From positions 1 to 49,826 of the IMG/VR virus record IMGVR_UViG_3300025102_000052: a stretch of DNA of 49,826 bases; one strand, written 5' to 3'. A model generated the notes under the pieces. The model saw only the letters and a program-made list of their open reading frames with translations. It ran no database searches and was not told the DNA's origin. The position numbers were made by a program, and so were the translations under genes. Source of the DNA: a virus. Of the stretch, positions 1 through 49,826 are shown one piece after another; within the stretch, counting starts at the first letter, position 1, and the number at the start of each line of letters is the position of its first letter.

Positions 1-136
1 TTGTAATTAATCGACCTGACGCACGGCATAGACAGTGATGTCCTTGCGGTTCATCAAGTTCTACATTGAAATATCCGTTACCACTTTCTTTAAAGATAGT
101 GCCTTTAGCTTCAATTACGTTTGCTTTTTTGCTCAT
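1..136 (-). CDS. infA: Translation initiation factor IF-1-like protein (partial, C-terminus beyond left edge)
   Basis: The start ATG is at 136 and 45 codons are visible before the window ends. After a short basic N-terminus (MSKKANVIEAKGTI) the frame follows the IF-1 pattern: VIEAKGTI corresponds to the family's IEVEGTV, GYFNVELDEPQGHHCLCRASG to AMFRVELENGHEVLAHISG, and SGRLI to SGKMR. This is the first part of an S1-type OB fold. IF-1 binds the ribosomal A site during initiation and is a host core gene, rare in phages. The call rests on motif resemblance by eye; another short S1/OB-fold protein is the main alternative. The C-terminal half, including the GD.V.VE..PYDL..GRI region, is needed to be certain. 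Confidence 0.7.
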   Translation of the reverse strand, partial: MSKKANVIEAKGTIFKESGNGYFNVELDEPQGHHCLCRASGRLIT

Positions 137-175
137 TCTTTCTAAAAATATGTGTGTACTCTTTTTCAATTGTCA

Positions 176-397
176 TTAGAAACCAATAGGCTTTGCTTTG
201 TTACGTTTATTTTTTATTTTTTTGGGAACTGTTACCAAACAAGATGGAGCTATTGATATAAGCTCATCATCAGATTTTTTAAGTAGCATGTCGCAGATAC
301 GGTCAATTGCCATGGCGTAAATGCCGGGCTTAGACACATTTGAAAGGAAGTGATTTGCTAAGTCGTAGCAAAATTCCTCGCGTTCGCTATCAGTCAT
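176..397 (-). CDS. Hypothetical small protein
   Basis: A 73-aa frame starting at ATG 397, which overlaps the stop of the upstream gene by 4 nt (ATGA), so translation is probably coupled. The C-terminus is strongly basic (KKIKNKRNKAKP). No family is recognised. It belongs to the tightly packed minus-strand run of small genes. Confidence 0.65.
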   Translation of the reverse strand: MTDSEREEFCYDLANHFLSNVSKPGIYAMAIDRICDMLLKKSDDELISIAPSCLVTVPKKIKNKRNKAKPIGF

Positions 398-609
398 GCT
401 TCAAAGTATTTGTTCAGGACATCAATACGTTCTGTTTGTTCAGCAATCAAATCAAGTTGTTCTTGGATTGCAGCCATTACATTTGGATGCTCGCCAATAC
501 CAACAGGATTGTGGAGATAAACTTCTACATTCATCCGAGCTGTTTCAATAGAACCACGTGCATCCGCTTCAAGTGCATCAAGGATATTTTTTCTCAGATT
601 GCAAGACAT
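394..609 (-). CDS. Hypothetical small protein
   Basis: A 71-aa, probably helical frame (NLRKNILDALEADARG near the N-terminus, then EQLDLIAEQTERIDVLNKYF) with ATG at 609, two bases after the stop of the thioredoxin-like gene. It overlaps the following gene by 4 nt. No domain is recognised. Confidence 0.65.
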   Translation of the reverse strand: MSCNLRKNILDALEADARGSIETARMNVEVYLHNPVGIGEHPNVMAAIQEQLDLIAEQTERIDVLNKYFEA

Positions 610-611
610 AA

Positions 612-962
612 TTATTCAGGGTGTGCGTAGGTATAAGCGTCGAGAGTTGCTTGTAAATGTTCGATGATGTTGTTAGCACCAACAAATCGTTCTACGGATT
701 CTTCTTCTAAGTCACAGAACTCGTAGCCGTCTTCTTCAGAAAAGTCGCATTGGACCGTTTCATGGACGACAACAAGCGTTGGTGTGAGTTCCACCGATAA
801 CTCCTCCGCAAGCGCCGTACGCTGGCCTGAGGGCGTCTTAAGAGGTACAAAGTCAAGCTCAGCTTGCTCGTCATTTGTGAGAGTTTTGATGTGATCCTTG
901 AGGCGGTCACAAGGAGCACACTTGTCTTGTGAAAATACATAAAGGTGATACTGTTTCATCAT
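612..962 (-). CDS. Thioredoxin-like protein
   Basis: A 116-aa protein. A predicted beta strand (HLYVFSQDK) leads directly into a CAPC active-site motif at residues 15-18. A likely cis-proline segment (LTPTLVVV) follows about 45 residues later. This is the thioredoxin/glutaredoxin layout of a redox pair at the start of helix 1. An acidic insertion and a helical C-terminal tail follow. Cyanophages often carry thioredoxin or glutaredoxin, proposed to act on ribonucleotide reductase or redox regulation; the partner here is unknown. Two adjacent ATGs (962 and 959) are possible starts. Confidence 0.72.
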   Translation of the reverse strand: MMKQYHLYVFSQDKCAPCDRLKDHIKTLTNDEQAELDFVPLKTPSGQRTALAEELSVELTPTLVVVHETVQCDFSEEDGYEFCDLEEESVERFVGANNIIEHLQATLDAYTYAHPE

Positions 963-964
963 TC

Positions 965-1108
965 TTAAGAAGATAATTTGAATAGCTCTGAATTAAGTCT
1001 GTCTAAAATGTCGTCCCAAATAACAGTGTCCTGTGTTTGGGGTTGAGTATTTTTTTGTTCTTCTACAAGTTCAATGAGCGCTTCAATTTGCCAAAGTTGT
1101 AAATGCAT
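965..1108 (-). CDS. Hypothetical 47-aa protein
   Basis: Short frame ATG 1108 to TAA 965, beginning MHLQLWQIEALIELVEEQ. It fills the gap between the thioredoxin-like gene and the next gene, in the same orientation and packing. Helical and acidic. No family is recognised. Confidence 0.5.
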   Translation of the reverse strand: MHLQLWQIEALIELVEEQKNTQPQTQDTVIWDDILDRLNSELFKLSS

Positions 1109-1122
1109 GACCTTTCTGCACG

Positions 1123-1431
1123 TTAAGCAGGTGAACCATCAGTAAAGTAAAAGCCACCTGCACAGTTCACTTCATTAGATGTTACTACATGTCGAGTGTG
1201 TTGATAACATCTCATGCCTGAGTGATATGAAATCATGACAGGATTGCCAACATCTACTGTGTCAAGTGTGCTGCACATAATCAGGCGCACTTGATTTTCT
1301 TTGCGCTTGTACTGAACTTCAGCGTCATAGCAAAGGTGTGGCACAAGTTCACCTTTTTCAGGGTGCATAACTTGTCGCATTGTGGGTTTGGAAACTGCAA
1401 TAGCTTCCATCTCAGATTGAGTGTGTTTCAT
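1123..1431 (-). CDS. Hypothetical protein
   Basis: A 102-aa frame. The ATG at 1431 is chosen over an upstream TTG at 1434 because it forms a TGATG junction with the stop of the upstream gene. It contains four cysteines and a CYQHTRHVV segment. No domain is recognised. Confidence 0.6.
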   Translation of the reverse strand: MKHTQSEMEAIAVSKPTMRQVMHPEKGELVPHLCYDAEVQYKRKENQVRLIMCSTLDTVDVGNPVMISYHSGMRCYQHTRHVVTSNEVNCAGGFYFTDGSPA

Positions 1432-1595
1432 CAATCGTTAAACATTGGTTGGGGTTTACAGCTAACAATTCTTTTGGCATCTGGACAGAGCTCAAATAAA
1501 TTATTCATTGCTGTTCTTGCATCAACAGAGGTGACTACAAAATCTTGTTGGTCACCTTCTTTATCTATGTATTTAATGTCGTAATCAATCGTCAT
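1431..1595 (-). CDS. Hypothetical 54-aa protein
   Basis: ATG 1595 to TGA 1431. The stop overlaps the next ATG by one base (TGATG), typical of coupled phage genes. Sequence begins MTIDYDIKYIDKEGDQQDF. No family is recognised. Confidence 0.55.
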   Translation of the reverse strand: MTIDYDIKYIDKEGDQQDFVVTSVDARTAMNNLFELCPDAKRIVSCKPQPMFND

Positions 1596-1731
1596 TTGCT
1601 AGCTTTTCAATCTCAATGTGGTCAGAACATGTATCATCGTTATGCAGATCAATCATGTCTGTATCTGCTTTCTTCAAGAGATTTTCAAACAGTTTGTCTA
1701 AGAATTCTTGATTTTCTTTTGTGATTTTCAT
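1585..1731 (-). CDS. Hypothetical 48-aa protein
   Basis: ATG 1731 to TGA 1585, overlapping the following start by 11 nt and the preceding stop by 4 nt. Probably helical and acidic (MKITKENQEFLDKLFENL). No family is recognised. Confidence 0.5.
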   Translation of the reverse strand: MKITKENQEFLDKLFENLLKKADTDMIDLHNDDTCSDHIEIEKLANDD

Positions 1732-1949
1732 TTGCTTAATTCGATTTTTACTTCAGGCAGATACTTCTTCTCAGCAAGATAGAGTTCGACTTCTTTTCGT
1801 TGATCAGAAGTGAGGTAACCAAACATAAGGTTGAGTATTTGGTTGATATAAAACGTAGGAGCTTCTGGTGAGTCTTGGGCCAGTGCTGCGTGGCACAGGC
1901 ATACGACATCGAGGAAGTCATAGTCATTAGCAATTACTGTTCCTGACAT
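1728..1949 (-). CDS. Hypothetical protein
   Basis: A 73-aa frame, ATG 1949. It overlaps the next gene by 4 nt and the previous gene by 16 nt. Mixed helical sequence (VVCLCHAALAQD, SDQRKEVELYLAEKKYL) with no recognised domain. Confidence 0.6.
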   Translation of the reverse strand: MSGTVIANDYDFLDVVCLCHAALAQDSPEAPTFYINQILNLMFGYLTSDQRKEVELYLAEKKYLPEVKIELSK

Positions 1950-2110
1950 TGGATTAGTTCGAGATAGTCTTTTGGATTGGCTACAAAATGATCAAGCATG
2001 ACAAGAAGACTTGCCACACTTGTATCTTTTGTTTGGATTGGCAGGTTTAAGAGGACTGAAGTCAAATACCTACGTGTTGTTTGGAGTTGAGCAATTGAGT
2101 CAATGCTCAT
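1934..2110 (-). CDS. Hypothetical 58-aa protein
   Basis: ATG 2110 overlaps the stop of the acidic protein by 4 nt (ATGA); the frame runs to TAA at 1934. Begins MSIDSIAQLQTTRRYLTS and looks helical. No family is recognised. Confidence 0.5.
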   Translation of the reverse strand: MSIDSIAQLQTTRRYLTSVLLNLPIQTKDTSVASLLVMLDHFVANPKDYLELIQCQEQ

Positions 2111-2634
2111 TCAGATTCATCCGAGGTTTCTGTTAAATCAATAGTGTTATCAACTTCATTTGCGTACTGCTTTACGTATGCATCAATGTAATTACAAAGA
2201 ACATCTACGTTGAAAGCTTCATCACTATTCATATGATCAGATACTTCAAAAAGTTGATCTTCAGAAATATGTGGATATCTGTCTGTCAAATAAGTGACAA
2301 CATCAATAATTAGATATCCCTCAAGACTGTCATCATCATCTTCGTCATCGTCATCGTAATCTTCATCATCATCTTCATCTTCATCAACCTTACCTAAGTC
2401 AACATTTGGGTCGTCTTCAGCAAGCTGATAGACCCAATCATCAATTTGGTTATAGATACTATCTAAATCAAAGTCTTCGTCATTCTGACAAAGAGTCCAA
2501 ACAGATGTTCTGTTTTTTAAGGTGAGGGTTGGCCAATTCTCAATTAGATATTCATTGACATCTACATTGATGTTGGGATCATATCCATCATTATCTTCAT
2601 AAGTAAGAGCTCGTCGCTCTGAAGTAGCACCCAT
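2107..2634 (-). CDS. Highly acidic protein with a duplicated domain
   Basis: A 175-aa protein whose two halves resemble each other. VDVNEYLIENWP...DLDSIYNQIDDWVYQLAED (about residues 24-75) aligns with IDVVTYLTDRYP...NVDVLCNYIDAYVKQYANE (about 110-160). A linker of almost only Asp and Glu separates them. The start overlaps the stop of the upstream SSB-like gene by one base. Function unknown. The acidic linker could mimic DNA or bind a basic partner; that is inference only. Confidence 0.68.
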   Translation of the reverse strand: MGATSERRALTYEDNDGYDPNINVDVNEYLIENWPTLTLKNRTSVWTLCQNDEDFDLDSIYNQIDDWVYQLAEDDPNVDLGKVDEDEDDDEDYDDDDEDDDDSLEGYLIIDVVTYLTDRYPHISEDQLFEVSDHMNSDEAFNVDVLCNYIDAYVKQYANEVDNTIDLTETSDESE

Positions 2635-3278
2635 CAGAAAAGCTCCTCGTTATTGTTATCGTCAATTTTTACTTCGTTTACTGTAATTGTCTCTTCAGTA
2701 GATGGTGTGATTGCGTGACTAAGAATAGAAACAGAATCGCGCATGATGGCTTCTACTTTTTTGTTGTCACGATCAGTACGTGCTTCTTTGAGTTGCTCAT
2801 ACATATCAGCATCAGACATCTTGAGATCGCCTGAACGAATAGCAGCAAAGCAAGGCTTCATTTTAGATGTACCTTTCCAAGTATCTAGTGTCAGTGCAAA
2901 TTCAATGTTGCCTGTACCATAGGCTCCCATTAGTCCAGTGAGAACGCACTGGGACCAAAGAGTAGTCAAACCTGAAGTAACAAGAATGACAGTACCTGAG
3001 TTGGTAGTCAGGAATAGATTGAGCTTGGTTGATTTGAATGTGCCAACATCTTCTGCAACATTGATTCCAGTAAGTTTGACATTGCCAAGGCGAGTCAGTG
3101 GCTTGCCAGAAGTTGGAATAGTAAGGGCAACTGGCTCTTGGTCATCGCCGCGATACATAAAGAACACAGCATCGCTGTCTTTGTTGACACCGACGCCAAT
3201 CATCATGCTGACATCAGATTGCTGACCACCAGCAACCAGATCAGAAACAATTGCAGTGTTGTCTTGAAGAATAGTCAT
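2634..3278 (-). CDS. Possible single-stranded DNA-binding protein
   Basis: A 214-aa protein from ATG 3278. An upstream in-frame ATG at 3314 also exists but encodes an unlikely N-terminus. The body is beta-rich (KLNLFLTTNSGTVILVTSG; FALTLDTWKGTSKMKPCFAAI). The protein ends in an acidic tail closing with Phe (DDNNNEELF), as SSB and T7 gp2.5-type proteins do. That tail is the main reason for the suggestion; no SSB signature was recognised in the body. A helical charged segment precedes the tail. Confidence 0.5.
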   Translation of the reverse strand: MTILQDNTAIVSDLVAGGQQSDVSMMIGVGVNKDSDAVFFMYRGDDQEPVALTIPTSGKPLTRLGNVKLTGINVAEDVGTFKSTKLNLFLTTNSGTVILVTSGLTTLWSQCVLTGLMGAYGTGNIEFALTLDTWKGTSKMKPCFAAIRSGDLKMSDADMYEQLKEARTDRDNKKVEAIMRDSVSILSHAITPSTEETITVNEVKIDDNNNEELF

Positions 3279-3325
3279 GAGAATGTGTAAATTTGACTGT
3301 TGCCTTAAAGGCATTGAGAACTAGA

Positions 3326-3341
3326 GCCGCTGCTAAGCGGC
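3326..3341 (-). terminator. Intergenic hairpin (cassette family)
   Basis: GCCGCT-GCTA-AGCGGC, perfect 6-bp stem with 4-nt loop, upstream of the SSB-like gene. There is no strong T-run on the minus side, so its role as a terminator is uncertain. Confidence 0.55.
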
Positions 3342-3348
3342 ATTTGTT

Positions 3349-3513
3349 TTATAGATTTCGGGCAGGGTCTAAACTTTTTAGACGCGATATCTCATTAGAG
3401 ATTAATGCTGCCATATTTTCAAGAACATCTAGTCGGTCCTTGTAATGTGTATTGCACATAGGCACTACGTAGTCCACGCATGCTTGTGCAATGTCTTTTG
3501 TTGTATATCCCAT
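3349..3513 (-). CDS. Hypothetical 54-aa protein
   Basis: ATG 3513 shares a base with the TAA of the upstream small gene (TAATG junction) and the frame runs to TAA at 3349. Sequence MGYTTKDIAQACVDYVVP... Helical, with two cysteines. No family is recognised. Confidence 0.55.
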   Translation of the reverse strand: MGYTTKDIAQACVDYVVPMCNTHYKDRLDVLENMAALISNEISRLKSLDPARNL

Positions 3514-3683
3514 TAAGCAGTTGCTGCCAGTTCGCCGTTTAATTCAGCAAGTTTGGCAGAAGCTAAACATTCAATACATGTCCAAGCCAATTGGCCAGAT
3601 ACTTGTTCTTTGTCGCAAAAATATTCAATTGTGTCTTCAATGATCTCTGTGAGTTCGTTGAGTTGGTTTTTTGATATATGCAT
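3513..3683 (-). CDS. Hypothetical 56-aa protein
   Basis: ATG 3683 to TAA 3513, coupled to the next gene by TAATG. Sequence begins MHISKNQLNELTEIIEDT. Probably two helices. No family is recognised. Confidence 0.55.
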   Translation of the reverse strand: MHISKNQLNELTEIIEDTIEYFCDKEQVSGQLAWTCIECLASAKLAELNGELAATA

Positions 3684-3731
3684 TCTGAGCAAATTTGAAG
3701 TATGGGCTGATTAACCCATGACATAAATATA

Positions 3732-3747
3732 GCCGCCAATCGGCGGC
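3732..3747 (-). terminator. Intergenic hairpin (cassette family)
   Basis: GCCGCC-AATC-GGCGGC, 6-bp stem, 4-nt loop, about 40 nt downstream of the stop of the basic protein and upstream of the next small gene. Only a short AT-rich stretch follows on the minus side. Confidence 0.55.
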
Positions 3748-3787
3748 CATGTATATATCATTAGTGACACTTAAGGAAGTTTATCGG

Positions 3788-4720
3788 TTACATCCTTCTT
3801 CCCCTTCTTACCCTTGCTCTCCGCATTGGCGCTCCTGCTCTCCGCATTGGCATTCTTGCTCTCCGCATTGGCATTCTTGCTCTCCGCATTGCCCCTCCTG
3901 CCCTACGCCTTGCCATATTTGCTGCACGCTTTGCCATCCTTGACGCACGCTTTGCCTTCCGTTCTAATTTACGTCCTGCTTTTGCCACTCCTCGGAATCG
4001 CATCTTCTGAGTCCCAGGCCGTGCAACCATGCCCATGCCCATGCCCATGCCCATGCCACGCATTCCGGGTCTCCGCCGTCCCCTGGCTGGTAGGGTCATC
4101 AATTTTCTCCCAATTTTTCCCCTCATCGTCTTTCCTACTGCGCTTTTATTAGCGCCCATTGATTTGGCTCTTGAGCCCATCTTTCTATCTTTTAACCTCA
4201 TTCGAGCAGCACGGTTCTTTTTGATCCGCATGCTGAGTTTCATGACTCGCTTCTTATTGCCAGATTCTTTTGCTTGCTTGCGCTTTTCTTTTAAATTTTT
4301 AATTTTAGTAGTTTTACGCTCAATCTTCATCTGAATGCGCATTTGACGGCGCATGTTCATAGCAGTCATTCCTGGAGTACTACCCATTCCAGGAGTACTA
4401 CCCATTGCAGGAGTACTACCCATGCTTGGAGTACTCCCGTTACCCGAATTACCGCTGTTATTAGAAGTATTTTCGGACTTAGCCTTAGGTTTAGACTTAG
4501 AGTTTGCTTTAGCTTTTTTACCTGCTGCAGCAGAGGATGAAGATGAGGTTGAAGATGTGGAGGTAGGGTTAGATTTAGAAGTTGAGCTCGAATTGCCAGA
4601 ATTAAAAGCACCAATCTTGGCACCACTAAAATCAACTTTATTAGTGTTATTGATTCGGGTGCCACGCTTGGCTGCCATTCGGCTGCCACTTCCGCGAGTA
4701 TTTTCCTCTGCAGCAGACAT
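3788..4720 (-). CDS. Histone/protamine-like, strongly basic repetitive protein
   Basis: A 310-aa protein with three visible zones. Residues 1-95 are Ser/Asn/Lys-rich and look disordered. About 96-118 hold repeats of GSTPxM. The remainder is extremely Arg/Lys-rich, with a helical stretch (IERKTTKIKNLKEKRKQ), a run of GM dipeptides, and a C-terminus of repeated MRRARMP units ending in RRGRRM. Hydrophobic residues other than Met and Ala are scarce. The composition recalls histone H1, Hc1 or protamines, suggesting nucleic-acid binding, for example condensing phage or host DNA. No known family can be assigned. The gene is flanked by small minus-strand genes. Confidence 0.7.
   Translation of the reverse strand: MSAAEENTRGSGSRMAAKRGTRINNTNKVDFSGAKIGAFNSGNSSSTSKSNPTSTSSTSSSSSAAAGKKAKANSKSKPKAKSENTSNNSGNSGNGSTPSMGSTPAMGSTPGMGSTPGMTAMNMRRQMRIQMKIERKTTKIKNLKEKRKQAKESGNKKRVMKLSMRIKKNRAARMRLKDRKMGSRAKSMGANKSAVGKTMRGKIGRKLMTLPARGRRRPGMRGMGMGMGMGMVARPGTQKMRFRGVAKAGRKLERKAKRASRMAKRAANMARRRAGGAMRRARMPMRRARMPMRRAGAPMRRARVRRGRRM
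3817..3900. repeat. Tandem 21-bp repeat, four units, inside the basic protein gene
   Basis: Four consecutive 21-bp units start with CTCTCCGCATTG; units 2 and 3 are identical. They encode the C-terminal MRRARMP-type heptads of the basic protein. Confidence 0.85.
4028..4057. repeat. Hexanucleotide repeat CATGCC x5
   Basis: Five perfect CATGCC units encode the Gly-Met dipeptide run of the basic protein. A likely slippage hotspot. Confidence 0.85.
4374..4437. repeat. 18-bp tandem repeat encoding GSTPxM
   Basis: Three and a half units of an 18-bp repeat beginning GGAGTACTACCCAT, each encoding a GSTPxM hexapeptide of the basic protein. Confidence 0.8.
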
Positions 4721-4773
4721 AACTGTTATAAATACAAATCTGTATTTAGTTTAGCAATGTTTGAAGTGAATTA

Positions 4774-4914
4774 TTATTCCGTATCAGAAGAGGTTTCTTC
4801 TGCTTTGTTTTCTTTAACTGCTGGAGCTTCTGGTTCTTTTGCAGGTGAACCACCTACAACAGGACGACGGTTATATCGTGTTGACGCCGCAGCAGCTTCA
4901 TCTCCTAAAGACAT
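4774..4914 (-). CDS. Hypothetical 46-aa protein
   Basis: ATG 4914 to TAA 4774. Ala-rich start (MSLGDEAAAASTRYNRRP) followed by an acidic, Pro-containing tail, probably disordered. It lies between hli and the basic protein. No family is recognised. Confidence 0.5.
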   Translation of the reverse strand: MSLGDEAAAASTRYNRRPVVGGSPAKEPEAPAVKENKAEETSSDTE

Positions 4915-4954
4915 AATTTTTTAATTCAATACTTACTTCTAATAATAACTTGCT

Positions 4955-5062
4955 TTACCAAATACCAGGGATAATTTGGCCAGTGAGTGCATATGCACCT
5001 AGTGCGGCAACAATACCGATCATTGCGGCAAGTCCATTAATCCGTTCTGCTGTTTCGTTCAT
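4955..5062 (-). CDS. hli: High-light-inducible protein (short form)
   Basis: A 35-aa single-helix protein. It shows the Hli core ERINGLAAMIGIVAALGAYA, then TGQIIPGIW, with the conserved E..NG..AM.G chlorophyll-binding signature and the TGQIIPG ending typical of cyanophage Hlis. These thylakoid proteins bind chlorophyll and carotenoid and protect photosystems during infection. ATG at 5062. It follows a second hli gene in the same direction, downstream of talC, psbD and psbA. Confidence 0.9.
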   Translation of the reverse strand: MNETAERINGLAAMIGIVAALGAYALTGQIIPGIW

Positions 5063-5089
5063 GATTCTGTAGGTATAAGTGTGTAGTGT

Positions 5090-5299
5090 TTAGGCAATTC
5101 CAAAGAATAGATTGCCAGTAATTGAATATGAAAGGATTGCAAATACAAATCCAATCATAGCGGTTCTACCGTTTAGCTTTTCAGCACGTTCGGCATAAGT
5201 TTCGTAGCCATACCTTTCGACATATGTTTGATCTACATACATTTTGGGTTCACGAGCAAAAAGGTTTTGTTGTCCACGCTCGTTTGTAGTTACGGTCAT
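5090..5299 (-). CDS. hli: High-light-inducible protein (long form)
   Basis: A 69-aa protein. About 38 soluble residues precede the membrane helix that carries the Hli signature AEKLNGRTAMIGFVFAILSY. The C-terminus (SITGNLFFGIA) differs from the TGQIIPG ending of the neighbouring short Hli, so this is a different Hli type and not a recent tandem copy. Likely role: a single-helix thylakoid protein that binds chlorophyll a and protects photosystem II. It is transcribed after talC. Confidence 0.9.
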   Translation of the reverse strand: MTVTTNERGQQNLFAREPKMYVDQTYVERYGYETYAERAEKLNGRTAMIGFVFAILSYSITGNLFFGIA

Positions 5300-5330
5300 A
5301 TCTTAAGGTTTGTTACGTAATTCAATATTA

Positions 5331-5981
5331 TCAGTTTTTTGCGGTAATTGCGGCAATGTCATTGTCAAAAATTTCAAGTCCGGCATCCGTAAGAATGTGG
5401 TTATACATTCCTTCGAACACAGAAGGCGGCATAGTGACGATGTCAGCTCCGTTATAAAAGGATCTCACAGCTCTATGTACATTTCTGATTGACGCAGCTA
5501 GGACTTTAGTTGGTACGCCTTTCTGTGCGTACAGTCCAGCAATTCCGCGTACGACTTCAAGTCCAGCTACTTGTTGATCATCTAAACGACCAACAAAAGG
5601 TGATACATATGTAGCACCAGCTTTAGCTGCAAGAATAGCTTGAGGTATTGAAAAAATTAACGTGACATTTGTTCTGATGCCACGTTTTGATAACTCTTTG
5701 CAAGCCATTAACCCGCAGCGAGTCATCGGCACTTTGATGGTTGTAACTCCACCAAATAAATTAAAAAGGCGAATGCCTTCATCAAGCATTTCTTGAGCTG
5801 ATCCGTACACTTCCATACTGATGTCTTGGACACCAATGTCTGTTAGTTCTTGGTAAACATCATCAGGATTGCATCCTGATTTACGAATCAGTGTCGGGTT
5901 CGTCGTCACTCCATTGATCAAACCTGTCAAGAAGTGTTTGGCAACTTCTTCGATGTTCGCTGTATCCAGAAAGATTTTCAT
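5331..5981 (-). CDS. talC: Transaldolase, TalC type
   Basis: A 216-aa protein matching the short phage/bacterial TalC family. It starts MKIFLDTANIEEV, with Asp6 and the GVTTNPTLI strand, and has the Schiff-base Lys83 in TTIKVPMT. A late SIRN motif and the DIVTMPPSVF segment of the phosphate-binding region follow. It transfers a dihydroxyacetone unit between sugar phosphates. In cyanophages it is thought to push carbon through the pentose phosphate pathway towards NADPH and nucleotide precursors during infection. The start is fixed by the family N-terminus, although the upstream ORF overlaps it by 101 nt. It sits between psbD and the hli genes. Confidence 0.95.
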   Translation of the reverse strand: MKIFLDTANIEEVAKHFLTGLINGVTTNPTLIRKSGCNPDDVYQELTDIGVQDISMEVYGSAQEMLDEGIRLFNLFGGVTTIKVPMTRCGLMACKELSKRGIRTNVTLIFSIPQAILAAKAGATYVSPFVGRLDDQQVAGLEVVRGIAGLYAQKGVPTKVLAASIRNVHRAVRSFYNGADIVTMPPSVFEGMYNHILTDAGLEIFDNDIAAITAKN

Positions 5982-6150
5982 TATGTATCTCTTCTACAAG
6001 TATGTTTAATATATTTGAAAACTCCTCATAACGAGGGTTTGAAATGCTGATGTGATGATATTGATAATGCCGTATTGCATGCATTATGTCTTGCAGCTGT
6101 TCAACGGAGAGTTTCACGGATAGTCCTGCATTGCCTGTAATGTTTTCCAT
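5881..6150 (-). CDS. Hypothetical 89-aa protein overlapping talC
   Basis: ATG 6150 lies two bases after the psbD stop; the frame ends at 5881, inside talC. The first two thirds look like a normal small phage protein (LSVEQLQDIMHAIRHYQYHH; NPRYEEFSNILNILVEEIH). The acidic, polar last third lies over the talC N-terminus in another frame, an overlap of 101 nt. Without it, about 170 bases between psbD and talC would be empty. No function is recognised. Confidence 0.6.
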   Translation of the reverse strand: MENITGNAGLSVKLSVEQLQDIMHAIRHYQYHHISISNPRYEEFSNILNILVEEIHNENLSGYSEHRRSCQTLLDRFDQWSDDEPDTDS

Positions 6151-6152
6151 TT

Positions 6153-7217
6153 TTAAAGAGCATTACCTCGTGGCAGAACTTCTTCTGGAAACACAAAGTT
6201 TTCGTGAGGCTGATCTACCGGAGCCATCCATGCCCGTAACCCTTCGTTAAGTAAGATGTTTTTCGTGTAGAAAGTTTCGAACTCGGGGTCTTCAGCTGCT
6301 CGTATCTCTTGGGAAACAAAGTCGTAAGCACGTAAATTAAGGGCAAGACCAATAATGCCAATACTAGATACCCAAAGACCCATAACAGGTACAAAGAGCA
6401 TAAAGAAATGAAGCCAACGCTTGTTGCTAAAAGCCACACCAAAGATCTGAGACCAAAAACGATTAGCTGTAACCATCGAGTAAGTCTCTTCTTCTTGCGT
6501 AGGTTCAAATGCTTTGAACGTATTGGATTGTTCGCCATCTTCATACAGCGTATTTTCTACTGTCGCGCCATGAATGGCACACAGCAATGCACCACCAAGG
6601 ATGCCTGCTACTCCCATCATATGGAACGGATTAAGCGTCCAATTGTGGAAACCCTGTAAGAAAAGTAAGAAGCGGAAAATAGCGGCAACGCCAAACGATG
6701 GCGCAAAGAACCAGGACGACTGTCCCAGAGGATACATAAGAAAGACGCTGACAAAAACAGCGATAGGACCACTAAAAGCAATTGCATTGTACGGACGTAT
6801 TCCTACTAGACGACTAATTTCAAACTGACGAAGCATGAAACCGATTAAGGCAAATGCTCCATGTAGTGCTACAAAGCACCAAAGACCACCGAGTTGACAC
6901 CACCGGACAAAGCTTCCTTGTGCTTCAGGACCCCAGAGGAGCATGAGTGAGTGTCCCATCGAGTCAGCTGGCGTGGAGACTGCTGATGTGAGGAAGTTGG
7001 CTCCTTCGAGATACGAACTGGCAAGACCATGGGTGTACCAGGAGGTGACGAAGGTGGTTCCTGTGAGCCATCCACCAATAGCGAGGTAAGCAGTAGGGAA
7101 AAGCAGGAGGCCAGACCAACCCACAAAAACAAATCGATCACGCTTGAGCCAGTCATCAAGTCGATCGAAAAGTCTAAGATTCCCGTTTCTAGGTAATGTT
7201 CCATTGAGTGTTGTCAT
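6153..7217 (-). CDS. psbD: Photosystem II D2 protein
   Basis: A complete 354-aa D2. The conserved sequence runs from [16 protein letters not shown] through [20 protein letters not shown], the [15 protein letters not shown] segment carrying the iron/chlorophyll-ligating histidines, and the [12 protein letters not shown] region, to the family C-terminus [11 protein letters not shown]. Only the first 18 residues differ clearly from host D2. It forms the photosystem II reaction-centre heterodimer with D1 in the thylakoid membrane and is expected to keep photosynthesis running during infection. The start ATG lies 29 nt inside the upstream doxX gene, suggesting one transcript. No frameshift or intron is seen. 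Confidence 0.98.
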
Positions 7218-7608
7218 TGTTTTCTATACGTCTGAGTATTAATTCATCAATTGCAAAAGCTCCTCCACCTGTGAGCATTACGCATATAGCTCCTGCTTGG
7301 TAGAGCACAAGTAGTTCTAACAAATAAATGTTAAAACCTGTGGTTATTAATGCATGGTAAATACCAACACTTGCTGTGCTTGCAATTAACAGACCACCAA
7401 AACGGGCTGCTAATCCAGTAATAAGCATCCAGCTGCCAACTATTTCAGAGAAGGCAGCTGCATATGAAAGAAGTATAGGAAATGGCAAATGCAAAGGGCG
7501 CACAAAAGCATCGGCAAAGTTTTCGATGTTTGCTAGCTTTTCGTATCCATGATGGATAAGCATTATGCCAATAGATAATCTAAGTATCAGTAGTCCTACA
7601 CTCTTCAT
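7189..7608 (-). CDS. DoxX-family membrane protein
   Basis: A 139-aa protein from ATG 7608; an upstream in-frame ATG at 7659 would overlap the previous gene by 80 nt. It has about four hydrophobic segments: [59 protein letters not shown] and [18 protein letters not shown]. The R.....G.....HG..K pattern in the first helix is typical of DoxX. DoxX proteins are small inner-membrane proteins linked to redox stress or quinone chemistry in some bacteria. The substrate here is unknown. Its position between psbA and psbD suggests a membrane or redox role tied to photosynthesis during infection. Confidence 0.78.
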
Positions 7609-7828
7609 TTGATTTACTTGAAATAACTTTTTTTGGTCTGCGGATGACGATGAAAGCATCCTTGTTGTATTTTTTTGTGCCCTTTACAGGAGCCCATTTA
7701 GTTCCAGCTCCATCTATTTCATAAATAGATGAGCCGCCTGTGACGACTTCAAGCTCATCGCTAGAAGAAAAACCCAGCTCTTGTAAGGCAAGAGCCAGGC
7801 GTCCTAGGAAATCATCCTGTCTAAGCAT
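7580..7828 (-). CDS. Hypothetical protein between psbA and doxX
   Basis: An 82-aa protein. ATG 7828 overlaps the psbA stop by one base (TGATG), so it is translationally coupled to psbA. Sequence: an N-terminal helix (LGRLALALQELGF) and a beta-like middle (YEIDGAGTKWAPVKGTKKY) ending in a basic tail. No family is recognised. It probably belongs to the photosynthesis transcript. Confidence 0.65.
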   Translation of the reverse strand: MLRQDDFLGRLALALQELGFSSSDELEVVTGGSSIYEIDGAGTKWAPVKGTKKYNKDAFIVIRRPKKVISSKSNEECRTTDT

Positions 7829-8910
7829 CAGCCAATAGCGGGTGCAGTAAGAGCGACAGGAGTGGACTCAGCAGCAGCCAGGTCCAGTGGGAAGTTGTGA
7901 GCATTACGCTCGTGCATCACTTCCATACCAAGGCCAGCACGGTTGAGTACGTCAGCCCAGGTGTTAATCACCTTGCCTTGTGACTCAACAATTGACTGGT
8001 TGAAATTAAAACCATTCAAGTTGAAGGCCATGGTTGACACGCCTAAGGCAGTGAACCAGATACCGACAACGGGCCAGGCAGCCAGGAAGAAGTGAAGGCT
8101 GCGACTGTTGTTGAAGGATGCGTATTGGAAGATCAAGCGACCGAAGTAGCCGTGAGCTGCAACGATGTTGTAGGTTTCTTCTTCTTGTCCAAACTTATAG
8201 CCATTGTTGAGGGACTCTTTTTCAGTGGTTTCACGTACGAGTGAAGATGTAACCAAAGAGCCGTGCATAGCACTAAATAGAGAACCGCCGAACACTCCAG
8301 CAACGCCCAGCATATGGAAGGGGTGCATAAGAATGTTGTGCTCTGCCTGAAAAACAAGCATAAAGTTGAACGTACCGGAGATGCCGAGGGGCATGCCGTC
8401 AGAGAAGGATCCCTGACCGAATGGGTAGACAAGAAACACCGCAGAAGCTGCAGCCACAGGAGCGCTGTAAGCAACGCAGATCCAGGGGCGCATACCTAAT
8501 CGGTAACTAAGTTCCCATTCTCGTCCCAGGTAAGCGAAGATACCGATAAGGAAGTGGAAGACAACGAGCTGGTAGGGTCCACCGTTATAGAGCCATTCGT
8601 CGAGGGAAGCTGCTTCCCAGATTGGGTAGAAGTGCAGACCGATTGCATTGCTTGAGGGGACGACTGCACCGGAGATGATGTTGTTTCCATAGAGGAGACT
8701 TCCGGCGACTGGTTCTCTGATTCCATCGATATCTACAGGCGGTGCTGCCACAAAGGCAGTGATAAAACATACGGTTGCTGCCAGTAGGCAGGGGATCATC
8801 AAGACACCAAACCATCCGACATACAGACGGTTGTTTGTGCTTGTAACCCATTCACAAAAATTTTCCCAGTTAGATGCGCGCTGGGAACCCGCGAGGTTCG
8901 AAATAGACAT
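7828..8910 (-). CDS. psbA: Photosystem II D1 protein
   Basis: A complete 360-aa D1 with the canonical segments [49 protein letters not shown] and the Mn-cluster C-terminus [12 protein letters not shown], followed by a short extension removed in hosts by CtpA. Glu occupies the position equivalent to residue 130, as in high-light D1 forms. It replaces the rapidly damaged host D1 during infection. It is the first gene of the psbA-ORF-doxX-psbD-ORF-talC-hli-hli array. The 5' leader (8911-9008) carries an inverted repeat and probably the promoter of the block. No intron. Confidence 0.98.
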
Positions 8911-8975
8911 GTAATAAAGACGTTTTAATGTGCGGGTATGACTCGGAGGGTGAACTCCTACATACCTATATTAAG

Positions 8976-8990
8976 TTGTGATAAGCACAA
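8976..8990. promoter_or_regulatory. Inverted repeat upstream of psbA
   Basis: TTGTG-ATAAG-CACAA, a 5-bp perfect inverted repeat about 65 nt upstream of the psbA start, with AT-rich sequence on its start-codon side. A TTGTG/CACAA pair also occurs at 20085-20102. It may be an operator or part of the psbA promoter region; no certain -10/-35 pair is assigned. Confidence 0.35.
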
Positions 8991-9008
8991 ATAACGTCGT
9001 ATTTATAC

Positions 9009-9158
9009 TTAAAGTTCGGCTGACGGTATATAATCTTCGTCGAAGTCTATCCAGAAATCTTCATTCTTGATATCTCGGATTAGTTTTTTAGTTCTGCGTT
9101 TTAAAGCAAGTTTATCGAGCCAACCTTTGGTACGCTCGTTTCTAATCGTGTGAGACAT
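9009..9158 (-). CDS. Hypothetical 49-aa protein
   Basis: ATG 9158 is preceded by a strong ribosome-binding site (AAAAGGAGGAAC) on the minus strand. The N-terminal half is basic (KGWLDKLALKRRTKKLIRD) and the C-terminal half acidic (EDFWIDFDEDY). No family is recognised. Located just upstream of the psbA leader. Confidence 0.65.
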   Translation of the reverse strand: MSHTIRNERTKGWLDKLALKRRTKKLIRDIKNEDFWIDFDEDYIPSAEL

Positions 9159-9243
9159 GTTCCTCCTTTTCTAATAGCGTTAGGAGAAGTTGGACTGCTC
9201 CCAACTGATTTCAATATATCTCTCAACATGCATTCATGTGAGA

Positions 9244-9588
9244 TCAATTTAGATAATTTACTTCAACATTTGCAACGCCAGGATTTATTAATCCGATTGC
9301 TTTTGCTGCCCCGTAACTAAGATCAAGCTCACGGACACCAATAAAAGGACCCCGATCATTGATACGTACGGTTGTGCATCTTTCATAGCAGACTTCCAGT
9401 TTTGTACCGAAAGGTAGTGTTTTATGTGCAGCGGTATGCCCGTACATATCATAAATTTCGCCGTTAGCGGTGGTCCTTCCGTGGAAATAACCACCGTACC
9501 AGCTTGAAAGCATGGTTTCACTTGCGAATGCGCTTGTACTGATAAGAGTTGCAGTAGCAATGGCACTGCTAATAATAAACTTAAGCAT
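9244..9588 (-). CDS. RlpA-like double-psi beta-barrel protein, secreted
   Basis: A 114-aa protein. Residues 1-22 form a clear signal peptide (MLKFIISSAIATATLISTSAFA). The rest is a compact RlpA domain: SWYGGYFHGRTTANGE, YDMYGHTAAHKTLPFGT, VRINDRGPF and ELDLSYGAAKAIG. RlpA proteins act on peptidoglycan, and some are lytic transglycosylases cutting denuded glycan strands. The Glu, His and Asp of these motifs are all present, so it may be active. A Sec-exported phage copy would act in the host periplasm during infection or lysis. The usual C-terminal SPOR domain is absent. Confidence 0.88.
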   Translation of the reverse strand: MLKFIISSAIATATLISTSAFASETMLSSWYGGYFHGRTTANGEIYDMYGHTAAHKTLPFGTKLEVCYERCTTVRINDRGPFIGVRELDLSYGAAKAIGLINPGVANVEVNYLN

Positions 9589-9625
9589 TTGTTCATTATT
9601 AATAGGATTTACAAGTTAACAATGA

Positions 9626-9644
9626 AGGCCCACGGATGTGAGCC
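9626..9644 (-). terminator. Imperfect hairpin between DUF932 gene and rlpA-like gene
   Basis: An imperfect stem of GGC.CAC with GTG.GCC closes on a GGAT loop. It lies just after the DUF932 stop on the minus strand. A weak terminator at best. Confidence 0.35.
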
Positions 9645-9655
9645 TATTGTATAAC

Positions 9656-10591
9656 TTAAACGCCGACTAATTCAGCGGCGACTTTGAAAGCACGCTTGCT
9701 GATTTGTGCACCAGGACCAAAAGTACCACGTGCAAACTGAGCGCGACCTTTAGCAACTGTAGTATTACGAGTGCTTGTTTCTACTTGTGTAACGGCATTT
9801 ATTGCGTTCCAAATAGAGTTCGGTGCAAAGTCTGAGCCGTAGCCAGAGCTGAAAGCACGTTCAAGGGCTTGACGTTTACGGAACACTTGACCTTCGTCAA
9901 TGTTGTACACCTCGTCAACAAAGTCATTAAATGCCCCAGAACCCATACTGGCGCGACTGAACTCACGCATCAGCTCACACTCAGTGACAAACTCCTGACG
10001 TGCTACATCAATGCTGTTGATAAGAGCATCGAAGTTATTGTTAGCACCATTCTTGTGAGTGATGCTGCTGTGTGCACCGCTGTCATGCAATGCAGCAGTC
10101 AGTGTGTTTTGACAGACAACGCGGATGTTGGTGAACTTGGCACCACAACCAGTCTTGCCGTCATGTCCGAGGTAGCCGACGATGCGACGTTTTACTGTGT
10201 CGCCAGGGACGATGTCCGTCTGCGCACCACGGAGTGTGGCGGTAAAACAGACTTTGGCTCCGTCCGATAGAACGATGACGCAGTCCATGTCAACCTCTTC
10301 GCGGATGAACTCAGCCATCCGAAGGAGCGAGTCGTTCTGGACGATCTCGTATTGCTTACTAACGAGTCCGAGCAACCCGTTGTTGTCAGTTCTGACGACA
10401 GCGAAGTGCTCTGTTGGCATTCCGTCCATCTCATCTGAGAGGTAGTAGAGGGGACGTTTTTCGACAGTGAAAAGAGCGTCTGCAGTTTCAAACGCCTCTC
10501 GCGCTGGCAATGTGGTGTCAGTGACGACTCCCATACCGTGCCATGCACGTTCGCCGTTGCCGAGCCAGCCGGATGTGAAATTTGCGGGCAT
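9656..10591 (-). CDS. DUF932 family protein (phage/plasmid-like, TIGR03299)
   Basis: A 311-aa protein from ATG 10591. A longer frame from GTG 10648 would run through the intergenic hairpin at 10627-10642, so the shorter start is preferred. The pattern fits DUF932: ERAWHGMGV near the N-terminus, REAFETADALFTVEKRPLYY, FAVVRTDNNGLLGLVSKQYE, and TNIRVVCQNTLTAAL in the centre. The family is common in phages and plasmids with no established biochemical function, though some members are linked to DNA metabolism. This match covers the full family core. Confidence 0.85.
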   Translation of the reverse strand: MPANFTSGWLGNGERAWHGMGVVTDTTLPAREAFETADALFTVEKRPLYYLSDEMDGMPTEHFAVVRTDNNGLLGLVSKQYEIVQNDSLLRMAEFIREEVDMDCVIVLSDGAKVCFTATLRGAQTDIVPGDTVKRRIVGYLGHDGKTGCGAKFTNIRVVCQNTLTAALHDSGAHSSITHKNGANNNFDALINSIDVARQEFVTECELMREFSRASMGSGAFNDFVDEVYNIDEGQVFRKRQALERAFSSGYGSDFAPNSIWNAINAVTQVETSTRNTTVAKGRAQFARGTFGPGAQISKRAFKVAAELVGV

Positions 10592-10626
10592 TGATTGTTC
10601 ATATATAGAGAACACCTTTGGTGAAA

Positions 10627-10642
10627 GGCGCTGGTAAGCGCC
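10627..10642 (-). terminator. Intergenic hairpin (cassette family)
   Basis: GGCGCT-GGTA-AGCGCC, 6-bp stem. GAACAC lies exactly 11 nt to its left (10610-10615), the same geometry as other copies. Upstream of the DUF932 gene. Confidence 0.6.
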
Positions 10643-10732
10643 AGACACTTTTTATCAAGTTGATCTACTTATGTCTAGTATTGTCTGCTACAAAAACATT
10701 TATCTGCAAAATATGTACACGATAAATGAATT

Positions 10733-10972
10733 TTACTCATTGTTGAATTCTTGTTTAATCTCTTTTTGCAATTTGTCAGCTTTACTTCCAGGCGGATACG
10801 AGCCTCTAAGTAATAACTGGCGTATTTGGGGATCTTCTCGTACGTTCTTGGCAAAGTCAGCAGCAATGAGTTCGTAACAATACTCACTAACGCTTATATC
10901 TTTTATTGCACAGAAGCTTTTTAACAGAGCATGGCATTCGCTAGCCATGTTGAAGTTGACTCGCTTTGCCAT
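10733..10972 (-). CDS. Possible ribbon-helix-helix DNA-binding protein
   Basis: A 79-aa basic protein. Its first 45 residues fit the Arc/CopG layout: a short beta strand (KRVNFNMA), helix (SECHALLKSFCAIKD), turn, and a second helix (SVSEYCYELIAADFAK). Such proteins dimerise and insert the paired strand into the DNA major groove, often as autorepressors. The C-terminal part is charged and possibly disordered. The family match is by eye. The gene follows a 249-base non-coding stretch on the minus strand. Confidence 0.55.
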   Translation of the reverse strand: MAKRVNFNMASECHALLKSFCAIKDISVSEYCYELIAADFAKNVREDPQIRQLLLRGSYPPGSKADKLQKEIKQEFNNE

Positions 10973-11221
10973 TCACCTTTTTATAAAAAGGTATTTTAAC
11001 GGTCCATTTTTGCACAATGAGGATTTGAGTTTATGAGTAAATTATGTGTAGTTACGAAACCCCACTCATAGCAAGGGATTAAGGGCAAAAACTACTTCCA
11101 AGCTACACTGGCTACACAAGATCTCTTATATATACCTTTTTTAATACATCCTCTCTCTATATATCTATTTTTAAAATAACTATATAGGGAGATAGCGTAG
11201 CAAGTGTAGTTAAGCGTGGTT
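10973..11221. other. Non-coding stretch with inverted repeat and a promoter-like element
   Basis: No credible gene. It contains CTACACTGGCTAC (11103-11115), which is the reverse complement of GTAGCAAGTGTAG (11197-11209) at 12 of 13 positions, and the element shared with 20192-20247. Confidence 0.5.
11151..11210 (+). repeat. Promoter/leader element, copy 1 of 2
   Basis: Shares a pyrimidine run (CTCTCTAT), an identical 16-bp core AAAATAACTATATAGG (11173-11188) and the tail TAGCGTAG.AAGTGTAGT with 20192-20247, where the element sits directly in front of a gene start. Here it points into the 3' end of a gene on the other strand. Confidence 0.65.
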
Positions 11222-11872
11222 TTAATATGCGAATCGCAGTGAGTCTTTCATATCGTTCATCATTTGAGCAACAGAGTTACCTTGAGAAGCTTTGTTTTTA
11301 TTACCTGTAATAGAAATGTCATTGCTTTGATTGATTGGAGCAACAATACTATTGTCTCCACCAGTTACATTTCCAGTAGATTGACCAGGAATAACTTTTT
11401 CAATTACTTTATCTACATATTTATCTTTAAAATCTTGAGCGACAGGATTGGTAGTAGGAGTAGAGGTATTTACTTCGTTGTTGCGATCAGGTCCTTGATA
11501 ACGCTCGTCACGATCGTAGAAGTCAATTAGTTGCTTTACATTACTACCTTTGACGTTCTTAATACCTGCTTGTTTCGCGTAATAATCCCATTGTGAAGGC
11601 GGAATGCCAGCTTCAAAAAGCTCATCTTCAAATGAGCCACCTCTTTTCTTGTCCCTTCTTTCCGCAAAGTTTCTTTCTCCTCCAGAGAAACCAGAATATT
11701 TATCACCTGTATACAAATAGCGCTGAAATGCTTCATCACGCTCTTTTTCATAGAAGAGCCCATCTTCAGTTTCTGTATGCTTGGGTATGAAATTATCGTT
11801 GAATTTCTTTCTTAAGTAATCATAAGAAGTTGGCTTTCCACCAAAAGATGATCTTTTGTTATCCTTACCCAT
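11222..11872 (-). CDS. Hypothetical protein with a curlin-like repeat shared with a virion-block protein
   Basis: A 216-aa hydrophilic protein. The N-terminal two thirds are charged (FGGKPTSYDYLRKKFNDNF; PSQWDYYAKQAGIKNVKG). Around residues 170-200 lies GGDNSIVAPINQSNDISITG followed by NKNKASQGNSV. This is closely similar to a segment of the 317-aa protein at 31840 (PINQDNDISIDGNSNQVSQD). The Asn/Gln spacing recalls curlin or beta-solenoid repeats. Probably a virion or appendage protein, though it is encoded on the opposite strand from the virion block. Confidence 0.6.
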   Translation of the reverse strand: MGKDNKRSSFGGKPTSYDYLRKKFNDNFIPKHTETEDGLFYEKERDEAFQRYLYTGDKYSGFSGGERNFAERRDKKRGGSFEDELFEAGIPPSQWDYYAKQAGIKNVKGSNVKQLIDFYDRDERYQGPDRNNEVNTSTPTTNPVAQDFKDKYVDKVIEKVIPGQSTGNVTGGDNSIVAPINQSNDISITGNKNKASQGNSVAQMMNDMKDSLRFAY

Positions 11873-11922
11873 GTCATCATTAAAAGCAATGTTTATATAA
11901 TAACGATTTTGGTAGGTTTGAG

Positions 11923-12213
11923 CTAAGGCTGTTTCTTGGACTGCTCGTAATAATGAAGCTTACGATGGCAGTTAGAGCACAAACAAATACACTTCTTAAT
12001 TTCAGCCAAGGTCGCTTCAAGAGTTGAATCTCTCTTGAGCCTATTAACGGTTGCAACCTTAGTAGATGGATCTACATGATGCCAATCCATATAGGCAATA
12101 TCAAAAGCACCACAGTGCTCACAAGCTGTAAGGCGTTTATTTACTTCATCTTTAATGTGTTGACGACGTTTATCACGTGCTTGTTTACGTTTACAAGAAT
12201 CTTTGTACGGCAC
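11923..12213 (-). CDS. HNH endonuclease
   Basis: A 96-aa protein. A basic N-terminal helix (SCKRKQARDKRRQHIKDE) precedes a zinc-type HNH core: CEHCG, then WHHVDPSTK, and CLCSNCHRKLHYYE at the end. The paired CxxC motifs bind structural zinc, and the HH...CHRK.H residues form the beta-beta-alpha-metal nuclease site. The start is GTG at 12213; no in-frame ATG precedes it. It stands alone beside a tRNA gene, a usual home for free-standing homing nucleases, but it could also act in packaging or host DNA degradation. Confidence 0.85.
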   Translation of the reverse strand: MPYKDSCKRKQARDKRRQHIKDEVNKRLTACEHCGAFDIAYMDWHHVDPSTKVATVNRLKRDSTLEATLAEIKKCICLCSNCHRKLHYYEQSKKQP

Positions 12214-12252
12214 ATATATATATTGTCCAACACAATTAATTTATCTAATTAA

Positions 12253-12336
12253 TACCCAGAGCGAGACTTGAACTCGCACGACATAAATGTCAGCGGATTT
12301 TAAGTCCGATGCGTCTACCGATTCCGCCACCTGGGC
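12253..12336 (-). tRNA. trnL-UAA: tRNA-Leu(UAA)
   Basis: Reading the minus strand gives the acceptor GCCCAGG pairing with TCTGGGT (a G-T closing pair), and discriminator A73 as required for Leu. The anticodon loop is CTTAAAA with anticodon TAA on a CGGA/TCCG stem. A class II variable arm and a T arm GCGAG-TTCAAGT-CTCGC follow. The CCA end is not encoded. It may support translation of UUA codons in this AT-leaning genome. Confidence 0.95.
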
Positions 12337-12461
12337 ATAAATGGGAAGAGGGGTCACATCTAGCAACCCCTCAATTACACAGACAGAAACGACAAAAATG
12401 CCTGATACCCGATCGGGTAGGCGGTGCCGTCGTTCTTCTTCCCGCCTGTGACAAGCTTAGC
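12337..12461. other. Structured non-coding stretch upstream of the tRNA
   Basis: Holds a perfect 7-bp stem GAGGGGT/ACCCCTC with 11-nt loop (12348-12372) and a 14-bp perfect palindrome TACCCGATCGGGTA (12406-12419). These may be a processing or terminator structure and an operator; no gene is seen. Confidence 0.45.
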
Positions 12462-12689
12462 TTAGTTGCCAGCTAAATGTGATTCAAGCGTTTGAATTGC
12501 ATCACGCAAAGTAGCGCCAGCAAATCCAGATGCGCCTGAATAAAACTCAGTTGGCTCAGCATAAATATCCGTCTCAGGATTGAACGGAATACTTGGCCGT
12601 GCTTTGAGGCAATAACCCTCAGCACGTTGAAGCTTGACCAACATCTCTTCGACTGCAGGTCTAGAGATCAAAACCATTTGCGTGTCCAT
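12462..12689 (-). CDS. Hypothetical protein
   Basis: A 75-aa protein, ATG 12689 after a run of T residues. Sequence MDTQMVLISRPAVEEMLVKL..., with a central Pro-rich region (KARPSIPFNPETDIYAEP) and a C-terminal helix (RDAIQTLESHLAGN). No family is recognised. A hairpin cassette lies upstream. Confidence 0.6.
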   Translation of the reverse strand: MDTQMVLISRPAVEEMLVKLQRAEGYCLKARPSIPFNPETDIYAEPTEFYSGASGFAGATLRDAIQTLESHLAGN

Positions 12690-12721
12690 AAAAAATAGTT
12701 GAAAGGACAGTATTAACTAGA

Positions 12722-12737
12722 GGCGCTAATTAGCGCC
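12722..12737 (-). terminator. Intergenic hairpin (cassette family)
   Basis: GGCGCT-AATT-AGCGCC, 6-bp stem. It lies between the divergent starts at 12689 (minus) and 12810 (plus). Confidence 0.55.
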
Positions 12738-12748
12738 CTCAAAGTTTA

Positions 12749-12754
12749 TACAAT
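12749..12754 (+). promoter_or_regulatory. Late-type -10 box TACAAT
   Basis: TACAAT upstream of the plus-strand gene at 12810, in the same form as boxes in the virion block but with a longer distance (55 nt) to the start codon. Confidence 0.4.
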
Positions 12755-12809
12755 CGAATAGTAGATGTTGATACTTATGCGAATTAAATAAACATAGGTA
12801 TGTGTATGA

Positions 12810-13640
12810 GTGTTTTACAAACGTCCTGGAGTATTAGACTTATTGGCTGCAAATAATTTAAAATTTAAATCAGACGAATATGGTAACCCACTAATAAATC
12901 AAAGCAGAAAAGCTGGTTTGCTTTCTGTTGAGACAGTTGAGCCAGATGCTTATACTCCACAAGCGCTGTATGATGCTTTAGATGGAGCAGAACGCGCTGA
13001 AAAGGAATATATGAAAACAGGTAAAAGAGTTTTGGCTACTGACAACTCGCCTAAAACTAGTGATTACGACTTGGCCAGATTAATTGCAACTTCATTGACC
13101 AATGATTCATTGCGAATGCTAGCTGAAAGAGGTCTTCATGGAAGATATGCAGGAGATAGAGCGGCTATGGAAGCAGCTGCGCAAGATTTGTTATACAAAG
13201 GTAGTTATGGTCGTGATTTGTATACAAACACATACACTGGCAATATGCCAACACAGATGGGACATACCACTGCAAACAGCTTAGGTGGTACTGAATTGAG
13301 ACCAGAACTGGCAGCAATTAACACTAGTTTGCAAGATAGTGAAGGGAAAGACCGGCTTGAAGCAATTCGAAGAAAAAGAGTACAACTTAATGCTATGAAG
13401 GCAATTCAGGACAATCCCGAGCTGCTTGATGATCCTGACGTTAAACGTCTCATTATGGGTGATAAAACTTTTGTAAATGATTTATTATCTAAAGCAACTA
13501 ACTACGGTTTTGATGTTGCTGATAAATCTGCTGGAAGCATTACTACAGCCGATCAAGGCAAAGCCGTCAATATCTTTGCTGATAAAGTCGTTATGGAGAA
13601 AGCTATTAATGGCAACGGAAAGAACGGCAAGAAGTATTAA
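12810..13640 (+). CDS. Unrecognised plus-strand protein, possibly virion-associated
   Basis: A 276-aa protein starting at GTG 12810 (MFYKRPGVLDLLAANNLKF). Hydrophilic and mostly helical, with a Thr/Gly-rich segment in the middle (TNTYTGNMPTQMGHTTANSL) and a charged helical part after it (RLEAIRRKRVQLNAMKAIQ). No domain is recognised. It is one of only two plus-strand genes inside the minus-strand region. Its TACAAT upstream box and its composition resemble the virion-block genes, which suggests late expression. It converges on the next minus gene with a 4-nt overlap. Confidence 0.65.
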   Translation: MFYKRPGVLDLLAANNLKFKSDEYGNPLINQSRKAGLLSVETVEPDAYTPQALYDALDGAERAEKEYMKTGKRVLATDNSPKTSDYDLARLIATSLTNDSLRMLAERGLHGRYAGDRAAMEAAAQDLLYKGSYGRDLYTNTYTGNMPTQMGHTTANSLGGTELRPELAAINTSLQDSEGKDRLEAIRRKRVQLNAMKAIQDNPELLDDPDVKRLIMGDKTFVNDLLSKATNYGFDVADKSAGSITTADQGKAVNIFADKVVMEKAINGNGKNGKKY

Positions 13641-13885
13641 AGCTTGCCATCAACAATACCGTTGTGTGGTTTAGATGTCCAGCCATCGTATTCACCTTTT
13701 ATTACTGGAATATGAATGTCGTCCGTAACTAGACGGACGCCTTCTTCAGTCATGCCAGTAACCATATGTGTGCCATCAGAAAGGACTGATGTGTACAGTC
13801 CGTATTTTGATTTAACGATTGTATAGGTCCAATCAGTTTTTGTCGAAACTGGAGATCGAGAAACAGTAGATTGTGAAGATGGCAT
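13637..13885 (-). CDS. Hypothetical protein
   Basis: An 82-aa, probably all-beta protein (WTYTIVKSKYGLYTSVLSDG; HMVTGMTEEGVRLVTDDI), ATG 13885. It converges with the plus-strand gene, sharing 4 nt at the stops. No family is recognised. Confidence 0.6.
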   Translation of the reverse strand: MPSSQSTVSRSPVSTKTDWTYTIVKSKYGLYTSVLSDGTHMVTGMTEEGVRLVTDDIHIPVIKGEYDGWTSKPHNGIVDGKL

Positions 13886-13937
13886 AGATCGCTAGATATA
13901 TAAGGATGTCCATAGTTTGGAAAAAAGAAAAATCCCA

Positions 13938-13954
13938 GCCGTGGAATACACGGC
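13938..13954 (-). terminator. Rho-independent terminator after ssb
   Basis: Minus-strand stem GCCGTG/CACGGC with a 5-nt loop just past the ssb stop (13966), followed by GATTTTTCTTTTTT. Both stem and T-run are present. Confidence 0.8.
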
Positions 13955-13965
13955 CAGGAGTTTAA

Positions 13966-14448
13966 TCAGTAGAGAGCAGTCTCTTCCACCTGCTCTGTTT
14001 CGTCACTGTAGTCAGGTGTCTCATCGATGGCAGGTGTGCCAACTTGAGTAACAACTGAACCAGCAACAGCACGCACGTTGTTTTCAGCCTTAGGAATAGG
14101 TCCAAGGCCACCTTCCAAAACAGTCACTCCAATGAGGCTGATTTCGGGACGTTTGCGCATACGCACTTGGCCAGAATTGTCGGTGTAAACCTCACTGACA
14201 TTCTTGATGTGACCAGTAATAGTCACTTCACGGCCTTTGCCAAAAAAGCCTTTTTGATGAAGGCTCATAAGGCCGTTTTCGTTGTTGAATTTGTACACCA
14301 AGTCAGCACCGTCTTTGGTAGCAGTGCTGATGACAGATACAGCAAGGAACTGGCTGCCATCACGCTGTGGAACAACTTCAGCGTTGAAGATACGTCCAGT
14401 GACGGTGAGTGCGTTGAACTGAGCGTAGCGTGTTTGAGTGTTGGTCAA
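13966..14448 (-). CDS. ssb: Single-stranded DNA-binding protein
   Basis: A 160-aa OB-fold protein. It has the strands FNALTVTGRIFNAEVVPQRDG, FLAVSVISTAT and GREVTITGHIKNVSEVYTDN typical of SSB-like folds. The C-terminal third is disordered and acidic, ending DETEQVEETALY, which corresponds to the partner-binding tail of SSBs. It probably coats single-stranded DNA in phage replication. No ATG fits: the start appears to be TTG at 14448, just after a hairpin cassette. A clear terminator follows the gene. Confidence 0.72.
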   Translation of the reverse strand: MTNTQTRYAQFNALTVTGRIFNAEVVPQRDGSQFLAVSVISTATKDGADLVYKFNNENGLMSLHQKGFFGKGREVTITGHIKNVSEVYTDNSGQVRMRKRPEISLIGVTVLEGGLGPIPKAENNVRAVAGSVVTQVGTPAIDETPDYSDETEQVEETALY

Positions 14449-14482
14449 AGTGAATCTTTGATAAAGAACATGAAAAAAGAAA

Positions 14483-14498
14483 GCCGCTGTTAAGCGGC
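14483..14498 (-). terminator. Intergenic hairpin (cassette family) with T-run
   Basis: GCCGCT-GTTA-AGCGGC followed on the minus strand by TTTCTTTTTTC; a terminator-like structure between the CxxC protein and ssb. A GAACAT box lies 11 nt away on the start-codon side. Confidence 0.7.
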
Positions 14499-14505
14499 AA
14501 GGTGT

Positions 14506-14892
14506 TTAGTCGTGACCACCACAGGAAGCACACATAGGGTCATCAGGACCACATTCAATAGTCTGAAGAATGTTAATCATTGCTTGAAACTTACCAGCAT
14601 CTTTGAGCCAAGCTGCAGATGAGTCTTTATCTTCTAACTTGCAATCTTCAGCTACACGTTCGTGGAAGTGGATCATACGATCAATAATGTAAACCATCAT
14701 CAGCTTGTGAACAATCAAAGGATTGTTTGAGCTAGATGCTGCACGCTGTACCCAATGTTCAGCTTCATCAAATACATCATCAAAATGATCTTCAGTAACA
14801 ACTTTATCTGCAGCATCTGTTGGCGCATTTTTGAGGTGATCTTCAAGCGCTTCAGATGAAATGCTGTCAGGGATGTTGAATGATTGAGTCAT
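14506..14892 (-). CDS. Hypothetical protein with C-terminal CxxC
   Basis: A 128-aa helical, acidic protein. A long helical centre (NPLIVHKLMMVYIIDRMIHF) is followed by a cysteine-bearing tail with ECGPDDPMCASCGGHD, which may bind metal. No family is recognised. ATG 14892. Hairpin cassettes flank it on both sides. Confidence 0.65.
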   Translation of the reverse strand: MTQSFNIPDSISSEALEDHLKNAPTDAADKVVTEDHFDDVFDEAEHWVQRAASSSNNPLIVHKLMMVYIIDRMIHFHERVAEDCKLEDKDSSAAWLKDAGKFQAMINILQTIECGPDDPMCASCGGHD

Positions 14893-14922
14893 ATAGTACT
14901 CGAATTTACAAAAAGAATGAAA

Positions 14923-14938
14923 CCCGCTGTTTAGCGGG
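14923..14938 (-). terminator. Intergenic hairpin (cassette family)
   Basis: CCCGCT-GTTT-AGCGGG, 6-bp stem, followed on the minus strand by TTTCATTCTTTTT. Between the 69-aa gene and the CxxC protein. Confidence 0.65.
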
Positions 14939-14951
14939 ATTGGTGGTTAAC

Positions 14952-15161
14952 TCAAGCGATATTGCAGCACATATGTGCGTGGCCTGCATCGGAGATGAAG
15001 TCACCGACACGGTCTGCGAACAGAGCCGTGGAACCATCGGAGAAGATGGTGTATTCGGTTTCATCTACGAGATAGCAGAACGCATCTTCGTTCTGAGGAA
15101 CCACCTGTGATACACCTGGAATGTTGCTTGCAACAATCTGGAAGTCATAGGTGATTGCCAT
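14952..15161 (-). CDS. Hypothetical protein
   Basis: A 69-aa protein, ATG 15161, about 16 nt after the GTGTTC box of the cassette. Acidic, probably beta-rich (YLVDETEYTIFSDGSTALFA), with a Cys/His ending (GHAHMCCNIA). No family is recognised. Confidence 0.6.
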   Translation of the reverse strand: MAITYDFQIVASNIPGVSQVVPQNEDAFCYLVDETEYTIFSDGSTALFADRVGDFISDAGHAHMCCNIA

Positions 15162-15177
15162 ACAGCATTCAGAAAAA

Positions 15178-15221
15178 GAACACTAAAAAAGAAAGGCGCA
15201 GTTAAGCGCCATTGTGTGTTC
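15178..15221 (-). terminator. Complete hairpin cassette with GAACAC/GTGTTC boxes
   Basis: On the plus strand: GAACAC, 11 nt, stem GGCGC/GCGCC (15195-15210, sixth pair mismatched), 5 nt, GTGTTC. On the minus side TTTCTTTTTT follows the stem. Confidence 0.7.
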
Positions 15222-15353
15222 TCAACCGATCACGGTTGTTCTGGCAGCTTTACGGAGGTAAAGCATATCCCTCATCATCTCTTTGGTTTGACGGAGATAC
15301 TCTTCCTGAGTGCGCTTTGCTGCACGGACTTGAAGGTCTGTCATAGTGATCAT
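15222..15353 (-). CDS. Hypothetical 43-aa protein
   Basis: ATG 15353 (or 15344) to TGA 15222. Basic, helical: TDLQVRAAKRTQEEYLRQTK. It lies between two hairpin cassettes, which supports it being a gene unit. No family is recognised. Confidence 0.55.
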   Translation of the reverse strand: MITMTDLQVRAAKRTQEEYLRQTKEMMRDMLYLRKAARTTVIG

Positions 15354-15375
15354 GTAATGGACACGAAAAACTAAA

Positions 15376-15391
15376 GCCGCTGATTAGCGGC
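15376..15391 (-). terminator. Intergenic hairpin (cassette family)
   Basis: GCCGCT-GATT-AGCGGC with GGACAC 11 nt to its left; the stop codon of the upstream small gene touches its base. TTTAGTTTTTC follows on the minus strand. Confidence 0.65.
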
Positions 15392-15516
15392 TATTGCTCA
15401 TCAGAGCAAATGTCTGCGGCCTCTGTACTAGACAGAGGTGGTAGTAGGCATAGGCCTATAGATCTTGCATCTGCATTGAAGTAGAGAGCAAGGAAGAAAT
15501 AAAGAACTAGCTTCAT
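15391..15516 (-). CDS. Small putative secreted or membrane peptide
   Basis: A 41-aa frame, ATG 15516, joined to the HAD gene stop by TGATG. The N-terminus looks like a signal or membrane segment (MKLVLYFFLALYFNADA), followed by two cysteines. No family is recognised. Confidence 0.5.
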   Translation of the reverse strand: MKLVLYFFLALYFNADARSIGLCLLPPLSSTEAADICSDEQ

Positions 15517-16034
15517 CAAACCTTGACTACTACTTCTGGATGTGCATTCCAGTACTCACAGTTCTTGAGTACATGGATGCGTTTGATTCGTTGTAGGCGA
15601 GCGCCTTCTATGTTGTAGGGACTGTCATCAATGAGAGTACCCACCATCCGATAGTTTTTGCGGAGATACTTCAGCATGTGCTGCTTCGTATTACCGCTGT
15701 TATCTACGCCTGTAGATACAAGGATGAGATCAAATGGAATGTCCCACTTGCGTAGCCAGTTGAATGATTCAGTGAGCCTGTCTGATGGTCTTGCCGTACA
15801 GATGGCGATCGAATCACCCCATTGATGCATTATCCGTAGTAGATCCACGATGCGGTCATCAGGTGCAAATTCTCTGGATGCATCAAAGAATGCATCTTTG
15901 GACATACCACGGTTGTCAAAGCCATCAGGCTTTTGAGTGATAGTGTCGTCCAGATCAAATGCATGCACAATCCGCGACTTTTGCGGCTGTACACGCTGAA
16001 TACCGACAAAGTGGGATTGAGCTATACCTTTCAT
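15516..16034 (-). CDS. HAD-superfamily phosphatase, polynucleotide 3'-phosphatase-like
   Basis: A 172-aa protein. The HAD motifs are visible in order: FDLDDTIT with nucleophile Asp27 and Asp29, AICTARPSD (motif II Thr), and TLIDDSPYNIEGARL (motif IV acidic pair). The arrangement resembles the phosphatase half of T4 polynucleotide kinase and related phage enzymes, so nucleic-acid 3'-end repair is possible. A nucleotide phosphatase is an alternative. No kinase domain is attached. Start ATG 16034, after a hairpin cassette. Confidence 0.8.
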   Translation of the reverse strand: MKGIAQSHFVGIQRVQPQKSRIVHAFDLDDTITQKPDGFDNRGMSKDAFFDASREFAPDDRIVDLLRIMHQWGDSIAICTARPSDRLTESFNWLRKWDIPFDLILVSTGVDNSGNTKQHMLKYLRKNYRMVGTLIDDSPYNIEGARLQRIKRIHVLKNCEYWNAHPEVVVKV

Positions 16035-16063
16035 GTAATCTAATAAGAGTACAAGAAAGTAAA

Positions 16064-16079
16064 GGCGCTGTTAAGCGCC
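16064..16079 (-). terminator. Intergenic hairpin (cassette family)
   Basis: GGCGCT-GTTA-AGCGCC; a degenerate GAGTAC box lies 11 nt to the left. Upstream of the HAD gene. Confidence 0.6.
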
Positions 16080-16085
16080 TATTGG

Positions 16086-16253
16086 TCATACGTCAGATAG
16101 ATGTGCAAACATGAGTGCTTGAATTAGACGCAGCTCATTAATACGTAATGGTGCTTGATGCACATTAGTAGTAAATTGCGCTGTTTCGCGACAGATGACA
16201 TCGTGAATAGCTTGAACCTGTGCTTTGTCTAAAGATAGCTTTAGATCTGCCAT
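16086..16253 (-). CDS. Hypothetical 55-aa protein
   Basis: ATG 16253 to TGA 16086. Sequence MADLKLSLDKAQVQAIHDVI..., helical. Bounded by hairpin cassettes on both sides. No family is recognised. Confidence 0.55.
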   Translation of the reverse strand: MADLKLSLDKAQVQAIHDVICRETAQFTTNVHQAPLRINELRLIQALMFAHLSDV

Positions 16254-16288
16254 TGCTTGTTTCTATATATGGACCGTTTATTACCAAA

Positions 16289-16304
16289 GCCGCAGTTATG
16301 CGGC
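16289..16304 (-). terminator. Intergenic hairpin (cassette family)
   Basis: GCCGCA-GTTA-TGCGGC, 6-bp stem; compared with neighbouring copies the top pair is A-T where they have T-A, a compensated change. Confidence 0.6.
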
Positions 16305-16313
16305 AAAGGTTCT

Positions 16314-16583
16314 TTAATTCGGAGGTACGACGATCATCGTATCTTTGATCTGATCTTGAATTTGCTTTATAGCTGATGACCAGAAGTAAAAGTAATTACT
16401 TGGAAGGCGGCCTTTACGATAGGACGCTTTTCTAATGTCATCAGCAAGATTGTCAAGCATATTAAGCACATAAGTAGGATCTAGCCCTTGTTTAATACGC
16501 TGGCTTTTGTCAAGCCGTAGCTCTTCGCAGTCCATGTTGTCAAGGACTGAGTTGATGACGGCATTAACAGCTTGTTGGTTCAT
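16314..16583 (-). CDS. Hypothetical protein
   Basis: An 89-aa helical protein, ATG 16583 just after CTATATAG. Contains DNMDCEELRLDKSQRIKQG and a Tyr/Phe-rich stretch (SNYFYFWSSAIKQIQDQ). No family is recognised. Confidence 0.62.
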   Translation of the reverse strand: MNQQAVNAVINSVLDNMDCEELRLDKSQRIKQGLDPTYVLNMLDNLADDIRKASYRKGRLPSNYFYFWSSAIKQIQDQIKDTMIVVPPN

Positions 16584-16612
16584 CTATATAGATTAAAGGC
16601 ACCAAATTTAAA

Positions 16613-16628
16613 GCCGCAGCTATGCGGC
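16613..16628 (-). terminator. Intergenic hairpin whose loop holds a stop codon
   Basis: GCCGCA-GCTA-TGCGGC. The TAG stop of the upstream gene (16622-16620) spans the loop and first stem-side bases, so the hairpin overlaps the end of that gene. Confidence 0.6.
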
Positions 16629-16868
16629 CTTAGGTTGTTCTACAGCTGGCTCAAGGTCTTTCTTGAGATCAGCTACGTGAGCCTCTAAGCGTTCGATGGA
16701 AGTCTTATGACTATCGATTAGCTTATTGAGCTCATCAATCTCTGATTGAGTTTGCTCTTGTTTATAGGCGGCCAACTGTGAGTCTGAAATGACGTATACA
16801 GATGGACGCTGATGTGTGATCCAAGGATCAAAGGGATTTTGCATGTTATATAGGCTTATAAAGCTCAT
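16620..16868 (-). CDS. Hypothetical coiled-coil protein
   Basis: An 82-aa protein, starting at ATG 16868 or in-frame ATG 16844. The second half is a clear coiled coil (EIDELNKLIDSHKTSIERLE, then AHVADLKKDLEP). No family is recognised. The stop lies within a hairpin loop. Confidence 0.6.
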   Translation of the reverse strand: MSFISLYNMQNPFDPWITHQRPSVYVISDSQLAAYKQEQTQSEIDELNKLIDSHKTSIERLEAHVADLKKDLEPAVEQPKAA

Positions 16869-16960
16869 TGCTCATTTATATATACCGACCCTATTAATTT
16901 ACTGTCTAAGTATCTAATAGGGCTATCGGTATACACGGTAGTTGTTGTAGTAATAGCCGA

Positions 16961-17110
16961 TTATTCACACGCCTTCTTTAAGGCATTTAATTGAAAATCG
17001 TTCTCAATAAGCTCTAACTTACGCGCTTTCTTGAGGACCTTACGGGCCTCTTTGCGAGTAGTTGCTAATTGAGCCTTGTTTAACAACTTGAGGTATTTAC
17101 GTTCGGACAT
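16961..17110 (-). CDS. Hypothetical 49-aa basic protein
   Basis: ATG 17110 to TAA 16961. Lys/Arg-rich helix (TTRKEARKVLKKARKLELIE). May bind nucleic acid; no family is recognised. Confidence 0.5.
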   Translation of the reverse strand: MSERKYLKLLNKAQLATTRKEARKVLKKARKLELIENDFQLNALKKACE

Positions 17111-17114
17111 AGCG

Positions 17115-17204
17115 TCACTTCAGTAATTGGACAAGTAGTACCCCAACTGAGGATAGGCCCCATAGGAGTAGGAAGAGGACATACGTCTTTACTAGCTCAT
17201 TCAT
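17115..17204 (-). CDS. 29-aa single-pass membrane peptide
   Basis: ATG 17204 overlaps the stop of the upstream gene by 4 nt (ATGA). Nearly all of MNELVKTYVLFLLLWGLSSV and the following residues is one hydrophobic helix, capped by a C-terminal Lys. It may be a small membrane or lysis-related peptide; this is inference. Confidence 0.45.
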   Translation of the reverse strand: MNELVKTYVLFLLLWGLSSVGVLLVQLLK

Positions 17205-17392
17205 TTCACTTTTAAGCAACGTACATAAATGTCTAATGCGTCCACAGTCTCAATCACTTTCTCTTCTACAGCCATAGACAGTGAGATGGCAATGTCATGG
17301 CACATGTCTTCGACAGTAAGATTATAAGGTGATTGATATGGTGTAACTGTAATGGGTACAGCTAGTAACAACGGTAGTAATGTGTTCAACAT
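17201..17392 (-). CDS. Small putative exported protein
   Basis: A 63-aa protein with a hydrophobic signal-like N-terminus (MLNTLLPLLLAVPITVTPY), then a helical region with two cysteines (DMCHDIAISLSMAVEEKV...). Coupled to the downstream 29-aa membrane peptide. The pair could serve in the envelope during lysis, but no spanin or holin signature is certain. Confidence 0.55.
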   Translation of the reverse strand: MLNTLLPLLLAVPITVTPYQSPYNLTVEDMCHDIAISLSMAVEEKVIETVDALDIYVRCLKVK

Positions 17393-17443
17393 AGTGTATT
17401 CCTCTCAATTCAATTTTACCTGTTCTTAACCTGCCATTATGGA

Positions 17444-17449
17444 TACAAT
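17444..17449 (+). promoter_or_regulatory. Late-type -10 box TACAAT
   Basis: TACAAT ending 24 nt before the ATG at 17474; it fits the series of boxes before virion-block genes. Confidence 0.55.
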
Positions 17450-17473
17450 GTTGGTAAAGGTAAGGTATAGGTT

Positions 17474-17893
17474 ATGGAAAGACGTAAGGCCGGTGACTTC
17501 CTAACCGGACTACTTGATAAAGCTCGTGGAGTAGACGATGCTTACAGTAGCCGGGTTAGAGATATGTACACCCCTTTGCTTGATAAGGATGGTAAGGCTA
17601 AAGGCCTTAAAGGCACAGCCTTTGTCCTTGGATCAACCATCGGTGGTGGACAGCCGTCCTTACGGAAGATGGAAGGAGTAGAGCGCACTGAGGGTGCTGG
17701 CAAAGTTCAACAACGGATTGAGAATGTTGTTGTACCAGCCATGGAATATGGCGTACCAGCAGCCAGTGCTGTATCTAAGTACGTCCTACCAGCGGCAGGT
17801 GTGACCCTTGCTGGTAAAGGACTAATGGATCTAGCCGCAAGCTTCGGTGGTCCAGCGGACCAACAGCAGCCTGGACAGATCTTATTGACATAA
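17474..17893 (+). CDS. Unrecognised glycine/alanine-rich protein, possibly virion-associated
   Basis: A 139-aa plus-strand protein alone among minus-strand genes. The N-terminus is charged (MERRKAGDFLTGLLDKARGV). The centre has a Gly-rich stretch (STIGGGQP), and the C-terminal part a hydrophobic Ala/Gly segment (YVLPAAGVTLAGKGLMDLAA). It resembles the glycine-rich proteins of the virion block and has its own TACAAT box. No family is recognised. Confidence 0.65.
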   Translation: MERRKAGDFLTGLLDKARGVDDAYSSRVRDMYTPLLDKDGKAKGLKGTAFVLGSTIGGGQPSLRKMEGVERTEGAGKVQQRIENVVVPAMEYGVPAASAVSKYVLPAAGVTLAGKGLMDLAASFGGPADQQQPGQILLT

Positions 17894-17909
17894 GAAAACG
17901 AAAAATAAA

Positions 17910-17925
17910 GCGCCCGATAGGGCGC
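17910..17925. terminator. Hairpin between convergent genes
   Basis: GCGCCC-GATA-GGGCGC lies between the stops at 17893 (plus) and 17933 (minus). On the minus strand it is followed by TTTATTTTTCGTTTTC, so it should end minus-strand transcription. Confidence 0.7.
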
Positions 17926-17932
17926 ATAGGCG

Positions 17933-18172
17933 TCAAGCAGCGACGGGCTCGGAAGCTTTTACAGCCTTGGCAGCTTTAGCTTCTTCAGCTTTGGTGTCGA
18001 TGGCTTTGACAAGGGACTTGGCATAAGAGAAGGAACCACCGACAACCATGCTGTCGATAGAGCCGTCTGCTTGTTCAATGCCAACATCGAAGATGTCATA
18101 CTGGTCATCTTTAGTTTCAACGCGCTCAAAGAGACGAACGTTGATGTCTTGACCAGGGACTTTGAAACGCAT
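17933..18172 (-). CDS. Hypothetical protein
   Basis: A 79-aa protein from ATG 18172 (MRFKVPGQDINVRLFERVET). The longer frame to 18196 starts with TTG in the leader and is rejected. Beta-like first half, then an Ala/Lys-rich tail. No family is recognised. Confidence 0.62.
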   Translation of the reverse strand: MRFKVPGQDINVRLFERVETKDDQYDIFDVGIEQADGSIDSMVVGGSFSYAKSLVKAIDTKAEEAKAAKAVKASEPVAA

Positions 18173-18196
18173 AAGAGATAACGAATAAGTGAACAA

Positions 18197-18209
18197 GCCC
18201 TAATCGGGC
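18197..18209 (-). other. Short extra hairpin in the leader of the 79-aa gene
   Basis: GCCC-TAATC-GGGC, a second small hairpin 3' of the main cassette hairpin. Confidence 0.4.
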
Positions 18210-18222
18210 AAAGAGCGAGAAA

Positions 18223-18238
18223 GGCGCTGATAAGCGCC
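18223..18238 (-). terminator. Intergenic hairpin (cassette family)
   Basis: GGCGCT-GATA-AGCGCC, 6-bp stem, after the stop of the 107-aa gene; followed by TTTCTCGCTCTTT on the minus strand. Confidence 0.6.
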
Positions 18239-18252
18239 CTATCGCAGGATGT

Positions 18253-18576
18253 TCAATAGAGGGCTACCACAGCGTCCTCTACAGGACGTGGAGCCTGAGT
18301 GTCTTCATCCAGTGAAAGTTCCTGCTGGATAGAAGGAGCTCGCTTTACAGGTTTCGGAGTAGGGCGGTCCCAACGGCGCTTAGCCGTGTGACGCTCCAAG
18401 TCGTAACCGTAAGACGCATAGTTCACCATGCAGTCTTGAAGTTGTGTGTATGAGCGGAATACTCTGCAACGGTTAGTAGTACCACCGTATGCAATGTATA
18501 CGCCATCACACTGAGCGAATGTCCAAGTTGACAGACCTTTGGCAGTCATCTTGGTAAGAGTAGCGAGTTTACGCAT
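18253..18576 (-). CDS. Hypothetical protein
   Basis: A 107-aa protein from ATG 18576; the upstream GTG at 18603 belongs to the conserved GTGTTC leader. Basic N-terminus (MRKLATLTKMTAKGLSTWTF) and a disordered acidic tail (QQELSLDEDTQAPRPVED). A 14-bp palindrome GATACTTAAGTATC lies just before the start. No family is recognised. Confidence 0.6.
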   Translation of the reverse strand: MRKLATLTKMTAKGLSTWTFAQCDGVYIAYGGTTNRCRVFRSYTQLQDCMVNYASYGYDLERHTAKRRWDRPTPKPVKRAPSIQQELSLDEDTQAPRPVEDAVVALY

Positions 18577-18579
18577 ATA

Positions 18580-18593
18580 GATACTTAAGTATC
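18580..18593 (-). promoter_or_regulatory. 14-bp perfect palindrome next to a start codon
   Basis: GATACTTAAGTATC ends 3 nt before the ATG at 18576, covering the place of the ribosome-binding site. It could be an operator or an RNA hairpin that limits translation. Confidence 0.4.
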
Positions 18594-18597
18594 GAAA

Positions 18598-18641
18598 GAA
18601 CACGACAAAATAAAGGCGTCAATAGACGCCCTTGTGTGTTC
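18598..18641 (-). terminator. Complete hairpin cassette with GAACAC/GTGTTC boxes
   Basis: GAACAC (18598), 11 nt, GGCGTC-AATA-GACGCC (18615-18630), 5 nt, GTGTTC. Confidence 0.7.
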
Positions 18642-18867
18642 ATGCAGGTGAACCCGGCATAGCCGGTATTGGGGCATCACCCCAAGCCGCACTGCGGATG
18701 CAGTAGCTGTAGAGATGTCCCCATTCACCTTCGTAGTAATCGATAAGGCTTTCGCAAGCCGTGTAACTACGTGGAGCATATGGCATATCTTGCCAGCAGT
18801 TGCTCCAAGGATTTGAAGTGTCAGGTTCACGCTCGCGGAACCAAACACGGCACAGACCTGGAATCAT
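18640..18867 (-). CDS. Hypothetical protein
   Basis: A 75-aa protein from ATG 18867, rich in Trp, Tyr and Cys (FREREPDTSNPWSNCWQDMP; DYYEGEWGHLYSYCIRSAAW). The GTG at 18888 is part of the leader. No family is recognised. Confidence 0.58.
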   Translation of the reverse strand: MIPGLCRVWFREREPDTSNPWSNCWQDMPYAPRSYTACESLIDYYEGEWGHLYSYCIRSAAWGDAPIPAMPGSPA

Positions 18868-18882
18868 TGGAAGGTATATAAA

Positions 18883-18926
18883 GAACACGGAGAAAGAAAC
18901 CCGTCGATAGACGGGCTCTAGTGTTC
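18883..18926 (-). terminator. Complete hairpin cassette with GAACAC/GTGTTC boxes
   Basis: GAACAC (18883), 11 nt, CCCGTC-GATA-GACGGG (18900-18915), 5 nt, GTGTTC. The TGA stop of the upstream gene lies at its right end. Confidence 0.7.
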
Positions 18927-19098
18927 AGAACGGGATGTCCGCAGGATCTGTAGGCTTGACATAGTCAAGACGTACGTCTTCCCAGTCCTCAAAGGACTTG
19001 GCGTATGCCTGTGCTTCTTGATAGGTATCGAAGTACTCAGTAGTAGCTTCAGGGATACCGTCGTCACAGTAGATTTCGTAGTAAGAAACTGTGTACAT
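18925..19098 (-). CDS. Hypothetical 57-aa acidic protein
   Basis: ATG 19098 to TGA 18925: MYTVSYYEIYCDDGIPEATT..., ending PTDPADIPF. A longer frame over the same bases in another register reads low-quality Ser/Thr-rich sequence and lacks the standard cassette-to-ATG spacing, so this frame is preferred. No family is recognised. Confidence 0.6.
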   Translation of the reverse strand: MYTVSYYEIYCDDGIPEATTEYFDTYQEAQAYAKSFEDWEDVRLDYVKPTDPADIPF

Positions 19099-19112
19099 CT
19101 GAATGATGTAAA

Positions 19113-19156
19113 GAACACAGTGAACGAAACCCGCCGATAGGCGGGCTCTAGTGTTC
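19113..19156 (-). terminator. Complete hairpin cassette with GAACAC/GTGTTC boxes
   Basis: GAACAC (19113), 11 nt, CCCGCC-GATA-GGCGGG (19130-19145), 5 nt, GTGTTC. Confidence 0.7.
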
Positions 19157-19325
19157 AGTTTGAGTTGAGAAACTCATGCAGTGCTTCTTCATACTCAGCA
19201 ACTGAATCGAAGCCACGTGATTGTGCAGCTTCCAATGTGATTGGAGATCTGCGTGCAATACGGTTAACTTCGTATTCAGTCATGCCAGTTTGAGCAGCAA
19301 TCTGCGTGACATAAGGATTGAACAT
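19155..19325 (-). CDS. Hypothetical 56-aa protein
   Basis: ATG 19325, 15 nt after the cassette's GTGTTC. Helical with a helix-turn-helix-like look (TQIAAQTGMTEYEVNRIARR), but too short to call. Ends in TGA within the next cassette. Confidence 0.55.
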   Translation of the reverse strand: MFNPYVTQIAAQTGMTEYEVNRIARRSPITLEAAQSRGFDSVAEYEEALHEFLNSN

Positions 19326-19340
19326 AGTGAAATGAATTAA

Positions 19341-19384
19341 GAACACAATGAACTAAACCCTTCGATAGAAGGGCTCATGTGTTC
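19341..19384 (-). terminator. Complete hairpin cassette with GAACAC/GTGTTC boxes
   Basis: GAACAC (19341), 11 nt, CCCTTC-GATA-GAAGGG (19358-19373), 5 nt, GTGTTC. Confidence 0.7.
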
Positions 19385-19556
19385 ATTCGAACGCTTGAAC
19401 AGGGCCGAGAAAAGCACAATCAAATTCTTCAAAGACTTGATTGAGCTCTTCGGACTCACGCAAGCGAGAGATTTCTACCCAGCAACCGCCAGATTCTTCA
19501 ACATGAAGAGCGCGGTTGTAGGTGATGAACCAAGGTGAATCATCGAAACCAAACAT
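19383..19556 (-). CDS. Hypothetical 57-aa acidic protein
   Basis: ATG 19556 (MFGFDDSPWFITYNRALHVE). Acidic second half (RLRESEELNQVFEEFDCAF). First gene of the minus-strand block reading leftwards from the central non-coding region. No family is recognised. Confidence 0.58.
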   Translation of the reverse strand: MFGFDDSPWFITYNRALHVEESGGCWVEISRLRESEELNQVFEEFDCAFLGPVQAFE

Positions 19557-19574
19557 CGAATGTAATGAGATAAA

Positions 19575-19617
19575 GAACACCACCGACTAAACACGTCGAT
19601 AGACGTGAGGTGTGTTC
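19575..19617 (-). terminator. Complete hairpin cassette with GAACAC/GTGTTC boxes
   Basis: GAACAC (19575), 11 nt, CACGTC-GATA-GACGTG (19592-19607), 4 nt, GTGTTC. There is no gene upstream of it on the minus strand, so here it heads the block and need not end an upstream gene. Confidence 0.7.
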
Positions 19618-20245
19618 AGTAATTGAATTGATGAGAGATGACTACACGCATAAGTTACGCATCAGTGATGCAGTCAACGGATGATACATGTGTCATCAAT
19701 GAATACACATACGTTGCAACATCTGATCTAAACGAAAGGTAGACTTGAGTTAGACGATTGCAACTTGTGTGGAAACTCAACTGTTACAACATAAGTAACT
19801 TACATGTGAAACAACTTAAGTAAACTTATGAATTGAAACTTGAGTTTGAATCTGTTGTTAGAACAAAAGTAAATCACAAGTAAAAACTTGAGTGTATTTT
19901 TTTTGTTCCACCGGGTAGGCGGGTACAACAGGGATTAGACGTGTCAAAAATTTTGTAGCATTTTTAGGACCCTATAGAGCGGTTTTTTGTGCCTGATTAA
20001 ATGTGCCGACTCGTATCCCAGAATCTTTGGGTATATGTGGGATATTTTACGGTACATACCATATATGGCTGTGTTTGTGCTAATTAACACAAGACAGTCG
20101 GGCAGTGCAATACTGCTTGTTTGGAATCAAACTACAAACCACGCCAAATACGGCAGTTTTCTATATAACTGTTTTTAATTCTCTTGCTACGCTTCTCTCT
20201 ATCTTTTTCAAAATAACTATATAGGTATTAAGCGTAGGAAGTGTA
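19618..20245. other. Large non-coding region between the two transcription blocks
   Basis: No credible gene in about 630 bases. The left half is crowded with AACTTRAGT-like repeats (19743-19897). The right half has small palindromes: CCATATATGG (20059-20068), TTGTG-8nt-CACAA (20085-20102) and GCAGT-5nt-ACTGC (20112-20126). A near-palindrome around ACATGT lies at 19681-19696. The layout suits a replication origin or a control region for both blocks. Confidence 0.55.
19743..19897. repeat. Cluster of degenerate AACTTRAGT repeats
   Basis: ACTTGAGTT (19743), AACTTGTGT (19762), AACATAAGTAA (19788), AACTTAAGTAA (19813), AAACTTATG (19822), AAACTTGAGTT (19837), AACAAAAGTAA (19862), ACAAGTAAA (19876) and AACTTGAGT (19885) recur at short intervals. 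Iteron-like. Confidence 0.5.
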
Positions 20246-20247
20246 GT
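20192..20247 (+). repeat. Promoter/leader element, copy 2 of 2
   Basis: Pyrimidine run, AAAATAACTATATAGG (20210-20225) and AGCGTAGGAAGTGTAGT, matching 11151-11210. It ends in the GTG start of the first virion-block gene. TATATA (20218-20223) is a likely -10 box 22 nt before the start. Confidence 0.65.
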
Positions 20248-21178
20248 GAAATTAGATAAAATAAAAAATATCCGTGATAAATCGATGGGCAATCAGTATT
20301 TTGGTGATGATTTAATCCCAGGCGTAAATGTAAAAAATATCAATGCTGGTATTATCAACCCATTGAATAGATTTGGCAGTCTGCTTGGAACGGCATACAA
20401 TCAATACGGTGAAGGACTACGCGGCGCTCTAGGTCAAAATCAAGATGATTATGCGCAACAATTCTTAGACGGAAAGCTAACTGGTCAAAAAGGTTTGAAA
20501 GACATTGTACAAATAACGCTAAAAGATGGCAAAGAGCAATCTTTTGATGTGAGCACTAAAGAAGGTGCTGATGCCATGAATAAGGCAATTGACGCTCAGC
20601 AGCCTATGAAACCAGCTTCGGAAAATCCACAGCCTGTTACAGGTGTAGCGAAGCTTGATCCGAACGCAACTAAAGAATTTAAAACTGCATTCAATATTGG
20701 CGAGAAAAAGATGGATGACATGCTGAACTATTTCGGCAGTCAAAACAACGGCGAGAACCTAAAAACATGGGCTGAGGCAAACCCTGCTTTGGCATACAAA
20801 GAATTCAAAAAAGCGGGCATGACTGCCAAAGAGCCTTTTGGTTATAACGACGTTGAATTTGGCAAATTACCAGAGAATCCTGCAGTAGCTGCTGAGCGAG
20901 CAGGTATTAAAAAAGTATATGACAATCAAGTAGAACAAACTGATCAAGAAAAACTTGCTCAAATGTTTAAAAATACAGCCGTAGGGACGATGTTAGGTCT
21001 AGATCTAAGTAAGTACAAGGATTTAGAGGCTAATCCTTTCCAAATTGATATTCCTACTTTGTTCGGTAAATCTGAAGACTTCAATATTCCAGGATTAACA
21101 AGTCAGCTAAGTCAATATTCTGCTTCTGACTATCGAGATCTAATAGGTAAGAACTCTAACTTGTTCAACTATAAGTAA
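20246..21178 (+). CDS. Unrecognised virion-block protein
   Basis: A 310-aa protein starting at GTG 20246, first gene of the plus block. Hydrophilic and mixed, with an N-terminal Asn/Gly-rich part (GMNQYFGDD-like start, NINAGIINPLNRFGSLLGTA), a middle with KDGKEQSFDV and many Asn-Pro turns, and a helical C-terminal part. No domain is recognised. Its place before the terminase suggests an internal or tail-associated virion protein. Confidence 0.65.
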   Translation: MKLDKIKNIRDKSMGNQYFGDDLIPGVNVKNINAGIINPLNRFGSLLGTAYNQYGEGLRGALGQNQDDYAQQFLDGKLTGQKGLKDIVQITLKDGKEQSFDVSTKEGADAMNKAIDAQQPMKPASENPQPVTGVAKLDPNATKEFKTAFNIGEKKMDDMLNYFGSQNNGENLKTWAEANPALAYKEFKKAGMTAKEPFGYNDVEFGKLPENPAVAAERAGIKKVYDNQVEQTDQEKLAQMFKNTAVGTMLGLDLSKYKDLEANPFQIDIPTLFGKSEDFNIPGLTSQLSQYSASDYRDLIGKNSNLFNYK

Positions 21179-21192
21179 TAATCAAAATTCTC

Positions 21193-21198
21193 TACAAT
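21193..21198 (+). promoter_or_regulatory. Late-type -10 box TACAAT
   Basis: TACAAT ending 26 nt before the GTG at 21225. Confidence 0.55.
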
Positions 21199-21224
21199 AG
21201 TTGTAGGTTTTTGCAGTAGAAATA

Positions 21225-23264
21225 GTGTACTTAGAAACTAATCAAGGAAGGCACAATACTAATAAAGTTGCATTAAGTAGGCTTTCTGCAAGTGCTGACC
21301 CACAGCAGACCCCACATGATATTAATTCTGGGCTAATTAAGTCTGCTGAGTTTCAAGCTGCCGGTAGAACTCTGGGAATGTCGCCAGAAGAGACCCTGGC
21401 AATGGTGTCACGTCAGCAAAGACGGCAGCAACGGAAAGGTGACGGCTTTGATTCCAAGCAATATTTGCGTCAAATCGCCCAAGCTAGTAAAACAACCACT
21501 AATGAAGTGGGCCGTGCAGAGCTCGACGGACTGAGATTTCAAGAAGATGACGAATTGACTGCTGCTTTCGGGCAAATGCAGGACGATGAACAAACATATC
21601 GCGCCGATGACCGTGGATTTACGGTTGATGAGGAGACCGGACTGCTTCGAAGAGAGACTTTTGACGAAACTCGGGGCGAAGAAGTCACAATGGCCCCCAA
21701 ATCTGTCATTACTGACGCACTAAGCGACCTCGAACGCTCTGCTGAGCGTCAAAGGCGTGGTGTTGGTGGCTCTATTGCACGTGTATTCGGTGGATCCGCC
21801 GTTGATAGCGAGACATCCACGGCAATGGACGCCCTTAAGGAGTATTTGCAGAACGAAAAGCAAAGTGATGCACGTCTTGGTCGAGTACTGGTTCGTCAGG
21901 ACAACAGACGATTCGATCCTGAGGTACGTGAAGCCAATCAGTTCCGTGCAGACGCCGAAGCACAGAACATTGCTCGTACTGCGTTCCTGACTGGTGGTGC
22001 AGGTGCCTTTGCTGACGACGCTATTGGCCGTATTGGTGAGATGAGGCGGATGGGCGCTGCTGGCTCCTTAGGGCCTATGGAGCAATCCCAAGTTATTCGC
22101 CAAGGAGCCCCTAGCCAATACCCTCAAGCCGAAGAGATTGTTGATGGCACTGGACGTGTCGTTGGATATGCCGATCCAGCTACGAAAGTCCCCATTGCTC
22201 TGGACCCTCAGCTTGGTATCAGCCTTGCAACTCAAGGATCCAACACTCCTGACACTGCTCAGCTAATTAATGCTCCACAAAACCCGCAAACCGCCCGAGA
22301 GTGGGCAGCCAGCAACCTTCCTGCCATGACACAGGACACAGGAAGCACTCCTCCTCGCTACCCCCAAGCAAACATCAGCAAAGAAACGACTGATTTCTCC
22401 AAGAGAGTGCGGAATGTGCTCCAAGGGATGGAGCTGACAAACACCCCTTCAGTCGCAAAAAATGTTCGGAATCTTGAAGAGGTCGAAGGCGTAGCCAACT
22501 TCATTCAGCGGGAACTAGAGAAGCGTGGCGACACCCTGATGATCCGTAACCCTGATGAGACCAGTAGAACCAAAAACATACCTGCTGGTACTCAGGTTGT
22601 TAGTGGACTGATGCAGAAGCTAGGCATGACAAGCGGTGATGAGGAACGTTTAGCTAACTCGATGTTCCAATTGGACGCCGCAAAACGCTCATCGGTTAAC
22701 CAGAACCCAACTGGCACCTACCTGTCTCGCACAGGAACACCCACTGAAGACGTGATTTTCAATGCACCTGCAGAAGGGTTTGGAAGTATGCCTATTGCTC
22801 AGCAAGGTGGCGGCACCAGCATTCGTGTTGGCACTGACTCCAGAGGCAAAGCAGTCAAGCAAGACATCCGCTCTGCCATGGCTGGACTGGATGCACAGCG
22901 TGGAGGCGCTGGTGCACAAAAGCCCTTTATCGGCATGCCTGCTGACAGACCTACGCCGTCCACAGCTCGTGGACCGATGGACGCAACTCTGCTCCAAGAG
23001 CCTGTATACAACCGCACTGGACAAACCAACCCTGCAGCCATTCGCTCAACACTTGAAGGTCTGAGTGAAAGACGTGCCAAGAAAGGTGAATCCAAAGCAG
23101 ACGCTGCTATCCGTCGTAAGCGGAATGAAGGAAACATCATTGGTGCCCAGGCAGTACAACGTCGGGCTGATGAAGACCTTACCCGCCGTGCCGATGCAAT
23201 GAGCACAATCATCGGATCACTGCCACCTATTGCTCGTCGTTCCTCCTTCCCCCGTAGCCGCTGA
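21225..23264 (+). CDS. Large unrecognised virion-block protein
   Basis: A 679-aa protein, GTG start. Rich in Gln, Arg, Asp and Thr with almost no hydrophobic segments. The first third holds basic and acidic stretches (SRQQRRQQRKGDGFD; QDDEQTYRADDRGF), the second third is Pro/Gln-rich, and the C-terminus is basic (RRADEDLTRRADAMST; ends RRSSFPRSR). The length and charge pattern would suit a virion-packaged internal protein. No domain is recognised. A TACAAT box precedes it. Confidence 0.7.
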   Translation: MYLETNQGRHNTNKVALSRLSASADPQQTPHDINSGLIKSAEFQAAGRTLGMSPEETLAMVSRQQRRQQRKGDGFDSKQYLRQIAQASKTTTNEVGRAELDGLRFQEDDELTAAFGQMQDDEQTYRADDRGFTVDEETGLLRRETFDETRGEEVTMAPKSVITDALSDLERSAERQRRGVGGSIARVFGGSAVDSETSTAMDALKEYLQNEKQSDARLGRVLVRQDNRRFDPEVREANQFRADAEAQNIARTAFLTGGAGAFADDAIGRIGEMRRMGAAGSLGPMEQSQVIRQGAPSQYPQAEEIVDGTGRVVGYADPATKVPIALDPQLGISLATQGSNTPDTAQLINAPQNPQTAREWAASNLPAMTQDTGSTPPRYPQANISKETTDFSKRVRNVLQGMELTNTPSVAKNVRNLEEVEGVANFIQRELEKRGDTLMIRNPDETSRTKNIPAGTQVVSGLMQKLGMTSGDEERLANSMFQLDAAKRSSVNQNPTGTYLSRTGTPTEDVIFNAPAEGFGSMPIAQQGGGTSIRVGTDSRGKAVKQDIRSAMAGLDAQRGGAGAQKPFIGMPADRPTPSTARGPMDATLLQEPVYNRTGQTNPAAIRSTLEGLSERRAKKGESKADAAIRRKRNEGNIIGAQAVQRRADEDLTRRADAMSTIIGSLPPIARRSSFPRSR

Positions 23265-23266
23265 TC

Positions 23267-23590
23267 ATGAAACATTCATATCCAACACGTAATACCCAAC
23301 AGGGTCGTGATACTCAACAAGAAGCACAACGTACTCCACTAAGTACTGGCAAAATTAACAGTGCTGCCAAGATTAGGCAGGCACACGATTTAGACAGGCC
23401 TGAACAACAAGTTCAAGCTCGTGCTCGTGTACAGCGATACATGAATGATCCTGATAATAAGCAATGGACTGACGAGTTCATGGTTGCCTTTGAGAAATCA
23501 AACCAAGGTCAGGACTGGTATCAAGCTAGATATAATATGGGCAAGCCAGTTAAACCTATCAATCAAGAGGACAATAACAATGCCGGGTAA
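23267..23590 (+). CDS. Hypothetical Gln-rich protein
   Basis: A 107-aa protein two bases after the previous stop. Gln/Arg-rich N-terminus, helical DRPEQQVQARARVQRYM, then a WTDEFMVAFEKS segment. No family is recognised. Overlaps the next gene by 11 nt. Confidence 0.65.
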   Translation: MKHSYPTRNTQQGRDTQQEAQRTPLSTGKINSAAKIRQAHDLDRPEQQVQARARVQRYMNDPDNKQWTDEFMVAFEKSNQGQDWYQARYNMGKPVKPINQEDNNNAG

Positions 23591-24083
23591 GTTATTAAGC
23601 ACTGGTGGTAGATTTGCGGGTAACGCTTTAAAGAGTTTATTTAAAGTTCCTGGTACAGGCCTGCCAATGGGTCGTGCCGAAATATTTGGAAGATTAGCTC
23701 CTGATGTATTCTTTGGTGGAGTTGAAGGTGTTATGACGCCAGGTGATATTGGAGATAAATTAATAGCAGGAACAACTACCACAATTGGTAGTGCTGGTGG
23801 TGGTTTAGCGTTTGGCCGTCTAGGCGGGCAAAATCAACTTGCAGGATTTCTCTTAGATATGGGTGGATCTTTTGGTGGTGACATGGGAGGACGAATGATT
23901 GGAGATCAAATACAGCGTGGCAAAGATAAACTTGCAGGTGGCAAAGGTCTTACCGCTTATGAACGTTTAAATGAAAAAGATCGGGAAAAGCTTGAACAGT
24001 TAATTCGCGAAGACCAAACCGGACGCATTCTTGCTGAACTCGGGCTGCTCCCTGCTTCGACGCAGAGTGCATTAATTAGCTGA
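23580..24083 (+). CDS. Glycine-rich virion-block protein
   Basis: A 167-aa protein from ATG 23580 (MPGKLLSTGGRFAGNALKSL); a longer frame to 23445 would overlap the previous gene by 146 nt and is rejected. The centre is a glycine-zipper-like hydrophobic stretch (TTTIGSAGGGLAFGRLGG; DMGGSFGGDMGGRMIG), followed by a charged helix. Possibly membrane-interacting during DNA ejection; no family is recognised. Confidence 0.68.
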   Translation: MPGKLLSTGGRFAGNALKSLFKVPGTGLPMGRAEIFGRLAPDVFFGGVEGVMTPGDIGDKLIAGTTTTIGSAGGGLAFGRLGGQNQLAGFLLDMGGSFGGDMGGRMIGDQIQRGKDKLAGGKGLTAYERLNEKDREKLEQLIREDQTGRILAELGLLPASTQSALIS

Positions 24084-24093
24084 GGCAGTACTG

Positions 24094-25332
24094 ATGGCTG
24101 AAGGAAGACGGGAACAAATCAAAAACATCCTGAATGATTTAGGTGCTGGCTTCTCTGCTGACTATCAGCTTGGTCGTGAGGACAGACGTAATGCGTTTCT
24201 CCGTGATCGCAAGCTGAAAGGACAAACAGAAGAATCCACTAAGTGGGACGCAATGATGGGTACACACCCTGCCGCGTTCCGGGTACAGGAAGCTCTCGGA
24301 AAGCTGAGCCCTGAAAAGAAGCAAGCCCTCCAAGAGTTGGATATGGGCTTAAGGGGCAGCACAGCACACAAAGTGGGGCAGTTTGGTGGAAGCATTGCCA
24401 ACGACCTGACACAGGACACCACTAGAGGCATCTACTGGCTTCTGAATGCACTACAAGCAACAGGTGAAGTAATTAACGAACAGACCCTTTCTAGGATCGT
24501 TCCTCAGCTATACGAGAAATCTCGTGTACAGAGCACAGATACTCCGTTTACTAAGAAGGGAGGTGAGGGCAAGCAGCCGCGTTATCTGAATAGAGGAGAC
24601 GAACAAGCAGTTGGAGAGATGCTGCGTAGGGGCTATGCAAAGCAGATCGACGATCGCCTTACCGCATCTCGTGGATACAGCTTTGAAGAAGGTGGTGATC
24701 TGAAAAAGCGGAACTACAGCCCAGGCATGGTTCAGTCTTTAGCAATCCCTACTGGTATTGCAATCAATACGGGCTTAGGTCTTTTGAGCCCCTTTGGTGG
24801 AGCTGAAGGGTACAAGGCTGCACTTCCATCTGAAGATGATCCAACAAAGACATCAAACGTCATTGGTGAAGTTGGACTGAAGTACTTGATGGGTAGAACC
24901 GGTCAGCTTCTTCCATACGAACAGTTCAAACAGGTAAGACCTGATGTGAGCCGTGAGGAGTACAACCGTTATCAAGCATTTAAGTATGACAAGCGTGAGG
25001 ACTACAACCCGTTAGATGGTGACCTAACTATCGGTGCGGGAGCCTTGAAGTTCACAGACGAGGGAATTCACGGACCTGAAGTTCAGTTCCTAGGTAGAGG
25101 CTTACCTGTTACCACAGGAATTGTTCCCTACCTTGGAGCATTAGCTGGAGGAGCTGCTGGTGCTAAATATGGTTCTAGATCTAAGCGTGCCGCTATTGGT
25201 GGATTAACAGGTGGACTAGCAGGATTAGCAGTTGGTAATGTCACAGGCAATATAATTGAATCAGAGAGACGCCGTCGTAACTCTGTTGCTAATCAATTAG
25301 AAGGCGGAAACGCAGAACAGTACTTAGGTTAA
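24094..25332 (+). CDS. Virion-block protein with C-terminal glycine-zipper segment
   Basis: A 412-aa protein. The N-terminal 200 residues are charged and helical (REQIKNILNDLGAGFSADY; KLSPEKKQALQELDMG). After a middle domain, residues about 340-395 form an Ala/Gly membrane-like segment (VPYLGALAGGAAGAKYGS, AIGGLTGGLAGLAVGNVTG), then a basic tail (ESERRRRN). It may be an internal or ejection protein that inserts into the host membrane. No family is recognised. Confidence 0.68.
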   Translation: MAEGRREQIKNILNDLGAGFSADYQLGREDRRNAFLRDRKLKGQTEESTKWDAMMGTHPAAFRVQEALGKLSPEKKQALQELDMGLRGSTAHKVGQFGGSIANDLTQDTTRGIYWLLNALQATGEVINEQTLSRIVPQLYEKSRVQSTDTPFTKKGGEGKQPRYLNRGDEQAVGEMLRRGYAKQIDDRLTASRGYSFEEGGDLKKRNYSPGMVQSLAIPTGIAINTGLGLLSPFGGAEGYKAALPSEDDPTKTSNVIGEVGLKYLMGRTGQLLPYEQFKQVRPDVSREEYNRYQAFKYDKREDYNPLDGDLTIGAGALKFTDEGIHGPEVQFLGRGLPVTTGIVPYLGALAGGAAGAKYGSRSKRAAIGGLTGGLAGLAVGNVTGNIIESERRRRNSVANQLEGGNAEQYLG

Positions 25333-25336
25333 AACC

Positions 25337-25759
25337 ATGAGCTTTTTAAAACCGGTTGATGTTGTTAGTTATATGGATTCGTTTGATACGGATAAAGCAG
25401 TAAATGCACGTAATAGAGCAGATGCTTTTACAAAAGCAAGTGCTGCTGAAAGGTCTGGAGATATGGCAAGCACAGCGGGTCAACTGTTTGGAGAAGCTAA
25501 GGGTTCTGATTTATTAGTTGACGCAGGAGCATATGCACAACAACAGGCACAAAACGCTCAAACCTTTGGCAAATTTGCAAACGTAGCTGCCGGTCTTGGC
25601 TCAATTGGCGTTTCGCCTGGAGGCTTTGGCAATTTATTTGGTAGCGGTAAAAATTTGTCAGATTTCAACCCAAGTGGACTGTTTACTAGTGCCCCCGAAA
25701 TGAATTTTGAGCCGACGCTGTTTCAGGGATGGTCAGCGCCAAAATATGTCCCTGGTTAA
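25337..25759 (+). CDS. Hypothetical Ala/Gly-rich virion-block protein
   Basis: A 140-aa protein. N-terminal helical part with AFTKASAAERSGDMASTAG, Ala/Gln-rich helix (DAGAYAQQQAQNAQTFGKFA), then a Gly/Phe-rich segment (GSIGVSPGGFGNLFGSG). No family is recognised. Confidence 0.65.
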   Translation: MSFLKPVDVVSYMDSFDTDKAVNARNRADAFTKASAAERSGDMASTAGQLFGEAKGSDLLVDAGAYAQQQAQNAQTFGKFANVAAGLGSIGVSPGGFGNLFGSGKNLSDFNPSGLFTSAPEMNFEPTLFQGWSAPKYVPG

Positions 25760-25823
25760 GTCTAGCTGAAGCAATAGTTTAAAGAATAAACTTGATAAAC
25801 TATACAAAGGCTAATACGCTAAT

Positions 25824-26264
25824 ATGGCAAGCTTTTCTCTTTCTAAATCCAGCTTAAACCTAACACCTCCGTCTATTACTGGAGGACCTCGCAGTAATTA
25901 TGCTACTGCTGGTGATGCGGTTAATACTGCAAGGATTTGGCAAGCCAATCGTCAGGGTTCACCTGACATGGCAGGAATAGTTGCTCAGAACTCTGCTTCT
26001 GAGACAAGTGTATTTAATGCAATCAAAGATGCAGAAGCGACTGCCATGATGGGTGGATTAGCCGGCTGGTCAAAAGCTTTTATGGCTAACAAAGAAGCCG
26101 AAGCTGCCAAAGCCGCTGCTAGAAAGGATGCTAAAAAATCCATGAGTAGTTCACTTTTCGGTGCTCTTGGCACTGTTGGCGGAGCTCTTCTAACTGCTGG
26201 AAATCCCGTAGGGGCAATGATTGGCGGCCAAATAGGCAGTTCTGTTGGAGGACTTATTGGTTAA
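25824..26264 (+). CDS. Glycine-zipper virion-block protein
   Basis: A 146-aa protein. A polar N-terminus, an Ala/Lys helix (ANKEAEAAKAAARKDAKKSM) and a C-terminal hydrophobic Gly-rich segment (LFGALGTVGGALLTAGNPVG, AMIGGQIGSSVGGLIG) that ends the protein. It looks able to insert in a membrane. No family is recognised. Confidence 0.68.
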   Translation: MASFSLSKSSLNLTPPSITGGPRSNYATAGDAVNTARIWQANRQGSPDMAGIVAQNSASETSVFNAIKDAEATAMMGGLAGWSKAFMANKEAEAAKAAARKDAKKSMSSSLFGALGTVGGALLTAGNPVGAMIGGQIGSSVGGLIG

Positions 26265-26269
26265 ACATC

Positions 26270-26767
26270 ATGGTTATTGGACACACTAAAGAAAGCCTAG
26301 AAGAACTAGCTAGAAAGATTGGCGCTACAAACGTTGATGACGTTCTGCAGTTCCTAGGTGGTAAAGACTTTGCAAACAAAGCACAACTAGGGTTGTTAGA
26401 GAAGCTTGGCGGTCCTGGAACAGGTGCTGGCGGCGTCGGCTCTAAAGTTGCAAGATTTGCTGGTGGAAAAACTGCCAAAAACATTCTGCGTGCCGTACCC
26501 GGATTGAGTACAGCCTTAGTTGGTCTTGACGTAGCCGATATTGTTGCTGGACCTGACAGCCTTGCGAACAAGGGTATGGATGCTGTTGCTATGGGCATAG
26601 GAGGAACGTTAGGTGCACTTGGCGGTCCACTTGGTGCCGCAGCTGGTGCAGGTCTAGGAAAGATGGCAAGTGATGCCACACAGTTTTTATTTGGCGGCGG
26701 TAAGTCTGCCGAACAACGTAAACTAGAAGAAGCACTTAAGTTATTACAACAGCGAGGATTAGTCTGA
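26270..26767 (+). CDS. Glycine-zipper virion-block protein
   Basis: A 165-aa protein. N-terminal helix (KESLEELARKIGATNVDDVL) and an extended Gly/Ala-rich C-terminal half (AMGIGGTLGALGGPLGAAAG, AGLGKMASDATQFLFGGG), closed by a charged helix. No family is recognised. Overlaps the next gene by one base. Confidence 0.68.
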   Translation: MVIGHTKESLEELARKIGATNVDDVLQFLGGKDFANKAQLGLLEKLGGPGTGAGGVGSKVARFAGGKTAKNILRAVPGLSTALVGLDVADIVAGPDSLANKGMDAVAMGIGGTLGALGGPLGAAAGAGLGKMASDATQFLFGGGKSAEQRKLEEALKLLQQRGLV

Positions 26768-27591
26768 TGGGCATTCAAGTCTTACCTCTAGTAACTGCCG
26801 CAGGCGCGGGTCTGTTGAAATCCGCCGCTGTTGGTGCAACAGGTGCTGGCTTAAGTCAAGGTGCATTAAGTATTCCTGGCGCACGTAATTTATTAGGATT
26901 GACCGTCGATGATATTGCAAGAGGAGAAGACTACGATTTAAACGATCCAAGCACCTATAGAGATGATATTGGCGATCATGTTAGATCCTGGTTTACTGGA
27001 GTATCAACAAAAGACGTAAAAGCAAAAGCAAGAGAACAAGCAATTAAAAAAGTAAATCAGGGATTAAGAACAAGGTACGACGCAATAAAAACTGGATATC
27101 AAACATTAGGATTGAAGGCTCCAGACGAAATAGAATTTCAATATGGCAAGGGAAATAACGAAGGCGATGAAACTACAGCAGCCGCAACTCAAAGAACAAC
27201 ACAACGTGAGCTGCAGCTGAAAGCACTTCAAGACGCTGCTGGAGCAGGCGTCGATATCCGTGGACTAGGTAATGCATCTGCTTCTGAAATCAAAAACGCA
27301 AAAAGACTGTTTGACGAAGGAGAAGCCGAGAAAAAACAACTAAAAATCTTTGCAAGACAAGATCAAAAAGAAGCACGACTAAGAGCTGACACACTACGTC
27401 AACAAATGAGACAGGATGCTCAAATTGAAGCAAATCGTGCCGCTCAGTTTCAAATCCAACAGATGCAGTTTGGATTAGAAAATCGTAGGCTAGATATGCA
27501 AGAAGCTCGCAATTTCCGCAATGATCGTCAGAAAGCAATCATGCAGATTATGCAAGGTTTCAAGCAAATGGGTAACGCTTTTGCTTACTAG
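26767..27591 (+). CDS. Virion-block protein with long C-terminal coiled coil
   Basis: A 274-aa protein. Hydrophobic Gly/Ala N-terminus (LPLVTAAGAGLLKSAAVGAT), a middle charged region, and from about residue 180 a long Gln/Arg-rich coiled coil (EARLRADTLRQQMRQDAQIE; LENRRLDMQEARNFRNDRQK). The design resembles elongated internal or tail proteins. It converges with the lysozyme gene, sharing 4 nt. Confidence 0.68.
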   Translation: MGIQVLPLVTAAGAGLLKSAAVGATGAGLSQGALSIPGARNLLGLTVDDIARGEDYDLNDPSTYRDDIGDHVRSWFTGVSTKDVKAKAREQAIKKVNQGLRTRYDAIKTGYQTLGLKAPDEIEFQYGKGNNEGDETTAAATQRTTQRELQLKALQDAAGAGVDIRGLGNASASEIKNAKRLFDEGEAEKKQLKIFARQDQKEARLRADTLRQQMRQDAQIEANRAAQFQIQQMQFGLENRRLDMQEARNFRNDRQKAIMQIMQGFKQMGNAFAY

Positions 27592-28595
27592 AAATTAAGA
27601 TTCGCAATAAAAGATTTGTTTAATTCTTCCCGTCCAGAGAGATGTTCTTTGGCTGGTCTTTCGTAATTACGTAAAAACCAATTTGCTGCTTGTACAGGGC
27701 TATTAAACTTGGTTTTTAAATATTCAGGAGCTCTATCGTCTTTAAGTCCATGAACAATCTGGGCTTTCCAGTTGGTTTTCCAGTCAGGAACATTATTAAC
27801 CATCTTTTTATAGCGATCATCATACATTTGGAATAAACCCCCAGATTTACCACCATCGCCCATTACACCGGTTTGAAAACCTGATTCGCCTTTAATGTTA
27901 GCAAGGACCCCTTTAGCGTGAACATCAGAAACGCCTAAAGATTTCATATAGTCAAATACTTGTAAAGGTGTAGGATTAGAGTTATTAGAGCTTGCATTGG
28001 AAGGGAATACAGGAGAAGAAGTATTAGATTGTCCAGGAGTAGAAAACGTATTTGGCGTAGAGGAAGAAGAATCTAAAGTCCCAGTATTAGGCAATATGCG
28101 ACCCTCCTTTTCATATTGCTCAAGCAGTTTTTTATTGAGTTCAGCATTAGTTTTAGCCTGTTCTGCTCGCTGCTTATCTAAATTAATTCTTGATTCATTG
28201 ATCTTTTGTTGCTGTGCATTCAACGCAGCTTGATCCTTTTGTTGCTTTTTGGCCTCATCCATAATATATGCACCAGCAGCCACACTACCCGCCATTCGGT
28301 TCACACCCTCCATGCGCACAGCAGGACGCATAATGTCTTTAATAGCTTTATCCCTTTTAGTCTTAATATCTTTGGTCTTAGCCTCAACAACACCCTCAGT
28401 AGCTGTACTAGCCATTAATGCATTACGACGAGCTGCAGCAACTTTTTTTAAAGCTTCATTTGCATTGGCTTGTTTAATAACCGTATCAACTTGAAAACCA
28501 GTCTGCTGTGCAGTGTTATAGATTTCTGTAGCAGCATCTGTAACTGACTTAGCGCCGGTCAGGAAACTTCCACTCTGTACCGAATTAAACTGCAT
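27588..28595 (-). CDS. Virion-associated lysozyme (phage tail lysozyme family)
   Basis: A 335-aa protein on the minus strand inside the plus block. The N-terminal 100 residues are Ala-rich and helical, followed by a coiled coil (KKQQKDQAALNAQQQKINES) and a Ser/Asn linker. The C-terminal 130 residues are a Phage_lysozyme2-type domain: LGVSDVHAKGVLANIKGESG with the likely catalytic Glu, then GGKSGGLFQMYDDRYKK and PVQAANWFLRNYERPA. It should cut peptidoglycan locally during DNA entry. Its leader carries TACAAT 24 nt before ATG 28595 and the sequence AGCGTAGAAGTG seen in other leaders. Confidence 0.85.
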   Translation of the reverse strand: MQFNSVQSGSFLTGAKSVTDAATEIYNTAQQTGFQVDTVIKQANANEALKKVAAARRNALMASTATEGVVEAKTKDIKTKRDKAIKDIMRPAVRMEGVNRMAGSVAAGAYIMDEAKKQQKDQAALNAQQQKINESRINLDKQRAEQAKTNAELNKKLLEQYEKEGRILPNTGTLDSSSSTPNTFSTPGQSNTSSPVFPSNASSNNSNPTPLQVFDYMKSLGVSDVHAKGVLANIKGESGFQTGVMGDGGKSGGLFQMYDDRYKKMVNNVPDWKTNWKAQIVHGLKDDRAPEYLKTKFNSPVQAANWFLRNYERPAKEHLSGREELNKSFIANLNF

Positions 28596-28619
28596 AACAC
28601 TTCTACGCTTTATACATAC

Positions 28620-28625
28620 ATTGTA
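28620..28625 (-). promoter_or_regulatory. Late-type -10 box TACAAT for the lysozyme gene
   Basis: TACAAT on the minus strand, 24 nt before ATG 28595; divergent to the plus-strand box at 28632. Confidence 0.55.
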
Positions 28626-28631
28626 CTTAGA

Positions 28632-28637
28632 TAGAAT
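28632..28637 (+). promoter_or_regulatory. Late-type -10 box TAGAAT
   Basis: TAGAAT ending 30 nt before the ATG at 28668. Its minus-strand partner begins 6 nt away. Confidence 0.55.
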
Positions 28638-28667
28638 GAATATAGTCTTGTAAAATTAATCTGAATC

Positions 28668-29363
28668 ATGAGGACAGCAGATTTTAGAGATATCAATAAG
28701 AATGGTATTGATGACAGAGATGAAGGTAGTGAGTCGCAAGAAGGGGCAGCTACTAAACCAGAGGGCAGCTCTTCTAAAACAGAAGAGAGCTCTTCTAATC
28801 CGCAACAAGATGTGCAAAAAACATATGAAGGGATGAATACGTTTCAGCAGATGATGGAGAAATTTATGGGTACAGCTCAGAGTCCAGATGACAATTTAGG
28901 ACGAGATATTAAATATGGCTTGATGGGAGATTTTATCGGTAAAGGGTTTGATAATGAGTTGACCAAAGGTATGGCTGAATTTCAGTCAGGCCTATATAAA
29001 GACAACGCTAAATTTGGTGCCGACCTAGAACTACGAAACCAACGTGATGCACGTGCTGACGAATTCGGTTACGGCATGAGAGCTATGGATAAGCAGTTTG
29101 AACTGCAAGATGAATACCAAAATCGAGAATTCGGTAGAAACGTTGGCTATATGCAATCTAGTGGTGAGCAGACCCGCAAGAACTACAGATCACAGGGTGT
29201 TGAGGATCGGCTTTCCAGAATTACGCAGGGTGAGCAGGATCGCCTGAATACCGCTGCAGTGGGTGACCAGGCACGTAAGAACTATGACTTCGAAGATAAA
29301 ATAAATGCTCGTACTGAAAACCGAGCACAGGGCCGCTCTAACAGGCTTGCAAGAGGCTTCTGA
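28668..29363 (+). CDS. Virion-block protein with calcium-loop-like N-terminus
   Basis: A 231-aa hydrophilic protein. The N-terminus DINKNGIDDRDEG matches a D.N..G..D..DE calcium-binding loop (dockerin/EF-hand style). A Ser/Glu-rich linker follows, and then a long helical, Arg/Gln/Asp-rich C-terminal half with repeated RKNY and QGEQDRLN elements. No family is recognised. The stop overlaps the next gene by one base. Confidence 0.65.
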   Translation: MRTADFRDINKNGIDDRDEGSESQEGAATKPEGSSSKTEESSSNPQQDVQKTYEGMNTFQQMMEKFMGTAQSPDDNLGRDIKYGLMGDFIGKGFDNELTKGMAEFQSGLYKDNAKFGADLELRNQRDARADEFGYGMRAMDKQFELQDEYQNREFGRNVGYMQSSGEQTRKNYRSQGVEDRLSRITQGEQDRLNTAAVGDQARKNYDFEDKINARTENRAQGRSNRLARGF

Positions 29364-38429: not shown

Positions 38430-38947
38430 TCTTCAAGTTTTTTCTTAATAGGTTTTTTTGAGAGCTTAACTGTAGGGACAGGAGAAGGTTTGGTATTTAC
38501 GATAGGAGTAGTTTTTGTAGACTTAACTGCAACAGCTTTTTTAGGCTCTACTCCTGCAGGCTTCTCAGAAGATCCTTGAGGTTTGACAGTCATAACCTTG
38601 CCACCGCTCATTGTCGGGAGAACGTAGTGCTCAATTAAACCCAGATCACGAGTAAAGAGTGCTGCACGAGTAATGCCCTTTGCACCATAAAAAGCAAAAT
38701 TAAGCTTTCCATCATGGTCAATACGCACATGCGTTCCATTTCCTGAAGCGACAGCAAGCTTCAAAACTTCTCCATTAGCAGTAACTTCAAAAATAGTGCA
38801 GTCAACATACTGAACACCATTAGTAGCGTGCCACCATTCTTTGATTTTATGAGTATCACCACCTCGCTTAGGACGGGTCAACCGCAGTTCTTTGCCAGTG
38901 TGCTTACTTACGTTTTTTACACCAGTAAGAATAAGACTATCAGCCAT
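38426..38947 (-). CDS. Hypothetical protein with basic tail
   Basis: A 173-aa protein on the minus strand between virion genes. The N-terminal 110 residues look folded (DGKLNFAFYGAKGITRAALF). The rest is Lys/Pro/Thr-rich and disordered (SKKPIKKKLED ending). Its start overlaps the stop of the NUMOD4/HNH gene by 8 nt, so the two probably moved or are expressed together. No family is recognised. Confidence 0.62.
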   Translation of the reverse strand: MADSLILTGVKNVSKHTGKELRLTRPKRGGDTHKIKEWWHATNGVQYVDCTIFEVTANGEVLKLAVASGNGTHVRIDHDGKLNFAFYGAKGITRAALFTRDLGLIEHYVLPTMSGGKVMTVKPQGSSEKPAGVEPKKAVAVKSTKTTPIVNTKPSPVPTVKLSKKPIKKKLED

Positions 38948-39317
38948 TTTCGCGATTACAACTTTCTTCTATTTTAGTCCATTTAAGATTACCAACGATG
39001 TTGTTATCTTTTTGACCATCTACATGACGAACTCTGCTACATGTCTTTGTACGACCGGGCAGTGATAATGGGGGTTTTAAAAATGCAAGCGCTACAAGTG
39101 TATGAACTGCTGCAGTAATTGTTTTCTTTCTTCCTATTCGTTGTGTGAGGTTAACCTGCATATAGCCATTCTTATTCTTCCGTTGCTTTAATATTTTCTC
39201 GGATCTTCCTTTAGTGCTTTTGATTTGTCCCTTGCTGTTTATATAGTATTCAATACAGCATTCATAGCCCGGTAAAGTATGAATCGGAGTCCATTCATTG
39301 TCGTCGATAAATTCCAT
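38940..39317 (-). CDS. NUMOD4/HNH homing-type endonuclease
   Basis: A 125-aa protein from ATG 39317 (a TTG at 39332 is less likely). N-terminal NUMOD4 motif: EWTPIHTLPGYECCIEYYIN, then GQIKST. The HNH part follows: VHTLVALAFLKPP and VRHVDGQKDNNIVGNLKWTK, matching the family's VNHIDG...NN..NLEW. Such enzymes cut a specific site and spread by repair. The gene lies just in front of the capsid gene, on the opposite strand, a typical free-standing homing position next to a conserved target. The histidine of the HNH core is present. Confidence 0.88.
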   Translation of the reverse strand: MEFIDDNEWTPIHTLPGYECCIEYYINSKGQIKSTKGRSEKILKQRKNKNGYMQVNLTQRIGRKKTITAAVHTLVALAFLKPPLSLPGRTKTCSRVRHVDGQKDNNIVGNLKWTKIEESCNRENG

Positions 39318-39385
39318 CGTTATTAACCACAAAATATTGGGGTATATATTCTAAAGTATAGCAATAACTACTAATATCGTTATAT

Positions 39386-40588
39386 GTGTCTAAGTCGAAG
39401 ACACTTATAAACCTTTTTAGCTTACGGAGTTACGATCCTATGTGGATTGATAATGATTTTCCGAAGCTTCTTGGTGCAGAGCTTTATCGTCCCCACCCGG
39501 CTTACATCATTGAGATGGCAGTTGAGCCGGTTGTGGTACACGACTTCTCTAAGCAACCCGGTCAAACAGTTCAGTTAGACCGTTACCGCTTCTGGGGTAA
39601 GCCCGGCACTAAGGAGTCCCGTGAGCGGACAGCCGATCAAACACTTGGATCCGCCTCCGCACGCAATATCGTCAAGGACAAAGTGCTGGTGACTCTCCGT
39701 GAGTACACCGGTCCTGCTGACTCCCGCGATTCCTCTCAGCCTTCCACCTTCAAGGTGGCTCGCGAAACTCTGATTACCGCTCAGCGTCTGCTGCTGGATA
39801 CCGGCAACCTGAACGTGTTCCATCAGAGCATCGGTTCTCTGACCTTGCTCGACGACTATCGCCGCTGGCGCGATCGGGTGTTCGCTAACGAACTCCTGAA
39901 AGCAGAAGCTGCTGGTCAAGCAAGCAAAGATCAAGGTGGTTACTACCTGCCTGGCGGTAAAGCCAAAGGTGGTTCCGGTGGCACCCTCGGCGTTACCTAC
40001 GCCGCTGGCGAATCCGCCAAGTTCGATGTGAAGACCGACCTTCTGGAAGTTGTCAAGGACATGCGTAAGCGCAACGTCCCGACTTTCGCTGATGGCTACT
40101 ACCGCTGCATCGTGGATCCGACCGCGATGATGCACCTGCGCCAGAACGCTGACTTCCGCGAGATCGCTCGCTATCCGGGCAACGGCATGATTAACCCCAT
40201 GCAGCCCAACCAGGCTCCCAACGCCAACTTCTACCAAGGCATGGGTCCTGCTTACGGTCAAGCTGGCTTTGTTGCTGGTCAACCCGTTATGCCTACTGGC
40301 TTCCTCTTCGAGGGTGTCCGTTGGTTCGAGTCCACCAACCTGCCCGAAACCTCTTACAACCTCGTGGTGACTGACGAGAGCAGCTCTGCCGCTGACTACA
40401 CGGCATCTCAGCTGATCTTCTTCGGCCCTCAGGCTGTTGGCGTGGGTATTGGTGGTAACAACGCTCAGATCTTGCTGAATAACAACGACGACTTCAGCCG
40501 TTTCATCATCATGATCTGGAGCCTGTTCGCCGGTTTTGAAACTCTGAATAGAGATTTCATTACGGTTGGTTACTCTTTCGTTTATTGA
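39386..40588 (+). CDS. Major capsid protein (probable)
   Basis: A 400-aa protein, starting at GTG 39386 with TATAGC 23 nt upstream as a possible -10 box. The order after portal and scaffold, the size, and the N-terminal sequence (YDPMWIDNDFPKLLGAELYR; PGQTVQLDRYRFWGKPGTKE) fit N4/gp56-type or related HK97-fold capsid proteins. Many third codon positions are C or G (CGT/CGC, CTG, AAG), unlike most neighbours, as expected of the most abundant virion protein. The next gene is probably its decoration partner. Confidence 0.8.
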   Translation: MSKSKTLINLFSLRSYDPMWIDNDFPKLLGAELYRPHPAYIIEMAVEPVVVHDFSKQPGQTVQLDRYRFWGKPGTKESRERTADQTLGSASARNIVKDKVLVTLREYTGPADSRDSSQPSTFKVARETLITAQRLLLDTGNLNVFHQSIGSLTLLDDYRRWRDRVFANELLKAEAAGQASKDQGGYYLPGGKAKGGSGGTLGVTYAAGESAKFDVKTDLLEVVKDMRKRNVPTFADGYYRCIVDPTAMMHLRQNADFREIARYPGNGMINPMQPNQAPNANFYQGMGPAYGQAGFVAGQPVMPTGFLFEGVRWFESTNLPETSYNLVVTDESSSAADYTASQLIFFGPQAVGVGIGGNNAQILLNNNDDFSRFIIMIWSLFAGFETLNRDFITVGYSFVY

Positions 40589-40604
40589 TAGGAGGTAACT
40601 AACA

Positions 40605-41246
40605 ATGTCCGTAATTTTCCCCGGTAATTATGTTTCTCACCTGAACGCATATCGCGAGCAGGGTGTTGAAGCTATCCCTGGTGTTGAGTTCTACCGTGCC
40701 GTTGGTGCACTGGTCCTCGATCCTGACAATGCAGGCACTCTGTCTGGCGGCTCTCTTGCTGCTGGCACCTATGGCCTGAAGATCTTGTCTCCTGACCTGC
40801 GTCAAGATGACAAGCCTCGTACTGATAAGACCTTCGTAATTCCTAAGAATTCCGTTGTCTATCGCACAGCTGTCTCCGCCCCTGGTGTGAAAGCAGCTGC
40901 TTCCGGTAACACCATCAAGATTGTCGCTCTCGGCGGCAACGCTCCTGGTAACACCGGTAGTGAAGTAACGCTGACTGCAGCAAGTGATCTCTTCTTCCCT
41001 GCTGCTGGCGCTACTTCTCCAATGCTGGGTGTACTGAATGGCACTGCTGTAAGCACTTCTGCTGATACTGCAGTCCAGGTCGTCACCTCTGCAGGCTTCA
41101 CCGCTGAGCAGAACCCCTCTGCTGGTGCTGACCGTAAGAGCCCTTCCGCCATTCTGGTTGAAGTCTGCTACTACCGTGCAGCCTCTGCTCCTGACGCTGA
41201 AGATGCTCATATTCCTTATGGAATTGAAGCTGGTCAAGGTACCTGA
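40605..41246 (+). CDS. Capsid decoration or minor structural protein (probable)
   Basis: A 213-aa protein 16 nt after the capsid gene with a strong ribosome-binding site (AGGAGGT). Ala/Gly/Thr-rich and beta (FYRAVGALVLDPDNAGTLSG; IKIVALGGNAPGNTGSEVTL), with the same C/G-ending codons as the capsid gene, so it is probably expressed at a similar high level. A strong terminator follows. Role inferred from position and composition. Confidence 0.65.
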   Translation: MSVIFPGNYVSHLNAYREQGVEAIPGVEFYRAVGALVLDPDNAGTLSGGSLAAGTYGLKILSPDLRQDDKPRTDKTFVIPKNSVVYRTAVSAPGVKAAASGNTIKIVALGGNAPGNTGSEVTLTAASDLFFPAAGATSPMLGVLNGTAVSTSADTAVQVVTSAGFTAEQNPSAGADRKSPSAILVEVCYYRAASAPDAEDAHIPYGIEAGQGT

Positions 41247-41266
41247 TTTATATAATCAGCATCAAG

Positions 41267-41292
41267 AGCGTCTCTTCGGAGGCGCTTTTTTT
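41267..41292 (+). terminator. Strong rho-independent terminator
   Basis: AGCGTCTC-TTCG-GAGGCGCT, an 8-bp stem (one T-G pair) with a TTCG tetraloop, followed by seven T residues. It ends the capsid-decoration transcript. Confidence 0.92.
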
Positions 41293-41297
41293 GTGCC

Positions 41298-41303
41298 TAT
41301 AAT
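41298..41303 (+). promoter_or_regulatory. -10 box TATAAT
   Basis: TATAAT ending 23 nt before the ATG at 41327, immediately after the terminator. Confidence 0.6.
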
Positions 41304-41326
41304 AAGATTAGGTATACCCCAAAGAT

Positions 41327-41761
41327 ATGTCCGACCACAAGTTATTTCAAGACACCAAGACAGGTAAGTTGGTGGAATTTGTTACTCAGCACGATAAAGA
41401 GTTTGCAATGGTTAAAGACGCTGCAGGTGGCGTTACTTTTATGATGCTTGATCAACTAGTTCCTTATGATCCTCAAAAAGGACGTATGGCAAAGATCGCT
41501 CCTGTAGAACAAGAAGCGCCGGAAGAGCAAATCCCTCAAACTGTTGTGCCGATTGAAGATACTCGCTTAAACTTAAATGCTGCTCCTGCAGAACAAATTG
41601 CTAAAAGACTGCCTGGTGTTGGCTTTGCTACCGCCAAGAAGATTGTTGAACTACGTATGTCATTGAGCGGCGAAAGGTTTGCCAATCTCAAACAGCTAGA
41701 AAATATTCCCCGAGTCAATTGGGATCAACTGATTGAAGAGGACTTGATCTTTATTAGTTAA
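41327..41761 (+). CDS. Helix-hairpin-helix protein (ComEA-like domain)
   Basis: A 144-aa protein. An N-terminal 70 residues of mixed fold (LFQDTKTGKLVEFVTQHDKE) are joined by a Pro/Glu linker to a C-terminal HhH domain: LNLNAAPAEQIAKRLPGVGF, then ATAKKIVELR and FANLKQLENIP. The LPGVG hairpin followed by AKKI is the ComEA-type DNA-backbone-binding pattern. It may hold DNA near the packaging vertex or during head completion. Not a nuclease by sequence. Confidence 0.75.
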   Translation: MSDHKLFQDTKTGKLVEFVTQHDKEFAMVKDAAGGVTFMMLDQLVPYDPQKGRMAKIAPVEQEAPEEQIPQTVVPIEDTRLNLNAAPAEQIAKRLPGVGFATAKKIVELRMSLSGERFANLKQLENIPRVNWDQLIEEDLIFIS

Positions 41762-41790
41762 ACTAGTGATATAAAAGTAGAAGTGTAGTA

Positions 41791-42243
41791 ATGGCTATTA
41801 GTATTGAGGAAGCTTTACTAGCAAAGGCAGCACAAGACGAACAAGATCGTATTAGCCCTGGCAGTTCTACAGCACTTGGTGCTGGTCTTGGTGCGTTAAC
41901 AGGAGCTACCGCTGGTGCAGTTCCTCATGCTGCTGGACTGCAGATAAATAAATTGAAAGACAGGTTAGCGGCAGGACAGGGGTTAGTCCCTGCTCCTAAT
42001 ACTGGAATGCGAGGCATTCGTAATGCTGTTCGCCCTGGTACACGTTTTGCTGGCGGATTGGTTGGAGCAATCTTGGGTGGTGGATTAGGAGCTGGAGCAC
42101 GTCAAGCAATGATGGAAAACTCTCCCGCCGCAACACTACTTGCAAAGATTCAGATGGGTGAAGAGCTGACTCAAGTTGAAAAAAGCATGCTTCAAAACGA
42201 GCTTGCCAGTACTTACAGCAATATCACCCAAGGAGTTGCCTGA
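41791..42243 (+). CDS. Glycine-zipper virion-block protein
   Basis: A 150-aa protein with two Gly/Ala membrane-like stretches (STALGAGLGALTGATAGAVP; FAGGLVGAILGGGLGAGARQ) separated by a basic segment, and a charged helical C-terminus. The leader contains GTAGAAGTGTAGT, as before 20246. No family is recognised. Confidence 0.66.
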   Translation: MAISIEEALLAKAAQDEQDRISPGSSTALGAGLGALTGATAGAVPHAAGLQINKLKDRLAAGQGLVPAPNTGMRGIRNAVRPGTRFAGGLVGAILGGGLGAGARQAMMENSPAATLLAKIQMGEELTQVEKSMLQNELASTYSNITQGVA

Positions 42244-42740
42244 TGGAACTAGACGATTATCTGAAATCTAAAGTTCGATTTCACCTTGGCTTCAATGCCG
42301 GTGCCCAGATACCTGCTGGTGATCGATCAAGATTAGAAGAAGCAATGTCACTTATCCCAGATGATTACTGGTATGAGCAGATCAACTATCATATCAAACG
42401 TTGTGATATCGCATGGAAAGCAAGTGCAGCTATTCCTGACGACTATTTTGATGATAATGGTAGCAGAGTATTGAATCCATCTCGGCAAGAGATTATTTCT
42501 GGTGATGTAAGCCGAACAATCAGTACCTCAGATCCACTCAAAGGTGATGAGTATTTCAGAGAAATCTATTTGAGAGAAATTGATCGTCTTGCGGAAAGCC
42601 TTTACGTACCAAATTATCGTCGTCCTGAAGTACGTCGATATGCGTTTGAAAGATCAGGTGCTGAATTTATTATGGCTGTACCCGGTCCTGCAGATACAGC
42701 AGTCGGTACTCGCATGATGCTCAGCACTGATTGGTCTTAA
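42243..42740 (+). CDS. Possible head-tail connector protein
   Basis: A 165-aa protein coupled by TGATG to the previous gene. Helical, acidic (DDYLKSKVRFHLGFNAGAQI; DRSRLEEAMSLIPDDYWYEQ). Size and place after the capsid suit a connector or neck protein, but no signature was recognised. Confidence 0.5.
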   Translation: MELDDYLKSKVRFHLGFNAGAQIPAGDRSRLEEAMSLIPDDYWYEQINYHIKRCDIAWKASAAIPDDYFDDNGSRVLNPSRQEIISGDVSRTISTSDPLKGDEYFREIYLREIDRLAESLYVPNYRRPEVRRYAFERSGAEFIMAVPGPADTAVGTRMMLSTDWS

Positions 42741-42743
42741 GTG

Positions 42744-42749
42744 TAGAAT
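42744..42749 (+). promoter_or_regulatory. Late-type -10 box TAGAAT
   Basis: TAGAAT ending 25 nt before the ATG at 42775. Confidence 0.55.
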
Positions 42750-42774
42750 AGGTTTAGGCTATTTAAATAAAATC

Positions 42775-43074
42775 ATGTATGCCGTAAATACTCACGGTGC
42801 TCATAAAATTACAATGAATAGTCAGGAATCTGACTATCAAGAAAGACTTAGGCAAGCCAGAGCTCAAGGCGATGGGAATCCATATACCAGTGGTATACAG
42901 CCTGTAGTGAATCAAGCGCCAGCTCCTGAAACAGTGCCTACTCCGCCTGCATCCCCAGAACAAAACTCTGTGGGAACTGACAAGTTAGATCAACGCCTTG
43001 CACTTTATGCAAAAGCTGCTGGTAATGCTGACTTTAGTAATAATGATCGTTCTGAAACCATGAGGATTGCATAA
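42775..43074 (+). CDS. Hypothetical protein
   Basis: A 99-aa protein, disordered with a Pro/Ala-rich middle (QAPAPETVPTPPASPEQN) and helical ends. No family is recognised. Coupled to the next gene by TAATG. Confidence 0.62.
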   Translation: MYAVNTHGAHKITMNSQESDYQERLRQARAQGDGNPYTSGIQPVVNQAPAPETVPTPPASPEQNSVGTDKLDQRLALYAKAAGNADFSNNDRSETMRIA

Positions 43075-43646
43075 TGGCTAGATCTAAAGTTCAACAAAAT
43101 TCTATTGCGCTCGACCCCAATCGAGAGAAGCTATCAATCAATATGTCGGTCACTCCTGGTGATCCAACAACTCAGATGAACAATCCTGGCAATGTCACCA
43201 GTTTTGGTCCTCAGCTGAGTGCACTCCCAGGTCCTGACGGAAGAGTTGTGAATGAGTTTCCTTATGGTGATAAAGGTTTGATGAGTGCATCACAGCTTGG
43301 TGTTGATGGTGGTGATATCAACCCCGCATTTGTCCCTCGTTCTCCAATGCCAAACCAAGGATCAGGAACTATGCGTGGGCATCAGCGGAGCACACTTGCG
43401 CTGTTTGCTGCACCTACCCCACCGGCAGAGATGATGCAAGCAAGTCGAATGAACATGCATCCGTCTATGCAGGGCAAGCCTCAAAGTTTTATGGGTCTTA
43501 CTGGTCAGCCTGCAAATGTTCAAACTCCACCGGGTTTTAACGCTGGTCAAGGAACGCCTTTACCGACCATGGAACAATACGCAGGTATGGCAATGACGCC
43601 AGGTGCGACTAAGCAAACAAAAGGAAAGAAAGGAGGTAAAGCGTAA
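43074..43646 (+). CDS. Hypothetical Pro/Gly/Met-rich protein
   Basis: A 190-aa protein, low in secondary structure (PGDPTTQMNNPGNVTSFGPQ; MGLTGQPANVQTPPGFNAGQ) with a basic end (TKGKKGGKA). Coupled to both neighbours. No family is recognised. Confidence 0.62.
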   Translation: MARSKVQQNSIALDPNREKLSINMSVTPGDPTTQMNNPGNVTSFGPQLSALPGPDGRVVNEFPYGDKGLMSASQLGVDGGDINPAFVPRSPMPNQGSGTMRGHQRSTLALFAAPTPPAEMMQASRMNMHPSMQGKPQSFMGLTGQPANVQTPPGFNAGQGTPLPTMEQYAGMAMTPGATKQTKGKKGGKA

Positions 43647-44155
43647 TGGCTTCAACATCTACTAATAAGCAACCACTTCTGGTTGACCGAGTACTGCATG
43701 AAATTGTTGACCTTGCTGGTGCAACAGTTGAAACGAACTCTGTAATCACCATTGGTGGCTCAAACGGTGCAAAGCTCATTGTTGACTGCACAACTAATGA
43801 CGGTGCAATAATTAGTGAGATCTACACGCTCTCCAGAGCAACTAGTGCTGCTTATACAGTCAATATGTATATGAGTAGTGCAAAAGACTTCTTGAGAGCA
43901 TCGCAAGCTTCTTTCCTTGGAACCTTTAATGGCACAACAACAGAAGGTTCTAAAACTGTTTACGGTGCAATGCCTTTTGTACTAAATCCGGTTCCTGGTC
44001 AAGGTTCTACAGATTCAAGCTTAGTTATTGGTACACAGTTCCAAGCGTTATACATTCCTAAAGGTAAATGCCTGTGGGCTGCGGTTAAGAAAAAGACCTC
44101 TAGCGATACGGCAACCGAAGCACCCCTAATTGGAGTCCATGGCGGATTCTATTGA
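43646..44155 (+). CDS. Unrecognised beta-rich virion-block protein
   Basis: A 169-aa protein with strong ribosome-binding site (AAAGGAGGT). Beta-rich (VETNSVITIGGSNGAKLIVD; AAYTVNMYMSSAKDFLRASQ), ending in IGVHGGFY. Could be a tail or adaptor component; no signature recognised. Confidence 0.62.
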   Translation: MASTSTNKQPLLVDRVLHEIVDLAGATVETNSVITIGGSNGAKLIVDCTTNDGAIISEIYTLSRATSAAYTVNMYMSSAKDFLRASQASFLGTFNGTTTEGSKTVYGAMPFVLNPVPGQGSTDSSLVIGTQFQALYIPKGKCLWAAVKKKTSSDTATEAPLIGVHGGFY

Positions 44156-46062
44156 TGCCTAGGAAACGTAGTGACTTTAATCCTGGCGTATACGCCTTTA
44201 AAGGGTTTGCGAGTATAAATCGATCTCTTGGTAATCCAAGAGGTTCTGGTTTCTACCCAAGTAATCGGGAATTTGGTTCTACGGTTCAAAGAAGCATAAT
44301 CGATCAGTGGAATCTTGAAAGTGATTGGGTCAAGTGGCGAAAAGGTTATGAGATTTATAATCGAACTGCTTGGTCTACGCTGAAGATTAAAAATCAAAAC
44401 TACGATCCAGGCTTAGAACAAACTGGAAGTAATACACCGTTTGTGGATGCATTGCTAGATGCAACACTATACAAAGGAACGCCGTATCAAATTAGCAATA
44501 CGTTTTCGGGTTATGAATATCCGACAATGAAGGCAGATACAAACACACATTATGTAGTTAAAAGGACTCCAGAAAATAAATCGCTAGGGACAGTAACAAG
44601 CGTTAAGAATGATTCGTTTGTATATACCGATGACTATAACAACGGAGAAGTCTGTGTATCCATCAACCCAGACGCTACGACTGGTAGATTGCTTCTTCAG
44701 ATGGTAGGTGAAAGAATTGCTGATGGAGAATATGCAGACAATAATCGTACAGAAGCAACACTAAAAAGAATACTAACTTCAGATACAAAACCTGCAATAT
44801 ATACAGGAAGAACATTATCTGATGAGCTAAAGAATTTTGTTGAACTAGATCAAAAGGCTACAACAGTTAAGATCACAATCCCTGTAGCAGATGTAAATGT
44901 TACTACAAACAGCGGAGACTTTATTCCAAACCAAGGAGTTAATAATCAAGTCAAGAATACAGAAGGATCATTAGACATACTTGCGAATCCAGAATTATTG
45001 ACTAACAAAATTATATATGTCACTAATTTTTTTATTGACAAGCCGTTATCAAGCATCAATAATGTAACTTTTAAAGATGATGATTTCTTCTTCGAAGTGT
45101 CAATCAGTGAAAGTGAAACAGGGCAAGCACTAGTAGGTCTGGATCAGGGTGTAAATGAACTGCCGCCTTCAATGCTTGATCTTACTGATCTTCCTACAAT
45201 CTTTACAACATCAAATGCATCCTATACAATTGAAGGTTCGTATGTATTTAAAAAAGCTTCCTATCAGAAATACTTTGGAAGTAAGTATTTAACTGGTGAA
45301 GTTGTTCAAGGACTAGTTCAGGATATTTCATACTCAATCATTCCGTTTATTGTTGAAAAAGCAGATATAGTAAATAATCAATTTATTATTGAATCTAGCC
45401 CATACTTTGCAGAGGTCAAGCTCTATCCCTCTTTAGAGTCAGGTACACAATTAATATTTACAGACAACAGTTTTGCTAAAACGTTTACAACTGATGAGAA
45501 GTGGACAGATCTGCACACTGATATAAATCCATGGATGGATGAAGTTTTTACAAGTGGCTTAGCTCTAAGACCATCAATTACATACTCATGTTCATGTCCT
45601 AATTATTCGCACACTGTTCTTGCCATGCCTCAATCAAATCAAGATGGGGATACTCGAAAGACAAATCGACAACAAAGATACCCGTTGCCAACTGCGTTAA
45701 GTCCTGATGAATTTGACATGATTGGTCAAAATAAAGTTGCGGGTAAAGCGGCAAGCTGGGAAACAGATCAACATCGCCTGAGCTTTAAATTGTGTAAGCA
45801 TGTCATTGCATCGATGTTCAATGATGATGTGCGTGTAAGAGAACCTAATCAATATCCAAGTAACGTTGATAATCGATACTCTAATGCTCTTGAGAACTTT
45901 AATGAAAAGTTGGTAGAAGAAATCATCAATTCAGCGAATGCGTATAACCTGTCTTATCAAAGAACTGGTATATCAATTTCTGAAATTGTATTTGCAATGT
46001 CAAACGGATTAAATCTAGATCCGATTGAAACCGCTTATGTTGTTTTAGATAGCACTCAATAA
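44155..46062 (+). CDS. Large virion structural protein with SWIM-like Cys/His motif
   Basis: A 635-aa protein from ATG 44155, coupled by TGATG. The N-terminal 100 residues are basic and Tyr/Trp-rich. The central part is beta-rich with Asn/Thr/Asp repeats. Near residue 480 comes YSCSCPNYSH and, about 60 residues later, FKLCKHVIASMF: together CxC...CxH, the SWIM zinc-finger order with a long insert containing NRQQRYPLPTA. As I recall, cyanophage genomes carry large structural proteins with this Cys/His pair; a zinc-stabilised fold is likely, the role is unknown. Confidence 0.7.
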   Translation: MPRKRSDFNPGVYAFKGFASINRSLGNPRGSGFYPSNREFGSTVQRSIIDQWNLESDWVKWRKGYEIYNRTAWSTLKIKNQNYDPGLEQTGSNTPFVDALLDATLYKGTPYQISNTFSGYEYPTMKADTNTHYVVKRTPENKSLGTVTSVKNDSFVYTDDYNNGEVCVSINPDATTGRLLLQMVGERIADGEYADNNRTEATLKRILTSDTKPAIYTGRTLSDELKNFVELDQKATTVKITIPVADVNVTTNSGDFIPNQGVNNQVKNTEGSLDILANPELLTNKIIYVTNFFIDKPLSSINNVTFKDDDFFFEVSISESETGQALVGLDQGVNELPPSMLDLTDLPTIFTTSNASYTIEGSYVFKKASYQKYFGSKYLTGEVVQGLVQDISYSIIPFIVEKADIVNNQFIIESSPYFAEVKLYPSLESGTQLIFTDNSFAKTFTTDEKWTDLHTDINPWMDEVFTSGLALRPSITYSCSCPNYSHTVLAMPQSNQDGDTRKTNRQQRYPLPTALSPDEFDMIGQNKVAGKAASWETDQHRLSFKLCKHVIASMFNDDVRVREPNQYPSNVDNRYSNALENFNEKLVEEIINSANAYNLSYQRTGISISEIVFAMSNGLNLDPIETAYVVLDSTQ

Positions 46063-46105
46063 ATGATTGCGCTATTGTTTAGAAGGGAAAACAATATCAC
46101 TAGTT

Positions 46106-46309
46106 ATGTTTAAGCCAGAAGATTTTGAGCTGCCACTGGAGAAAGTACTAAAGCTGCGTGTAATTACTGATGAAGTAAACGAATGCAGAGACGTTGATGT
46201 ACTGCAATCAAGCTTGAAAGAGACGACTAGACTATTGATGACTTATCAGCACTTACTAGCTACAGTTTTGAAGGAGAAGCTTGAAGCTGAGTTACATAAT
46301 TTTGCTTGA
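46106..46309 (+). CDS. Small conserved-type cyanophage protein
   Basis: A 67-aa protein from ATG 46106 (MFKPEDFELPLEKVLKLRVI); an upstream frame from TTG 46067 is unlikely. Helical (LKETTRLLMTYQHLLATVLK). It resembles, from memory, a short protein found in T4-like cyanophages near fibre genes; function unknown. Confidence 0.65.
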   Translation: MFKPEDFELPLEKVLKLRVITDEVNECRDVDVLQSSLKETTRLLMTYQHLLATVLKEKLEAELHNFA

Positions 46310-46331
46310 GAAGCCTAAAGAAGATAAAAGC

Positions 46332-46337
46332 TAAAAT
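46332..46337 (+). promoter_or_regulatory. Weak -10-like box TAAAAT
   Basis: TAAAAT ending 34 nt before the ATG at 46372; less convincing than the TAnAAT boxes elsewhere. Confidence 0.35.
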
Positions 46338-46371
46338 ATAAATATCAAGAAGATGTCTAGGGCTTTAATCA

Positions 46372-48783
46372 ATGAAGATTCAGCTAAAGAATTCAAATGT
46401 CTTAGACAGTGGATCGGCTAAGCAGCCTACCGCTGCAAATATGCTGGATGGTGAGTTAGCCATCAACTTTAACTCTAATGATCCAGCAATCTTTATCAAA
46501 GATAGCGCAGGATCAATTGTAAGGCTTGCAGGTAAAAACAATCTATCCTTTACAAATTATCAAGCAATTATTCCAACCACATCGACACCCCCAACAAGTG
46601 CTGGTGCTGGTAATTTATATTGGGATACTGATGATCAACGCCTTTACATCTATTACGATGATGGCAATACACAGCAGTGGTTAGACGCTAGTAAGGAGAA
46701 GTTTGACACTGACCTAATTCCAGATGCCAATAATAGCAATCATCAAAGTGGAACCTTAGATGATCGTTATGTCAATTCTAATGGCGACACGCTTACTGGT
46801 AATCTTGTGCTGAATGCTGGATTGAATATAAATTCATCCAACATCTACCTGAACAACGGAAATATTACTTTTGAAGGTTCTACAGCTAATGCTAGCGAAA
46901 CTACTCTGTCGGTAGTTAATCCTACCAGTGATAATACTGTTCTAATCCCTGATGTTTCAGGAACATTAGTTACGACTGGTGATAATGGTTCTATCACTAC
47001 TGGGATGATTGCAAATGGAACTATTGTCGATGCAGATATTAATGCTTCAGCAGCCATCGGATTAAGTAAGCTGGCAACAGGGACGCTTCCTTCGGGTGTC
47101 CAAGTTGCAAGTGCCAACATTGTTGATGGTGCAATTGTTGATGCTGATATCAATGCAAGCGCTGCTATCACTCTGACAAAACTTGGAAATGGAGCACTCC
47201 CTTCTGGCATTACACTTCAATCATCACAGATTTCAGGCGGCTTATCTCCAGGAGATATTGCAGCAGGTACATTACCGAACAACGTAACTGTTACTAGTGC
47301 CAATATTGCTGATGGAACTATTGTCAACGCTGACATTAATGCTTCTGCAGAGATTGACGTAAGCAAGCTTGCTGATGGATCGTCGTATCAATTAATCCAT
47401 ACAAATGCTGCTGGCACGGGTGTTGAATGGACATCTAACATTGATGTTCCAGGAACACTAGATGTAACCGGCATAGCAACTTTTGATAATAACGTCACAA
47501 TCGCAGGTACTCTTACAGCTACGGGTACAAGCATTTCATTGGATTCTCCGATCGTAACAATCAAGGACTCCAATATTCAACTTGGAACCGTCTCTACTCC
47601 AACCGATATTACTGCCGATGGTGGGGGCTTAACTCTGAAAGGATCATCGGACAAAACCTTTGCGTGGGCCAACAGTACTGACGCTTGGACATCTAGCGAG
47701 CATATTGATCTTGCATCAGGAAAGGCTTATCACGTTAACGGTAGTCAAGTACTAACTCAGACATCTTTAGGATCAGGCGTTACTGGGTCTAGTTTGACTA
47801 GTGTTGGAACAATTAGCACTGGTACATGGCAAGGCTCTCAGATTGCTGATGCCTATTTAGCAACAATTACAACGTCAGGCAAAGTTGCAAACTCAGCAAC
47901 GACCGCTACGAACTTGAATACAGCAAACGCAATTGTTTCTCGTGATGCTTCTGGCGACTTTACTGCTAGGAACATTACAGCAACACTACTTGGTAATGCT
48001 AATACAGCTTCCGCTCTAGAGGAGTCTAGAACTATCAGTCTTACTGGAGACATGACAGGATCTGCTTCATTTGATGGTTCAACAAATATCACAATTAATA
48101 CAACTGCAAGTTTTGTAGGTACGACTAACTTGTCCTACAACAGTGCGACTAGAGTCATTGCCTCTGATACTGGTACAGATGCAACGTTACCTTTGTTCAG
48201 CAGTACAATTGCTGGCCTTACTCCTTTGTCTGGAGGAGGGACATCTAATTACTTAAGGGCTGATGGAACATGGGCTTCACCTCCTGGTACAGCTACGAAT
48301 CTTGGATTTACATCAGCAACATCTACCATTACTTCTAGTACTGGAACTGGCGTTGCGCTTCCAACATTTACTTCAACAATTAATGGCTTAGTTCCATACT
48401 CTGGTGGTGGTACTCAAAAATTTTTAAGAGCAGATGGTAGCTGGATTACAGTTGGTAGCCGTCAAACATTTGTTGGAACATCTGCTCCATCTAGTGCAAA
48501 TGAAGGTGACCAATGGTATGACACCGATGAAGGACGTACTTACATTTATTACACAGATAGCGATTCAAGTCAGTGGGTTGAAGGCAATCCAAGTTGGAAC
48601 GGTGGTATTCCATTTGGATCTATAACACCTACATATCTCAGTACCGGCGGCCCACAATGGGATACAAGTGGAAACTTAGAACTTACAGCTGCAAGTGCTG
48701 GCGTTATTCTTAAATCTCCCAACGGTACGCGCTATAAAGTAACAGTCACCAATGCTGGTAGTCTTTCTGTTGCAGCAGCCTGA
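46372..48783 (+). CDS. Tail fibre / appendage protein
   Basis: An 803-aa Ser/Thr/Gly/Asn-rich protein of long-fibre character. The start (MKIQLKNSNVLDSGSAKQPT) with ANMLDGELAINF resembles fibre attachment domains. The centre has a tandem module, repeated three times: ANIVDGTIVDADINASAAI-type units with LSKLATGTLPSG (about residues 210-345). Later come repeated YLRADGTWA and FLRADGSW loops and paired LYWDTDDQRLYIYY / WYDTDEGRTYIYY motifs near both ends. It ends in a beta-rich tip. Probably trimeric and used in host recognition. Confidence 0.85.
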   Translation: MKIQLKNSNVLDSGSAKQPTAANMLDGELAINFNSNDPAIFIKDSAGSIVRLAGKNNLSFTNYQAIIPTTSTPPTSAGAGNLYWDTDDQRLYIYYDDGNTQQWLDASKEKFDTDLIPDANNSNHQSGTLDDRYVNSNGDTLTGNLVLNAGLNINSSNIYLNNGNITFEGSTANASETTLSVVNPTSDNTVLIPDVSGTLVTTGDNGSITTGMIANGTIVDADINASAAIGLSKLATGTLPSGVQVASANIVDGAIVDADINASAAITLTKLGNGALPSGITLQSSQISGGLSPGDIAAGTLPNNVTVTSANIADGTIVNADINASAEIDVSKLADGSSYQLIHTNAAGTGVEWTSNIDVPGTLDVTGIATFDNNVTIAGTLTATGTSISLDSPIVTIKDSNIQLGTVSTPTDITADGGGLTLKGSSDKTFAWANSTDAWTSSEHIDLASGKAYHVNGSQVLTQTSLGSGVTGSSLTSVGTISTGTWQGSQIADAYLATITTSGKVANSATTATNLNTANAIVSRDASGDFTARNITATLLGNANTASALEESRTISLTGDMTGSASFDGSTNITINTTASFVGTTNLSYNSATRVIASDTGTDATLPLFSSTIAGLTPLSGGGTSNYLRADGTWASPPGTATNLGFTSATSTITSSTGTGVALPTFTSTINGLVPYSGGGTQKFLRADGSWITVGSRQTFVGTSAPSSANEGDQWYDTDEGRTYIYYTDSDSSQWVEGNPSWNGGIPFGSITPTYLSTGGPQWDTSGNLELTAASAGVILKSPNGTRYKVTVTNAGSLSVAAA

Positions 48784-48796
48784 TTAGTTATTTAAG

Positions 48797-48802
48797 TAGA
48801 AT
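48797..48802 (+). promoter_or_regulatory. Late-type -10 box TAGAAT
   Basis: TAGAAT ending 21 nt before the ATG at 48824. Confidence 0.55.
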
Positions 48803-48823
48803 CACAGAAGTTAAGTAAATAAA

Positions 48824-49006
48824 ATGGCTTGCAAACAATCTGATTTAATTACGGCTATCAACTCGTATGCAGCCGCAAAATCAACTGGAGACAATACATT
48901 GTTAGCATTGAGCGTCAATCTGCTCCAAGGTCTAATGGATACTTTAGAGTTTGAAGAAGAGACCGCTGTAGTTAAAGAGCCCGTCAGAGACGAGTCAAAA
49001 GAATAA
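48824..49006 (+). CDS. Small conserved-type cyanophage protein
   Basis: A 60-aa protein (MACKQSDLITAINSYAAAKS, then GLMDTLEFEEE). Helical and acidic; recalls, from memory, short proteins beside fibre genes in cyanophages. Function unknown. Confidence 0.65.
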   Translation: MACKQSDLITAINSYAAAKSTGDNTLLALSVNLLQGLMDTLEFEEETAVVKEPVRDESKE

Positions 49007-49076
49007 GTATTCACCTGACTTTTTCGATATACTAAAGATACCTTATTGAAGTCGTTAACCTGCAGGGAGAGCAATA

Positions 49077-49571
49077 ATGGCTGCAATCCAATTTCCAAAT
49101 AATCCAAATGCAGGTGATGTGTTTGATGCTTCTAATGGCATTAGGTATACCTACGATGGAGAGAAGTGGAAAACGCTTGGAACCTCTACTGCAGTAACTG
49201 GTGGTAATCAATTCGTTGAAACACCTAAAACTCTTACAGTAGATAAGGTTGTCACTGCGAATACAAATACTGGTGCAGTCGGTACTTTAGCGATTGGATC
49301 AAGTGCTGTATTAACAGTTCCATCCACATCTACTTTTAGAACCTTATTGGGCAAATCTGGAAGTGGTGGAGGAGCTGATGGTTTACCAATATCTGGTGGA
49401 ACCATGACAGGACCTTTAACACTTGCAGCAGACCCTGCGACAAATTTACAAGCTGCGACAAAGCAATACGTGGATTCAAATGCCACACTCGTTGCAGATG
49501 GCGGGAACTTTGATTCTGGTTATTCATTAGTTTCAGCATCATCAACATTCGACGGAGGATCATTCGACTAA
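49077..49571 (+). CDS. Fibre / appendage protein
   Basis: A 164-aa protein with ribosome-binding site (AGGGAGA). The start AAIQFPNNPNAGDVFDASNG, with RYTYDGEKWKTLG, is a form common in cyanophage fibre genes. The middle has GGTMTGPLTLAADPATNLQA and ATKQYVDSNATL, typical of fibre shafts. Coupled by TAATG to the next gene. Confidence 0.78.
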   Translation: MAAIQFPNNPNAGDVFDASNGIRYTYDGEKWKTLGTSTAVTGGNQFVETPKTLTVDKVVTANTNTGAVGTLAIGSSAVLTVPSTSTFRTLLGKSGSGGGADGLPISGGTMTGPLTLAADPATNLQAATKQYVDSNATLVADGGNFDSGYSLVSASSTFDGGSFD

Positions 49572-49826
49572 TGCCTACACCTAGCTCTAGAACACCATTA
49601 CGTATTGCTCGTGGAACCTACGCAAACCTGAACGGATCAGTTGCTGATATTCAGGAAGGTGAAATTTGCTACGCAACAGATCAAGATAAATTGTATGTGA
49701 AAGAGAGTGGTAGTTTGGTTGCAACTGGTGCAATTGCAAATAACGCACTTCTGAATGCAGCACAGACATTTACTGCAGCACAGAGAGGAGCAATCACTGC
49801 TTTAACTGATGGTGCAACAATCACCC
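49571..49826 (+). CDS. Fibre / appendage protein (partial, C-terminus beyond right edge)
   Basis: 85 codons are visible from ATG 49571: MPTPSSRTPLRIARGTYANL, then VADIQEGEICYATDQDKLYV and AAQTFTAAQRGAITALTDGA. The GEICYATDQDKLYV block is similar to the GELAINF and TYIYY motifs of the other fibre proteins. The gene runs out of the window. Confidence 0.75.
   Translation, partial: MPTPSSRTPLRIARGTYANLNGSVADIQEGEICYATDQDKLYVKESGSLVATGAIANNALLNAAQTFTAAQRGAITALTDGATIT

Follow-up and report, generated by a model that had tools for sequence, protein, structure and literature searches.

The window, by which we mean the whole stretch of 49,826 nucleotides analysed here (IMG/VR record IMGVR_UViG_3300025102_000052), carries a terminase 55.6% identical to that of S-EIV1, which makes its phage S-EIV1-like and not T4-like. 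In this uncultured marine cyanophage group, nearly all of the small early genes are spaced by a hairpin and an eight-letter box, always in the same orientation as the genes. Positions 1–20200 of the window hold 14 perfect hairpins with a 6-bp stem, a 4-nt loop and a following TTT on the minus (gene) strand, versus 0.2 expected from first-order Markov randomisations of the same positions; none is present on the plus strand of 20200–49826. A covariance model gives 17 matches in the window at E<0.01, all on the minus strand of the early half (3305–19615), and one partial match at 3723–3747 (E 0.06). The hairpin family is real, and a sequence-only reading of this DNA that had counted at least 18 hairpins was about right. 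Elements do lie in the span it had assigned to them, 10610–19617, but the array starts outside it, at 3305. An Rfam search of the window matched only a tRNA.

All 17 elements and the cassette genes described here are on the minus strand. Element 1 (19571–19615; 40.2 bits, E 5.7e-8) is a leader before the first gene of the array that is conserved in 6 phages, and it is framed by GAACAC and GTGTTC (19575–19617). The same frame is found around element 2 (19337–19381, 36.1 bits; frame 19341–19384), element 3 (19109–19153, 44.4 bits; frame 19113–19156), element 4 (18879–18923, 46.3 bits; frame 18883–18926) and element 5 (18594–18638, 42.4 bits; frame 18598–18641). These alternate with the cassette genes F22 (57 aa, 19383–19556), F5 (56 aa, 19155–19325), F4 (57 aa, 18925–19098) and F9 (75 aa, 18640–18867), followed by the conserved cassette gene F2 (107 aa, 18253–18576), for which no match was found among 50,697 phage records. 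Element 6 (18202–18246, 20.4 bits) has a second small hairpin, TGCCC..GGGC, instead of the box, and element 7 (17890–17933, 32.7 bits), which closes a gene run, is without a 3′ box. Elements 8 (16593–16636, 22.7 bits) and 9 (16268–16312, 21.4 bits) lie on either side of cassette gene F23 (89 aa, 16314–16583). Box variants are carried by element 10 (GTACTCTT; 16043–16087, 38.8 bits), element 11 (GTGTCC; 15355–15399, 43.1 bits) and element 13 (TTGTAA; 14902–14946, 27 bits), and the frame recurs at element 12 (15174–15218, 46.9 bits; frame 15178–15221). Element 14 (14462–14506, 51 bits) precedes an SSB-like gene, element 16 (10606–10650, 32.9 bits) a DUF932-like gene, and element 17 is at 3305–3349 (33.9 bits). 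The hairpins mostly separate genes, as had been described, but elements 1 and 15 (12701–12745, 27.6 bits; in a divergent intergenic region) are not directly preceded by the end of a same-strand gene, and element 16 sits 90 nt past the preceding stop.

The core of the element is a hairpin, a T-rich tract and a 3′ box, TGTYCTTT or a gene-specific variant of it, located 11–12 nt past the stem. The stem sequence varies while pairing is kept: the whole phage group has 34 different stems among 89 non-redundant elements, and stem covariation, in a set picked for hairpins, is 0.876 compared with 0.196 after shuffling and no more than 0.165 after sliding. At eight orthologous sites aligned by the downstream gene only, the hairpin is kept, and both arms co-change at six; the covariation proposed by the sequence-only reading thus extends to sites chosen independently of the hairpin. 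In two phage groups, the box holds a fixed distance from the stem (sd 0.6–0.7 nt), whereas its distance from the ATG varies (sd 5–7). At orthologous sites, the box is the most conserved part of the element (89–93%; stem, 61–80%). At gene starts, a hairpin accompanies every copy of the box (7 of 7 intergenic copies); the box was ruled out as a free-standing promoter because copies outside hairpins occur only at chance level. Genes start 22–50 nt past the stem, mostly 29–38, and the stop of the upstream gene is 6–14 nt from most elements. The box is present in none of 9 elements without a gene downstream and in 23 of 33 without a gene upstream (classes that include orthologues, so that the counts are not independent), and it looks as if it travels with the downstream gene.

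The outer frame has a narrower distribution. Six GAACAC-N-GTGTTC arrangements are present in the window versus 0.03 expected, 11 nt to the left and 4–5 nt to the right of the hairpin when read on the plus strand, exactly as had been noticed. The two boxes had been treated as equivalent, which does not hold, since the box on the start-codon side is general and the other is limited to a subset of one clade. What is distinct in the boxed geometry is the conserved 3′ box at a fixed distance; pairing of GAACAC with GTGTTC is a feature of the subset. GAACAC is an extra found in one clade, where the evidence that an outer stem forms is modest. Across all elements, the 5′ flank pairs better with its own 3′ flank than with a swapped one (p 0.0002, own tail start kept), and the excess is found where ACAC is present (p 0.0024; reversed-tail control, p 0.09); it is not significant without ACAC (p 0.18) or in phages H, I and K (p 0.13), most of whose elements have no outer arms. 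When relatives were removed more strictly, nothing in this test stayed significant. An outer stem was rejected as a general feature because the excess is confined to ACAC elements and is gone after this removal. AACAC and GTGTTC co-occur strongly (Fisher, 7e-12), for which common descent accounts as well.

In eight related marine contigs, the covariance model finds 9–27 elements apiece, and in the genome of the S-EIV1 isolate it finds zero; no isolate with elements was found, and T4-type Syn19 has none within the 50 kb examined. A host origin of the element was rejected after 84,980 bacterial and archaeal genomes had been scanned with a strict pattern: the 11 matches were scattered and read as chance, and none was in a cyanobacterium.

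Comparison of the relatives identifies six events of gene gain, loss or replacement, and all seven of their junctions are at or adjoining elements. In event 1, element 5 is duplicated in relative A as 51 identical nucleotides around an extra gene (rank 1 of 78 element pairs by likeness). In event 2, F23 is missing from relative A, with junctions at elements 8 and 9. Relative B lacks F22 (event 3) and has F14 in the place of F4 (event 4). Gene order also changes, F5–F4 in the window being F4–F5 in relatives D, E and G; order or slot differs between phages for families F4/F5, F7, F12 and F14. The suggestion that genes shuffle with break points in the cassettes is supported by these events and by the changed order. 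Among the other element pairs that flank events, one is a 16-nt pair (rank 4 of 91), and the rest are not markedly more alike than pairs elsewhere (ranks 14, 40 and 16 of 91). Junctions fall before the 5′ box, within a hairpin arm, or between the stem and the 3′ box, and the hairpin is retained by the upstream gene in some and by the downstream gene in others. Selection for intact genes would likewise leave break points in intergenic gaps. The nine records yielded no RecT- or ERF-type recombinase.

The elements could simply be the intrinsic terminators of an early operon, with shuffling seen in gaps only because gaps tolerate breaks (boundary selection, illegitimate recombination). They share a GC stem, a 4-nt loop and a T-rich tail with cyanophage intrinsic terminators, are always oriented with the genes, have good terminator scores in phages H, I and K (median 17.9), and show little homology at several junctions. 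In the window, however, the median score is −1.2, near zero, versus 27 for nine terminators of other cyanophages, and the T tract directly after the stem is of marginal strength in this clade. Element 7 has the highest score (d = 32) and element 15 one of −28.9; elements with no upstream gene have a median of −17.5 versus 0.35 (classes including orthologues). Termination, as proposed from the letters, is thus plausible but weak in the clade of the window, and the hairpin with its T tract appears to act on the upstream gene as a leaky terminator. Plain terminators would not predict hairpins retained at sites that lack an upstream gene to terminate (19607, 12737), a box fixed past the stem, better conserved than the stem and missing from the terminators of other cyanophages, or identical 51-nt copies around an inserted gene, and we consider this account unlikely. 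The same lone hairpins, together with the near-constant distance to the start and a box that diverged phages retain together with its downstream gene, suit a 5′-leader element whose hairpin and box would act chiefly on the downstream mRNA, protecting it or processing it (at a phage or host RNase site), with a secondary role for termination. The similarly short and regular distance from the upstream stop and the T-rich tail speak against it, which leaves it a possible but rather unlikely reading.

PeSL elements of T4-type phages are reportedly the subject of Arbiol et al. 2010 and Comeau et al. 2014. In papers that cite them, they are stem-loop signals associated with gene shuffling that lie in a hypervariable region, between its small early genes (PMC4503421, PMC3950731). 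The elements described here share with that description the short stem-loops, the small early genes, the hypervariable region and the break points; they differ from it in their S-EIV1-like carrier, in the conserved box past the stem and, in one clade, in the outer inverted repeat. PeSL also join an early promoter (−35/−10) to the stem-loop. If they were true PeSL, each with an early promoter that makes every gene its own transcription unit, the layout and shuffling would match what is reported for T4-type phages, as would an own element for every gene and lone elements before first genes. Words like TATAAA or GATAAA do occur 5–9 nt before some lone hairpins, which is anecdotal; they were rejected as −10 elements because independent sites are too few and some are stop codons. 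Sigma-70-type consensus sites, the type scanned for, are fewer in the region than expected (26 versus 40.9), none of the listed gene-strand sites lies inside an element, and the element logo has no conserved −10/−35 pair. We regard membership as doubtful though conceivable, and the elements are not classed as PeSL because no promoter is demonstrated and the phage is not T4-type; the resemblance noted from the sequence is a good analogy. It is highly improbable that the folded element is an attC-like site for a phage tyrosine recombinase. Like integron cassettes, the array pairs genes with structured sites in a single orientation, structure is conserved while sequence varies, GAACAC/GTGTTC arms flank the inner stem, and a tyrosine recombinase exceeds the cut-off in 2 of 9 records, which are related contigs (in G002 about 30 kb from the array). 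However, there is no fixed crossover, core-site consensus or consistently present integrase: junctions vary in position, the hairpin goes with either gene, the R-box GTTRRRY is absent, the outer arms are wanting in most elements of phages H, I and K, and contigs A, C and D, which are fragments, have no recombinase match.

Repeated intergenic signals have been described in other viruses. In the haloarchaeal myovirus HGTV-1, a PeSL-like motif with an inverted repeat precedes most genes of one arm and has been proposed to regulate and shuffle them (PMC3950731), although that motif has a TATA-box-like part where TGTYCTTT is found here, and the host domain differs. In cluster K mycobacteriophages, the SAS/ESAS comprise a box repeated at starts of non-structural genes, nearly all in gene direction, and about half of the copies have an inverted repeat upstream (PMC3203893). 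That box is a 13-bp GGGATAGGAGCCC immediately upstream of the start, and the repeat has a conserved 17-bp sequence (PMC3203893), whereas here the box has a different sequence and its position is set by the stem, 11–12 nt past it, instead of by the ATG, with no constraint on the stem's own sequence.

Our preferred reading, which we hold to be probable, is that the elements are PeSL-like composite intercistronic signals that double as short recombination homology in a phage group unrelated to T4. The GC-rich hairpin and T-rich tail would most likely serve the upstream gene as a leaky intrinsic terminator or 3′-end hairpin, and the box would belong to the downstream gene and most likely aid its expression at transcription start, leader processing or translation. 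Each small early gene has such an element at either end, the two being alike in sequence and pointing the same way, so that recombination from one element to another, presumably homologous, could delete, insert or swap single genes, and the expression signals at both ends would still work after a swap. A more far-reaching version, which we consider rather improbable, is that in marine S-EIV1-like cyanophages the sequence-free hairpin and gene-linked box make up a novel type of expression signal, distinct from both a classical promoter and a plain terminator, that is read by a phage factor and also provides the platform for early-gene reshuffling.

How phages exchange host-takeover genes while keeping them expressed is an open question. 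By analogy with the PeSL elements linked to gene shuffling in T4-type phages, the elements look like a new version of such signals. In marine cyanophages, they preserve single-gene exchanges, together with their scars, as a record that can be counted and aligned. They open to testing both the part that element homology plays in driving exchange and the function of the conserved box. Since the elements mark gene boundaries, the covariance model can also assist in locating small early genes in contigs from metagenomes.

The window, a single virus record of 49.8 kb, combines a minus-strand early half, carrying psbA, psbD, a transaldolase-like gene, tRNA-Leu and many tiny genes, with a plus-strand late half encoding terminase, capsid and a sigma factor. 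The closest isolate found is the freshwater S-EIV1 (55.6% terminase identity), and the close relatives are viral metagenome contigs. Two plus-strand genes lie within the minus-strand array (12810–13640 and 17474–17893), the former placing element 15 in a divergent gap, and an HNH endonuclease gene (11923–12213, minus strand) adjoins the tRNA-Leu gene. The gene strand of positions 1–20200 holds 14 perfect hairpins (6-bp stem, 4-nt loop, TTT tail) against 0.2 expected, and the frame GAACAC-N-GTGTTC occurs six times against 0.03 expected; both the hairpins and the paired-box frame described in a sequence-only reading are far above chance. A covariance model of six base pairs, trained on 31 of the phage group's elements, detects 17 window copies at E<0.01, every one of them in the early half and on the gene strand. 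In relatives it detects 9–27 copies per contig in 8 of 10 records (E<=0.001), and three of these contigs (G021, G022 and G023) had supplied no training sequence. The model found no element in S-EIV1 (79 kb), nor in the 50 kb covered of each of Syn19 and PSS2. In the loops of all phages' elements, the first place favours T and the last favours C, with TATC, TAAC and TGTC together accounting for 48 of the 4-nt loops counted.

The stems covary, as that reading had proposed. Pairing holds in 96.2% of cells across the 31 elements; shuffling lowers this to 59.9% and sliding to 47.8% or less. Both-sided changes occur at all six base pairs. Because these elements had been picked as hairpins, a better, independent test uses eight sites located by the downstream gene only, in up to nine arrays. 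A hairpin is present in all arrays but one, the exception being E1 before MNAIAS, whose stem has a mismatch. Both arms vary at six of these sites (before families F1, F3, F0 and F10, MKGIAQ/MNAIAS and a DUF932-like gene), and the stems are invariant at the F2 and SSB sites. The leader element also changes in both arms (CACGTC/GACGTG versus CACGCC/GGCGTG).

Stem-anchored alignment of two phage groups (70 and 29 non-redundant elements) reveals in both a T-rich tract at positions 1–10 and the box TGTYCTTT at 13–20. The distance from box to stem has an sd of 0.6–0.7 nt, versus about 5–6 (5–7) from box to ATG. At orthologous sites the box is best kept (89–93% identity), followed by stem (61–80%), T tract (58–70%), 5' flank (25–47%) and spacer to the start (21–42%); apart from hairpins, it is no more frequent than chance. 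Thus, the core of the element is the hairpin with its right-hand box, to which one clade later added GAACAC: the boxed geometry noted earlier stands as a stem-linked box on the right, not as a symmetric frame. Box variants follow their gene, with GTACTCTT before MKGIAQ/MNAIAS, GTGTCC before F0 and TTGTAA before F3. An outer stem is modestly supported in the GAACAC subset, where own flanks out-pair swapped ones (p 0.0024; reversed-tail control, p 0.09); the same comparison gives no support beyond that subset. Before F10, the element at 18202–18246 has a second small hairpin (TGCCC..GGGC) in place of the box, kept in 7/7 arrays where the site was found.

The box is absent from all nine elements that close a gene run with no start after them, and present in 23 of 33 that precede a gene with no gene ending upstream. 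The latter class has a median terminator score (d'Aubenton Carafa formula) of -17.5 versus 0.35 (p 0.0007, orthologues included). Scores in the window's clade are near threshold, with medians of -1.2 for the window and -0.1 for relatives; the corresponding values are 17.9 for H, I and K phages, 27.2 for nine Syn19 and PSS2 terminators and -54.8 for hairpins in late coding sequence. On the simplest reading, the hairpin and T tract would act as a leaky terminator for the gene upstream, and the box may serve expression of the gene downstream.

Genes shuffle at these cassettes, as had been anticipated. The order of element-bounded families varies (F5-F4 in the window, F4-F5 in relatives D, E and G), F7, F12 and F14 change slot between phages, and six aligned events place seven junctions at or beside elements. 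In the first, relative A carries an extra gene missing from the window, flanked by two element copies that share an identical 51-nt stretch and rank first among A's 78 element pairs; the window's lone copy has its left flank in common with one A copy and its right flank in common with the second. Elsewhere, A lacks F23, with the junction inside the element, in or past the shared hairpin arm; relative B lacks F22, with the junction close to the 3' box; B has F14 instead of F4, with two junctions, as similarity stops in one element and resumes at the following element's 5' edge; in G, F7 separates F4 from F5, with the junction in the tract leading to the 3' box and a shared 16-nt stretch (rank 4 of 91 pairs); and G has an additional gene before MNAIAS, with the junction in the T tract. 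Since junction positions differ within the element, they do not fit a fixed-point, integron-like crossover, and short-homology recombination fits their scatter. The homology argument is strong for the A insertion only and fair for F7 in G; flanking pairs in the other events rank mid-list in similarity, and selection at boundaries could explain these.

In layout and behaviour the elements match what has been reported of T4-type phage PeSLs and of HGTV-1 (PMC4503421, PMC3950731); the SAS/ESAS of cluster K mycobacteriophages are a second analogue (PMC3203893). The likeness to PeSLs suggested by the sequence-only reading holds for layout and shuffling, but PeSLs are named for a promoter, which a sigma-70-type scan did not find here, and their carriers are T4-type phages, whereas this phage belongs to a different group. 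The fixed box is not known from any of the three systems. For these reasons the elements appear to work like PeSLs rather than to be PeSLs. A literature search of incomplete coverage returned no account of them in cyanophages.

In the leader before the array (19620–19830, minus strand), the stretch TTATGTTGTAACAGTTGAGTT is conserved in 6/6 phages aligned, together with further conserved words, and is a candidate early promoter or operator. The sigma factor of the late half (36763–37710, plus strand) is a candidate reader of phage-specific promoters. Contig IMGVR_UViG_3300050343_000255 (106 kb) contains two diverged copies of the array region (L009, 8.8–29 kb; L011, 89.6–106 kb), for which redundancy, a recombinant or mis-assembly are candidate readings. 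Tyrosine recombinase-like proteins in B (255 aa; L123, 1456–2223) and in the related G007 may each be an integrase of the phage group.

Follow-up and report, generated by a model that had tools for sequence, protein, structure and literature searches.

The interval 19618–20245 raises a simple question: what does a virus keep in the longest gene-free stretch of its DNA, exactly where leftward and rightward transcription part? The window (i.e., the whole stretch of DNA analysed, a linear virus record of 49,826 bases) had been read once before, from its letters alone, and the earlier note had proposed a replication origin, an initiator site or a master switch between early and late gene blocks. 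According to our analysis, the region is probably the main control site of the virus, and perhaps the place where replication starts, because crowded and preserved repeats lie at the divergence and part of the region recurs twice elsewhere.

The gap, the virus and its relatives

The longest gap in the window measures 662 bp (19584–20245; the runner-up has 473 bp) and lies between small minus-strand genes on the left and plus-strand structural genes starting at 20246 on the right, so that both the gene-free stretch and the strand divergence described in the earlier note are real. The only open reading frame in the gap (19987–20178, 63 aa) is open in the window and in one close relative (G001), and we do not consider it a gene, because stops or frame breaks interrupt it in the five other copies out of seven. 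At the left edge of the region, a hairpin cassette (repeat family D3; 19568–19620, minus strand) lies between minus-strand small genes. Such cassettes, made of GAACAC, a GC-rich hairpin with a short loop and GTGTTC, separate many of these small genes and are kept in the relatives; in the window, they start at 15175, 18595, 18880, 19110 and 19572, with a looser family spanning 3303–19568, while the strict pattern occurs at six places, apparently by chance in one case (18030).

The window is an uncultured marine cyanophage related to Synechococcus phage S-EIV1, whose genus-level group ranked in the top five of all cyanophage groups by abundance in one ocean survey, with 3.3% of the cyanophage content (PMC5332604). 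It encodes two proteins of the photosystem II D1 family, a quinone oxidoreductase (TQO, of the phage ptoX kind) and a transaldolase, along with a terminase large subunit, head proteins and a sigma-70 factor. The sole match of its 752-aa structural protein among 50,697 phages is S-EIV1 (49.7% identity over 81%), and a DNA-level search of known phages with positions 19000–26000 returned no match. Relatives were IMG/VR contigs found with the conserved second late gene (21225–23264, plus strand, 679 aa): G001 (34.6 kb, 99% identity in that protein), G002 (80.6 kb, 90%), G004 (82.3 kb, 57%), and further G005 (IMGVR_UViG_3300050343_000255, 106 kb), G003 (13.5 kb) and L046. The map of G002 is circular, of about 80.4 kb, since its two ends share 141 identical bases. 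G005 carries the control region twice, about 81.3 kb apart and with differing neighbouring genes, as if its assembly had passed through two strains and so covered an 81-kb map more than once; the integrase gene of this contig is apparently split between frames.

Altogether, six other copies of the region were found in related contigs, plus one that is cut off. The seven full copies (window, G001, G002, G004, two in G005, L047) are those counted below; L048/G006 holds only the left half and is excluded, its contig stopping inside the core, more likely through an assembly break in sequence shared between strains than at a physical end. G003 and L046 begin to the right of the region and are uninformative about it. 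All relatives are metagenomic assemblies, and copies from close strains are not independent: the window and G001 are near-identical in this region, L047 and both copies in G005 resemble each other closely, and the effective number of lineages is about three. L047 (NYWV01000067.1) is binned as a Porticoccaceae MAG, yet it is probably a misbinned phage contig, because it carries the cyanophage control region.

Repeat array and conserved core

On the left, the region contains a dense array (19742–19893) in which AACTTRAGT, with at most one mismatch, is matched nine times against 0.71 expected from shuffled sequence, and none of 300 shuffles reaches nine; the top 160-bp windows for this motif across 49.8 kb are all located here. 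The roughly nine repeats of the earlier note thus withstand the shuffling check that it had suggested, with the qualification that the nine matches represent six places, because three are reverse readings of a nearly palindromic motif; the palindromes that it had mentioned are present as well. The exact motif is rarer in relatives, with eight matches in G002, four in G004 and four in the second copy of G005. What is kept is the frame AC-N4-GT, found at 7, 7, 7, 8, 10, 10 and 11 sites in the seven full copies versus 1.4–2.1 in shuffled sequence (0 of 1000 shuffles in each of the seven). In the window, these dyad sites lie at 19743, 19763, 19789, 19814, 19838, 19863 and 19886, spaced by 20–26 bp, and many hold the same offsets from copy to copy while their four inner letters vary. 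Such a fixed frame with a drifting interior is the pattern that a dyad-binding protein would be expected to leave. Identity between the window and G004 is only 68% over the array, which includes an invariant run of 22 bases (19774–19795).

The array is followed by a near-invariant core (19895–19990), present once per genome unit, which reads T8, GTTCCACCGG..GGGTACA..AGGGATTAGACGTGTC.AAAATTTT and contains invariant runs of 20 bases (19895–19914) and 16 bases (19930–19945), as well as a TAGG-NN-CCTA palindrome (19965–19974), the arms of which are constant while its centre drifts between AC, AA and GT. A further block (20026–20074) consists of two invariant runs in the alignment of the copies, TTTGGGTATAT ... 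ATATGGCTGTGT. Over the seven copies, 349 of the 747 alignment columns are invariant. The core is 98% identical to G002 and 80% to G004, which makes it more conserved than the adjacent gene for the 679-aa protein (82% and 67%, respectively). Moreover, the constraint on the region is independent of the gene on its right, as this first late gene (20246–21178, plus strand) is swapped between relatives and differs between the window, G001, G002, G004 and both G005 copies.

Two side observations concern these late genes. Several of the swapped first genes share a C-terminal block (LDPNATE...NPALA.KE), and the leader directly before the 679-aa gene, CTACAATAGTTGTAGGTTT..GCAGTA at 21190–21224, is nearly constant in the relatives compared, even where protein identity falls to 43–46% (L005, L046).

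A dyad module present in three copies

The right part of the region (20116–20248, plus strand) is a dyad module, in which CTAC repeats on the left and GTAG repeats on the right form arms pointing outward around an AT-rich centre, with a TATA element beside each arm. The usual order of a half-site is TATATA, a spacer of 6–7 bases, the sequence (A)GCGTAG or one close to it, and another GTAG. Exceptions are 5 of 28 rows that matched an inner TATA first, i.e., both sides of window copy 2, the left side of G004 copy 2 and both sides of G002 copy 3; the right sides of window copy 2 and G002 copy 3 still reach an arm, but the other three rows show none. A profile built from the six copy-1 modules alone detects exactly two further modules per 80-kb genome (E 8e-17 to 9e-10), without exception in contigs long enough to include them. 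In all five contigs extending so far (six places), copy 2 (11088–11225 in the window, plus strand) lies about 8.9–11.2 kb to the left, and in the three long contigs copy 3 lies, inverted, to the right at about 38–43 kb round the circle. Elsewhere in those contigs, apart from the same places read in reverse, the profile returned a single match, at E 0.61, while S-EIV1 yielded no module; in the truncated G006, there is a match to the left of the core, at a distance of about 8.5 kb. Neither this three-copy module nor the near-invariant core figured in the earlier note.

Within a genome, the left halves of copies 1 and 2 are 46–62% identical, against 63–97% for copy-1 left halves across genomes, and the right halves of copies 1 and 2 are 62–68% identical, with mixed relationships, those of G002 being nearer to its own other copies. 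Recombination between modules was considered and rejected: left halves are nearer to their orthologues than to their paralogues, the right halves being mixed. No rearranged module order was seen in the three long contigs. All three G002 copies carry the arm variant GTAGTTAGCGTAG, as if the copies were tracking one protein.

The surroundings of the copies are themselves recurrent. A search with the copy-3 pattern gave four further contigs, i.e., seven in all, a set chosen by that pattern and hence silent on contigs without copy 3, and in all seven copy 3 is flanked by a tyrosine integrase gene and the gene of a 47-aa protein. The integrase is of a 255-aa type (A) in three contigs, above the Pfam cut-off, and of a 369-aa type (B) accompanied by an HTH_17 protein in four, below it; the type-A integrase gene overlaps copy 3, its stop codon being located within an arm. 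Genes start shortly outside the arms at the right of copy 1, at the left of copy 3 (the 47-aa gene, 7/7 contigs) and, in type B, at the right of copy 3 (the HTH_17 gene, 4/4), and no gene start was found near the left of copy 1, the right of copy 2 or the right of copy 3 in type A. The right arm of copy 2 points antisense into the gene at 11222–11872 (minus strand). The 3' end of that gene abuts the module, and its C-terminal pattern, of the GDNSI...N...SQ type, is kept in relatives whose N-termini differ. About 1 kb to the right of copy 2 stands a tRNA-Leu(UAA) in the window (12252–12337, minus strand) and, in G002 (40466–41020 in window orientation), a group of tRNA-Leu(UAA), tRNA-Met and tRNA-Arg; ARAGORN found no tRNA in G004 or G005.

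Every genome has a small gene to the left of copy 2 (10733–10972 in the window, minus strand), whose product might be a ribbon-helix-helix-like DNA-binding protein. Pfam scores for these proteins are all below cut-off or absent, the window protein having a weak ParG match (E 0.0095) and its G002 counterpart a weak RHH_5 match (E 9e-4). A first structural model (mean pLDDT 73) displays two helices after an unmodelled N-terminus, and a fold search with it returned nothing significant (Arc, 1bdv, was 19th of 21, at E 9.6); a second model (pLDDT 46) was unusable.

Candidate functions and known systems

We consider it about an even call that the region is a conserved divergent cis-regulatory hub. 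We observed the repeats, the neighbour-independent conservation, the three module copies and the half-site geometry; promoter activity, the identity of a binding protein and the labels early and late are inferred. The right part (20116–20248) would be an outward-facing promoter/operator module, with a TATA element on each side and, after it, tandem GTAG repeats to which a phage DNA-binding protein would bind, and it would launch the plus-strand late operon rightward. The sigma-70 family factor of the phage (36763–37710, plus strand) is a candidate reader of the TATA elements. The AC-N4-GT array and the core may bind one or more further phage proteins that would regulate how the small minus-strand genes are transcribed leftward and how early and late expression are balanced; together, they could be the site of a second protein governing leftward transcription, replication or both. 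Because gene starts lie shortly outside several arms, the simplest reading is an outward dual promoter whose regulator binds the repeats. The hub is further favoured by the conservation of seven full copies despite the swapped late gene, by AC-N4-GT sites that hold their positions far above shuffles while their inner letters drift, by the recovery of copies 2 and 3 with a copy-1 profile, by the sigma-70 factor and by the arm variant common to the G002 copies. Against it, no sigma-70-type promoter (−35/−10) was matched inside 19618–20245, and the number of matches in 19000–21300 is at chance (5 vs. 5.5 expected, all right of 20300), although the phage sigma factor could read another consensus. 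Likewise, two arms, on the left of copy 1 and on the right of copy 2, lack a nearby gene start, the type-A integrase gene extends into copy 3, the roughly 600 bp under constraint exceed what a promoter needs, and the putative regulator beside copy 2 is only a sub-threshold ribbon-helix-helix protein for which the structure search gave nothing significant.

An origin of replication, the first proposal of the earlier note, is possible but on the doubtful side. A phage initiator (possibly a VapE-like primase-helicase) would bind the AC-N4-GT iterons and/or the GTAG arms, melt AT-rich DNA and start theta replication, with modules 2 and 3 as accessory or further origins. Initiator-type sites are indeed repeated above chance and conserved, next to a single-copy core, and the module copies belong to the least stable DNA: the least stable stretches of the window overlap copy 2 (60 bp) and copy 1 (120 bp), and that of G002 (120 bp) overlaps copy 3. 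Module and array reach at least the 94th percentile of instability at 60 and 120 bp, but the core is not unusually unstable, nor is copy 1 extreme in G002. G002 also encodes a family-A DNA polymerase and a VapE-domain protein matching PDB 7pds (E 5e-17; “Similar to D. nodosus vapE”). A related helicase of staphylococcal islands acts at an origin where iterons flank an AT-rich stretch. However, the GC-skew check proposed in the earlier note speaks against an origin: total skew is positive on both sides of the region, third-position skew follows transcription (the coding strand), and the local cumulative minimum lies about 10–16 kb to the left in G002, G004 and S-EIV1 (by eye, in 2-kb steps). 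In addition, no initiator gene was recognised among the window proteins scanned, and the VapE gene of G002 is about 26 kb away. What stands of the earlier interpretation is thus an iteron-like array that binds protein and occupies a divergent control position, as judged from the shuffles and the seven conserved copies, rather than the origin. Its other suggestion, a master switch between blocks, is the better fit, given that the right part is an outward module whose several copies are located at block borders and near gene starts. That the three modules (at the divergence, at the start of the large minus-strand block and at the integrase border) are one system read by a single phage protein, which would both fire divergent transcription and start replication, with array and core as master site, seems unlikely; if true, this would be a multi-site switch coupling the lysogeny module, the early block and the late block in S-EIV1-related marine phages.

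Other readings are less probable still. The modules could be attachment-like sites of the tyrosine integrase, with copy 3 as attP, which would agree with their dyads and arm-like repeats, with the inversion of copy 3 relative to copies 1 and 2 and with its place beside the integrase in 7/7 contigs. We nonetheless find this improbable, as the same module adjoins two different integrases (type B being under the Pfam cut-off), copies 1 and 2 lack an integrase, left halves are less alike within than across genomes, right halves are mixed and none of the three long contigs shows a rearranged order. The sub-cut-off ParG and RHH_5 matches of the small protein whose gene lies left of copy 2, and the presence of three repeat loci per genome, might suggest that this protein binds a partition-type centromere, but a ParA-type ATPase (AAA_31) was detected in none of the seven records, the control being detected in 14/14 genomes, and such a centromere is very improbable. 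Hardly credible, finally, is a conserved non-coding RNA: a near-invariant core of about 100 bp would suit it, but none of 23 predicted pairs has a compensatory change and no Rfam match approaches the gathering score.

How does the region compare with known systems? S-EIV1 (KJ410740) belongs to the same lineage by its structural protein and has a divergent gap (44032–44548 of its record) between a minus-strand block and a plus-strand structural block, with repeats and a T9 tract, but it differs by having no module and no integrase that we could find; homology of the core to this gap was rejected, as 67 and 8 of 300 shuffles score as high. We found no published control element of the S-EIV1 lineage in the open-licence literature. 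With its conserved, alignable sequence and its repeated module, the control region offers fragment-sized targets for promoter, binding and origin assays, as well as DNA probes for finding more members.

Copy 2 of the window reads ACTATATAGGGAGA, which resembles the start of T7-type phage promoters, but a T7-type promoter was rejected, since no single-subunit RNA polymerase gene occurs in G002 or G004 (T7 control, E 1e-109). Divergent lambda-like operator/promoter regions also have arrays of dyad sites between divergent blocks, but here no recognisable repressor gene lies beside the region, and there is a dual TATA module with downstream GTAG repeats and without a host-type promoter match. Iteron replication origins, i.e., that of the PLE of Vibrio cholerae (PMC7145576, PMC8263062), that of SaPI and the ori/crr of P4, resemble the region by their dyad-site repeats in a non-coding gap, a poly-A/T tract and AT-rich DNA, and SaPI also by its VapE-type helicase. 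In contrast to iteron origins, the present region has no adjacent initiator and no skew switch, and it is located at the divergence of early and late genes, with one part recurring three times round the genome.
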